This document shows positions 1-64,000 of a DNA stretch of 64,000 nt, one piece after another. Made by a program: the position numbers and the translations under genes. The notes under the pieces are model-generated. The model worked only from the letters and a program-made list of their open reading frames with translations. It was not told the origin of the DNA and did no database searches. The stretch's first letter is position 1, and each line of letters opens with the position of its first letter. This DNA comes from Malus domestica (Eukaryota > Streptophyta > Magnoliopsida > Rosales > Rosaceae), in NCBI RefSeq assembly GCF_042453785.1, contig NC_091667.1:35704001-35768000 (forward strand), in the 5' to 3' direction.

Positions 1-1479
1 TTTTGGTGGCTGTCGAAGAGAAGAAGAAGGTTGGTGCGGGTGGAGGAAAAGGTTAGTGCTGCGGGTGGAAGGGAAGGCCGGATCCCTTAGGCCATTTTTA
101 TTTTTTTTTATATTTTTATATTTTTTATTTTTAAATATTTTATTATTTTTTTAATCCAGTTGGATTAGTGAGTGGGTCCTCTCTTTGGCCACATCAGCAT
201 TTAACAGAAAAAGTAACAGAAAAACTGACGGATGTCTGACATTGGCACAAATTCGTAAGATGAGGTATGCCATTGTCAATTTTAAAAGATGAGGTATGAA
301 AGTGTTATGACACCAATAGTTGAGTTAGTTTTGTGTAATTTACCCAATAAGTAATTATGCAGCTGTTCACGTGAATCATATGTGCACAAAATTAGAAGTT
401 GAACTTTTCCAACAATAACATACATGTATACGAATTTGGATTACACTGTAACCAGTAATCTAATCCCCTTTTGTATACAAACCAACAACAGTATTGATAT
501 TATTGTTTTCTTGGCAGCAGAAACAAAGAGCAACTTTAAAACATGTTTTCCTGCATGCATCAAGTTTTTTTATTTACTCCATTCAAATTCAATTGGGAAA
601 ACATATCTTAATTTTAAGAATATTTAATAAATATGTCACAATACCAAATAAACAGATGATACAATCTCAATCTTAGGACTACTTTGGGGAGTTAATCAAA
701 CTTAAACAACATTTAGCGACACGTGAGACTCCAAATTATGCCTGAATAACCTTATTTTAACATAGTAGTTTAATTCAATTAACCAATAATTAAAGTTAAA
801 GAATAAACTTAAAAATAATAAATTATTGAGGAGGCTATATTTAGCCTATTCGGTTAGAGATAGTATATGAATATGACCTGACATTGTTCATTTAAAAATA
901 ATTTTTTACAGAGCTATATTTCTGGATAAGGCTATATTTAACCCCTTCAGTTGGAGATGACCTAAACCAACCAAATTCCAATTTCAACTCCTTAAGTTTT
1001 CTAACAAAGTAAAGCTCAAGATACCAAAACTTTCTTTGGATAGCAAAGTATCAAAAGCTTCTATTCTTCACTCATAAAAGCGTTCAAATTCTCCACCAAA
1101 AAAAGGCTCAAACTTCCTTCGATTGATGTCATAATTTTAGTCTCAAGCTTTTTTTTGTTTTAAAATTTTTACCCAACATTTAGTTTATAAAGTGCATTTC
1201 CTGTAATTGAAGTTTTCACTTACTTTCACAATAATGATGGCAAATTGAAATCCCTCTATGGTCAGAGGAGGCTGAAATATCTATATGAGTCTTTTCGGCC
1301 TCCAAAAAGAGTGAATAACAGTGATTTGCCACAGTACTTCCCATTTTCTTAAAAAAAATAAAAATTTGAAATCCTCTATGACAAAGTTTTATTTAAGTTA
1401 AGCCAAAAACCAAAAACAAAAGCATTTAAAAATTAAACAAAAATGGAGATGCTGGAGGATTCAACATAGTTATTTCTCG

Positions 1480-1616
1480 ATATCACACCCATTTTTACTT
1501 CTCACACACCCTTATAATTTTCGACCATCAAATCGGATGAAATGAAAAAGATCAATGGACAGAAATTAATAAGGGGTGTGTGAGAAGTAAAAAGGGATGT
1601 GTGGATAGCACACCCC
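1480..1616. repeat. MITE, family A (cacacccc ends)
   Basis: A short element with inverted ends: the left half reads cacacccatttttacttctc and the right half reads gagaagtaaaaagggatgtg. The same structure recurs at about 34616-34764, including a shared core around tcgaccatcaaatcgg / tcgaccgtcggatcgg. Two copies with the same ends and core indicate a non-autonomous DNA transposon family. I cannot assign a superfamily. Confidence 0.75.
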
Positions 1617-1639
1617 AAAAGAAAAAAACTTCTCATTGG

Positions 1640-1870
1640 GAATAGAGTAATGCTAGATAAACTAAATGATGTGTCACTAATAAAAAAAATAGGGTAATGC
1701 TAAGGAGATCAAATTTTTAAGGGTAATGCTAGGGAAACTAAATTTGTAAACTAAATGAAATGGAAGTTGTTGATTGAATTATTACTTAAGCATTAATTAA
1801 CACGCTCATTTCATATTAGTGACACATTATTTAGTTTCCAAATTTAGTCTCCCTAGTATTACCCAATTTT
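1640..1870. repeat. MITE-like inverted repeat (taatgctagg...cctagtattacc)
   Basis: Phrases gggtaatgctagggaaacta near 1720 and agtctccctagtattaccc near 1845 are inverted copies flanking a centre that repeats 'aactaaatgatgtgtcact' in both orientations. Partial copies flank it on both sides (1650 and 1900-2070). This suggests nested insertions of one small element family. Confidence 0.55.
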
Positions 1871-4279
1871 TAAACCAAATTTGCGAACTAAATGATATGT
1901 CACTAATAGGAAATAAGCACGTTAATTAACACTAAGTAATAATTTAATCATCAATAATCATGTCATATACTCTAAAAAATAAACACGTTAGTCAACATCA
2001 ACACTTAAGTAATAATTCAATGATCAATTTTCATGTCACTTGTCTTACAAAATTTAGTTTTCCTAATATTACTCGGTAGAGTATAATATATCAAACTAAC
2101 AAAAGTAAACACCTCATATATAGAGGCAAATGAAAATGGAGTTCACCTTCAATCCGAACCTCCCAAGCAACTGTCGACGACACACCAAGAATCCCCCTAA
2201 CCGAAGCGATAGACATATTTGGCACGCGTGACATACAGAAAGAAACAGGTTTTTCAATCAACCTCTACAATGTGACCCTCGCAAATTTGTCAGTTATTGT
2301 CATGCCCTTTCTAAACTTTTCAACTTTACATCCAGCAAGAACATACAGCAGCACATGCGGCGGCAGACATAGTACCTCCTCTTCATGATCGAGGACGAGT
2401 ACTTTGCCGAGACCAACCACCATATTTGTTGACTTTTGAGTGCTGCTAGGACTGGACGACTATCATTGTTTGCTTTGCTTTCGTCTTCTCACTTCATCTC
2501 GTTCAGCTCTGCATCTGTCTTTCCTTTTTCTTTTCTACGTTGGGCCCGTCGTTGTCCCTTTGAAAAAAAAGGTAACAAGCTGTTAACTTAGGGGCCTTTT
2601 TTAAAATGGGCGTAAATATAAAAGAGCCTAAACCCAAACAGTTCAAAAATGACCCCATTTTTAAAACGATCCACAATTACTTAATGGTCCAAGCCTTGCT
2701 AGATGACTAGGTTTCCACACGCACCAAAAGATGTAAGAATTGAAGAGAACTCAGAACACAAAACCTCGAGTGTAAAGATAAGACAACGGACAAGACTTTT
2801 GAGTTAGCGTTTGGGCTTAGGGTTTAAGTTTTTTTTGAGTTAACGGATAAGATTCTTGAGCTGAATGATAAATATACATATTCTTGAGCTGAATGATTAA
2901 CAATCGGATGTGAAAATCCTATCCCAAAACCAAATCATGTTATGTACTTATGCTTATTTATTAGTCTTTTGATTTTGCTCAACCCACCCAACTCAATTGC
3001 CACCAATCACGCCACTGATCAGACTATAAATTATTCACCAAAAATAAAAGTATAAAGCTGAAACTACAAGTCCACAACTCCAAAAGCCCCGAAAGGTTTA
3101 TGGGTTGAAAAAGAAAAAGAAAAAAAAGTAGCAAACGAGGTATTCAATAGGATCCACATAGCTATCTACTCCAAATCAATCAACACCTTTTCAACGGTGG
3201 TGGGTCACCCTGAACCTTAAGCAACAAATAAACCTGCATGCTTTGTAGGGTGAGAATTTGAACCCGTAAGAAATGCGAGGAGAGACACTTATGCGCTTTG
3301 ATTAACTAACTTAACACACATATGTATAGAGTCCGAAAGTTGAAAATGATGTTATGATGGGGTCTCTGCTTCTTCTTCTACTTGTCCTCGGTGACCTTGT
3401 TTAATGAGGCATGATGAGTGCCTCCAGGTCATGTATTTGGGCTTTTACCAACAACATGTGTGCGTGGTCATTGACATGTGCTTTTCAACACCCACATTTT
3501 TTTGTCATCTTATGTTTTTGGCACAATATTTTATAATGTTAGTACGAGAATTGATGTTAAACTGTGAGATAACAAATGATCTATAAAGACTCCGGCTATT
3601 GAAAGAGTCTCCGTGGCATTTCTCATGTGTGTTATATTATATGTGTAGTAGTATAGGCACTAGTATAACTCGGGAGAACTTCTGACTGTATACCAGCAGC
3701 TTTCCTTGCCTTACAAAATCAATTACAAGGCCTTCAGCGGGCCTAGCAGCGTACCATTTCCCTCCCAATCGAGAAACTTCCCTAAAATCGAATTTTATTG
3801 GAACAATCTTTTAAGTTAATTACGCATGACTACCAATTGAGAAACTTTCTTAAAATCAGATTTTCTTGGAACGGTATTTTAAGTTTATTACGTATGCCAC
3901 GCAAGAAAAATAAAATTATGCTACAATTCATTTAAAATATTGTTACAGTGACGTTTCCGTAATGTCAACAAGAAAGATTAAACCTATCAAACTTGTCTAG
4001 AAAAAGGTTAGGGTTTTTTATGGAGAAATTTCCACGAAGTCCAAAATATTCAAAGACTCAGTTTCAAATCATTTTATGACAAGAGGTGGAACCCATGAAC
4101 CCCTTTCCCTCCACCATCACCACCACCACAAGTGGAAGTGGGAAACCCAACAAAATAGGCTCATCTCCTCCATCTCAAGAACAAGAAGTGGAAGAAAAAA
4201 CAACACCGCAATTTCCAATTTTTGGATGTGGTCCACTGTTTGTGTTATAGAAAGTGGGCCCTCACCTTATCGATAAAAA

Positions 4280-4655
4280 GCTAAGGTTATATTTTTGCTC
4301 ACCATTATAAATTATGATGTATGTTTACTATACACCTCATCTTCTGATACGTGTCCTTTCAATTAACTATGGTTAATTTTTTTTCAAAATTAGTGAAGGA
4401 CATTTATTATTAAAGTTAATCATAGTTAGTTGAAAAGACACATATCATATGCTGAGATGTATGATGAGCATACACCATAATTAAGATGGGAGTATTTTTG
4501 CTTACCACCATTTAGTGTGGTGTATACTCACAATCCTATTAATTACCGTTAGATGAGTTTGAATTTCGAGATTCGTGTAGTGGATAAGCACAAATTTAAA
4601 AATTCAAACTCATCTAACAGTGATAAATATGATGCTGAGCAAAAATGCACTCCCA
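4280..4655. repeat. Two adjacent palindromic MITE-like elements
   Basis: The first, about 4285-4495, pairs gtgtcctttcaattaactat with the inverted form atagttagttgaaaagacac around 4430. The second, about 4490-4655, pairs gttagatgagtttgaattt with aaattcaaactcatctaac. Both have AT-rich centres and no coding potential. Confidence 0.6.
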
Positions 4656-5084
4656 AAAGATAAATGAAAATAAAACACTAACTAACAAGAAGGTAGGACC
4701 CACAAAGTCGCTAATGAGTCAAGATAAATAAAATTTTTAGTGTATCAGAAACATAACCTGTTACACCAAACGTTATAATATAAGTAATTGAATTATTTTT
4801 AAAGTTTACAATCACTTTAGTTAAATCAGTCCAACAGCGTTCTTGCTACCAAAAGGAGAGACTTCTGCTCATTAAAAAATCAAAACTGCCTCAGAATCGC
4901 CGCCTACACAGACATGCTAGTCTTGATGGATGTCCCTCCACGCTCTCCCTCCTCTCCCCCTTTCTCTCTCTGCTGTATTTTTTAGTCTTCAAGTAGAATC
5001 TCCAAAACCATAGAGAAGAGCTGTCGTTTTCTTTTGGATTAGTCAAATCTTGTACCAAACCGAAACGGTCCACTTTCAAACGAG

Positions 5085-6063
5085 CTCCCTATTTATGTCC
5101 TTCTTCTTCCTCGCCATTTAGGTTTCATACACTCCACAAGTTTCAAACTTTGAATTCGAATCAGTCGGCTTCTGGATTTTTGCCTTCTGGGTAGTTCTAC
5201 TTTCAGCTCCAGAAGAACTTGCACTGAAAAAAGTTACCAGGTTAGTGATTCCTTTCAAAAACTTACCCAATTGGAATTTTTGTTACTGTGTTCAAGAGAC
5301 AGAAGAAAGGTGAGAACTTTCAGCTGAGATAATGCCCAACTGCACAAGTGTACTGTAATTTTTTATCATTTGCAAAATTACCTTCTGTAACAGAGAAAAG
5401 GGTGATGAATTTGACAATGTTTGATGCTTTTTAGGATCGGTAGGCCACTATTTCTATCTAATTTTCATATTCTTTTGTGTTTCAGAATTACCCATTTGAA
5501 TTTAAAAACAAAATAGCCTGAAAACCCAGAATTATCTCAACAATTAAGGAGAGGGAGCTGAAATTTGACAGCTAAATGAGCTTTAAAGTGTTGTGAAATG
5601 TTTAGTATATATTGTTGTGATTTTCTTGTCTGAAATGGTTGATGAGATGAGGCAAAGCACTAAGCTTTTATGTTGTTGAATTTCTTATTCCCATTATACT
5701 TTTTATCACTGGTAGGACTATTCTCTAATTAAATTAGTTGATTGGGGTATTTTATTAATTAATTGTTTAAGGAGAGGCTCCTCTCTTTCTTGCAAAGGCA
5801 CAAACCTGGTGATTTTATTTGATTCTAAAATTTTTGAAGTTGGAATGGAGTTTTCATTGGTGCATAACCTAACTCTTCCTCCCTCCCTCCTTCCCCCCCT
5901 CTCTCTCAGAGTTTCTTTCTCTTTGGAAGGATTTGGTTTAGCTTAATTTTCGATATTTGGTGGATTTCAGGGGCTGAGTTGTGCATATACCACACTGTAA
6001 CTTCAAATGTTCTTATCTTGATTGTTTGCAGCATAAGGATATCTTGGTTCACTTTCAAAGCTT
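5085..6063 (+). other. Promoter/5' UTR of the ABIL gene, with a leader intron
   Basis: A TATA-like tatttatg lies near 5089. A probable leader exon ends at 5240 (ccag followed by gttagtg) and splices to 6032 (ttgcag acceptor), 32 bases before the start codon. A leader intron is inferred from good donor and acceptor sequences and the absence of an open frame between them. The TATA call is weak. Confidence 0.5.
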
Positions 6064-8305
6064 ATGCTTGTGGGAACGATGCCTACCTCTACAATGCCCA
6101 TCCCACGGGTAGCATCTAATTTTGATGAGGTTTCTATGCATCAGAGCTTGCTTTTCTCTGATAGTCTCAAGGTCTTCTTTTGCTTAAATATTACTGTTTT
6201 ATGTTGTTTTTAGTTTTGCCAGTTGAGTGAAACGAAATCGTTTGGGCTTTTATTATCTTCCCAAAATACTCTTTGGTTTTCCGTATACCTCATTTATAAA
6301 TATCAGAATTCGGGAGATGTTAGCTTGTTATACTGCAAAAATCCCTTGCAACTGAAGTTGTGTGATTTTCTTTGTGCATTGCATTATTTTTTCAGGATTT
6401 GAAGAATTTGAGAAGACAATTGTACTCAGCAGCAGAGTACTTTGAACTGTCATACACAAATGATGACCAGAAACAAATGCAAGTTGTTCGGGTTCCTTGC
6501 AGTCAGGGTTTTGTAATGCTAATTCTTTCTATCCTTAGTATCTTTTTTTTTTAATTATACAAAAATCCTCTTGTTGTGCAGAGTGGTAGAAACATTGAAA
6601 GATTATGCCATTAAAGCTCTCGTGAATACGGTGGATCATTTGGGTTCTGTTACATATAAGGTTAACGATCTCTTTGATGAAAAGGTGGATGAAGTTTCTG
6701 GCACAGAGTTTCGGGTATCTTGCATTGAACAGGTAAGGTAACGGTTGAATTAATGAATTTGTCAACATATGGTAGACATTTATGATTCAGGTTTAATTTT
6801 AGAAAGAAATCTTGAACAAGCTTGTCTGATATGTGGTTCTGTTTGAAATGATCGGTGGAAAATGCCTTTTGGGGTCTGTGGTATAAGATAATAAGTCTCC
6901 TATGTAGGTTCGTAGGTCAGTTTTCAAAAGTTTTACATGATAATCGTCAGTCAGGAAATCAATTTTTTCGCATCACCTTTTTAAACCATTGTTCCGTAGG
7001 TTGATTTGATGGAATTCTGGTGCTACAGAAAGAGTAGTCATTCCTTTTAGGAAAGCCTAAGTCGACTCTTTTCAATTCAATCCGTTAATTTCTAGCTATA
7101 TTTTTCAGTCCCAATACTCTTTTATGTTTCTTTTAGAGGATAAGGACATGTCAAGAATACATCGATCATGAGGGTCTTTCTCAACAGTCGTCGATTATAG
7201 ATACTCCTAAATACCACAAGCGGTACATCTTTCCAGGCAAGTACACACCCATCCTCTCAATTTACTTTTTCATACTATACAACACATTTTATATGACTAA
7301 TTTTTTTTTTTTTTGGAAATACGGAGATATAAATGAACGAAAATTCTCACAACTTAAAATCACTTTCAGTTAGTGAGACCATGCACGGAGGCAGCAGAAC
7401 TAAATCCAAATACCAAGAATGCAACCTAGATGATGAAGACGAATGGCATCAATTTCGGAATGGTAGGATGCTCTATCTCCCAATCTCCCATCTTGTTTCA
7501 GTACGTGTGACTAAGCATGAGTTTAACATATTCTGGTTCTTGTTATAATCTGATTCGATTCCTAAAGCTGTTCGCGCTACAATTAGAGAGACCCCACCAT
7601 CTACTGTCAGGTAAATATTACTGCCGTATCTTTGCTTGAACCAAGGTGGTGACCCAATTTCCTTTCTCATTAACGATAGTCATGTTTTATGCAGCAAAGG
7701 GCGTTCTCCGTCTCCTTCTCCACAACCTCCCCGGCGACCTGGAGTTTTTTCGTTTACGTCTACCATGCCCAAAAAAGAATTAGGTGAGCATGAACCTTGG
7801 AATTGTGATATTGACACTGTTGTAGTGAATTGAATATTGATAATCTGGTTTTTGATGATGTTTACTATCAAATCAGACAAGCGAACAGTTTCACCTCATC
7901 GATTTCCACTTTTACGGTCTGGATCTCTTGCAAGGAGGCCAACGACCCCAAACAAAAGTCGGTCAACTACCCCGAACTCAAGTAGGCCGACAACTCCAAA
8001 TCCTGCTAATGCCAGACGACGGGTGAGTGTAAGACTAGGACTACTTTTACAATGTTTACCGAGTGTCAGTTCTTCTGAAATTACGGTTCCCTTTGATGTG
8101 ATAATCGTAAACTGAGATGTTTATGTATATACAGTACCCTTCGGAGCCTCGGAAGTCAGCTTCAATGCGATTACCTGCTGAAAGAGATAATGGCAGAGAG
8201 GTTGAACAATACCCCAGCAAAAGTAAACGGCTACTCAAGGCCTTGCTTAGCCGGCGAAAGTCGAAGAAAGATGACATGTTATACACTTACTTGGATGAAT
8301 ACTAG
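6064..8305 (+). CDS. ABIL: ABIL: Abl-interactor-like subunit of the SCAR/WAVE complex
   Basis: Nine coding exons: 6064-6171, 6396-6478, 6582-6732, 7137-7236, 7370-7462, 7568-7610, 7695-7783, 7877-8022, 8135-8305; 984 nt, 327 residues, phase consistent throughout. The N-terminal half matches plant ABI-like proteins ([45 protein letters not shown]). In that family this region is helical and joins SCAR and the other WAVE subunits to activate ARP2/3 actin nucleation at the cell cortex. The C-terminal half is low complexity, rich in Ser, Pro, Thr and Arg ([20 protein letters not shown]), and ends in a basic tail and TYLDEY. Introns 2 and 4 use GC donors (at|GCAAGT after 6478, ccag|GCAAGT after 7236). 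Length agrees with Arabidopsis ABIL2/ABIL3 (about 310-320). Which paralogue it is cannot be decided here. Confidence 0.93.
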
Positions 8306-8352
8306 AAATTGCGAATGGACATTGGAAGCAGAAAATACTGCTTCCAGCTTTC

Positions 8353-8571
8353 GCTTTCGTACTAGTTTGGTACTGAGGTGCTTTTATAAAAAGTGGGTAT
8401 AAAAAAAAGCTGAGCTCAAAAAAGTGTTTGGTAAACGCTTAAAAACAGCTTATTTTCACAGTTTTAGGTGAAAAAACTGAAAACGTGAAGCAGCAAAAAT
8501 GAGTTTATTCTCACAGCACAGCAGAATCAGTTTTTTTTTCAAAGCACAGCAATACCCAACCAGCCTTTCGT
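8353..8571. mobile_element. hAT-like MITE just after the ABIL stop
   Basis: The element spans about 8361-8563. Its ends are inverted (ctagtttggtactgaggtgc on the left; the complement of the right end reads ctggttgggtattgctgtgc). It is flanked by near-identical 8-base copies, gctttcgt (8353-8360) and cctttcgt (8564-8571), the target-site size expected for hAT elements. It begins 48 bases after the stop codon, so it probably lies in the 3' UTR. Confidence 0.7.
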
Positions 8572-8953
8572 TTGATTACCTTTTCCTTTCTATAAAGCAA
8601 TGTGTGTTTTCATATTTATACACTGTACGGTGTATATATCAATATTACTTCCCATTTCAGAAGTTTGCTTGGCAAGAGACCATTCGAAGCTATTATGTCG
8701 AGAGGAAATACATTGTCGTTTGATTGCGCCTTCGAAAATCGCCAAATCTGTCCGAAACTTCATAATCAATCATACATTGTAGGATTTTGCAGCATAATGC
8801 ATTCAATCTACGGATTGTAAATCCAACGATGCATAAATCGCATTGAAATGTTGCGTAGAGGATATCGCTGAATGCTATAGGTCGTATGCTAAGTAATCAA
8901 ACTACAATTCATGCTTTGAATCCTTTCATTGAAAAACTAGCAAAGCTAACCGC

Positions 8954-10353
8954 TCACAGTTCCAATCCATTTCCAAATTCTTCAATTGTTTTCGTGGCGA
9001 GTGTCAACGCATCTAACAAAGCGCTGTATGATGCTCGAAGAAATCTCGCCTCAACAGCCTCAAAGTGCCTGTACATAAGAATAAAAACCACCACAGGTTC
9101 AGTTGTAGCAGATTTACTGAGTTTGATAAAAGTTCAGAAAATTAATTTTATCGAACGGAAATGCTTACACGGAAAGCTTGCAGTTGGAAACTGACATCTG
9201 CCTTTTCACCTTGTCTGGTTGCAACTGCAGTAACATATGGAATCAGATACGAAAACAATCAAACCGATATGAAGTTATGAACTGAGCAAAACATAGTTTT
9301 AACATATGAAGCATCACCTCCTTATCAACAGCTAATGTTGCATAGACAATGGAAGCACTTTCCTCGGACTCAAAATCTACCTCCAAGTCACTGCACATAG
9401 AATTTCATTTTCTTAATGACAATGTTCCTACTGTGCGGGTTAAGGAATTCGCAGAGGCAGATAGATTCCAAACGATGAAAATGAATCCATGATCTCTGCT
9501 TCCCAGAGAAACAGCCCTCGTAAAACGTTTACCAGGCTACCCAACTGTACGCACTCCCATAGTCATTGATGCATAGTTTTCCCCTTACAGTTTTCCAATT
9601 CAAGTTGTTCCAAAAAATATCTAGAGTAATCTCAAAATCCATGCACAATGTTTTTGAACAGGGTTTGCCTCAGCATATCTGGATCTACCTACCTCACCAA
9701 CAGCCCTAGAACTACTCCCTAACATAGCTTAAAACCTCATCAGCTCCTATGAATAGCTCCAACCAAAATTGGAAAAACTAACACTGAAGCGAAAATATAG
9801 CAGCAATTCATCTTTTACAAAAAAATTTGAGATGTATTTCACACTCTGAATGATGAACATCGGTTATTGCATGTATTGTATATTGCAACGAACGAGATGA
9901 GTTCGGTTTTAACACGAAAGAGTAAGCTACAGCATATACACACAAGATTAAGACAACAACAAGGGGGAGCACACAGTACAGAAATCCAATGAAAATACCA
10001 TAAAACCAACCATATAAGCTACACATACATAAACCCAGAAGCAAAATTATCGAAAAGAAACTAGGAACTCGAAAATCAGAGACTATAAACTGCAATTCGT
10101 TCAAACAGATTCTCAAGAAAGCAAATTCATGAGGAATATGCATAGAGATAGAGCTTTTTACAAATCGAAGCAAACCCATATAAAAAAATCAACTAAAGAT
10201 CTTTACTTTTCGGTTCCTGAGGGATTGAAAGAGGAAAATAATCAAAACCCAGAAAAAATCCAGGTGAAACTGTTGACTTTAATCACAAAAGTAAACAGAT
10301 TTCAACAGAAAAACATGGTGAGAAAAATAGACATTGGTATATAAGAGAGGAAG

Positions 10354-10395
<42 letters not shown>

Positions 10396-10456
10396 AGCTA
10401 AACTCCCACTGGGTTTGGGCATCTGCCATTGTCATGTCAGAAGCTGCTGCAGCCAT
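8954..10456 (-). CDS. PCC1: Pcc1, small subunit of the EKC/KEOPS tRNA t6A complex
   Basis: Four exons on the minus strand: 10395-10456, 9318-9390, 9169-9224, 8954-9068; 306 nt, 101 residues, with frame kept across all junctions. Diagnostic stretches are DFESEESASIVYATLAVDKE, LQPDKVKRQMS, VHFEAVEARFLRAS and LTLATKTIEEFG, the Pcc1/CTAG fold. Pcc1 dimerises and binds Kae1 in KEOPS, which makes the N6-threonylcarbamoyl group on A37 of ANN-decoding tRNAs. The usual length is about 80-110. The start is the first ATG, and no in-frame ATG lies in the 60 bases upstream. A long (GA)n tract (10359-10393) begins right after the first donor, inside intron 1. The gene is convergent with ABIL, with about 650 bases between stops. 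Confidence 0.93.
10359..10393. repeat. (GA)n microsatellite in Pcc1 intron 1
   Basis: Pure GA dinucleotide run. On the minus strand it forms a CT tract directly after the intron 1 donor. Likely length-polymorphic. Confidence 0.9.
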
Positions 10457-10890
10457 GGTTCTGTGGAGCTGAGAAGTTGGAGACGATGAGCTGGGCGTCT
10501 CACTGGGGTTTATTGGGTTCTAGTCTTCTAGACTAACAAAACGCTGCGTTTCCGGAAAAACAAAACGAAACGACGTAGAAGAGGAGGGTTTCGTTTTTAG
10601 TTTTAAACTGACGGAAGTACCCCTACTTCTTGTGGTGGGAGAAAGGTACGGAAACTGGGTTTTTGGGGTTTTAGACGCGAAAGGCATGTATTGCGTATAT
10701 TCCAGCGGTATATCAGCCATGCTACCATCCAATAAACTCCCACTGCTTTAGAGATGGCATCTTATTCAGCACAACAATAGCATCTCTCTCTCTCTCCCTC
10801 TCTCTCTCTCCCTCTCTCTCTCTCTCTCCTACCTTCCTTTCACTCATTTTTGACACCTTCTCATCCAAGCAAACAACAAAATTTTCTCAG
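10457..10890. promoter_or_regulatory. Short head-to-head intergenic region with CT tract
   Basis: The region separates the 5' end of Pcc1 (minus) from a possible plus-strand transcript. A CT-rich microsatellite occupies about 10782-10828. Pyrimidine tracts like this are common in plant leaders and core promoters. Bidirectional promoter function is only an inference from orientation. Confidence 0.45.
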
Positions 10891-11502
10891 ATGCATGCAA
10901 GGACAAGGTACGTTATCTCTATAACACCATCATTTGGTTTAACGACATTCAGTATTCAATTTGTAAGAGGTCTTAAATTCAAATTTATGAACGACGGTTA
11001 TTGATTCTAAAGACGTATGTATCTCAGGTAAGATGATATGTTTGTTTGAGGTAAATTAACCAGCACTTGATGCTGCTGCATGTATATCCTATGAATATCA
11101 TTGCTGTTATACGTATACAATGTAAGATTTTGATAAAACATAACTATTATTTCAATAGTGACCATATGAATTAAGTTGATAAGAGTTTTGTAACGATAGG
11201 TTATATGAAACATTCAAAACAATAATGTAGAGGATTTATATTGTGGGTAATTATGAGTTATTTAGAGATCTATTGTATTCCTAATAGGTGGATATGAAGA
11301 GGCCGCGATCGGAACGAACCACTTCAGGGACAGGAGCGGGATCCGGAGCTACCGGGCGACGAGGATCACAACTGCAGATGGCCCTGCTTTCCAAATTCAC
11401 GCTTAAAAGTGTGCTAAGCCCCATTGAAAGCATAAGCATACAGTTTTGCGAGAGTAGAAAACTATCTTTATTTCCAGTCATCATGTCTTCTTCATTCTCA
11501 GG
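10891..11502 (+). CDS. Possible short gene of unknown function (weak)
   Basis: A leader-like exon (to about 10907, then aag|gtacgt) and an exon starting after aatag at 11288 look spliced. The second exon is open from the ATG at 11294 to a donor-like ctcag|gtacgtg at 11502, encoding about 69 residues. It starts with a basic, Gly/Ser-rich stretch (KRPRSERTTSGTGAGSG) followed by a more hydrophobic segment. GC content rises sharply over the exon compared with its surroundings, which supports real coding use. I could not find a downstream exon or stop that makes a convincing protein, and I do not recognise the family. It may be a truncated gene copy or a non-coding transcript. Confidence 0.3.
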
Positions 11503-12151
11503 TACGTGTCTATTACTATTGTGTTAGTATTGACTCTAGTTAATTGTGATTCTATGTGTTAGTTGATAATTTAATTCCCCAAATTACCCTTCCGCGTGAG
11601 TATAACTTGTGTGAAACAAATTCATCGTCACGCACATTATAATTGCTTGTTCAAACTCCTTTTGATTCATTCAGTCCCGAAGTCTTGTATTTTCATCCCT
11701 TGATTTTCATTTGATTTATTCAATCCTAAAGTCGTAAGACTATAGAAAGAGGCAGGAGTGCAAAGATAAAAAAGGGGAGTGCGAAAATCTCTTCCCTTTC
11801 ATTTTCTTCAAATTACTAAAAAATAAATAAAAAATAAATAAAATTGAACAGTTGAAATTATATAGTAACAGTTGAAACAATCTGTAAAGACTTGTTTGTC
11901 TTCAGTACAAATGGATCAAATTATTTTCATATGTTGCAAGTGAATTGAGGATTGGGATCTGCCTAAATATTGGCCCTTGTGATCTCTCTCCGTTCGTGCC
12001 TCCGATTGCAACATGTCTGTCATTTCTTGTTAATAAATCCCGGTTTCCGGGAAGAACACATCATACAGCATTCACCAACGCCGATAGAATGAAAAATCGA
12101 TGAACCCCAGTTGAGCAAAACATGGGGGGATCTTCGATGATCAGCAGCAGC

Positions 12152-15100
12152 TTATGTGATGGCATGTCCAACTCTTGCTGGTTTTATGGTTCTGAAGGCT
12201 CTCCTTGCATTCTCAAATGCCAATGTAAAGAGGCCAAAGAGGTATAAGAGGAAAAGATGTAGCTTTTCGAATACACTGCACATGAACGATACAATTCTCC
12301 CTTCTCCGGTACTAGTTCTGATAAGCGAAATTCTTGTAACTATCCACGCTGCACAAGACACTATATATTAGCACGTAATCACAGATTATATTGACATCTA
12401 TACAGCAGGCATGCTGCCATTTGGTCCATGGTCTTATACAAAAATAGAGAAGGAACATTTCGTTTAGGTTAAATTTGCTCACCCGAACTTTTTTCAGGCA
12501 AATTTGTCCAATCGTGTGGCTCAGTCTTTGCTTCCGTTGCCTTGATCAGCTCCATAAGAGCTTTGTTTACCTGATATGTAGTACAAATTAACATAAGATT
12601 TCCTTCCGTCAAGCTTCATTGAATCTTATAACGGATGTTTCCATATAATCTCATAACTAATGACAAGCAAAATATACCTCTTCAGTCCTCTCGTGACTCA
12701 CTAGATGCCCTCCGGGAAGATCTACCATTTTCGCAACAGGATGCAGCTTCTCTGCCAGTCTCCTTGCGTAATATATTTGAGCAATGACATCATGCCTGTC
12801 AATTTAATTAATGTCATGATGGTTCTTTGAAGAAATGTGATGTAATGAGATGGAAAATCAAAATTGACAAATTTCACACAAAAACTTGATTTTCGGAGAT
12901 GATTTGTTTGAGAGTCGGAAATGTACATATGAACCGGTGCCTTTCTGTAGGCACACAAATTCCATTCCTACTATATACAACACAGGAAAAAATAGGACAT
13001 CTGAGATGCACTGCATAGTATGTTGACTGCACCTGCCATGGATGACTGAAACGAGAAATCCTGCTGAGCGGATCAATTCAATCTCCATTCGCATCATTTT
13101 ATGCGTCCAGCATGCATTTACTTGGCCCTCAAAACCATGGTTAGACTGCATCCCGGTTGCTGATATACCTTTTACATATTCCTGGAGATAGGTTCCAGAT
13201 CAGAACTTGGATGTTGTACTACAAATTGTATCAAAGCTCAACCATTGCTAGCAATAATGAAACGAAAATCAAAGTAATTCAATAAGTAGTTCCTTTCGGA
13301 TTTCTTACTTGATACAAAATTTCCCTTCTCGTTTTGGATCCGACATATTCCTCAAGATATCCCTGCACATTAACACAGTGAAAGTGTGAGAGAGTTGTTC
13401 TTCTTTACACAATTCCTAACCGATTTTTCTTTCGCTGATTGTTGATGCAGAGTTAAAAGATAGCAAAACGACAGATCAAGAGCATTGTTAACCTTCGAGT
13501 AGTGAGTGTCCAAGTCTACAGCCGCCCTTTGCTCAGGAGTCTTTGCCCTTAAAAAACGGACAGCAATGGATATTGTTTGCCGGTCAAGCTGAAAAATATT
13601 GAACATATCAGTGACAACCAACTTCAACTGTAACCTGAAGTACAGTTTCTAGTTCATGGGGAGTGGGAACAACGTTAAAGGTAAATTTTATACAACAATG
13701 ACATGTTATGTACAAAGCTACAAACCCTTGGTAAACATTCGAAACCTCCTCCGGTCACATTAAGCAAAGCCAACGACAGAATTCTACTGGGCACCATTGC
13801 TGCTAATTTGCAAGCTATCATAGCTCCTGTCGCCGTAGTAAAATTCAGTCAGTGCCAAAAGCAAGTATTAACTTAAAACTACTGAATTTCAACGAGCCTC
13901 AGTGAAAAGAAAGTAGTAACTCACCCATAGAATGCCCGAAGACATGGGATTCTCTCCAGCCCAAGTGATCCATCAATGCAATTGCATCCTTTGCCATTGT
14001 TCTTGTTCTGCAACAAAAAGAAAAATTGACATCATCAGTTCAGCTTCTGATTCCCATATTTTCGGGAAATACACACAAGTAAAACTTTTTACAAATCTTC
14101 AATAACAAATCGAACTTTTGCCGAAGTTGGCTAGAGCAGTGTGCCCCATCCTCTGCACCCTAATTTGAATCTCCCCTCCGTAGTTTACTAAATTTGATGT
14201 ACTTAACCTATCGTTTTTCAAAAGAAAAATTAAAATAATCGAACTTTTGCCAACGTTGGCTAGAGCAGTGAGCTCCATCCTCTGCACCCTAATTTGAATC
14301 TCCCCTCCGTAGTTTACATAAACTTGATGTACTTATCCTATCTTTGTCAAAAGAAAAATTAAAATAATCGAACTTTTTTCGCTAAATTGCACTCAACAAA
14401 CAACAAATGACTACTCCAATGAAAGATGTAAATTTGAGATTCCAATAAACTTTCTCTTTTTTATTGGCGGGATCCACCACCAAAGATGTAAAAGAATATA
14501 TATTTAAATTTTTATTTTTATTTCTATTTTTCGGCCAAAATTTATATTTCATCTTTCAATTGAAGTATTTTCCGGCCAACTAAAAATGCAAAATACACAT
14601 TTCAATATATTTTTCTGCTAAAAGTTGGCATCGGAGGATGCAAAATGCTTTGAAATTAGCTTGAGCTGAAAAAAATTGACTTTTTCAACAAGTGATGAAA
14701 ACTCACGTATATTCTGATTTTTTGGTGGGGATGGAGCTCCGACCCATGCCCCGGTTATCGAAGGCGCACACCTCGATGCCAACGCCGCTAAAACCAGCCT
14801 CATTGTCGGAGCAATCGGCGGCTGCCGCCCTCTGGTCATCATTGGGGATAACGGTCCCCGTCAGGCCCTGTATCTGTGGACCCCACGAGTCGTGCGTCCC
14901 CGCCAATCCTGTGCATCCATTGCAAAATCCATCAACAACCCAGAAAATTCCGGCCAGAATCCAGTTCGTCAAAAATATTTTAAAAATTAAAATCCGATCA
15001 GAAAAAGAAAAAAAAAATGAATCTTCGAGATGAGCGACCTATGATGAGGAGGACCTTGGTAGGTCCGCGGCCGTACGTTCGGTAGAAGATTTTGATTCCG

Positions 15101-15159
15101 GCGTTGAGCTTGGCGTCCGCCGCGGCATTCTGCGGCGACGCGACCTCGCAAAACGGCAT
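12152..15159 (-). CDS. Alpha/beta hydrolase with C-terminal hydrophobic anchor
   Basis: Ten exons (minus): 15039-15159, 14707-14908, 13925-14007, 13726-13826, 13493-13588, 13309-13362, 13033-13181, 12678-12795, 12483-12570, 12152-12348; 1209 nt, 402 residues, all phases agree. Fold landmarks: LLIIGLAGTHDSW (oxyanion region, about 37-49), FDNRGMG (about 100), nucleophile elbow GHSMG (Ser134), HGRHDVIAQ (Asp271) and LPGGHLVSHE (His299), giving a complete Ser-Asp-His triad. After about 340 the family core ends; a hydrophobic run (LHLFLLYLFGLFTLAF, about 368-383) and a basic tail follow, suggesting membrane attachment. It matches the plant group that includes Arabidopsis At5g53050 (from memory). 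The substrate is unknown. Intron 2 contains two SINE-like copies. Confidence 0.92.
14097..14375. repeat. Tandem pair of SINE-like copies in a hydrolase intron
   Basis: Two direct copies of about 135 bases (14100-14240 and 14242-14375). Each has tRNA-promoter-like blocks: ttggctagagcagtg (A-box-like) and atttgaatctcccc (B-box-like), then a shared tail around ccgtagtttac. Related copies occur near 20080-20180, 51965-52045 and 56200-56280. A tRNA-derived SINE origin is inferred from the two blocks. The tandem arrangement is unusual and may be a local duplication. Confidence 0.6.
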
Positions 15160-15189
15160 CGTAATGGGGACGGAAGAGCAAGATAGAAT

Positions 15190-15225
<36 letters not shown>

Positions 15226-17860
15226 CAGTCTGCGTTTTGTTCAGCTAGCTTGTTGGATGTGGCCGCGTCCTCATAGGATGCGGTTGGCGGGAACACGTGG
15301 CGGATAATCAGCGGTTGTTTCGGTGTGTGGGGAATAGTTCGCTGTGCCGAATCGGGTCAAAATCGACAATCTCATCCAACGAGAAGAGAATGGGAAGCAT
15401 CTAGCATGTAATGTAATAGTTCATTTAATTTAGCAGATTTTAACGAAAAATTTCAAGTACTGTTCATTTTAATGAAAAATCACATTTTTACATTAAAATT
15501 TTAATTTTGATACACTTTACTCTTTATTTTGTCTTTATCGTTAAAATTCAAAATTTTCAAGTCATTTTCATTATTTTTCCTTTTAATTTATGCTTAATTA
15601 CACATATGCCCCTAAAACTCAATTCGTTAAACTCTCTAAACTCGAACGATAAGGAGTAAAGTGAGAAGCAATTTGAGTTATTAAAAAGTTGACGGTTAAT
15701 GAGACTTGAATTGAGTTTCAAAGATTTAAGTATAATTAATCTAATTCATTAATTGTTATATTTCTTTTGGCACATAGGCATTGTTCAGATTGTTCACATT
15801 TTTTCGGTAGAGTAATAACGTTAGTGGATTACACAATTAATTGTTAGAAGAAAAATATGAGTGCGGTTCAAATTCGCAAAGCATAATTATTTTTTTCATC
15901 AATGCAGTAATGAGCTTAGGTCCAATTGTGACTTGAATCCACTTGTCAACGAATCATAATTAAATTAATATTTTTTTCGCCCACATATGATTAATTGTTG
16001 TTGTAAAGAACAATTCGTGGGGTTCGTTGTCACTTTCTTTTGACAATTTTGTTCGTCTTTTTGATGGGCTCGTTTAATCCGTCGATCTCGGTAATCAAAC
16101 GTGTAATTAAACCCTAAAAATAAAAAACGTCGAGGAGCAAAAGTAATTAGCCGAATTGTCAACACACATATTCTAGAAGTTTGACTTTACTTGGTTCAGC
16201 TATTAAATGTACCCTTTTTTCAAAGGTAAATTTTGCTAACGGTCTGGGCAGGTGGTGGCAGTTCGAAGAAAACTTTGTGAGGACCTTTGAGGATCACACA
16301 ATGGTATAGGAAAGATCACAATGAATGTCGATTGTGCAAATGCCAGACAACAGAAGCTTTGAACTAAGAAGAAAATATAATTTCAGACGAATATGAATAC
16401 ATGGAAGACCATCATGACTTTGCTACTCTTGAACCTTGGTTCAAACAAAGAAGAAAAACTTTCTCCCCATTTTTCATGTGACCGACTCCACATTCTTCTT
16501 TTTCTTTTTTGTAATTGTTGTCCAATCAAATTATGCCACCTAACATTTTAATTAATAAAGGGATAATATATAACTTCTTTTTACACCATATGTTTGACAT
16601 CGTTATTTCTTTCAAAATTCACTATAAATTCATAAGACATCTTAAAAATATTTTGTAAAGTATTATGAACACATAAACACTTAAAATTTCACCTTATAAC
16701 ATCAAATTCACTAAAATACTAAAGCAAAAATTTGTATGTTATATGTTAAATAACCTAATTAAAATAATATACCCATATTATCAAATACAAGTATGTTTTT
16801 ATTTTTATTTTTAATAAGCACTTATTTATTTGATATATAATAAATTTACTTAAACCCTCTAAGGCTCCATCTAGGCGCAAATGGGTAGGTTCCAGGCCAT
16901 CGCCTGATTAGAGCCTAACATATATTGATTAGCACCACCTGATGTTAGAATCCTAAATCAGGCACTGTCGGTCTAGTCGGAGCCTTCCGTAGAGCAAAGG
17001 AACAGTGTTTGGCTTGTCTGTTTGTTTTGAATGGGTGTCATTTTTGGATAACAAGTGGTTGGATTGGATGGAAAATCATGGCAGGTTAAAAAGTAGTTGA
17101 TGCAACGTTGGATGGTCAGTTTGAGCGTCGGATAGCGATAAGGTCGGCTGTCGGTCATCGTTCCTGTCCAACAAAATAATATCCCACATTTATCATGTGG
17201 AAAGGAAGATTTGGTGGTTAGTGGTTACGTGTGCGTAGTATATTGCATGCTTAAGTTCTGGATAATTACATGTTATGTACAAAAAATACATGTTCTTATA
17301 CTTACAAACGGAACCTTGAATGCAAGGGAGAATGTTTTTATCGAACAATGAACTAAGCTACAAATCCCTTATTGTATTTACAAGATTATCAAATCTAAAA
17401 ACAAATTGAATCGTACTTAAGACGTTCCGTATACAAACCTCTTCAAACATGACTAATTGCCATCCAATAAAGGGAAACCATGGGCCATTTTCTTCTCCAA
17501 TATGAGTTTTGCTCACGTCCCGAACGAATTCAAGAACATATTTAATGAAATTCTGACCGTCAGTAGGAATGGTTGACCCATATCAATTGAATTTTAGAAA
17601 AATACTCATACAAATTACTATTTGTTTCTACCATACCATCTAGTATTGTCATTGTTACGAATAAAGTTGCATTGTAATGCGGATTAATTTAATATAGATT
17701 AATATAGATCAATCTACAATAGTATCATCATATTCCTTTTCTATACTTAATAGCATGGCGATACATTTATACAAAACTTCTCCTCCGCGCGCATGCAATG
17801 GAGACGTAGACAGTCAAGTGAAATCCAATCCACGAAATAAGAGGCAAGCAAAGCACGAAG
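15160..17860. other. Intergenic: leader microsatellite plus repeats
   Basis: An (AG)n tract at 15195-15222 lies just upstream of the hydrolase start, in its probable leader. About 15440-15560 carries a degraded inverted copy of the MITE family seen at 34892, 43318 and 60967 (tttcattaaa / aatgtggtttttc phrases). The rest is AT-rich with no gene that I can support. Confidence 0.6.
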
Positions 17861-17866
17861 AATAGT

Positions 17867-19754
17867 TTAAACGGTTGGAAACAACCACCCCATTGTCCAT
17901 CCGAGGAGCAAACCCGCCCCGGCAAGACCCAATCCCACCGCGAATGCAACAACGCCCGTGTTAATTTCGTAGCTTCGTCTGCTGCCCCGTTTTCCGGCCC
18001 TGCGCTGGCCCTTCTTCATGTGCCTGCCTCTGTAAGGGGACCATGGTGGGTCTTTGTTGTCGAGCTGCAGGCAGAAGTTCTCGAGCTGCAGCAATTGCAA
18101 CCACTGCTTGTAAGCAAGGAGTTGTGAGGCCTGCTTGAAAAACAGAGTGATTATGTGCTCCTTCTCTGTATAGGCTTGCTTTGCGGCTTTCTCTGCGTTC
18201 CTCGCTCGCGTTTGAGAGTGACACAAAGCTTCCAATAGCTCGGCTTTTGTTCGTTCGTCTTCTACATCGTTTTGGGTTTCAACCTCATCCCTGCTGAAAC
18301 AGATTTACCAATTGAGATCACTGAATTTCCAAATGTTACTAAATGAATGAAAAGCATCATGAATGAAAAATATCAAGGCTCGCGGAGATAAATAAGGAAG
18401 GGAAGTGATTTTCGCACTCCCCTTTTCTCCCCGTGCCCTCCTCCTTTTTCTCTAGCCTTTAGATCGAATAAATCAAAGAATCAAGTAACATAAACAACGG
18501 GATGACAGCAGAAGGAGATAACGGGAGTGTGAAAACCACCACCCAGAAAGAAACATGGCATATTACTCTACTTATGGGGGAAACAGGCAGACATTTGTAA
18601 TGAACCGATAATCGAGCATAATTTCGCTAAGTTAACACCTTCGTCCCTTTTCCTTCTCCTCAATCTAGAGCTTCAGTTGATGAAATCTCCACACACACAG
18701 GAAAAATATGATAACATGAAGGAAGCTAATAGACCATTTGCACGTTGATCCTCGACCTGCATGAAACTTAAGACATAAAGTTCTTTCGTTGTTTTTGAAA
18801 TTTATTTTTGCTGCATGAATACCAGATGATAGTGGCCAGCTGCCAAAATAACTATAAGGTAAAAGATACAAACCTTCTAGGACTGCCTGACTCATGTGTT
18901 GAGTAAGTTGAAGTAAAGCTCGCCCATGTATAAGTGTCCATATTGGAGAAACCCATTTCAGCCATCTGATCCATAGCTGAATTAGGATCGAAAGCTGAGG
19001 GGCCCTTCCTACGATGCTTAATCTGTGGCCGCGGGAGATCACAATTCTCGATATGTTCAAGTGACTTCTGAGCAACCAAGGAAGACAACTCATCTTGACC
19101 TGCAGAGCGCCACCATGGTTCATTTTTCTGGGTTCCCACCCACTGGGATTCCAAACTGGAAGACATTTTCTTGGGTTCCCCAGAGCTCAAGCAGTTCGAA
19201 GAATCCAATTTCATGAGATGATCATCTGAGTACCTAAACTCGCCCGGGTCCTTTTTCTTAGGAACTTGTGGATCATTCCCAATTCCAGCCTTGCGCTCAT
19301 GCATTCCCTTATTCTGGTCACTTCTTGTATGAGTGACACAAACCTCGAGCGGCTGCTCCACAAAAGAATTAGCACTATTCTTTATGTCATTTTGAGTACT
19401 CAAAACCCCGTTGCACTGATAATAGTCGCTTATAATGGGAGTTCTATGAACAAATCCGGAATTCAAAACTTCAAGTTCAGCTTCCAGAACTTTTAGCTGT
19501 TCGTAAGTAAACTCCTCCTGAGGCCCACAGTTGGGTTCCAGGTTCAACCACCACTTGGTGTTGGGTGCTAGTTCAGGACTTGGGTTACAAGGCATGCAAT
19601 CTGGTTTGATGTTCTCAGGTGCAATATCAGATTCTGCTTTCGAGGAAGATGACGACGGGTAGGAAGAAAATCTTGGAGCGCTCCTCGCGTCTTCTTGGAC
19701 AAAACAACAGTTTGCTCTACAATGGCATGCAGTCTGTGCTCCTGCTTCTGCCAT
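17867..19754 (-). CDS. Plant-specific protein of unknown function with C-terminal membrane segment
   Basis: Two coding exons (minus): 18874-19754 and 17867-18293; 1308 nt, 435 residues. The start is the ATG at 19754, 11 bases inside an exon whose acceptor (ttacag) ends a leader intron; the leader exon ends at 20562. The N-terminus has a Cys-rich patch (CHCRANCCFVQED). Then come NTKWWLNLEPNCG and FTYEQLKVLEAELEVL (putative coiled segment), a long disordered middle, PWWRSAGQDELSSLVAQKSL and ENCDLPRPQ. The last exon begins with a helical, charged segment and ends in a hydrophobic stretch (VVAFAVGLGLAGAGLLLGWT, about 408-428), so a C-terminal anchor is likely. The PWW and WW motifs recall an Arabidopsis group including At1g01240 and At2g46550 (from memory). 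No function is known to me. The last acceptor is a CAGCAG tandem. Confidence 0.85.
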
Positions 19755-20059
19755 ACCTTGTCTATCTGTAATCAATTTTACAACGAAAAAGTACACTCGG
19801 TGAGGCAGGAATTTGAGCTTTTAATTTGTCTAACGCAGAAAGGCAGGAACATATAAAGCAGAAACAAAGACGCAAATTCAGACGATCTTACATAGAGGTG
19901 CAACAAAATTAGCAATACAACCTCATAGAGACACGGAGGACACAAATGATTGATGCTTTTGACATAATTTCAAGACTCAAACTAGTAGTACAACTACAAG
20001 TAAAACCAAAACAAACATCAAGTCAATTATATTCCGTGTTTTAACTTTTAACTGGAAAT

Positions 20060-20180
20060 CTAAGCACTCGTGGTCGTGGGCATGGCAACATTGGCTAGAG
20101 CCTAGAGGCTATGCACCTTAATTCGAGTCCCCCTACCGCAATTTAGATTAGTTTAAAGTAGAATATCGCTCGTAAAAATT
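20060..20180. repeat. SINE-like copy in a leader intron
   Basis: Contains cattggctagagcctagagg (A-box-like), ttaattcgagtcccccta (B-box-like) and the tail phrase atttagattagtttaaagta found in the copies near 52000 and 56230. It lies in the leader intron of the unknown membrane protein gene. Confidence 0.55.
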
Positions 20181-20699
20181 AGGAATCTAAAATCAAACCA
20201 GATGCTTTTCGTTACAGTAAACAATATCAGGAGCTTTTCGTTAAAGTTCCATTATATAATTGCATAATCTACGATAATTTAGTACACACACTGAAGACCT
20301 AATCAAAATTGACATATACCAAGCTAGTTCATGCTAATATATTCTGTAAGTGGAAATTGGTCTCGGATTCATACAGAAACGCCAATTTTTTTATAAAAAG
20401 ATAGAAAATTTACACAAACAGAGCAAAACCCAACTCAAATCACTCCACAAAATTGAAAAAAAATCAAACAGCAACTAGAAAATCCCAGTAAAAAAACCAC
20501 AGATTGAGCAATAAAGCATTGAACTTTCATCTGAAAACTTTGAAAACAAAGAGAAAAATACCTTAAAAAGGAGATGGGAATACAGGGTTTGACATACGTT
20601 TTCTGAGATCCGGAAAAGAAGATGCAGACGACAGAGAGACCTCCTCCACCTCCTTTCTTGCGTCCTACATCACCGTCGCTTGCTTGCTAGCTATAATAT

Positions 20700-22108
20700 T
20701 GCAAGTCGGTAATATCCGTTTACAACTTGTGTACAAATAAATACCAGACTTTGAGACTTTGCGATTTCTTTTTGTGCTGAATGGAGTAGTACGTTGTACT
20801 GAAGAGGGTTGTACCGCGATGTGGAAAATGTACCAGGTCCTAATTTTGGTGGGAAATTACACGTTCGTTGCCTCGTTGGTGGGAAATTGACTTAGTTATC
20901 GTTATCCTTACATTTTGTGTCAATTACACAATCTCAAGTAATTAAAAATTAATATTTAATATTATATAATTAGCACGAGATGTTATGTAGTGATGCTTAT
21001 ACCGTCACCAACACATTCTGTGTCACTCATAATTGCTACGTAAAACCATCACTGGTGATTCAATGATTGATGACGAATTTTAGATCCGTAGTTCACACGC
21101 CACGTGTTGGTTCGATTTCTGATGCTGGTGAATAGCACGATGGTGGCCAGAGAAGATTGAAATGCTTTTGTGACTCTTCTTGGTCTTCGAAATTATAGAC
21201 TGTCGTGACAAAGCCACAAGTTTGTTTTTTATTTAAAGAAAAGAATAATTGCTATGTAAAAGGAAACTAACATTTAATAGTGTATAATTGACACGAAATG
21301 ATATGTAACTGTTACCAATAACATGTACGTTTCTCTGCATCCATTTCTTGAAAGTTTGGGATGTATTTTAGCAAATTGGTAATTTACACATGGGGCCAAG
21401 GTGATGTCACCAATTTTCCTTTTGCGGAAAGGGAGCGGATCTCTTTCACCTAATCCTACTCATCAAACAATTCGGGCCTTTGAAATTTGATCCAACGGTT
21501 ACAAACAGGGGCTACTCTAAAAGTTATAATAACTTTAGCCGTTGGATCAAATTTCAAGGACCCAGATTGTTTGACGAGGAGGATTAGGTGAAAGGGATCC
21601 GGAGATGATCATTTTCCTCGCAGAAATAGACATGAAGAAAAGAACCCACCATCTACCGGACATGTCATTAGTAATGCGGGTTACATAAGTTGATTGAGAG
21701 TAGTGTGCTCGCCCATTGCATTTAGATTGATTCTCACTTCCCGTAGATTGGAGTATGGTTGGGTCAACTAATTAAGCATAATATAGTCACTCCTTGCAGT
21801 CAAATTCAAATAGCCCTTCTCATAAATTTGAGTATGATTAGTTGTTCTCTCAAAAGTGGGACTCTTCATGAATTGTGCCACCTCTTATTTTATACACAAT
21901 ATTTTATAATGTTGGTACGAAAATTGACGTTAAATTGTACTTTTAACTGAGTTTATAGAGAGTCTTACTCTCACTTCCTTTCGTAACTCACTCACTATCA
22001 ACACCCAAATTATTGTTGTCTGACTTCACGAACGATGCCCGCCGGAACTATCGGTGCCAACAAAATTAAAGTTTAGATTATGAAGATTACTGAACGAATT
22101 AAGCTTAA
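20700..22108. other. Intergenic with one clear MITE
   Basis: At 21437-21603 a MITE has long inverted arms (ggatctctttcacctaatcc on the left, ggattaggtgaaagggatcc on the right, and an inner pair tttgatccaacgg / ccgttggatcaaa). About 21690-22000 resembles the repeat near 3400-3600. No gene is evident. Confidence 0.7.
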
Positions 22109-23177
22109 TCACAAGACGTAATTAAGTTGAATCCGCTGCTTAAATTTCAATCGAAGTGCAGACAATCTATTCTGCAGAGGGAAAACGTTGTTTTTCCTCC
22201 CTAGTTTGTTCAAATAGAATACAATTTTTTTCAAGGTGATCGTTACCTCCTCGCTCTCGGGACCGAACTCTTTCTCATGGATGCTCAAAACCCTCTTCAG
22301 GGGACCGAGTAACGATTCGTCGTCCTTCGTTAATCTGGTTTGAATGACACCAAACAGTCGAGAGCCTCCACTGTCAAATACATCATTCATAACTCATCAG
22401 ACGAAGAACAAATGTGAAATGACACTCTAATTTATTTGAGCTTAAAGAAAACGACAACATACCAACGGGAAGGGAGTCCCTTTCCAAATGGTTTTTCACG
22501 AATGCGCAAAGCCTCCAGGGCAAGCTGTTCAGCTTCTTCATCCCGTTTCAAATGGTAGAGTGTAACTGCGAGGTGCAGCATTGGAAACGAGATGGATTGT
22601 TCATCAGGCCCACTGTCTTTGCCAAGATCTGCAAACTTGCCCTCAGCAAGCGCTCAGCCTCCACATAATTCTTTGAGCGTGAATGCGAAGTTGCAAGATT
22701 AATAAGGTGTGTCGCTGAGCTCGGGTCCTCTTTACCTTTATATCTTTCTGTGATCATCAGACATTCCTCCAGCAGCTCTCGGCCTTCCTTTCCTCTGCAA
22801 GCACCTGTCAAATTCATATGCTAAAAGAGAGAGAAACTGTAGGTTTTCCGATTAGAAAAAATTAAGACGCCTGCCGAGTGTACCCGTCAACATCTAGTCA
22901 GAGTAATAACTAAACAACCGCCACTATCATACAACGGCAGCACAATCTGCTTTCCAGAAACTTATGAAATTAGCTTTGAATAATCGCAATGGTCAATTAA
23001 CTCTACCTTCCAACAGCATGAAGTAACCCTGCCAAATCTATCCTCATCTTATCCATTATGCTGTCATCTAAGGCCATATAATTGGAAGACATGATCACTT
23101 CGAGAGCTTTTCTATATAAAGAGATGGCTTCATTTGCATTTCCTGTAACGAATTAGAGCCTTGAAACTGAGAAGCTA

Positions 23178-23232
23178 TTGAGAGAGAGAGAGAGAGAGAG
23201 ATCAACACACACGCACACACAGACAGACAGAT
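23178..23232. repeat. Compound microsatellite at a lost exon boundary
   Basis: (GA)n at 23178-23201 followed by ACAC and CAGA runs. On the minus strand this sits exactly where the TPR exon should end with a donor site, and no donor in the right phase is visible. Confidence 0.7.
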
Positions 23233-23660
23233 TGCACACTTCACACGGGCCAGGGAGCACATAGCCATTCCAACTCGTCCATCATTTTCTCCATAATTTT
23301 TTGAATATGTTCAAAACTCTGAAAAACGACAAGAGAGAATGAAAGTGATCAAACTAAACCGGCTAACAACCAGTCAGTGCACAAGGAGCAAAGAAATCCA
23401 TTCTATAAAGAAGGGGAAAGCAATTAAACCTTAGAAAAGGAGTTTCTGCCTCGGTAGACTTTCATTCTTTAAGAGCAACTCCACCTTTAAAAAATGAGCT
23501 GCCCTAAAATCCATTTAATCTACCCAAATGAATAGTAATTGACTGCAATGAATAATAATTGGCCAAGTGCATCTCCACCCTTAAAACTAAATAACCCAGT
23601 CCATTTTATTAAAATATTAATTTTTTTATTATAAAATAATAATAAAATAATTATTTTATT

Positions 23661-26600
23661 TGTTATAAATAGGCAAAAATTAGAAAGATAACATTTACTA
23701 GGGACAGGCGAGAAGTGGGTGCAAAATATCACACTATTTAATTTCGTAACTATAACACAAAAATATTGCAGGAAAAAGAGGAAATGAGGGATACTTGTTG
23801 TAAAATTGTGAGAATGAACGCTCACAGTAGTGTAATTGTTGTTATGTGATGTTTTCAAAAGAGCAATAGTAGTGTAATTGTTGTTGTGTGAAGTTTTAAA
23901 AAAGAGCAATCATTTCACTTTTGGTTTGTTACAGATGTGACTCTATATAAAGAGCACTCCATGTGTGATTACAATACACAACAAAGAAAAGAAGTGAAAG
24001 CAATAATATCAGTATCACTCCCTTCCTCTTTTTCCTGCAATCTTTTTGTATTATTGTTACGAAACTAAATAATGTGATATTTTGTACCTGCTTCTATCAT
24101 GTCCCCAGCAAAGGTTATCTCTCTAACTTTTACCTATTTATAACACGTTATCAGCACGATTATCTAACATTAACCAATTCTCATCTCCTTTCGCTGAAAA
24201 ATGCTTCCTTCAAGGATTTTACTATTCTTCTTCCTTCTTTGCCTCACTGGCTTGATGTACCCTCGCCAAGATTTGCTAGCACCATGCATGCTCCTAGTTC
24301 TCAATATAACAATTACTTATATTTTTATTTCTTGTTTGGTGTAACTCTTGACTACTAACCCAGTGTTTATGTTAATTTTACTGCGATCAACGATGGTGCA
24401 GTACAATCGCCCATCTTGAACTGCAAATTTAATTTTACTGCAATTTTAGGTGGTGCGATATAATCGTCCACCCTGCATTGCAAATTTAAATTTTCCTACT
24501 GCTTGATTGGTGCGGTATAATCGCTCATCCTATGCTATATTGTTTCAATGAGAATGGTGCAGTACAATTGCTCTTCTCATTAATCATGTAAATCTCGAGA
24601 ATGAAGTTTGAGTGCTTATCATTTTGACCTGAAGATCAAAATGAAAAATTTGTAAGAACTAGAAGTTCTAACACTACATTTCTCCTTAATACATATTATT
24701 GCAAGTTCTTACAAATCTCATTTTTCTTTCAGAAAAGAAAATTGCGAACTTGGCAAAACTTTATTTTGTTGCCCTGGATATTACTCGGAATAACTACCTT
24801 ACCTGGGTAGTGGATACCAAGATCTATCTAGAGGCAGGAAATCTTGGAGAAACTATCAAGGAGGAAAACAATGCATTCTCTCAAGATCGGGCAAATACCA
24901 TGATCTTTATCCGTCGCCACCTTGATGAAGGATTGAAGAACACGTACCTAACGGTTGAAGATCCATTAGCCTTCTGAAAGGCATTGAGAAATAGATACAA
25001 TCACCAGAAAACGGTGATTCTTCCAATGACTCGTTATAAATGGACACACCTAAGGATCCAAGATTTCAAGTCAGTTGCTGAGTACAACTCTGCAATATTC
25101 ATTATTAGCTCATAGATGAAGCTTTATAGGGAGACCATCACTAAGGAAGATATGTTGGAAAAGACTTTCAGCACCCTTCATGCCTCCAACGTGCTCCTGC
25201 AGCAGCACTATAGAAATCAATGCTTTACTGAGTACAACCAGCTAATATCGATGCTCTTTGTGGCTGAACAAAACAATGAGCTCCTGATGAAAAATCATCA
25301 GTCCCGACCTACTGGATTGGCGTCATTCCCAGAAATGAATGTTGCTTCCCTTGAAGTGAATACCACATCCTCTCGTGGCAATAATTACAAACGAGAATGT
25401 GGCCACATGCAAGGCCGATGGAATGGAAAAGGCAAGAATCATGTTGTCCAGTTTTACAACTAGGGTCCAAGGCATAATTTAGGCCTGAGCTTCAAAAATG
25501 TAAATCGCCACAAAGGTAAAGCTCATATGAATAACACTCCTAGAAATCCTAAAGGAGTTTTGCCATAGGTGTGGTGGCAATGGGCATTGGGCACGTACAT
25601 GTCATACCCCAAAACATCTAGTAGACCTGTATCAAGCCTCCCTCAAGGAGAATGGTGTCAAAACCAATTTCCTTGACCAGCCTAAACCAATGGATATACC
25701 TGATCCAGTGTGCAATTTATTAGGGCAACTGAACACAACCTACCTGGATGTCTCAGACTTCATTGTGGAAAGAGGGAATGAAATGTATCGGTTTTATTGA
25801 ATCATTTATGTTTGATGTACTCTTATTATCTGAAGAATAAGAGATGATATCTAGCCCTGCTTTGTTGATGAATGCAAACAGAGACAAGATTAGCCTAAGT
25901 GGAAAGATGCAATCCAAACAGAATTAAATTCCTTAGAAAGATGAAGTGTTTTTAGACCGGTAATCCAAATCCCGATTGGTGTGAACCCTGTGGATTACAA
26001 ATGGATATTCACAAGAAAGCGCAATGAAAAAAATGAAATTGCAAGATATAAAGCATGACTTGTTGCACAAGGTTTTTCACAAAGACCTGGAATTGATTAT
26101 GAAGAGACATACTCTCCTGTAATGGATGCAATTACGTTCTGTTACTTAATAAGATTGGTGGTTTCAGAAAAACTTGACATGCAACTTATGGATGTCATCA
26201 CCGCGTATCTATATGGAGAATTATATACTGACATATATATGAAGGTCCCAGAAGGACTTAAGTTGCCTGAAACGACTAATAAATCATAAGGTATGCTCTC
26301 AATCAAATTAAGGCGATCGTTATATAGGCTGAAACAATCTGGATGAATGTGGTAGAATCGTCTCAGTGAGTATTTGATCAAAGAGGATATACCAACAATG
26401 TCATTTGCCCTTATGTGTTCATTAAGAAATCAAATTCTGGATTTGCTGTAGTGGTAGTATATGTCGACGACAAGAATTTAGTTGGAATCCTTGAAAAGCT
26501 GAATATTGAAAAGCAATTTTGAAATGAAATACCTTGTTGTGTGAAGTTTTCAAAAAGAGCAATCATTTTACTTTTGATTTGTCACGGATGTGACTCTATA

Positions 26601-26665
26601 TAAAGAGCATTCCGTGTGTGATTACAATACACATCAAAGAAAAAAAATGAAAGCAATAATATGAG
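23661..26665 (+). mobile_element. Fossil Ty1/Copia LTR retrotransposon, plus-strand piece
   Basis: A long terminal repeat of about 350 bases spans 23796-24145, starting TGTTG and ending TAACA, with a TATA box (ctatataaag) and a primer-site-like tatcagcacg just after it. A partial LTR in the opposite orientation abuts it at 23661-23795. Internally, 24700-25470 resembles a Copia gag region, about 25560-25610 holds a zinc-knuckle-like Cys/His cluster, and about 25960-26400 resembles part of a Copia reverse transcriptase. A partial LTR follows at about 26531-26665. Much of pol is absent. The element is broken, with many breaks, and looks old. Confidence 0.8.
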
Positions 26666-28678
26666 TACATCAAATAGAAATGATTCAATCGAATCACTAC
26701 ACTTCATTCATTCTTTCCACAATGAAGTTTGAGATATCGAGGTGGGTTATGTACAATTGCCCTGATAAATCGCACACTGGATCAAGTACATCCATTGGTT
26801 TAGCCTAGTCAAGGAAATTGGTTTTAACACCCTTCTCCTTGAGGGAGGCTTGATACAAGTCCACCAGATGTTTTGGGGTACGACAAATATGCGTCTAATG
26901 CTCATTGTCACCATACCTATGGCAGACTCCTTCAGAATTTCTAGGAGTGTTATTCATATGAGTTTTAACTTTGTAACGATTTACATTTTTGAAATTCGAA
27001 CCTGAATTATGACTTAGACTTTGGTACTAAAACTGGACACCATGATTATTACCTTTCTCGTTCCACCAGCTTCGTCTATGGCCACGTCGTCGTTTGTAAT
27101 TATTGCCACGAAAGGATGTGATATTCACTTCAAGGGAAGCATCATTCACTTTTAGGAATAACATCGATCCAGTAGGTCGAGATTGATGATTTTTCATCAG
27201 AAGCTCATTGTTTTGTTCAGTCACGAAGAGCATCGATATCAGCTGGTTTACTCAAAAGTCTCGCTCCCTATATTGCTGTTGCAGGAGCACGTTGGAGGCA
27301 TGAAAGGTGCTGAAAGTCTTTTCCAGCATATATTTCTCAGTAATGGTCTCCATGCAAAGCTTCATCTGGGAGCTAATTTTGAACATTGCAAAGTTGTACT
27401 CAGCAACCGACTTGAAATCCTGATATTTAGGTGTGTCCACTCATAACGAGCCCTTGGAAGAATCACTATTTTCTGGTGATTGTATCTATTTCTCAATGCC
27501 TTCCAGAGGGCAAATAGATCTTCAACCGTTAGGTAATCGCTTTTCAATCCTTCATCAAGGTGGGGACAAATAAAGATTATGGTCTTTGCCCGATCTTGAG
27601 AAGATGTACTATATTCCTCCTTGATAGTTTCTTCAAGATTCCCTGCCTCCAGATGAATCTTGGTATCCACTACCCAGGTAAGGTAGTTTTTCCCAGCAAT
27701 ATCCAAGGCAACAAAATAAAACTTTACCAAGTTCGCCATTTTCTTTTCTGAAAGAAAAATGATATGAGAAAGAACTTGCAATAATGTATTATGGAGGAAT
27801 GTAGTGTTAAAACTTCTAGTTCTTACAAATTTTTCATTTTGATCTTCAGTGCAAAATAATAAGCACTCGAAACTTCAGGCTCGAGATTTACATGATTAAT
27901 AAGGAAGCAATTGTACCGCACCGCTCTCATTGAAACAATATAACATCAGGTGGGCGATTATACCGCACCACTGAAGCAGTAGGAAAATTTAAATATGCAG
28001 TGCAAGGTGGACGATTATACTGCACCACCTCAAATTGCAGTAAAATTAAATCTGCAGTTCAAGATGGGCGATTGTACCGCACCATATTTGATCACAGTAA
28101 AATTAACATAAATAAACACTGGGTTAGTAGTCATGAGCTACACCAAACAAGAAATAAAAAATATAAGTAATTGTTATATTGAGAACTAGGAGCAATCATA
28201 GTGCTAGCAGATCTTGGCAAGGGTACATCAAGCAGGTGCGGCAAAGGAGGAAGAAGAACAATAAAATCCTTAGAGGAAGCATTTTTCGGTGAAGGGAGAT
28301 GAGAACTGGTTAAGGTTAGAGAGTCGTGCTGATAACATGTTATAAATAGGCAAAAATTATAAATATAACCTTATCTAAGGACAGAGAGAAGGGATGCAAA
28401 ATATCACACTGTTTAGTTTTGTAATGTTAACACAAAAAAAATTTAGGAAAAAGAGGAATGGATGGATACTGATATTATTGCTTTCACTTCTTTTCTTTGT
28501 TGTGTATTGTAGTCACACATGAAATGCTCTTTATATAGAGCCACATTCGTGACAAACCAAAAGTGCAATGATTGCTCTTTTTTAAAACTTCCCACAACAA
28601 CACATTATCGTTCTTTTGAAAATATTACATAACAACAATTACACTACTATGGGCATTCATTCTCACAATTTTACAACA
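26666..28678 (-). mobile_element. Fossil Ty1/Copia LTR retrotransposon, minus-strand piece
   Basis: An LTR of about 341 bases lies at 28338-28678 in reverse orientation, matching the 23796-24145 LTR in its ends, TATA region and following primer-site-like sequence. Its interior (26690-28330, read on the minus strand) carries the same non-coding leader with repeated phrases and the same gag-type region as the plus-strand piece. The pol part and the second LTR are missing. It belongs to the same family as its neighbour, is broken with several breaks, and is visibly diverged from it, so both are old. Confidence 0.8.
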
Positions 28679-30219
28679 TTATTTTTATTTTAATTTTTGG
28701 CATTTTCTTTATTTATAAAAAAAATATCATTAATTTCTGACATTTTATCTTCTTTTGTTAAGTTTTTTTGCCAAAATCTAGACCGTTGATCTGAAAATCA
28801 AACGGTCCAGATTGTGCCGTGTCACTAACCGTTGGGTTTGAATTTCAAATTTTTTTGACCATTGGAAATCCAACAGCCAAGGCTTAGCCACGTGGCCCAT
28901 GTCCTGCGTCCCTTTAGTGTGCCTGCAACGCAGGCCCGGCGCTTGTCACCTTGTCAGGGATGCGCGCCCACACGCCTAACGCAAAAAAAATTTATGTTGT
29001 CCACTGACGTCATGCTATGACGTCAGATAGGCCGGTTCCTACCTCAACCCATTTTGGGCCGGCTTACAACCTAACTTGGACTTTGGGCTGGCCTATTTTT
29101 AGGGTTGGAGGGGTTTTTTTGGGTGCCAGCCTATTTTTTTAGGCTTTGGGCCCGTCTCTAAAGGAGGGGTGGACTTGCTCAAGATTGCCGAGGCCAAATA
29201 AAGGTACGACCAAATCTCTGCTTGATTCTAGAAGAGTTATTGCACAATTGTAGGATTCTACTGCTTTTGAAGTTCTTCTGATGGAGCTGAGAACTTTTGC
29301 CATGCCCAAAATTGGCATGGTAAGAAAAACACTATTTTTCCCTGAAGAAAAGATGGCAATAACCACTCAACAAACACACAAAAAAAACCCCAATCTTGCA
29401 GGCAGCAATCAGTGAAGCCACAATGGAATCGTGCAAAGTCACATACATCATGACTTCATTTTGTGTTAGATTATGCCCACTAAATAATACTCATGCACAA
29501 CATTATTGTAATGCATTTTAAGGAGATCGAGTAATTTGACCACCAAGTATCATTCACCAAAGAAGACGTATAACCCAATTCGGAACAGCCAACTGAGTTA
29601 CGAGTAGTAAAAGCTCCAAATTGACAAGAGAGCTTACCGTATCTGTTCTCCATGTTACTGACAGCCCTCCTGTACGCAGACATTGATTTCTCAAACTTCC
29701 CCAGAGTTGAATACATGCTCCCCATGTGCACGAGGACTGAATCCAGAAGCGGTTCACCATCCTTCACACTGTCAACAACTTCATTCAACTGGTCGTCCAT
29801 TAAAATGCACCAACAAAAAGGAGAGCAATTACAGCTTACAGAGGGCAATGGGAGAGAAAAACTATACATGCTTTCCCTAGAGAAGGAAAAAAGAAATTAC
29901 TATAGCCAGTAGCCAATAGCCATGTATCCTAGAGCTGTGATGTCAATGGTGGCAGCTTTTTCAATGCCTCTAACGCCGGCATTCATCCTTTCCTTCACAG
30001 AATCACAGCCTCATAATTGGCTTGAAGTAGGTCTATACCATCATTTTTGTTCCCCATCATAATCAACCTTTTGACTTCATCAAGTAACTCTTGCAACTCT
30101 CTCTCAAAACTTTTCATCCCATCCAATCTATTACTTGATTGCTTAAAAGAAGTTCTGAACCTGCTAATCATTAAAACTGGTTTAGGGTCATTGACTCATC
30201 ATTTTGAGATGAAACTAAG

Positions 30220-30505
30220 CGCTCATTCGGTGCCTAGGATTGGATTTGATTGGATAACTCACTAGATTCAATGTATGTCATCGAAGAAATGAATATTTTT
30301 TTCTGAGTTGAAGGTAGAAGATGGATTACTCGTGAAGTAATCTTACCACTTTGAGTTCTCACAAAATGGTAGGATATCAACACCTCATAACTTATCCCCT
30401 CCAATTCCTACACAATGAAAAACCTTTCATTTCTTACTTCGAAATACATGGTAATTCTTACGAGTTATTCAATCGAATTCATTCCTAAGCATCAAACGAG
30501 CCCTT
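30220..30505. repeat. MITE in a TPR-gene intron
   Basis: The ends are inverted: cgctcattcggtgcctagga on the left and tcctaagcatcaaacgagcc on the right. A related element is at about 45762-45995 (ggactcgtttggtgtctatg / atagatactaaacgaggcct). Confidence 0.65.
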
Positions 30506-31209
30506 AATATTTTAGAAACTGCAGTTAGCAAAATCAATAGAAAAGAAACCAAATCAAAAGAACTGCAAAGTTTTTCACCCTTGAAAGTGCTTTTCTTGGG
30601 CTGCCAGGTTTCTATCCAATGAGCCAACAGAAGCAAAAGTTCTGCTGGAGGTCCAGCAGAGGGCAAAGGCTCTAACAGGTACCATGAAAAGCTTGATGCT
30701 GCAATTCTCTTTCGGGAGGCAAACAGAGAAGGCGTTGCTGCCTTTTTACAAATGGGCAGACTGCATCATGTGATGCAAGCACACTTTGCTCATCCTGGAT
30801 TGTTCAAAGCAAAATCATTAGTGTGTAAGAGCCCACTACTTGTATTGTATGAACAACTCAAACCCCAACAAATTCAAATATGTAAAAACCATTCTTTTCA
30901 AATATTTTGGAAATTTTTTTGCCAAAAATCCAACCTTCGGTAAATCAAACCAGCGAATCATAAATCAATACAAATTAAAACTGAAATATATGGAAATTCT
31001 GAAGAGCGAGAGAGAGAGAGAGTACCCATTTTTTTGGAGAAGGGAGGAGAGAGAAGAAGGTCAGCTGCCATTAGTGGTGGTGGAGGACGAGTTGCAGAAG
31101 AGGGTGAGAGCGGAAAGCTGGCCGAGCTGTCCAAAGCGGTTAAAGATAACGAGAATGGTGGACGCTGAAGTGAGCGAGTTCGGGTTGGTTTGGGTCGGGT
31201 GACTCGGCT

Positions 31210-32120
31210 CGTCAGCCCATATTATTTATTTGTGAAAAAAAAAAAACGAAACCCATATCCCTGACCGGGCCCTTTTCTTTTGGGCCCTCACTCTAAGTAG
31301 TCCATTCGTAAAACCTTATTTTTATGGTAACCCCTATCAAAATTGGGAGGGTTTTCTTGTCAAAATGGTCTTTGAGATTGACATAACTCCTCATTTGGTT
31401 TCTAACAAAGAAAATAGAGGAAGTGGTTCATGAGTTTGTCACTGTAAATCATTTTGGTCATTCTGTAAACATTTTGTCAATATCCTCTTGAAGTGGAGGG
31501 ATGAGTTTGACAAAAATACATTTAAAAAGATGATCACGTAGTCGTTTACGTAACAATTTAACAAGGATATTAATTTTCACGTAATGACCTAAATAATTTA
31601 CGGTGGACTAACTAGGGAATTACTTCTCTCGATTTTCATTGTCACAGACCAAAAAGAGGATTTATGTCAATCTCAGAAAGTGGCTAAAAGGCCAATTGAG
31701 AGCTATGTCTAGGCACGATGGTAATAAACGTATAACAAAATTGCAAAACACAATGATTTACATAAAACAGGTTCACCAACCACTAATACAACGTCACATG
31801 TTAGACTGCCTTTGTATAGTGACCCAAGACACCACAACGACGGTAAACCTATTCTATATAAAGTCGATTGTCGTATATATCATGTCCATATAATCTGGAG
31901 GACGGAGGAACCATCTGTTAATTGAAAAGTGGTTTTGGCATCAAAACTGTATGACATAGAAACAAGCATTTCCACCAGGGTTACTACAAGTCTAATACTA
32001 CAGATAGAATGTCTTCAATTTTACCAAAAACATCAGAAAATACAACAATTATCCCACAAAAAACATAACGTTGAGCCCCACGAAGTTCTGAGAGGCCGGA
32101 ATTGAAAGGAACGGTGTGCA
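31210..32120. repeat. Intergenic, mostly one MITE-family copy
   Basis: About 31340-31690 shares an ordered set of phrases with 42890-43190: gaagtggtt...tgtaaatcattttgg, tcaatat...gaagtggaggg, caatttaacaa, atttacggtg and tcattgtca. Two diverged copies of one non-coding element explain the similarity. No gene is visible before the bL9 stop. Confidence 0.6.
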
Positions 32121-32124
32121 GTGT

Positions 32125-33393
32125 TTATGCAGCTCGGATTTTAACTTTAAGAGTCCATTGAACCTTCCCCGGCGGCAAAGGGATGGACTTAGGAAGGCGC
32201 AGTGTCACCTCATACTCTCCCACAGTCAACAAAGGAGATGGGAGATGGACGTTTTCGGGTAGGATTTGCACGGAAAGCTGCCTTGCCACCTAAACCAAAA
32301 TACACTGTATCAGCTAAAAGGAAAGAGAGAAAATTTGAAGGAAGCTTGAATCCATAAAGAACAAGCCATATACCTCGGTCACTATATCCTCGGTTGTCAC
32401 GGGGGATTTCAATTCTATAGGGTCCTCTTTTGTTGCACGCGAACGGAACTTTTTAAGATCGATGGGCCTCCGCAATACCTGTAAAAGTTTGTAAAGTTCA
32501 GATCACCCCTATATGTAAAGCTAAAGGTTTAAGTTCTTGTATGCATCAGAGATTCAACCAGCTTTCGAAATTATAGTTTCACATCCCACTTTAAGAAAAG
32601 AGCTTAACTACATTAAGAAATCGAGATCAACGACAAATTTGAACGAATTCCAGTTCATACTTCTAACAAGCATTGTATACTATATCAAGCATTCTATTAG
32701 ACTATAAAAAACAACCACATTAGTGAACATGAGCCGGCATATGCGTCCCTCTATGCTTCAATCAACAATTAAAATATATAGAAAGAGGTTACGAACCAGA
32801 CGAGCATTATCCAGGATTTTCGCAGCCTTTTGATATGCTTTCTGCTTAGCTTCCTCAGACACCGCAGCAACTACTTTAACCTCCTCAACCTCTTCCTCTA
32901 CTTCAAGCAGGGAGTTCTGAAAAACATCCGCGACAAGCGTTACAAAATCAAACGAAACAATGGCAACAGACGAACATTTATAACACAATCCATCCAAGAA
33001 CAAAGTAAAGAACCTTGCGATGCTCTTTGATGAGATACGCATACTTGTCAATGTTTGGGACAGCAAGCAATTTCGGCATCAAGTGGTTGCGAAAATACCC
33101 CGGCGCAACCTTCACCGTCTCACCGGCTTTACCGAGCTTATCCACGCTCTAAATTCATCAAATTAATCCCACTAATCAAATTTAATCATTCACTAAACAA
33201 AATCCACCACTAATTACTGAGTTTATGGAGAAATGCGCACCGTCGTTAGGATAACCTCCAAATGTCGGAATCGAACTCCTTGAGAAGCATATATCAGCGG
33301 ATTCATCATCCGATCCGAACCGCCGGAGCTGTGGATATTGGTGTCTTTAACGATTTGACGGAGGACATTTCTGCCATTTCGCAAATACGCCAT
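32125..33393 (-). CDS. Ribosomal protein bL9, organellar (likely mitochondrial)
   Basis: Five exons (minus): 33241-33393, 33014-33148, 32797-32916, 32374-32478, 32125-32289; 678 nt, 225 residues, all introns in phase 0. The bL9 N-domain signature is clear: VILT, then DKLGKAGETVKVAPGYFRNH and LMPKLLAVPN; it is preceded by about 40 residues that look like a targeting peptide. The middle is acidic and helical (EVEEEVEEVKVV), and the last exons form the C-terminal domain (VQILPENVHL, YEVTLRLPKSIPL). bL9 binds 23S-type rRNA near the L1 stalk in bacterial-type ribosomes. The length is greater than bacterial bL9 (about 150) because of the leader and an extended linker. The Arabidopsis counterpart recalled is At5g53070. 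Mitochondrial rather than plastid targeting is inferred from that family. Confidence 0.93.
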
Positions 33394-33997
33394 TCCCAAG
33401 CTTCTTCTTCCAACCTAATTCAAAGCATTTAATCGGAAACCGTACAGAAGAGAAAATCAATTTTGAAATTATTTTCCTTCGGTTTCTCGGAAACCAAACT
33501 GCGATGCGTAATTAATTTCACGGTGATGAAAAGAAAAACAATGATAATTAGTATTTCGAGAGAAGAGTACGTACCGGCTACGGCGTTCGAGTAGCGAGAT
33601 GCGGCGGCAACGACGGTGGCGAGTGGGAAGGGAGAGAGGGGTTTAGGGTTTTGGTGCGACGGGGTTGAAAGTCACAGTGGAAGAGTGAAAATTGAAAGAA
33701 AGGGCCGAAGGGGGAGAGGGATTCAGAATCAGGGGTTTAAAGCCAATTGTCTAAAACACCCCTGAAAATGAAACGAATTTGCACTCTCACAAAGGAAGCA
33801 TCCAAAGGTCATCTCCAACCGACCCAGCCAAAGTGCCATAGAGCTAAAAATAGCTTGGAATTACACAAAAACCGTCTCCAATTGAGGGCTAAGCCAAAGG
33901 GCTTGTGGGCTCCATCGGGCCCAAACCCCCAAATCAGTCCAACGGGCTGGCCATTTCCAACCAGCCAGCCAGCCATTTGCCCAGCTCTCCAACGCCA

Positions 33998-34215
33998 TAA
34001 TGTCAAGCTTGACATTTTGCCAACCCTCCAGCTCCAGAATATCAAGCTTGACATTTTGCCAGCCGTCAAGCTTTAAACTTAACATTTTGCCGGCCTTCAA
34101 GCTTTAAACTTAAAATTTTGCCACCCAGCTAACCAAGCCTCTAGCTCCAGAATGTCAAGCTTGACATTTTGCCAACTCTCAAGCTCCAGAATGTCAAGCT
34201 TGACATTTTCCAACC
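33998..34215. repeat. Minisatellite with palindromic core tgtcaagcttgaca
   Basis: Six imperfect tandem units of roughly 30-40 bases, each with a core related to tgtcaagcttgacattttgc. Four units keep all or nearly all of the 14-base palindrome; two have the variant caagctttaaactta. Spacers repeat ctccag/ctccagaat. Confidence 0.75.
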
Positions 34216-34615
34216 GTCCAACTCAGCCCATTTGAATGTCAACGGCTACTTGGCATCAGAATGATGCTAGCTAGCAATAGCTAGCTAACGTTATGTTGCC
34301 GTCAAGTTACCATTCGAATTTGATTTTTTTTTTTTTACGAATTTAAAATTTTCACATTCAATTACATCTCGACATGTGGCACTCGAAATTCTATCTGAAA
34401 AATTATTAAGATTACATAAAGATAAGAAATATGGAGAGTTACTCACTTTAGCGACACGTATCACTCGAAATCCAATCCAAAAAATTATTGAGATTATATA
34501 AAGATAAGAAATCTGGAGGCTTATTCATTTGGCAACAAGTGACACTCAAAATATGTCTGAAAATATTATTTTAATATGGTAGTTTAATTTAATTAACCAT
34601 ATTAATATAACTAAA

Positions 34616-34764
34616 GGGGTGTGATATCCGCACACCCCTTTTTACTTCTTCTATACCTTTTTGGTTTTCGACCGTCGGATCGGATGAATTGAAGAAGATC
34701 AACATACATAAATTAACAAAGGGTGTGTGAGAAGTAAAAAGGGGTGTGTGGATAGCACACCCCT
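34616..34764. repeat. MITE, family A, second copy
   Basis: Inverted ends ggggtgtgatatccgcacac and gtgtgtggatagcacacccc, with the same core as the copy at 1480-1616. Confidence 0.8.
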
Positions 34765-34891
34765 TAACTAAAATAATAAATTATGTTTGGCTATGTCCTT
34801 TTGGCCCCTTCGGTTGGAGATGGTTTTTTGTCAAAGGGTTATGTTTGGCCTATGACCTTTTCACCCCTTCGGTTGGAGATGATATAAAATA

Positions 34892-35046
34892 AGGAAAACT
34901 AATGAAAATGACTTGAAAAGTTTGAGTTTTAACGAAAATGAAAAAATAAAGGGTAAAGTGAATAGTATCAAGATTGACTTTTTAGTGTAAAAATGTGGTT
35001 TTTCATTAAAGTAAACAATACCGGAAGCTTTTCGTTAAAGTTTCCT
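34892..35046. repeat. MITE, family B (aaactaatgaaaatgacttg...ttcgttaaagtttcc)
   Basis: About 155 bases, repeated with few differences at 43318-43474 and about 60967-61130. All copies share gactttttagtgtaaaaatg (or close variants) and agcttttcgttaaag. Degraded relatives occur near 15440-15560 and 20200-20250. Confidence 0.8.
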
Positions 35047-35365
35047 ATAAAATATGGCCTAGTATTGTTCATTAAAATATAATTTCTTGCAAAGCTATAG
35101 GGCTAAAAGGAGCCTTTTGGCCCTTCGATTGGAGATGGCCTAACTCTGAAAAATTTACACAGATGTTGCTCTTATCACATTTTTCATACCACAGTTGTAC
35201 CGGCATCCTAATAAAAGTAGAACCCACATGTGTTGGCAGACTTTACATTTTTTCAATACTGTAGTTAAGCATTGCATAAAACTTTAAAATTTTAACAATG
35301 TTTTTTTTTTCTCTAATAAAAGCTTATGAGCATAAGTGCTTACGATTCTTTTGTGTATTCCTCTA

Positions 35366-36495
35366 AGGGCACGTTTGTTTGACAGGATTAAGAAGGATTG
35401 GACTGGACTAGACTATAGTCCTTTGTTTGGTGTGCATCCGGATTAGCTTTAATGAGCTTAACCCGGACTCGCTTGGATTAACTACCTCCTTAGCCGTTCT
35501 TAACGAGCAACCCCAATTTCGGCCGGATTCGTAAGCCCTCTTCTGATAAAGAGAAAATCGCGAGAGTCAGTCGTCCAAGACCCAACGTCGCTCGTCCTGC
35601 TCGTCGCACATTGTTCCCTCTTTGCCCTGCTCCATCTTCTTCCTCGCTTCCACAACCATTTGCAAACCCACATCCCGCAAAATTCAAAACAAAAATAAAA
35701 TATGCAGTTGTTCCATTTTTCAAATTCAGATCCAACCTACAAGCTTAAATCGAACCCAAAAAAAAAAATCGAACCCAGAAACCATAAAACACAAAATTAA
35801 ATCGAACCCACAAGCTTAAATCGAACCCAGAAACCATAAAACACAAAAATCTACAAGCTTAAATCGAACTCAGAAACCATAAAACACAAAAAAAAAAAAA
35901 AAAAAAAAAATCTGCAGTGGGTATAAGCTTAAATCGACGATGGGATTGACTGAAGGCAAACCGAACCCAGAAAACATGAAACTCCTTGATTGCAGACCTT
36001 CTCCATCTCCCACTTTCGAGCCAATCGCACATGCAACCCAATCCCATCTCCTAAATTTTCTATCTCTTTCTTGCTTCGTCCCTCTCTTTCTTGCATTGTC
36101 GTTTGAACGGAGAACAAAAGAAGAAGATGGAGATGAAGAGGAAGAGGGACGAAGAAAAAAAGGGAGAGGAACGAAGTAAGATTAGGAAGAAAACAGAGGG
36201 AGAGGGGCGGAGAAAAGGCAGAAAGAGAGGATGAATGGAATTGGGATGGAAGAGGGGCGGAGATAAGGCAGAGTTAATAATAAAATATTACAAAATATTT
36301 ATTAAATAATGTAAAATATTAATAAATATGAATTAAATAATATAATATTAAAATTTGTTATTAGTCTGTTTTTTAGTACTGACACTGCACCAAACGTTTC
36401 ATTAAACTAGTCCAGCTTAGTCTAGTCTAAGCCAGTCCAGTTTAGTCCCTGCAGCTAGTCCAGTCCGAGACAGTCCGGTGCAACAAACGCACCCT
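35366..36495. mobile_element. 1.13-kb non-autonomous DNA element
   Basis: The left end agggcacgtttgtttgacag and the right end aacaaacgcaccct are inverted. Subterminal parts are also inverted and repetitive (gactggactagactatagtc on the left, tagtccagcttagtctagtc on the right). The middle is A-rich (aaatcgaacccagaaacc repeated three times, poly-A near 35890) with no credible protein. No transposase and no clear target duplication. Confidence 0.75.
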
Positions 36496-37339
36496 AAAAG
36501 ACCACTCTAGACGGAGATACTCAAAAATTTGATGTAAAGAGATAGACACATTACTCTAACCAATCGGCCTTACTCATTTCTACAATAGAAATGTTTTGTA
36601 TTTTTAGCTTATTAGCATTATAGAAAGATTCGAACTTGAGACCATAAACCCGAAGCAAGTCCAACAAGAACCAAAATCAATGGGTACGATGATGTATAAG
36701 CAATAGTGGACTAATAGGACCATTCACAAGGTCTACTTGGTGTTTAAAGGACAATGAGATTTGGTGGCCAAGTCACGGCAATCCACCCTTCCAATCTCTA
36801 GGCATACTAAATGAAGCATTTCATCCTTCCCTTGTCACTACCATGTAATTTACCAACACCAGAAATCGAACCCAAAACGAGTTGTGTTGAATATGGACCT
36901 GAAATTTGCTCCAACGACTGGGATACCCCCCTAGCGGTCAAGGACAATGAGAATTTGCAGTACACCAATAGTAGCAAAGATTATTTCAAAAGTGAGATAC
37001 AGCTTAATTTGATTTGCAACACTTGAATATGCAAAAGTACAGCACCAGAAGCGTGATCATCGATCATCAACGCGAAACATACTACACACAAAGAAAAAAA
37101 ATTGTGTTCCCACGTCTCAGATTCGTGCAGGAAAATCGAAATGTTGAGGAGAACGAGATCTAAAAACATTTTAAGATTACATTTACAGTGGATACATTCA
37201 TATAAAACCGATGTGTGCCCAAACTATGGAGCAAAAAACTCCCTGCCTTGCAGGACAATACATCCAGAAGTGATCTGAATAGCAAAATATCCCGGCAGGA
37301 CCGGCTCAAAATTTTAGCACCGATGTTGCTCCTGCTCGT

Positions 37340-37453
37340 CTAAGGGCCGTCTTCTTGTGCTGATGAAAAAGGAGGGTTTATGAGTCAAATTGTAGGGCGG
37401 GCGACCATCAGAAATGCAAGAACGAACGTAGGCAGACAGACAACATACACTTG

Positions 37454-37485
<32 letters not shown>

Positions 37486-37896
37486 GCTTAAAATAAAGCC
37501 CTGAAGCAAGCTCTGAGCTCTCTCGGCCTGCTCTGGAGTACCTGAAATTCGAATGATCTTCTGTGTTTCCTCCGGTCTATCCTCTACCAGGGTCACATTT
37601 GCTCCTGATAACTGTTCAGGTCGAAATAAAAGTCACAAAATACAGTTAATCATAGCTAAAGTCGGAAAACAAAGGCAGCAAATGACTAAAAGAGTTCATC
37701 AGGCTGACCTCACTGATCTGAGCAAGCTTGTTTCTTGATTTCGTTATGAGCTTTGAAACTGCCTGCTCTGGTATTACAACTTCAAGTATACTCCTAGTGA
37801 CAAGCGTCACAGGCATTCTAACAGAAGATATAGAAAACATCAATAATATGAATTACTCAACATTGATTGGTAACAAATATAAAAAGAAAAATGTGT

Positions 37897-37943
<47 letters not shown>

Positions 37944-40900
37944 GAGAGACTATGATTAATAAGAGGCCTAAATAGTTAAGCGGAGTAGAAATTAGCTACC
38001 TATTCAAAGAGCTCGGAGCATCTTCACGCCGTTCACTTTCGTATGGCTTTACTGTTTCATTGGCAATCCCTCCAGCATCCTACAATAGCAGTGAATGAAA
38101 TAAGGATAGACTCAAGTACAACCATATAATGATTACTGAAGAGAACCAAAAATCTAAGGCGAAAAGAAACAGCTTAATGGATAGAGAAAGCAACCTTTGA
38201 TGGCTGTGCAATTCCCCCAGTTTGCACATTCTGATACATTTTCATGGGAGGATCATTTCCAGTATGAGCTTCACGAACTGGAAATGTGTTATTCGGAGAT
38301 GGGTCTATTGTGAAAGCACTACCTGCAGGGCCTGGTGCAAAAGCAGGTGGTGGTGTATCCTTTCGAAACAACTCTCTATATAAGTAACTCCGTATTCTTG
38401 ATGTCATCTCAACAAGAGCATGTCGAGCTGCTTTTATTTCCCCTACAATCTGTATATGACAAGCAGGAGATATTCAGAATTGGCTAAATTGTAATTGATC
38501 CTCTCCGCCAGGTAGTCCGAGCCTTTATAACCTCGGGGATTTATTTTTCTTGACCATTTATTTTATTTTAGTGTTAGAAACAGTTCACCTGATAAATGAC
38601 ACTAAAAAATGTAGACGCCACATTCAAACACACACAGATATTGGATAGAAGCAAGCATTCACAAGATATTCTAGGCATTCACAAGATATTCTAGTCAAAC
38701 ATGATAGATTCATAATTGGATATGACCAGACCCTTTATCTCCTCCAGTAAAATTTTCACATATCACGGTTGACGATCACCCTATATCTAACTATATAAGG
38801 CCCGCTTAAAAAGGAGCCAATCATGTGATGTTTCAAAAGTACGAACTCGTCTTTAGTTTGCAAGTCCACTAAGATGGTATTCAGCCGAAAAGGTCGTAAA
38901 AGGTCGTACCCAGTGCACAAGGCTCCCGCTTTACGCAGGGTCTGGGAGAGGTGAATGTCGGCTAGTCTTACCCCCATTTATGGAGAGGCTGCTCCCAATA
39001 AGATGGTATTCAGCCAAACAAACAAAAAAGGTCTGCCAATGAAGCTTCTCAGATAACGAGAAGAAAGGCGCATAACAATAAATCTGGCATTTCCATGAAA
39101 TTAGCAAGTAAAATGACAAACCTGTACAAGTACATCGTCCCCTGATACACACGTGGGAAGATCATCTATGGGAAGAATTTGTATATCTGCACCGGTAAGT
39201 CGCCTCATATCCATTAACAACCCTTCTCTTCCCTCCAACCATCCAATATCACTTGTTGGGACAAGTAGCCTAGTAGTTATAGTGTTCTCTTTGTCTGGAC
39301 TAAGATCGACAATGCGAGTTTGAATATGCAACAAAGCTTCCTGAGCTGGAAACAGCTCGTCATCAGGACCCTATATACGCACATAAAACGGTCAACACCT
39401 TTCCACAAAAAAGATACAACAAAGGAGAGGGCGGGGGAGGATAAGCATGTCAAAAAGCCAACCATTACGATTAACATGTCCAGATTAGTTAGCAGTGTCA
39501 CCAGCAACCAAGAGTGTATCATCACTTCAAATTAACACACAACAGAAGAAAATGCACCCTTACAAGATAAACAATAGAAAATTATGAAGTACCTCCTCAG
39601 AAGAGATTATGATTATCTGTTCATCTTCACCAACCACAGGGTTAGTAGCCTTGACATCCACACCAATTTCATTTTGAAGCAGTTCTATAATTCCGGTTGA
39701 ATCTCCAACTATAAGATAAACTTTGTCAACTGGACAAAGTATTCGAAACACAAGGTCTTCACAAAAGGGCTGTGTATTATCAGCCATGGGAGCAGACCCA
39801 TGTTCAATTGGATAACCCGATGAACGAGGGGCATAGTTGTTGTTTCTGATACTGGGGTTAGATAATCGTGGTCCAAAGGGAGCCCCATCCATGGGTGTCT
39901 TCCGTCCTGCATTGTTCATATGAGGAACATAATCATCATCAGGAGGAAAGAACCGTTCAGGTGAATGCATTCGCCCCTGGAAATGACTGCGATCCCGATG
40001 CTGACTCTCCCTCAAGCGTGATGAAATAATTGCCACAGCACTCTTTACATTATTCGGATCGCCTACTACCTGCAGCAGAAATGCAACATATGCTCAGAGG
40101 CATGCTAACTTAAAAGAGTTGCGTAAAGCCATTCGAGTCTCTTGCTAAAATGCAGCGACTACTAAAATCAATGGTTTACACTAAACAAACTTCAATATAA
40201 CTAAATATCGAAAGAGGTGTTCAAATACGCTCAATGCTCTTCCGTCCAACAAGATGCAACTAAAATCTCAATATTTTTTCACAAAAACACTACCAATTAG
40301 AACTACAGACACCCAAGAAAATTCCATGGACACGAAAATACTCCGTCTTTCAACCTAATTTACTCGTAGTGCGAGTCATTTACTACATCATTAAGCTTCC
40401 AACAATCCAACAATCGTTTTTATGTCCGGTCTGATGGTTTTCGCAGTTTCTAATAAGCTTAACCGGAAACAGAAGTTTCCAAACATCACATTCATTAATA
40501 AAAATGGAATGCAGCTGAAAAGTTCATCAATCCGTGATATGCAACACATGAATCAGAATGCAGGTAAAGCTGTAAGTTCCGAAACCTGAACAATCTCCTC
40601 CGACATCGAAACGCATCGAGGCAGATTATGATCTCTAGGCAACACCCTAATCTGGGTCTTAGTCTCCATCCTCATCTGCTCAATTATCTTCCCTCCCTTC
40701 CCCAGCAAACATCCCACATGCATTCTCGACACAACCAACCGCGTCGCTACTCGATTCCCACCGCCACCGCCGCCGCCTCTAACCCCACCACCATACTCAT
40801 CCTCCTCCTCACCGCCAAACCCAGCAACATCACTCTCCAGAATCCTCTCATGGATCAAAAAAAGAGCCTCCTGAGCCGGCGAGAAGGACGGCATTCGCCC

Positions 40901-41275
40901 CTCCGGGTCCCGCCGCCGCGTGTCGGTAATCTCAATAATCCGCTCCTCATCTCCCGGAATCAGTTCATGTACGTTGATCCATGCGCCGGTGTGCTGCCGA
41001 ATCGACTTAATGATGCTACCGGACTTCCCAATCACCCCTCCGGCCCTCATATCGTGACAGAGAATACGGTATGTCGTAGTTACCGTAACCGACGGATCCT
41101 GCTGAGGAGGCTTAGATGGTCTTCCACCACCACCGCCGCCGCCGCTTCCACCTCCGCGGTGGCGGTGGTTGTTGTTGTTCGCGTAGTGGTGATTGTACCG
41201 AGGCCTGGTCCTACCCACAGTCTCCGTATCGTAGTCCTGTTCATAGTAGTACCGTTTAGATCTAGACCTCTCCAT
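37340..41275 (-). CDS. RCF3: Five-KH-domain RNA-binding protein, RCF3/HOS5 type
   Basis: Eight coding exons (minus): 40586-41275, 39593-40069, 39122-39370, 38195-38449, 38000-38079, 37709-37817, 37485-37611, 37340-37359; 2007 nt, 668 residues (Arabidopsis RCF3 is about 650). KH domains in order: KH1 about 66-135 with GKSG, KH2 about 180-240 with GKGG, KH3 about 310-380 with a degenerate GDST loop, KH4 about 405-470 with GREG, KH5 about 585-650 with a degenerate loop. The N-terminus is basic then Gly-rich. In Arabidopsis RCF3 is nuclear, works with CPL1 and splicing factors, and restrains stress-induced transcription and tunes pri-miRNA processing. The final coding exon is only 20 nt. (GA)n tracts lie in introns 5 and 7, the latter starting right beside a donor. 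A GA-rich leader lies upstream (41568-41605). Confidence 0.94.
37455..37479. repeat. (GA)n microsatellite abutting a splice donor
   Basis: On the minus strand this is a CT tract starting four to five bases after the donor gtaag that follows 37485, in the last intron of the RCF3-like gene. Confidence 0.85.
37900..37940. repeat. (GA)n microsatellite in RCF3 intron 5
   Basis: Uninterrupted GA run between exons 38000-38079 and 37709-37817. Confidence 0.9.
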
Positions 41276-43317
41276 CTCCCAAAACCGCCTCGCTCAAAAA
41301 ACCTAGGGTTTTTAACTTTCCGGGAAAATAAACAACTTTCCGGGAATCGGAGGTCTAGGGGTTCAGATTGTCTTCGTCCTGGAGTTGAAGAAGCAAAGGG
41401 TACAGGGTCACTCCTGAGTTCTGAACTCGGTCATTTTCCTAGTGTCCTTTGTCCTCCTCTGTTTGTTCTGTTTTCCATTTTCTTTCCTTCCTTATTTTCT
41501 GTTTGGTTCGTCGGAAAGCGTGAGAAAATTGTTCAAATTTGAAAACCCTAGAAGATTTGGAGAATCTAGAGAGAGAGAGAGAGAGGGAGGAGAGAGACAG
41601 AGAGAAGGAGTCCAATTTGCAGAGTCTGTGAGGAGAGCTGCCAGATTTAGCAGTTCAGTCCGGTTTACTTTACCTTCCCCAAACCCCAACTGTGAGGTAA
41701 TAATAATGATAAATAATAAATAATAAATAATAATTGTTTTACTTTTAGTCTCTTTCACATGAAGATGACGAAACGACGACGGTTTAACGGTTCTTGGACT
41801 CTTGACTTGAGCGTAGATAACGTACGACAGAAGTTGTGAGGTGGAAGATACACGGTTTGCATAATGGTACGCATTGTCTTCTATCTACCCTAGATTAGGG
41901 AAATGGAAATCGAACTCGGGTGCAAGGGAGCAGACACGTTGTCATAATAACAAGAGATATTTTAAACAACTTTAATTTACAGGAATAAAAATCAAACTCG
42001 TAAGCAAGTGAACAAACGAAAAACGGACAGAGTGAGCTAATTTTCTTTTACTATTCGAGTAAGGCTAATATTACTAAGAAGGTCGGGTTAGTTTTGAATT
42101 GGACAACTTCCGCTTAGAAAACTACATGCTGTTTTTTTTTTTTTAATTCTGAAATTTACCCTAGGCTAAGGCCACGTTAGCCTCAAGAAACAAACACACT
42201 ATTCTGATCAGATCAGCTAATATAATTCTCATGTGTCATATAATAAAACAGGATCCTCTCCGAATACTTTTCATCTAGATCCTTTAATCATGTCCGTCCA
42301 ACTAAGAATTCAACGGCCACGAATTAATTTGATGTTCACCTTCTCCTATTCATCTTCTTCCATCTTCACCTCTTGTTTATCTTCTTCCATGTTCATCTTC
42401 TTCCCTCTTCTACTGGCATTAAAGGATCCAGAGGATCCGGATGGAATGGATTCAAAGAGAATCCTAGTGCTCCTATATTACACATAGTTTAAAGACCTAA
42501 ACTTGAAAAGATATTTTTATAAATAAATTTGTATTTGCTTTTGGTACAAGGAATCTAAACACCTTGCTTGCAACTTTTGCATTTGATTTACAACTTGATT
42601 AAATTAATGGCAAAGTGAGCTTCTTGTTGTCGTATCCGTACTTAATTTCTTCGAATCATATTCCTTGCAGACAAGAAAATCAATCAAAAGTGAATATGCT
42701 TCACAAGATTAGTACACCTTTAATTTCACCATGTGTTACATTTCCTTTAATATTAGAAGAAATATGATTAGACGTGCATGAATGGTAAAGGAAATGTTCG
42801 TTTAAACCAATTTATTAATTACAACAAAAGAGATTTTAACCGTCTTTAATTTGATACATCTTTGTTATTGCAAATTCATATTATTATTCAGTTTTTTAGC
42901 TAAAATAGTCTTCATAAATTTTTACTTTGGTTCCTGACAATGAAAAATGATAGAAGTGGTTACTGAATTTATACATCGTAAATCATTTTGATAAAAATAT
43001 GTCAATATTCTTGTGTAAGTGGAGGGTTGGTTTAACAAAAATATCCTTACATAGGTGACCGCATGGTCGTTCACATGACAATTTAACAAAGATATTGACA
43101 AATTTTCTACGAAATTACCAAATCAATTTACGGTGAACAAACTAATAAACTGCTTACATCATTTTTCATTGTCAAAGTCCAATCTCCACCCCTAGTGTTG
43201 CCATCCAAATTTATATGTCGGATGTTAACTTGTGAGGAGATAATTACACGTATAATCTCACTTTTGACATAGTTCATGTGTTAATTGAAGGAAGATGAAG
43301 TTTTACCATAAATTAAT

Positions 43318-43474
43318 AGGAAAACTAATGAAAATGACTTGAAAATTTTGATATTTAATGAAAATGATAAAATAAAGGGTGAAATAAATAGTACCAAGAT
43401 TGACTTTTTAGTGTAAAAATGTGGTTTTTCGTCAAAATGAATAGTACCAGGAGCTTTTCGTTAAAGTTCCCTAA
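43318..43474. repeat. MITE, family B, second copy
   Basis: Same ends and core as 34892-35046 (aaaactaatgaaaatgactt, gactttttagtgtaaaaatg, agcttttcgttaaagttccc). Confidence 0.8.
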
Positions 43475-44159
43475 ATTAATTGGCAATATGGAAAATAGTC
43501 TAACCATTTATATGTATATGCAAAGTCTCTCATCTTATCAATACAAGATTCATTCGCAACATGCACTCTAATGTGTGGTGAAATTTCAAGCCTAACACGT
43601 TGTTTGGACCCGATCTTACACTATCGGCCCGAGCAATCGAGAACGTTAAATAAATGGTTTCTAGACCGTTGGATTTCATATTTTTCTAGATATTACTATT
43701 GAATTTTCGTAGTAATTATCTTATGAAATATATTTGTGGAAGCAAAGGAGGTCAATTCCAGTTCGAATATGACTAGTTTGAAAGCGAACGTGGTAGGTTA
43801 TCTCGATAATGATGGTATCTGATGAATACCGAAAGATAAGGACTGGCGATGTGTGTGATCAGATGAGTTTTGAAGATGAAAGAATATTCCTTTTGTTTTT
43901 CTATCTGATCAAAACAACAATTTGCATGCAAATTGAATGTTTGTCAGATAAGATAATAAGGAAAATAATGATGAGAATGAATAGTCAAATGATGATGCGA
44001 TTTCATTGGTGCATGAGTCTCCAGGAAAGCTTTGAAGCTTTAATCACGTGGAAGGCTTTACAGTTCTGAAGTTTTCAACATTATCTTTAAGAAATTGAGA
44101 GATATGATGCAGAACTTGAGATAAAGTTTGAATACAGGATGATGTTCCCTATTGTTAGA

Positions 44160-44940
44160 TTATTAATTGGACTCTACAAACACCATCAGGCCGTGCCAAG
44201 CAAATATCCAACCTTATAAATACAAGACTCGGTGCAATAGAAGAAAGTACGTCCAATTCAACACACAAAACTGCCCTGCGCAAACCCTCTCAACAACTTT
44301 GAGATTTTTTTATTTTCTTTTTCGCCGACACATCTTCAGTTGGCATAAACAGCATTGTGGAGGCAACCGGTGATATCTTCAGTTAGCATAAACATCACTG
44401 TCGCCGTAGAATCAGCCAATCTCGCAGCATCTTCAGTTGGCATAAACAGCACTGCGTTGAGGTCGCCTGGTTACCTATCCAAGTCTTGGTCGAGAAGGAT
44501 TTCCGAATCCTTGTTGGTTGAGGTCATCTCATCAGCCTTCTCGGCGAAGTGAGGTGTTACAAGTTACTACATTCGGCACATTGGAAGCCGAATTTAATTT
44601 GAACTTCGCTAAGTTAGCAGCCTTGTCTTCAGGCTCTAGAACCCGAAAGCCGAGACAAGTTCCTTCCTCAGCCGCAGTTGCAAGATCAAGAAGTCAGCAG
44701 CGCACCTAACGCGACATCAACATATTTTACTCCTCGGCCAAGCTCGGCCGAAGAGTTGGCACGCCCCGCACACAACCGAATGACATAGTTAGCTTACTAA
44801 TTACTCGGTCTGTGCGCCACATAGGCTTGGTAATTTTTAGGGTCAACACATGTGGACAACACAAGATGATGTGGGCCTCGTGTAGCCATTGAACTTCACA
44901 CGTGGCTCTGATACTATGAAAAAGTTGAGGTTCCACCATA
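44160..44940. repeat. Possible LTR-retrotransposon-derived non-coding fragment
   Basis: A block of different base composition with tandem-like phrases: atcttcagttggcataaaca appears three times (about 44331, 44372 with one change, 44430). It continues with gccgaa/ggccgaag-rich text common in plant LTR or untranslated retroelement sequence. No protein domain or paired LTR is visible, so the family is not assigned. It is a fossil fragment at best. Confidence 0.4.
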
Positions 44941-45229
44941 AACCCAATTGATGATAAAGGAAGTAGTCCGACTACTTATAAATACATATAAATTCTCTCA
45001 TCTTATTAGTGTGAGATTCATTTTCAACGTTAATCACATGCATATTACGCACTAAATGATCTTATGCATGAACAACCAAATATCATTCTCATTTACGAGT
45101 TTTTTCAACTTCTAAGTAAGTAAACAAGTCATTCATTTGGTTGTGCTCTTGACGGTTGCACCAAATGCAATGGCACATATGTAAATTCAGATTAACGCGA
45201 GGACATGTTTGCCGCGAAACGCATTAAGC

Positions 45230-46580
45230 ATGAACCTAAAGACGGTCGAAGGCGGAGGAGGGGATAACACAACGGCCAACGCTTCCGCCACAATCCCCTT
45301 CTTCACTCTCTCACCTCCTTCCCCTGTAACTCTCTCTCTCTCTAAAATAATTTGGACAAAAATAAAATTCAGTATCCGCGAATTTCCGGTTCTTAATTTC
45401 TTACTTATTACGTTCACTTTTATTTTATCCACTACAGAAGGTGCAGCTGAGAGTGGAAAGTTCGATGCTTTCGAGCTGTTCCCTGAGGCCGAAGGTGACA
45501 GATTGTTTCCATTTCTGACTGTTTTGTTGGGTTTGTTCTCAATTTTGTTTTCTATGAAATTATTTTTTCAATTTTTTGAAGTGAAATTTTTGCAGGTGGT
45601 TTCCCGAATGCAGAAAGATGGCGGAGGGCGGCGAGTGTGGCGGCGAAGAAAATTGGTACAAAAGAAAAATACCCAATTGAATTATCCTTAATTTTCCTTG
45701 TTAATTGTATAGAAAGTTGAGTATGATGGTTGTGAATTGTATATAATTGAGCACTAAAGGGACTCGTTTGGTGTCTATGATTGGATTGAATTGAATTGGA
45801 CAACTCGCTACGTTGAACAAAGAAACGGATGACAATTTTCAAATTTTGTGGGATAAGTTTTTATCGTGACAAATGCATCTCCTAGCTTTAACTCGGGACA
45901 AAATTTGGAAGTTGTCATCCATTTCTTGCTTAAAATAAGTTGAAATGGTGAGTTATCTAATCCAGCTCAATCATAGATACTAAACGAGGCCTTAGTAATG
46001 GGTTTATAGAGTTCTTGGCAAGCTTTAAGCAATCCAATTGGTACGGTTTCGTACCGGGATGGTACCGAAACCAAACCCGTAGCAAAATTTTGGTATGGTA
46101 TGAATGGTTGTACCAACTTAGTACCGAACTTAATAAGTTCGGTTTGGTCCAAGTATAGGTTCGGTTCTATTCTGGACCTTTAAGGAACAAGACCTGTTTT
46201 TCAGTTTTTGTAAAAATAAAATAAAAAAACGCCCAAATCAGTTTTTGGCCCAAAATTAACAAAGTTCACACAGAACTTGGACGGTATTTTGAGGAGCAGC
46301 AATTTAGTCTAGATTTGAATGTTCATGTAAGCGAATGCTTATCAAAAGGATACGGTCCATGTTGATGATTCTGCAATTTGGTTTGGTTTGGTTTAGTGTG
46401 TATGTAATCCGAAAACACAGATTTTTGGTAGTTATATTATGTTATGGAAACAACCCATTACTCGTTATCCATTGAGAATTTGAGCAACCGAGTGAATGAT
46501 GCTGGGTTTTTTAGACCAGAGGCATATGAAGAATCTGACCCCTTCAAGCCAGGGCCTTCTTACTTGAAAGTAAATTAGTT
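45230..46580 (+). CDS. Unresolved small gene (hypothetical)
   Basis: There are coding-like patches in one direction. An ATG at 45230 opens about 40 residues of Ser/Thr/Pro-rich sequence up to a donor-like cct|gtaact (about 45326). After tacag (about 45440), a patch reads EGAAESGKFDAFELFPEAEG, followed across gcag at about 45596 by GGFPNAERWRRAASVAAKKI, which joins in frame. A last patch, after ttttttag near 46513, could read PEAYEESDPFKPGPSYLKVN before a stop at about 46579, but its phase does not fit the preceding exon. A MITE (45762-45995) lies in the putative last intron. I do not recognise the family; a decayed or alternatively spliced gene is possible. Confidence 0.35.
45762..45995. repeat. 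MITE related to 30220-30505
   Basis: Inverted ends ggactcgtttggtgtctatg and catagatactaaacgaggcc, with subterminal tggacaactcgct / gagttatctaatcca also inverted. Confidence 0.7.
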
Positions 46581-46589
46581 ACACCATTG

Positions 46590-47347
46590 ATACATGTTGT
46601 AATTGTTGATTTTTAATCCCCTTAGTTGATCTTGTTTATCAATAATCTCTGATGTTAAGTAAATTTGTAAGGTGATGATAAGCGATATGAGTCAATTGTT
46701 AATGTAAACTTGCTCGATGGATTATGATGACCTAACGAGTGTTGTGCTATGGTGTTTGTATCAAGTACATGATAGTAGGTGTTCTTATTGGGTTTGTGAC
46801 GCTTAAAAGTGTTCATATTGAGTACTGTTAGCAAATCTCAAAAAAAAAAAAACAAGGCTTAGATGGACCGAGTACACGGTGACAATACCATCTAGGTTCA
46901 TTAAGTGGCTCTCGCAAAAGAGGTTCACTCATGTCACTAAATTATCACGTGACAATCGTTCATTGTACATGTAATAAATTTTTTAACACATAACAAACGT
47001 TTATTGAACAATCACAGTATTGAGATTAAAACCTAGTTCTCTTACAGAATCTCTCCACACCTGCTGACAATATTGAATCTTAGTCAGCATCTTTAGGACC
47101 CCACCTTAAAGTGGGCCACATATGACGTGGCAAACCTGTGGTGAAAGGTCAAAGTGTCAAATGAATGTAAAGGGGTCCCACGTTCCTACCCAATCTGTTA
47201 ATCCAGTTAGAGGTGCAGCTTCATTCACTCTTTATCCTTCACAACAACAATTCCACCTCCACCACCATTCCTCCTAGTTCCGAACTAACTCGTCCCAACT
47301 CACCGACTCAACTCAGTACCAGTAGTGCTACTACTGCTGGTGATAAA
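46590..47347. other. Intergenic and probable TAP38 promoter/leader
   Basis: AT-rich to about 47050, then a less AT-rich stretch. The frame that opens into TAP38 exon 1 stays open upstream of the chosen ATG back to about 47213 but has no in-frame ATG there, so that part is read as leader. Confidence 0.5.
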
Positions 47348-50300
47348 ATGACTTTGACAAGCCCACAGCTGCAGAGGTTCGTCCTAACCAAATACCACGG
47401 CGGCTTATACAAGACTGCCGCCGCAAAAAGCAGCTTTAACATAAGAGCAAGAAGCAGAAGCTGCTCGGCGATTGCCATCGACACGCCGGGTTCTTCCCTT
47501 ACCGACGTTGCTGGAATCCGATGGGGTTCGACTAGTCTGCAGGGTGCCCGGGAGGAGATGGAAGACGCCGTCGTTGTCCGGTCTGAAGGCCTTGATGAGT
47601 TCTCATTTGCCGCCGTTTTTGACGGCCATGCAGGGTTCAACTCGGTCAAGTTCCTCAGGTTGGACCATCACTAATTCCATTTAATTAAAATTTTAATAAT
47701 TGGATTGTGGACATATTTATACTGGTACACAAAAACTAGGCTTAAATGTCAAAATTGTCTCTGTGTTATAGCTATATGGTCAATTTAATCTCCGTGTTTT
47801 CGATTTGGCTAATTTAGTCATCATGTTTATCTCTTTCAATTTTTAGTTTTATTTCATTTTTAAATATTATAAATCAAATAAATAATTTTATAAATAAGTT
47901 TATAATAGTTTATAATTTTTTTTTTTATATAGAAATTAGATGGAAATGTCCTTAATTGGTTAACGGAAATAAACACAAGATCAAATTGGCCAAATTGAAA
48001 ACATAGGGACTAAATTAACCCAATGACTAAAACGCATGGACCATTTTAATATTTAAGCCCAAAAACTAAGCTAAGTCGATGTCTTTAATTTTGCTTGACG
48101 TTGTTGAGATTCAAAGGGCGAGAGATAAAATACTTAGACTCGACGATTATATGTGACACATATACTAGTCTGAGAAAATTAGACTTGCACACTTTGCGTT
48201 TTGTTAGGTATTGCCAATTTTTGTAGTAAGGATTAAAATGGTTTTTTGTAACAGAGATGAGCTCTACAAGGAGTGTTGTGCGGCTTTGCAGGGTGGGCTG
48301 CTACTACGTGGAAACGACTTCAAGGCCATTAGAGAGGCATTGCTGGAGACGTTCGAAAAAGTTGACTCTAAATTGTTAAATTGGTAAGTTGGTTTGGACT
48401 GTTTGGTAGGAAGGACTTAAGCTCGTAAGCACTTATGTTAGAAGTGTTTTTATTATAAACATGTATAACTTATAGAAGTCTTTATGCCAAACGAAAGAAG
48501 CGCCTTTGGTTATCAGAAAACACTTTTAGTTATTCCAGAAGTCGTACCAAAAGAACCCTTAAATTCATTTTGGTCTAATTTGCATCAAATGTGTAAACCA
48601 TGTTGCCTCAAATATGTTTTGTATACATGTATATAATTGGGTTGAAGGTTTAGATGGTGTTTGATTGTGTAAAGGCTCGAAAGCAATGGGGAGAAAGACG
48701 AATCTGGTTCGACAGCTACCCTTATGTTCGTTGGAAACGATACGCTGGTTATTTCACATGTTGGTGATTCTTGTGTGGTATGTACCTCGTTTCAGCATTT
48801 GTATTTCACGCAGAACTTCATTTGTCAAATACCGGAAAGTGATACGAATGTAGGAATGTTAAGGTTGCTGCATTTATCAGCTGACTGGCTGGTGCAGGTT
48901 CAATCTTGTTCTGGAAAGGCAGAGGTTCTTACGCATCCTCATAGACCGTACGGGAGCAACAAGGCTTCTCTTCAAGAAATCAAAAGAATCAGAGAAGAAG
49001 GTGGATGGGTGTGTTTTTCTATTCTTTGTTTATGATTGTGAGATTTCTTCTGTATAAAATATAAGACATTGATAATCTATAGCTTGGATGTTATGACAAC
49101 TTGCATATGGCGTCTACAGATCAGCAATGGAAGAATTTGTGGCGACATTGCTGTTTCTCGTGCGTTTGGTGACATGCGGTTCAAGACAAAGAAAAACGAG
49201 TAGAGTCTCTTAACTTTCTGCTCATCTTTCCAAAACATACAGATCACTTATTATCAGCTTTTTCATGGGAGCTTTGGCATATAGATAATCAAATATGCAT
49301 ATACTGATGGCTTTGTGCATTTTATAATGGAAAGGATGCTGAAAAAAGGAGTTGAAGAAAGGAGATGGACAGAAAAATTTGCTTCTCGGTAGGTCATCCT
49401 TATGTTCTTGACGATCAGTTTCATCTATATTGTTTGCTCCTTGTAGTTTAGGACGCTTTTGTATCGGTTCACTGCTAGCCAGTATGTTGTAGAACGCTTT
49501 CAAAAGCATTTACTTTGTGCACTAATGTAGAGTAGCGGAGTAAGTAGCGTAAATTAGATGGTTCTTTCTCTGTATTTTAGAATGTCGTTGTGCCTATCTA
49601 AGAATACTTCGATTCAAACTCCTTTTATGTTACGCCAGAGTACAATTCAACGGAGACCTAGTTACTGCATCTCCAGACGTTTTTCAAGTAACTTTCGGGA
49701 CAGATTCAGAATTTGTTCTGTTAGCATCAGATGGCTTATGGGACTACATAAACAGGTCTGTTGGACTTAACACTCTTAGTAAACGAATGCCATGTTTTCT
49801 CATGAAATTGATCGCTCACGTAAAATTTGGTCACTCTTTCAGCTCAGATGCGGTGACTTTTGTAAGGAATCAGCTTCGAAAACACGGAGACGTTCAGGTT
49901 TAGCTACTGCCTTCATTTAAATGCGTCAATCTGCTTTAACGATGTAATAAAAATGGCGATCTAGTGCTTAACTACACCGCCTGTTTTTTCCTATCTTTTT
50001 TTTTCAGCTAGCTTGCGACGCGCTTGCTGAAGCTGCTCTGGTAACAAATTAAATAGAGTATTTGTTTTACTCTACACACATTAGTTAAATCGTTTTCTTC
50101 GGTAGTTAGTTATCTAATGACCTGATATTTTCACATATCGAACAGGATCAACGCTCGCAAGATAACATCAGCATTGTTATTGCAGATTTAGGGTATGTAT
50201 CTGTCAGTTCTGCAATCTGGCTTTTCACCTTCCTTGTTAATTTTCCGAGTTGTCTGATCTAGTTTTTGGTTCATCCGCAGGCGGACAGACTGGCAAGGTT

Positions 50301-50407
50301 TGCCATTTCAACAACAAAATGTTGTATATGAATTCGGCCAAGCTTTTGCTACGGTTGGGATTGTGTCGCTTGGAATTTGGATCTCAACATCCTTGCTTTC
50401 GACATGA
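47348..50407 (+). CDS. TAP38: TAP38/PPH1: thylakoid PP2C phosphatase for LHCII
   Basis: Eleven exons: 47348-47658, 48255-48383, 48675-48777, 48898-49008, 49120-49199, 49335-49388, 49639-49755, 49843-49897, 50008-50040, 50146-50192, 50281-50407; 1167 nt, 388 residues, the length I recall for Arabidopsis TAP38/PPH1 (At4g27800). PP2C metal-site motifs: EEMED (69-73), FDGHAG (91-96), [22 protein letters not shown] and QDNIS. The N-terminus (to about 50) is Ser/Arg/Ala-rich, as in a chloroplast transit peptide. The C-terminus has a hydrophobic segment ([18 protein letters not shown]), the thylakoid anchor. The enzyme removes phosphate from LHCII, opposing STN7 kinase, and drives the return to state 1. 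Exon 6 adds only 54 nt. A palindromic MITE sits in intron 1. Its last two exons were copied downstream. Confidence 0.95.
47732..48075. repeat. Palindromic MITE in TAP38 intron 1
   Basis: Left ttaaatgtcaaaattgtctc and right tggaccattttaatatttaa are inverted; inner pairs include ttggctaatttagtc and aaattggccaaatt. The centre is very AT-rich. Confidence 0.65.
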
Positions 50408-51585
50408 ACGTGAGACATCCCGGAGTCCCAAGAATCTCTATAACGGAATGATGGAAATCATCAACATGGATTTTCACACGTTACGTTTGTAAAATCTGAA
50501 TTGTACGTGCCTCACACCTTGATACCTTTGGATGTAGGTCTCAGTAGTAAATAAGAACTCACGTGATCGATGATTTAGCTGGATTGCTAGTTTTGTGATT
50601 GACATTTCTTGCAAATTCAAAATATATGTACATGCATAAACCCTTCACATATCATTCTTCAAGACAACAACCATCGAACACAAGGCCAGAAAGTAAAATT
50701 GCTTCTGAATGTTGTTCGAGAGTTCACCGCCGAAAATTATGAAAAGTTACGGCAGAACACCGCCGAACCTCACCATAATTTAATACAATTTTCATCGGTG
50801 TTCTTAACTTTTTACACTTCTCGTACATATTGGGGGTAGGCACCCAATGTCCAACAGTGTAGAACAGTTGGCCGAGTGGATTGAAGAGGAAATGGACTGT
50901 CGGAAGATAAAAGAACGTAGTGGGAATTTGCAGATTTTGTGCCATAGCTTCGATTTGGACCCATGTTACATTTCTGGAAAGGGAACGACGCCGCAGTTCC
51001 TACACTCCATTCTGCTGTGATATAAGATGGATTTTAGATGTCCGAGACCGTTTCAGCCTCCAAAATTATGTTTTAATTTCTGTAACAAAAATCAAACCTT
51101 CGATTTCCGTCCGACTAATGTTGTTTGCTTTTGTTCTTAATTACCTTGCTACAGGGAGTTGTAATTTGTTTATTTAAGCCATTAGCTGCTTCATTGTAAT
51201 CATCCATTCAATTTTTAATAAAAAATAAAAAAACCCTTTCGGAATTCTCTCATATTACTGCGGATTTAAACTTTAGTTCTTCTCGGATTTACGTTTATAA
51301 TCATTTTGCTTTATGCCGTGTCACCTAACCACAGCATAGCAAAAGTACTTATTTTACACCTCATACATGTAAGACGATCGATTAGCAGCGATGTATATAG
51401 CCACAGGAAATATATGATACAAAGATATATGTATTCCTATGGCCACACAAACACACACAAAATAGTTTATACATACATACATACATATGTATGTATGTAT
51501 GTATCGATGAAGAAACTCGTTCGGATTGCTATATTAGGTCTGCTTATACGTGATCAAAACCTCGGATTGCTATATTAAGGCAGTC
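50408..51585. other. TAP38 downstream region and microsatellite
   Basis: TAP38 3' UTR probably lies within the first few hundred bases. A (CATA)n / (TATG)n tract at 51470-51506 forms an inverted pair (acatacatac...gtatgtatgt). No gene is visible. The equivalent segment in unit 2 is 54622-55829, where the tract has expanded (about 55655-55745). Confidence 0.6.
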
Positions 51586-52139
51586 TCATGGGTTCCTGCC
51601 AATGCCAGGTCTCCTAGGGTCGTGCCTATGGTTGTATCTTGCATCGTCGTAGTCCTGCATTGTTGCAGCGAGCCTCCGAAGCTTCCTCGAAATGATTTCG
51701 ACGCCATTCTGCAAAACATGCAGAATTTGCTGTTAGCAAGATAAATTAAGCATGATTTGGCAAATTAATGTAATTTATGTCCCATTAGTTTATCATGGGA
51801 ACTTGTAGAACAAACAATAGTAGATATTCTACCTTGTGAAGCAAGTTAATGGGATCCATGCCGTCCTTGAAGCCCTTAGTAACAATGCCTACAAAGAGTA
51901 CTTATGTCAGCTTACTAGGCTAACCTAAACATTTATATGCAAATAGAAATGGGAGTTAAATTAAGCACCTGAGTTCGTATTCCCCTCCTGACAGTTTAGA
52001 TTACTTTAAGGTGAAATATCATTTGTATCAACAAAACTAAGTACGCTGCAATATGCTCACCTGAAGATAAAGGAGTTATGAGAAGTGCTGAGAGGTAAAG
52101 CACTTGTAGAAGAAGAAACCCATTGATTCTAAAAGCCAT
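51586..52139 (-). CDS. PSY-like secreted peptide precursor, copy 1
   Basis: Three short exons (minus): 52061-52139, 51833-51888, 51586-51708; 258 nt, 85 residues, phases agree. Exon 1 encodes MAFRINGFLLLQVLYLSALL, a signal peptide. Exon 2 encodes a spacer (GIVTKGFKDGMDPINLLHK). Exon 3 encodes a basic stretch (SRKLRRL) followed by MQDYDDARYNHRHDP and an Arg/Gly/Pro tail (about 64-85). The Asp-Tyr start (Tyr65, the sulfation site in this family) and the HDP end define the PSY peptide consensus (DYxDPxxNxxHDP). Such precursors are secreted, Tyr-sulfated, trimmed and sensed by LRR receptor kinases to balance growth and stress. Compared with copy 2, the centre of the mature peptide has changed (ARYNHR for TGSNPR). 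Intron 1 carries a SINE-like sequence. A GA-rich run lies upstream, near 52262-52280. Confidence 0.85.
51955..52045. repeat. SINE-like copy in PSY copy 1, intron 1
   Basis: Contains cctgagttcgtattcccctc (B-box-like) and tttagattactttaaggtga, matching the copies at 20080-20180 and 56200-56280. The 5' part differs from the unit 2 copy. Confidence 0.55.
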
Positions 52140-54264
52140 AGCTTATTTTCTTCTTCTCCCCTCAGTTAGTTAAAATGGTGATGAATCTTAGCAAGGAGAG
52201 GTGAGAGAGGATGGGCTTTTATGCTCATTTGGCGTCGGTTGGGGAGTGAGTGGAAGCATATACGCTATGAGAGAGAGAGAGATGTTGGTAATTCAACTGT
52301 GTGCAGTTCTTCTCCACCATCCAATAACAACAGAAAAAAAAAAAAAAAACCATCACAAGCCAATAAGGCTCCACACTTTACGAGGGTTGGGAGGGGAGGG
52401 AGGAGAGGAAGAACATCTATTGTACGCAGTCTTACCTTACTTTACAAAGAAACTGTTTTCATGATTGAACCCGTGGCCTTCGGTCACAATAAAACAACCG
52501 TTTTATTGCGCCAAAACTCTTCCTCCCAACAGCAACAGATTGATGATCAAATATTGGTGTAGGGTTTTAGCTGGCTAGCCCACAACACATAAGTCAACTG
52601 CACCATTTCTTTCTTGCTATTTCCCTTCTTTTGTCATCTTCTTTCTTATGCATGTGGACACGAGCAAACAATATTCTTACATTGCATGGCTCGAATTCCA
52701 GCCATTTTCTGCCTACTTTTTGGGTTTTTATCACTTTTTAATACATCAATATGCTTCCCTTTTTCCTGTGTTCACTATTATATTATCTACCGACACTGCA
52801 TAGTACATATATAGTGAGAGGAGAGTAGTAAGGCCATTTTATTTAGATATGCTCCCATATTTTCAATGGTTGCCATATGTACATTCCAAGTGCATGCCCA
52901 TTGTTTCAGTAAAATTTAATGAACTAAGTAGATTTGTCTGGCTCGTGATCTGCAGAGAATTTGTGTGAATCATGACATGAGATGAATACTGCAAAAACCC
53001 TAGACTTTTCTCTTCCTAAAATACAAATTTAGGTAGGACGCCATGATTACGTGGCTGATTAGGTTAGCTACTTTCATAAAGGTATATAGGTCTTCTGTAT
53101 GTGTGTATCATCCGACTCTAGTTTGATGGAGTCTTTTCTTGGAAAAGTATCTAATCAGTAACGTGATCAAGCTGTCCTACTGAAGTCTTTCTTCTCTAAA
53201 GAGATACAAAAAAGTATTGACATCCTTTTATTTAGTATTGACATCATTTTATTTGATAAGGTCAATTACGTTCCCTCATCTATAAGTGAATTTCGTAATG
53301 GAACCTTGCTTTTTAAGACATCATTTTCTATAGGACTTTCCAAACCCTTTCTTTCTCATGGGTTTCATTTTCCGTGGTACCAAAGATATCAAACACCATG
53401 AGTGAAATGTGGTTAATTTAGGTCCTCATATACTTTCTGGTTAGCCAATGGATGAAGACAAGCAAACATAGACCTAGAGTGGACTACATGTACATGAAAA
53501 TCCAATGTGAAGAAAGAAGAGGGTAGGAGGGTTGAACTTGAATATGTTGGTGACGCATCGTCACTAATGGAAGGGAGAGCACTAACATCATAGTGTGAGG
53601 GGAACGAGTCAAAATTTTTGAACTACTACCAACACCAACATAGTCCAATATCATATAATCCAACAAATTAAACTCCAATAATTTTAAGACAACAAACAAA
53701 AGTTTCACTCATCTGCCGAGAGAGTTTATGTTGGTAATGATGGTGGTTGCGGGATGGTGATCCACAAATTAAGCTCCGCATTTGGCAACGGTTCTAGGTT
53801 GTCAGGGAACAATACTATATTGAAAATGGTTTTGTGTTTGCAGGGTCTTAGCATAATCCCTCAGCTTGTATCTTTTTCGTTTACTTTCATTTGTTATTAA
53901 TAAATTTGGTGGAGGAGGGTCAGGAGTGGGGTTTCAAGCTGTAATATCACCCCTTTGAGGAAAAGTAGGTGTTTCTCACACGACTATTGCCGAAGAACTA
54001 ATCTTGCCTAATCTTTTTCCATTTTGAAATCAAACAATAAAAAATCATGCAACAAGAACGCCCATGATTATATCACAAGTGTGGAAGTTAAAACGCATGT
54101 TAATTAGCACATTATTAACTTAAAATATATCTCGTGTAGGTAAATATCTCTCATTTACCAAGAATGACTTCCATGCAACAGAGTGGGAATGAAAGTAGAA
54201 AATCCAATTTGAAGTCAAGCAAGAAGATTTTAGTCCATAGTCCATATAGCATGGATGAGAGAGA
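52140..54264. other. Non-coding part of duplication unit 1
   Basis: Upstream region of PSY copy 1 (probably its promoter and leader, with a GA run near 52262-52280) followed by AT-rich DNA. No gene is supported; the corresponding unit 2 sequence (56384-58515) shows no conserved open frame either. Confidence 0.6.
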
Positions 54265-54360
54265 AGCATAGAGTATTTGTTTTACTCTACACACATTAGT
54301 TAAATCGTTTGCTTCGGTAGTTAGTTATCCAGTGACCTGACATTTGCACATATCGAACAG

Positions 54361-54621
54361 GATCAACGCTCGCAAGATAACATCAGCAATGTTATTGCAG
54401 ATTTAGGGTATGTATCTGTCAGCTCTGCAATCTGGCTCTCACCTTCCCCGTTAATTTTCGGGGTTTTCTGATCTAGTTTTTTATTCATCCGCAGGTCGAC
54501 AGACTGGCAAGGTTTGCCATTTCAACAACAAAATGTTGTATATGAATTCGGCCAAGCTTTTGCTACGGTTGGGATTGTGTCGCTCGGAATTTGGATCTCG
54601 ACATCTTTGCTTTCGACATGA
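54361..54621 (+). pseudogene. Orphan copy of the last two TAP38 exons
   Basis: 54361-54407 and 54495-54621 copy TAP38 exons 10 and 11, including the intron and the C-terminal hydrophobic segment. Substitutions alter residues (a conserved Ile becomes Asn in the QDNIS region, and Arg becomes Ser at the start of exon 11). Exons 1-9 are absent because the duplication breakpoint falls in intron 9, so no phosphatase can be made from it. Confidence 0.9.
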
Positions 54622-55654
54622 ACGTGAGACATCCCGGAGTCCCAAGAACGTATATAACGGAATCATGGAAATCATCAACATGGATTTTCACACGTTACGT
54701 TTGTATAATCTGAATTGTACATGCCTCACACCTTGATACTTTTGGATGCAGGTCTCAGTAGTAAATAAGAACTCACATGATCGATGATTTAGTTAGATTG
54801 CTAGTTTTGTGATTGACATTTCTTGAAATTTCAAAATAAATGTACATGCCTAAACCCTTCGCATATCATCCTTCAAGAAAACAACCATCGAACGCAAGGC
54901 CAGAAAGTAAAATTGCTTCTGAATGTTGTTCGGGAGTTCACGGCCCAAAATTGTGAAAAGTTATGGGAGAACACAGCCGAACCTCACCATAGTTTAATAC
55001 AATTTTCAGCGGTGTTCTGCCGTAACTTTTTACACTTCTCTTACACATTGGGGCGCCTCTATTGGGGTATGCACCCTATGCCCACCCCTGTAAAAAAGCT
55101 GGCCGAGTGAATTGGAGATGAAGTGGACTGTTGGAAGAGAAAAGGACGTAGCAGAAATTTGCAGATTTGGTGTCACAGCTCCGATTTGGATATAAGATGG
55201 ATTTTAGCTATCCGAGGCTATTTCAGCCTCCAAAGCTGTGTTTTAATTTCTGTAGTAAAAATCGGACATTTCGATTTCCGTCCGATAATGTCGTTGGTTT
55301 TTGTTTTAATTACCTAAGCCCTTTGAGTTGTCCCAAGGAGTTGTAATCTGTTTATTTAAGCCATTGGGGCTGCTTCATTATAATCATCAATTTAATCTGT
55401 AATAAAGAAAAACCTTTCAGAATTTCTCTCAAACAACTGGTGGATTCCAAACTCTGATTCTTCAAGGATTTATGTTTGTAATCATTTTGCTTCGTGCCGC
55501 GTCACCTAACCAAAGCAATAGCAAGAGTATATATTTTACACTCTCATACATAAAGACGATCGATTAGCAGCAATGTCTATAGCCACAGGAAGAAGAATAT
55601 GGTACAAAGATATTTGTATTCCTATGTCCACAAACACACAAACTAGTTTATACA

Positions 55655-55745
55655 GACATACGTACATACATACATACAATGCATTCTTACATACGTGCAT
55701 ACGTGCATTCATACATACATACATACATATACATACATACATATG
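55655..55745. repeat. (CATA)n/(CATG)n microsatellite
   Basis: An expanded, interrupted tract with units such as cata and cgta, equivalent to 51470-51506 in unit 1 but longer. Confidence 0.85.
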
Positions 55746-55829
55746 TATCGATGAAGAACCTCGTTCGGATTCCTATATTAGGTCTGCTTATACGTGACCA
55801 AAACCTCGGATTGCTATATTACGGCAGTC

Positions 55830-56383
55830 TCATGGGTTCCTGCCATTGCCGGTCCTCTTTCTAGGGTCGTGCCTAGGGTTGGATCCTGTATCGTCGTAGT
55901 CCTGCATTGTTGCATGGAGCCTCCGAAGCTTCCTCGAAATGATTTCGACGTCATTCTTCAAAAACATACAGAATTTGCTGTTAGCAAGATAAATTAAGCA
56001 TGATTTGTAAAATTCATGTTAATTTATATCCCATTAGTTTATGATAAAAACTACTAGAACAAACAATAGCAGATATTCTACCTTGTGAAACAAATTAATG
56101 GGATCCATGCCATCCTTGAAGCCTTCAGTAACAATGCCTACAAAGAGTACTTATGTCAGTTTACTAAGCTCCCCTAAGGGATTTAACGTAGAACAGATGT
56201 ACTCCTCTATGCCCCTGAGTTTGAATTCCCCTCCCAACAATTTAGATTAGTTTAAGGTAACATATCGCTTGTACACAAAACTAAGTACGCTGCAATACGC
56301 TCACCTGAAGATAAGGGAATTATGAGAAGTGCTGAGAGGTATAGCACTTGTAGAAGAAGAAACCCATTGATTCTAAAAGCCAT
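55830..56383 (-). CDS. PSY-like secreted peptide precursor, copy 2
   Basis: Three exons (minus): 56305-56383, 56082-56137, 55830-55955; 261 nt, 86 residues. The exon sizes and phases equal copy 1 apart from one extra codon in exon 3. The signal peptide is nearly identical (one Thr to Ile change). The putative mature region reads MQDYDDTGSNPRHDPRKRTG and ends GNGRNP, closer to the PSY consensus (small residue, then Asn-Pro, then His-Asp-Pro) than copy 1. The basic SRKLRRL stretch just before it is conserved and may be a processing site. The acceptor before exon 3 is gaag rather than the gcag of copy 1, which is a little weaker but usable. Intact signal peptide, spacing and reading frame in both copies argue that both are, or recently were, under selection. 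Confidence 0.88.
56195..56280. repeat. SINE-like copy in PSY copy 2, intron 1
   Basis: Has cctgagtttgaattcccctc and atttagattagtttaaggta, the same family as the copies near 20100 and 52000. Confidence 0.55.
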
Positions 56384-58515
56384 TGCTTATTTTCTTCTTC
56401 TTTTGTTTCTCTTCTTCTCCTCTCAATAAGTTAAAATGGTGATGAATCTTAGCAAGGGGAGGTGAGAGAGGGTGGGCTTTTATGCTCATTTTGAGTCAGA
56501 GTTGGGGAGTGAGTGGAAGCATATACGCTATGAGAGAGAGAGAGATGTTGGTAATTCAACTGTGTGCACTTCTCCTTCTCCACCATCCAATAGCAACAGA
56601 ATATAAAATAAATAAATAAAAGGCGATCACAAGCAAACAAGGCTTCATATTTTACGAAGATTGGGGACGGAAGGGGGGACCTTACTTTGCAAAAATGATG
56701 TTTCCACGATAGAACCTGTGACCTTTCTATCACATAAAAACAACAGTTCCATTAATGTGCCAAAAACGCGATCTCCCAACAGGAACAGACTGATGATCAA
56801 ATATTGGCGTAGGGTTTTAGCTAGCTAGCCCACAACACATAAGTCAACTGCACTACTATTTCTTTCTTGCTATTTCCTTTCTTTTGTCATCTTCTTTCTT
56901 AAGCATATGGACACAAGAGCAAACAATATTCTTTGCATTGCATGGCTCAAATTCTAGCCATTTTCTGCCTACTTTTTGAGTTTTTATCACTCTTTAATAT
57001 GTTAATTTGCTTCCTTCTTTTCCTGTCTTCACTATTATATTATCTGCCGACACTGACACATATATATATATATTGCATATATAGTGAGAGGAGAGCAGTC
57101 GAGGCTATTTTATTAAGATATGCTCCTATTGTTTCAATGGTTGCCATATGTACTTTCCAATTGCATGTCCATTGTTCCAGTAAAAATAATAAACTAAGTA
57201 GAATTGTCTGGCTCATGGTCTGCAGAGAAATTGTGTGATGAATAACGCAAAAATTCTAGACTTTTCTTTTTTAAAATTATAAATTTCGGTAGGGCACTAT
57301 GATCACATGGCTGATTAGGTTAGCTATTTTCATAAAGGTACAGGTCTTTCGTACATATGTACCATCCAACTCTAGTTTGATTTAACTCCCAAAAGTATAG
57401 AGTCTTATTTTGTAAGAGTATCTGATCAGTAACGTGATCAGACAATTCTATTGAAGTCTTTATTCTCTAAAGAGATACAGAAAAGTATTGACATCCTTTT
57501 ATTTGAGAAGGTCAATTACGTTCCTCATCTGTAAGTGAATTTCGTAATGGAACTTTGCTTTTTAAGACATCATTTTCTATAGGACTTTCCAAACCCTTTC
57601 TTTCTCATGGGTTTCATTTTCCGTGGTACCAAAGAAACCAAACACCATGAGTGAAGTGTGGTTAATTTAGGTCCTCATATACTTTCTGGTTAGTCAATGG
57701 ATGAAGACAAGCAGACATAGACCTAGAGTGGAGTACAACATGAAAATCCAATGGGAAGAAAGAAGAGGGTAGGAGGGTTGAACTTTAATATGTTGGTGAT
57801 CCACTAGTGGGAGGGAGAGCACTAACATCATAGTGTGAGGGGAACAAGTCAAAATTTTTGCAGTACCACCAACATCAACATGGTCCAATATTATATAATC
57901 CAACAAATTAAACCATTTAAGACAACAAAGAAAAGTTTCACTAATTAATCATCTCCCAAGAGAGTTTATGTTGGTATTGATGCTGTTTGCAGGCTGGTGA
58001 TTCACAAATTAAACTCCGTATTTGGCACGGTTCTAGGTTGTCGGGGAAAAATACTATATAAAAATGGTTTAGTTTTTGCGGGTCTTAGCATAATCCCTCA
58101 ACTTGTATCTTTTTCGTTTACTTTCATTTATTATCAATAAATTTGGTGGAGGAGGGTCGACTGTGGGGTTTTTGGGTGTAATGGTCCTCACGCCTTCGAA
58201 GGAGAGTAAGTGTCTCGCAAGTGATCATTGCCGAAAAACTAATCTCGCGTAATCTTTTTCCATTTGGAAAACAAACAAAAAAAAAGTCATGCAACAAGAA
58301 CGCTCATGGTCATATCAAGTGCGGAAGTAAAAACGCATGTTAATTAGCACATATTGACTTAAAATATATCATTCTCAGTTGAATATCTCTTGTGTAAGTA
58401 AATACTCTCATTTACCAAGAAGGACTTCCATGCGACAGAATGGGAATGGAAGTAGGAAATAGATTTTGAAGTCAAGCAAGAAGATTTTAGTCCATAGTCC
58501 ATAGCATGGATGAGA
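56384..58515. other. Non-coding part of duplication unit 2
   Basis: The counterpart of 52140-54264: upstream region of PSY copy 2, with a short gagagagagagag run near 56532, a TATA-rich run at 57061-57076 and otherwise AT-rich DNA. No conserved coding frame. Confidence 0.6.
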
Positions 58516-59371
58516 GAGAAGTCTAGTGCTTTCTCTACAGAATTTGGTGTCACCACATGACTGCTTGAACGGAAAGTGGTATTTTCTATTCATTTTGGAT
58601 TGCTTATTGTCATATGATGTCATGCCCTTTGTACCATTTTTTATTAGGGACAAGGATTGTCTGTCCTCCTTGTTCACGTGCTCTCCTATTTTGTGTGGTC
58701 ACGGTTAAGCCACGTCAATATTTTATATTGTTTTTTTTATAGAGATAATAAGACAAAAATGAATAGTAATATAAAATATTGACGTGGCTTATCCATGACC
58801 ACACAAACATGAGGGCATGGGAGGACATAGGAATAAGGAGGGCAGATAATCATTGTCCTTTTTTAGGACTCGTTTAGTATGGAAGATTGAATTGAAAATG
58901 ATAACTTTATAATATCAAAGCATATCAAAGACTAAAGTGAGTGATTTGGATTCTGGGATGGACACAAAAAAAACTCACCTTCTAATCTATCATTTTGGAG
59001 AGGATATCAAAATGTATAAGTTTACTTTACACGTAATTTATGTTCCACCCTTTAGTTGCATATAATTTTTTTTCATTTCTACATACCTTGAAATTAAAGA
59101 GTTACCTATTCCTATTCGATCTTCTGTACAAAAGAGACCGTGCTATTTAATAACATCAAATCCACTTCTTTTGATTTTGGTTGTATGAGAACTCGGTCAC
59201 GACTCACGACTGACCTCACATGGTGTGGCGAGGGGATACCAGTACCAGAGTATGTAAAAGTGATTGTATTGTATTGTTGCCAGTCATATCTCAAAAGCTC
59301 ACACCACTTTCTTTGAAATTTTGAATAGCCTTCAAAGTTGAAAGTTGAAAACCTGCCTTTTTTTTTTGGAG

Positions 59372-60440
59372 GCATATTGTTAGCCCTCCTGTTTGGGTGC
59401 TTTTTCCATCATCTTCTATTTTGTACGGTCACGGTTAAGCCATGTCAACATTTTATATTGATTTTTTTATAGAGATAATAAGACAAAAAGCAATAAGAAT
59501 ATAAAATGTTGACGTAGCTTAACCGTGATCGCACAAATAAGAAGGGATGGGAAGGGCACCCAAACAGGAGGGCTGACAATCTGCCTCATTTTCTTTTTGC
59601 ATTTGGAAACTTACATGAATTAATTTCACGTTTACTTATTTGGAACGAGGAGAGATGAATCGAAAAAGTACAAGAATTGAGAATGGAATCCATAAAAAAA
59701 CTAGCCTCCCTAATCGATCTGATTCTTGAACTTTCAAATACGTACCGTAAACATAGAAAAACCAAAAATCAAAATCATTTTAATTCTCATTTTATGTAAA
59801 GTTTGTTTAAAATTTAGGGTTTAGGGTTTAGCCCATCCCCTTCTATTTGTGCGATTACGGTTAAGCTATGTCAACATTTTATATTCTTATTGCTTTTTGT
59901 CTTATTATCTTTATAAAAAAAATCAATATAAAATGTTGTCGTAGCTTAACCGTGATCGCACAAATAAGAAGGGATAGGAATGACACCCAAACAGGAGGGC
60001 TGACAATCTGCCTCATTTTCTTTTTGTATTTGGAAACTTACATGAATTAATTTCACGTTTACTTATTTGGAACGAGGAGAGATGAATCGAAAAAGTACAA
60101 GAATTGAGAATGGAATCCATAAACAAACTAGCCTCCCTAATCGATCTGATTCTTGAACTTTCAAATACATACCGTAAACATAGAAAAACCAAAAATCAAA
60201 ATCATTTTAATTCTCATTTTATGTAAAGTTTGTTTAAAATTTAGGGTTTAGGGTTTAGCCCATCCCCTTCTATTTGTGCGATTACGGTTAAGCTATGTCA
60301 ACATTTTATATTCTTATTGCTTTTTGTCTTATTATCTCTATAAAAAAAATCAATATAAAATGTTGACGTAGCTTAAAATTGACCGCACAAAATAGGAAGG
60401 GATAGGAATGGCACCCACACAGAAGGGCAGTCAGTCTGCC
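59372..60440. repeat. Tandem 426-base units with MITE ends and telomere-like runs
   Basis: The phrase gctgacaatctgcctcattt near 59570 recurs near 59998, and the following roughly 250 bases are nearly identical. Each unit contains a palindromic MITE (tcaacattttatatt ... aatataaaatgttg) and ends in tttagggtttagggtttag (about 59814 and 60240), the plant telomere motif in a short interstitial run. Confidence 0.8.
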
Positions 60441-60966
60441 TCCAAAAGAAAATGGCAGGTTTTCAACTTTCAACTTTGAAGGCTATTCAAAATTTCAAAG
60501 AAGGTGGTGTGAGCTTTTGTGATATGACTGCCACCAATACAATACAATCACTTTTACATACTCAGCATCGTTTATGGCAGTGGTACCGGTATCCCCCCGC
60601 CACACCATGTGAGGTCAGTCGTGACCGAGTCCTCATACAACCAAAACCAAAAGAAGTGGATTTGATGTTATTAAATTGAACGGTCTCGTTTGTACGTAAG
60701 ATCGAATCAGAATGGATAACTCTTTAATTTCAAAGTATGTAGAAATGAAAAATGAAAAAAATTATGTGCAACTAAAGGATGGAACATAAATTATGTGTAA
60801 AGTAAACTTATACATTTCGATATCCTCACCAAAATGATAAATTAGAAGGCGAGAGTTTTTTTTGTGTCCATCCCAGCATCCAAATCACTCACTTTAGTCG
60901 TTAATATGCTTTGATATTATAAAGTTATCATTTTCAATTCAATCTTTCATACTAAACGAGTCCTTA

Positions 60967-61130
60967 AAAAAAATGAAAACTAATGAAAAATGTTTGAAAA
61001 CTTTGAAGGTTAACAATAAGGACAAAATAAAGGGTAAAGTGAATAGTACTATAATTGATTTTTTAGTGTAAAAATGTGGTTTTTCGTTAAAATGAACAGT
61101 ACCGAGAACTTTTCGTGAAAGCTCGCTAAA
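60967..61130. repeat. MITE, family B, third copy
   Basis: Shares aaaactaatgaaaa, agggtaaagtgaatagta, tttttagtgtaaaaatgtgg and aacttttcgtgaaag with 34892-35046. Confidence 0.75.
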
Positions 61131-61283
61131 AAAAATGGTACAAAGGGCATGACATCATATGACAATAAGCAATCCAAAATGAATAGAAGATACCACTTTC
61201 TGTTTAAGCAGTCGTGGTGACAACAAATCCTGTGGAGAAAGCACTAGAATTCTCTCTCATCCATGCTATCGACTATGGACTAA

Positions 61284-62373
61284 ACGATTATCAGCACTCA
61301 AAAAAAGTCATCATAACGTCCAAGCTTAAATAATTCAATCAAACTATATATAGCTTATGCATCAAATTCTGGAAAATGACCAGTTATAAACAACACATGA
61401 CCTGAGGCCGATAAGCAAATACAATGCCTCTCCCAAACTTCCCAACAAAATAATCCTCGCTATGGCATCACAATTCGCGGCGTTTAATCGTAAAAAACTT
61501 CGAAAACGCGGACATGACCCGAAAAAAATACGATTACATGTTCCCCAAGCAAAAGAAGAAGAAAAATATCGTCTGTCTTTCAAAAAGCGACGTAACAATG
61601 ATTTAACGAATGCATATGGTATGCGACATATAGCTAACTTGACCTTCTAGCAATGATCAATATGAAAATGAATGATGCAATGCAGGATTTGTGTTTCCAC
61701 GAGTTCATGGTGACGCTCAAACCTTGGGCGAACCGGAGGTAGTTTCGCTTGCTAAGGAAATACTCTGGAATATGAACTAAGACAAGCAAAAATATGATGA
61801 GATGCAAACAAGATAACCGAAGGGGATGGAATTCAGGAATGAAGACCTGCTATGGAGGATTTCAGGAATACGGCACTTGGGTTAGTGATAAGGCGCCAGC
61901 ACCCGAATAAAATTGGGCAATTTTCGTCCATTCTGACCCCAATCTCGTTGGAGGAAATCATCAGGGGTGGTGGTATGGATTAACAAGATCTTGTTTGGCG
62001 TTCGGAGCGCAATTCACCTCAGTGACACAGAAATATGGCCTTCATGAATGTCACTTACCTTCCCCTCCGATGTCACATAATCTGTGATCCACAGAATTTT
62101 GTTAGTTTTGATTGCAGGCCTTAACCCACTTCTGCGACACTCACTACCCCAACTCTTCCTCCTTGACAAAACCAGGACCCAAGCCCTCGGCGCTGATGCA
62201 ATTGTTAGTCACAACTTTTGGAGATGATGCAAGTTAGTGACAACTTGAAGATGGACAGCTTCGGTTGTCTGAAAATGGCGATGCTTGACACATGCAATCC
62301 TATGACCCGACTCAAACACACCCAAATGCATGTGGGGACTTCCAAACAAATAGAATATACAGTGGCAATAGCT
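61284..62373. other. Intergenic and importin beta 3' region
   Basis: A 62-residue basic open frame (61462-61650, plus) has an unusual codon flavour (MASQFAAFNRKKLRKRGHD) but no family I recognise and no flanking exon signals, so it is not called as a gene. The last few hundred bases before 62374 probably hold the importin beta 3' UTR. Confidence 0.5.
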
Positions 62374-64000
62374 TCAAACTGAAATGGCACGACTGATGGC
62401 CATCTTGGCCCATTCTGCAGATTCTTTAATCAAATTGTCTTCGGAAGACAAGCACTCATTTAAAAAGTCTCTGCACGATTGAGATTGCTGTATCAAAGAA
62501 CCTGCATTACTTCCCAGTGTATCTGCTAGATCTCCAAGGACACCAATGGCTGTTTTCATCACCACTTCATCCCTGCACGCAATGCAAGTAAATTAAAACA
62601 AAAAAAATGTCAGAAAAACATAACAAAAAATTGTAATTTTGTAGTAACAACGAAACAGTAGATCAACTCACATGTCTTTCCTCCTGTATATGCTATCCAA
62701 GAACTGCAGGATGTGCGGAGCATAAGATATCAAAACCTGCGTTTTCGGGGAGTTCTTGAAACCTTGGAAAATCCCAGAATATGCCTCCAAGATTCCGTTC
62801 CTAAGAGAATTGGTGTACTCTGTCATTTCATCATCAGCACCTGCTGTGTGGGCAGACATCTCTGCAGCACTCTGAATCATTGGCATGACGTACATCAAGT
62901 ACTTGTCAAAGTTCTCTCCTATTGCAAGAGCTATATCACCAAAGCAGGAGAATATAGGAGGCTTTACAGAGCGGTGCAACTGGTTGCTTGACAGATCCTT
63001 GAGAAGTTGGGTCATAATTCCATCACAATAAGGCAGAATCTTATCTTCCACTGCTCTACAAATATCCCCTACAACACCAACCGTGATAGCACAGATTTGG
63101 TACTCCTCAAAATTTTGAAGCCCCATTTCAAGATACTTGTAAAACTCTGGCAAGTATTTTGCAAAATCCGGGCCACTTGTATATGCAAGGGCCCCAATGG
63201 CAAGCATGGCTTCCTCATGGACAGTAGCACTTCTACAAGCAAATACCCTCAAGAAAAGTCCCATTATCTGATCTGCGTATTGCATGAACACATATTTCGT
63301 GGGCTCTGAGGAACCTAGTTTCTGAATAATGACCTGTAAGCACCCACAAAGAAGTCCTTGTAATTCACTCTGCCTCTCTTTCTCATCAGATGCAAGCTGC
63401 TGGCCCTCAAGAGTCTGATGCAGTTCAATCATGATAACAGGAACAAGTTGCAACACCATGGGGGCAGTTTCATCAGTCGAACACCTGACTACTTCATTCA
63501 ACGCTTCATATGCAGCAGTCCTTAATCGTGATTCCCCAGCATCTGGTCTGTGAGTAACAGTGAGTAGAGCCTGTACAATTTCGTGGAAAAAAGGGGCAAT
63601 GGGCGATGATGGGCCAAAATCCTCATAACCCTGGGCCAGAAAATAGAGAGCACCGCATGCCTTCTCAGCAACATTTGGAACATCTTTCATACTCTGAAGA
63701 AGAACTGTGATGATCTGTTGGCAGTTTGCTGGGGTAATTATGGGTGTATCCATAGTTGAACCATGAAGGAATTCAAAAATTCTCCCCAATGTCCAAGCAG
63801 TAGTGTCCTTCACATGGTTGTTTGGGTCCTTTGTTAAAGCACTGAGCATGAACGTCAAAGCAACATTTACAATAGGCGTTAGCTTGTTTGCCGAAGGACC
63901 CTCCAAGATGGAACCAAATGCATAAGTAGCTGCTTCTCTTTGCCTCCAATCTGGTTTTGTTATGTTTTCTTCGATGAAGGGCATAACAAGTGGAACAATA
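62374..64000 (-). CDS. KPNB1: Importin subunit beta-1, C-terminal part (runs off window)
   Basis: Two exons on the minus strand: from beyond 64000 to 62672, and 62374-62572, together about 509 residues of a protein usually near 870. HEAT-repeat helices are recognisable: KPDWRQREAATYAFGSILEG, DTTAWTLGRIFEFL, ACGALYFLAQGYEDFG, LPEFYKYLEMGLQNFEEYQ, AITVGVVGDICRAVEDKILP and KTAIGVLGDLADTLG, ending AISRAISV. Importin beta carries cargo-importin alpha complexes through nuclear pores and releases them on binding Ran-GTP. The segment here includes the importin-alpha-binding and C-terminal HEAT repeats; the Ran-binding N-terminus lies outside. The frame is clean and the splice sites are normal (cat|gtgagt, tgcag). 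The Arabidopsis relative recalled is At5g53480 (KPNB1), whose loss alters ABA and drought responses. Confidence 0.96.

Follow-up and report, generated by a model that had tools for sequence, protein, structure and literature searches.

A tandem pair of putative PSY5-type peptide hormone genes in Malus domestica

Does the minus strand of positions 51586-56383, within the 64,000-nt window of apple DNA analysed here, carry two genes for PSY-type sulfated peptides, and could both still make a hormone? The two split genes of the original prediction were recovered there exactly, with the same coordinates, exon sizes and splice sites. In the upstream copy (U, 86 residues), exon 1 (56383-56305, 79 nt) contains the start codon and a signal-like segment, MAFRINGFLLLQVLYLSALLIIPLSS. 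Exon 2 (56137-56082, 56 nt), flanked by GT-AG introns, encodes the spacer GIVTEGFKDGMDPINLFHK, the first G of which is split over the intron, and exon 3 (55955-55830, 126 nt) encodes SRKLRRL, the PSY motif DYDDTGSNPRHDP and the tail RKRTGNGRNP before the stop codon. The downstream copy (D, 85 residues) is built likewise: exon 1 (52139-52061, 79 nt) with the start codon and signal-like segment, exon 2 (51888-51833, 56 nt) with the spacer GIVTKGFKDGMDPINLLHK, its first G again split over the intron, and exon 3 (51708-51586, 123 nt) with SRKLRRL, the PSY motif DYDDARYNHRHDP, the tail RRPGIGRNP and the stop codon. The introns measure 167 and 126 nt in copy U and 172 and 124 nt in copy D, all four being of the GT-AG type, with phases 1 and 0 for the first and second intron, and both frames are open, without stop or frameshift. 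When intron 1 or intron 2 is retained, or exon 2 skipped, the PSY motif is absent in both copies; the proposed splicing is thus the one form, of those examined, that yields it. Both genes are presumably spliced and expressed.

The matching exon sizes noted in the original prediction are indeed seen, but they do not count as independent support, because both copies belong to one 4.2-kb tandem duplication, with 88.9% identity over 4046 aligned positions. The low unit (50053-54266, 4214 bp) holds copy D and the high unit (54268-58521, 4254 bp) copy U. Independent support comes instead from the substitution pattern and from the match to published PSY peptides. Over the whole coding sequence, U and D differ with dN 0.064 and dS 0.151, and the ratio of 0.42 is an average over both copies that is compatible with the decay of one of them. 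Per site, nonsynonymous differences (12 in 196 sites) are less frequent than differences in the introns (37 in 283; Fisher p 0.014, in one unadjusted test). The coding lengths show a net difference of a single codon, whereas aligning the introns takes 21 and 2 gap columns. Altogether, the substitutions suggest constraint at the protein level since the duplication.

As for the match to PSY peptides, translation of the window in six frames contains just two instances of DY-x5-N-x2-H-x-P, namely the 13-residue cores of copy U (55863-55901) and copy D (51616-51654), both on the minus strand; none of 200 random windows generated with an order-2 Markov model of the window contains one. Five residues, D, Y, N, H and P, are reported to be conserved among PSYs, being found in register in 31 of 32 published sequences, and both copies keep all five in register. 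We built a 13-column profile from 18 published PSY peptides, entering the soybean GmXAP5a/b peptide once and leaving out GmXAP2, whose 13-mer is identical to that of GmXAP1; GmXAP3, a CIF homologue, was not used. The C-terminal motif of both copies aligns with this profile, at 36.6 bits for U and 27.1 bits for D, inside the leave-one-out range of the 18 members themselves (23.1-42.3 bits). The next best of the 62,974 13-mers in the window reaches 4.5 bits, and a third PSY core, sought by pattern and by profile, was not found there. Shuffling the residues after DY 20,000 times never matched the observed score of either copy.

These results bear on the possibility that the two reading frames arose by chance in duplicated non-coding DNA, which we regard as highly improbable. 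The proteins are short, the copies are not independent, being one duplication, and no match of note was obtained in Pfam or the PDB. Pfam-A returned no family for either precursor, even at E 10, and the PDB sequence library, searched with copy U, gave only two matches (E 0.44 and 1.3), although neither collection need hold such a family. Chance frames would nevertheless have to account for a motif missing from all the random windows, for profile scores far above that of the next best 13-mer, and for nonsynonymous changes being fewer than intron changes. Bacterial and archaeal genomes scanned with copy U yielded 343 pattern matches, none of which was confirmed as a relative; this is to be expected of a plant gene.

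Could the genes belong to another family of sulfated peptides starting with DY, such as RGF/GLV/CLEL or CIF/TWS1? The DY start and the precursor layout are common to these families, and SBT6.1 sites are known in RGF6 too. However, the two copies score -1.3 and 1.3 bits on an RGF profile (from which RGF4, GLV8, GLV9 and CLE18 were left out) and 0.1 and -4.7 bits on a CIF profile, and membership of either family was rejected on these scores. Furthermore, RGFs end in HN or NN, and CIFs have a C-terminal pattern of their own; the window peptides show neither. We therefore give such an origin next to no weight. Compared with published peptides of the PSY, RGF and CIF families, both copies retain the PSY-type identity first proposed for the pair, and both genes are almost certainly PSY-type by descent. 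The consensus DYxDPxxNxxHDP that had been invoked for them applies only in part: D, Y, N, H and P are kept, whereas position 5 is T or A rather than P. A stricter motif used for scanning in 2021, DYXXXX[AP]NXXHXP, fails at position 7, where copy U has S and copy D has Y. We treat it as a device for searching, not as a definition of PSYs, since the later-listed AtPSY9, with D at position 8, fails it too.

The relatives available for comparison are peptides printed in papers, and likeness was thus judged on the core and the tail. Among 32 published peptides the nearest is AtPSY5, with 10/13 identities to copy U and 9/13 to copy D, the latter tied with AtPSY2. Arabidopsis PSY5 (AT5G53486), whose listed peptide is DYDDAGPNPKHDPRRRPGGKG, has in common with both copies the DYDD start, HDPR and, beyond it, a tail that is basic and contains Gly. 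Its precursor is short as well (104 residues versus 86 and 85 here). Relative to PSY5, the core of copy U differs at positions 5 (T), 7 (S) and 10 (R for K), and that of copy D at positions 6 (R), 7 (Y), 9 (H) and 10 (R for K). The tail Pro of PSY5 is Thr in copy U; copy D keeps it, with one residue fewer before it. PSY5 has been reported, in a review, to be secreted as a mature peptide, to interact with PSYR1-3 and to rescue root growth of tpst-1. In soybean, GmXAP5a/b (DYDEAGPNPRHTKKPGKG) was seen with a sulfated Tyr in xylem sap. It resembles the apple peptides in its DYD start, N at position 8, R at 10, H at 11 and basic, Gly-containing tail (8/13 identities with U, 7/13 with D) but does not have the DP that follows H in both apple copies. 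In wheat TaPSY7 (DYGGANSRHDPRRRPGRNG), the end, RHDPRRRPGRNG, resembles the tails of both copies; this peptide has two residues fewer separating DY from N and was for this reason left out of the profile.

The general layout put forward in the original prediction, a signal peptide-like segment, a spacer, SRKLRRL and a C-terminal DYDD...HDP motif, is present in both precursors, with the signal judged from hydropathy. The signal-like segment has an Arg at position 4, a hydrophobic run over residues 7-24 and then PLSSG; in copy U the mean hydropathy over 15 residues of this run reaches 2.29. In both precursors the core begins at residue 64, close to the C terminus of a short protein. Arabidopsis PSY precursors are listed at 71-104 residues, and the layout and length of both apple precursors fit them. 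SRKLRRL, identical in the two copies, holds RKLR and RRLx, fitting the RXLX sites of SBT6.1-type subtilases upstream of the core; such motifs have been reported for RGF6 and, among PSY1-8, for PSY1-5. An Asp precedes the Tyr in both cores. Both peptides are presumed to be secreted and Tyr-sulfated.

By reference to the known pathway, both copies most likely give rise to secreted PSYR ligands with a sulfated Tyr. The N-terminal signal would direct each precursor into the secretory route, TPST would sulfate the Tyr of the DY pair, and an SBT6.1-type subtilase would cut the precursor at RKLR or RRLx, followed by trimming at the DY end. The processed peptide would then leave the cell and bind PSYR-type LRR receptor kinases, thereby silencing default stress signalling and permitting growth. 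The duplication would have raised the gene dose, after which the copies changed at four non-conserved core positions and in the tail while the conserved residues stayed fixed.

The distribution of the differences between the copies came as a mild surprise. They cluster in the hormone itself (4 of 13 core residues versus only 5 in the first 63), albeit without statistical significance, whereas the PSY domain has been reported to be better conserved than the remainder of the precursor. All four changes in the core are nonsynonymous and none is synonymous. We do not claim positive selection on the core, the comparison of nonsynonymous rates between core and prepro regions giving Fisher p 0.085. 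It is tempting to speculate that the copies are diverging into two ligands with different receptor preference or potency, a rather unlikely scenario on present evidence. Selection would then have kept the parts needed for secretion and processing and altered core positions 5, 6, 7 and 9 and the tail.

Alternatively, both genes may be PSY5-type by descent, with one copy still working and the other decaying after the duplication, a reading of minor but real probability. Copy U could have been weakened by its intron-2 acceptor, AAG versus CAG in copy D, AAG being the weaker acceptor type. Copy D could instead have been impaired by the changes in its core, which lies further from AtPSY5 and has the lower profile score, and the absence of synonymous changes from the core would also fit a decaying copy. 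Against decay, both frames are intact, the net difference in coding length is a whole codon, the five conserved residues are found in both copies, and copy D continues to score inside the interval spanned by published members. Judged on sequence, the two genes are therefore probably tandem paralogues of a PSY5-type gene that are both able to make hormone.

This pair adds to the PSY family two naturally occurring versions of the PSY5-type core, arranged in tandem, unlike the PSY5 of Arabidopsis. Tandem PSY genes already have apparent precedents: AtPSY7 and AtPSY9 (AT3G49305 and AT3G49300) and soybean Glyma.19G117800 and Glyma.19G117900 have neighbouring locus numbers, from which alone adjacency was read, and they are of other subtypes than the apple pair. 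Otherwise, the finding amounts to ordinary annotation. The genes had been described as unannotated-looking, too small and too split for ordinary gene finding. That description is not supported, as PSY genes of Arabidopsis, soybean, wheat and tobacco are catalogued by identifier or by map position, and introns have been reported in those of tobacco and wheat.

The PSY genes converge with a PP2C gene on the plus strand (47171-50200; limits approximate, from a partial gene model). Among solved structures, phmmer matches it best to Protein phosphatase 2C 57 (4yzg, E 6.5e-16); Pfam PP2C was found on two further open stretches, and the C-terminal exon was read by eye. An initial identification of this neighbour as At5g53140 was dropped in view of that best match. 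The low duplication unit includes the 3' end of the PP2C gene, which was carried along, and the high unit holds an orphan copy of the C-terminal exon (18 residues; plus strand, approximately 54330-54400, also read by eye), detached from the remainder of the gene. The window also contains open stretches with KH and TPR domains, some below Pfam cut-offs. In Arabidopsis, locus numbers near that of PSY5 belong to a gene with five KH domains, At5g53060, and to one for a TPR protein, At5g53080; the likeness is by domain alone, and the gene order differs between the two regions.

Two minus-strand genes at 51586-56383 had been predicted to form a tandem pair of PSY-type sulfated peptide genes, and their anatomy is borne out. 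Predicted exon lengths are 79, 56 and 126 nt in the upstream gene, copy U (56383-55830), against 79, 56 and 123 nt in the downstream gene, copy D (52139-51586), with GT...AG borders in all four introns. Their predicted translations are MAFRINGFLLLQVLYLSALLIIPLSSGIVTEGFKDGMDPINLFHKNDVEIISRKLRRLHATMQDYDDTGSNPRHDPRKRTGNGRNP for U and MAFRINGFLLLQVLYLSALLITPLSSGIVTKGFKDGMDPINLLHKNGVEIISRKLRRLAATMQDYDDARYNHRHDPRRPGIGRNP for D. Reading by eye revealed CTAAC close to the acceptor of intron 2 in both copies and a TATA-like ATAAAAGCCC 100 nt (U) or 83 nt (D) before the ATG, all of them putative signals. The intron-2 acceptor is AAG in U (55955-55956) versus CAG in D, which may reduce the splicing efficiency of copy U. 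An ATGT/GTAT microsatellite that differs in length between the copies lies some 70-100 nt 3' of each stop codon (51464-51518 and about 55650-55750).

The pattern DY-x5-N-x2-H-x-P occurs at exactly two sites in the six-frame translation of the window, namely the 13-residue cores of U and D, and is absent from all 200 random windows generated with an order-2 Markov model. We built a 13-column profile from 18 published PSY peptides as printed in three articles: nine from Arabidopsis (PMC11534595), six from soybean (PMC9369194) and three from wheat (PMC11641228). U scores 36.6 bits and D 27.1 bits, and leave-one-out scores of the 18 members range from 23.1 to 42.3 bits; the third-best of the 62,974 stop-free 13-mers scored in the window reaches 4.5 bits. 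Shuffling the eleven residues after DY never matched the observed score in 20,000 trials, for U and for D alike. Affiliation to RGF or CIF, two other DY-type sulfated families, finds little in its favour, with values between -4.7 and 1.3 (RGF: U -1.3, D 1.3; CIF: U 0.1, D -4.7), and the PSY-type reading of the original prediction is supported. As only GmXSP4 (23.1) and GmXAP1 (26.4) score below D when left out (2/18), D is a family member near the low end.

Among the 32 published PSY, RGF and CIF peptides compared, AtPSY5 (AT5G53486, DYDDAGPNPKHDPRRRPGGKG; PMC11534595) is the closest to both genes, with identity at 10 of 13 core positions in U and 9 of 13 in D, where AtPSY2 draws level (9/13). 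As for the residues after the core, the tails of both copies resemble that of wheat TaPSY7 (RHDPRRRPGRNG; PMC11641228). At the site of the AtPSY5 tail Pro, U has Thr, while D keeps a Pro in its tail. Arabidopsis PSY5 (At5g53486) is numbered near At5g53060, with five KH domains (PMC4436139), and At5g53080, a TPR gene (PMC5854136), although gene order differs from that of the window. Here, the region of about 39-41 kb holds KH matches, of which one is strong (KH_1, E 2e-21, two stretches) and a further two fall narrowly short of the Pfam cut-off; a fourth open stretch (38174-38473) lacks a Pfam match. TPR stretches are found at 22.5-22.8 kb (TPR_12, E 1.6e-9) and 29.5-29.9 kb (below the cut-off); two other open stretches of that region have no Pfam match. 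Compared by KH/TPR domain type and Arabidopsis locus numbers, and with PP2C not counted in the set, these neighbours weakly favour PSY5 orthology.

The two genes appear to agree with the known PSY scheme. The precursor would enter secretion, TPST would sulfate the Tyr that follows Asp, and subtilases would cut at SRKLRRL, an RXLX-type site in both U and D, the mature peptide then being set free. SBT6.1-type RXLX motifs have been described for PSY1-5, where a role for them in PSYs is itself a proposal (PMC7913133). According to a review of a 2022 Science study (PMC10519359), mature PSY5, PSY6 and PSY8 were detected by mass spectrometry, PSYR1-3 are direct interaction partners of PSY5 and PSY6, and PSY5 rescued tpst-1 root growth.

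Copies D and U lie in the low (50053-54266, 4214 bp) and high (54268-58521, 4254 bp) units of a tandem duplication, which are 88.9% identical over 4046 aligned positions. Because they share this duplication, neither gene is independent evidence for the other. The low edge closely follows an exon of a PP2C gene that lies on the plus strand and converges with the PSY pair. Within this PP2C gene, one stretch matches Protein phosphatase 2C 57 (PDB 4yzg, E 6.5e-16) and two more match Pfam PP2C. The unit therefore takes in the PP2C C-terminal exon, an orphan second copy of which sits between the PSY genes (54330-54400), its frame still open by eye; it could become part of read-through transcripts or mislead gene prediction. 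At the joint (54267), the two edges share essentially no sequence by eye, so simple end joining would be as likely an origin as unequal crossing over. The 96.4% identity between units at 57522-57771, about 1.1-1.4 kb upstream of U, versus 88.9% on average, may reflect constraint, gene conversion or chance.

Identity between U and D is 0.962, 0.911 and 0.926 in exons 1-3 and 0.849 and 0.895 in the introns, with a net coding length difference of one codon. Over 85 codons, 8 synonymous and 12 nonsynonymous changes were counted (dS 0.151, dN 0.064, ratio 0.42), and nonsynonymous changes (12/196) are rarer than intron changes (37/283; Fisher p 0.014, one unadjusted test). The ratio is 0.35 in the first 63 codons and 0.16 in the nine tail codons. 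The core has four nonsynonymous and no synonymous changes, a nonsynonymous rate above that of the prepro part yet without significance (p 0.085). The four changes affect positions 5, 6, 7 and 9 and spare the five conserved residues. Judged by AtPSY5 and GmXAP5, the change at position 5 would tentatively belong to U and those at 6 and 9 to D; at position 7, where AtPSY5 and GmXAP5 both have P, U carries S and D carries Y. Direction, in core and tail, was judged from the peptides printed in PMC9369194 and PMC11534595.

The PSY family, the PSY5 subtype and intron-bearing PSY genes are already known, introns being reported for tobacco (PMC12153210) and wheat (PMC11641228). By locus number, AT3G49300/AT3G49305 (PMC11534595) and soybean Glyma.19G117800/117900 (PMC9369194) are apparent tandem PSY pairs; no such pairs were found in wheat, according to PMC11641228. 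The U/D pair is undescribed among the literature matches listed, from a search without species focus, so a description may exist elsewhere.

Copia-like retroelement fragments occupy 24690-27874, with an RVT_2 match at 26059-26289 (Pfam, E 7.6e-15), weak Pfam zinc-knuckle matches at 25531-25800 and no Pfam match at 27362-27874. The high, upstream edge of the duplication adjoins a nest of repeats, some inverted and some direct, that spans 2.8 kb (58486-61284) and looks foldback- or MITE-like. Its outer inverted arms (58486-58650 and 61123-61284) are 92.7% alike and its inner ones (58859-59551 and 60259-60970) 87.3%. A dispersed repeat of about 170 bp (60967-61138) recurs at 34886-35057, 43320-43483 and 15422-15584 with 77-81% identity.
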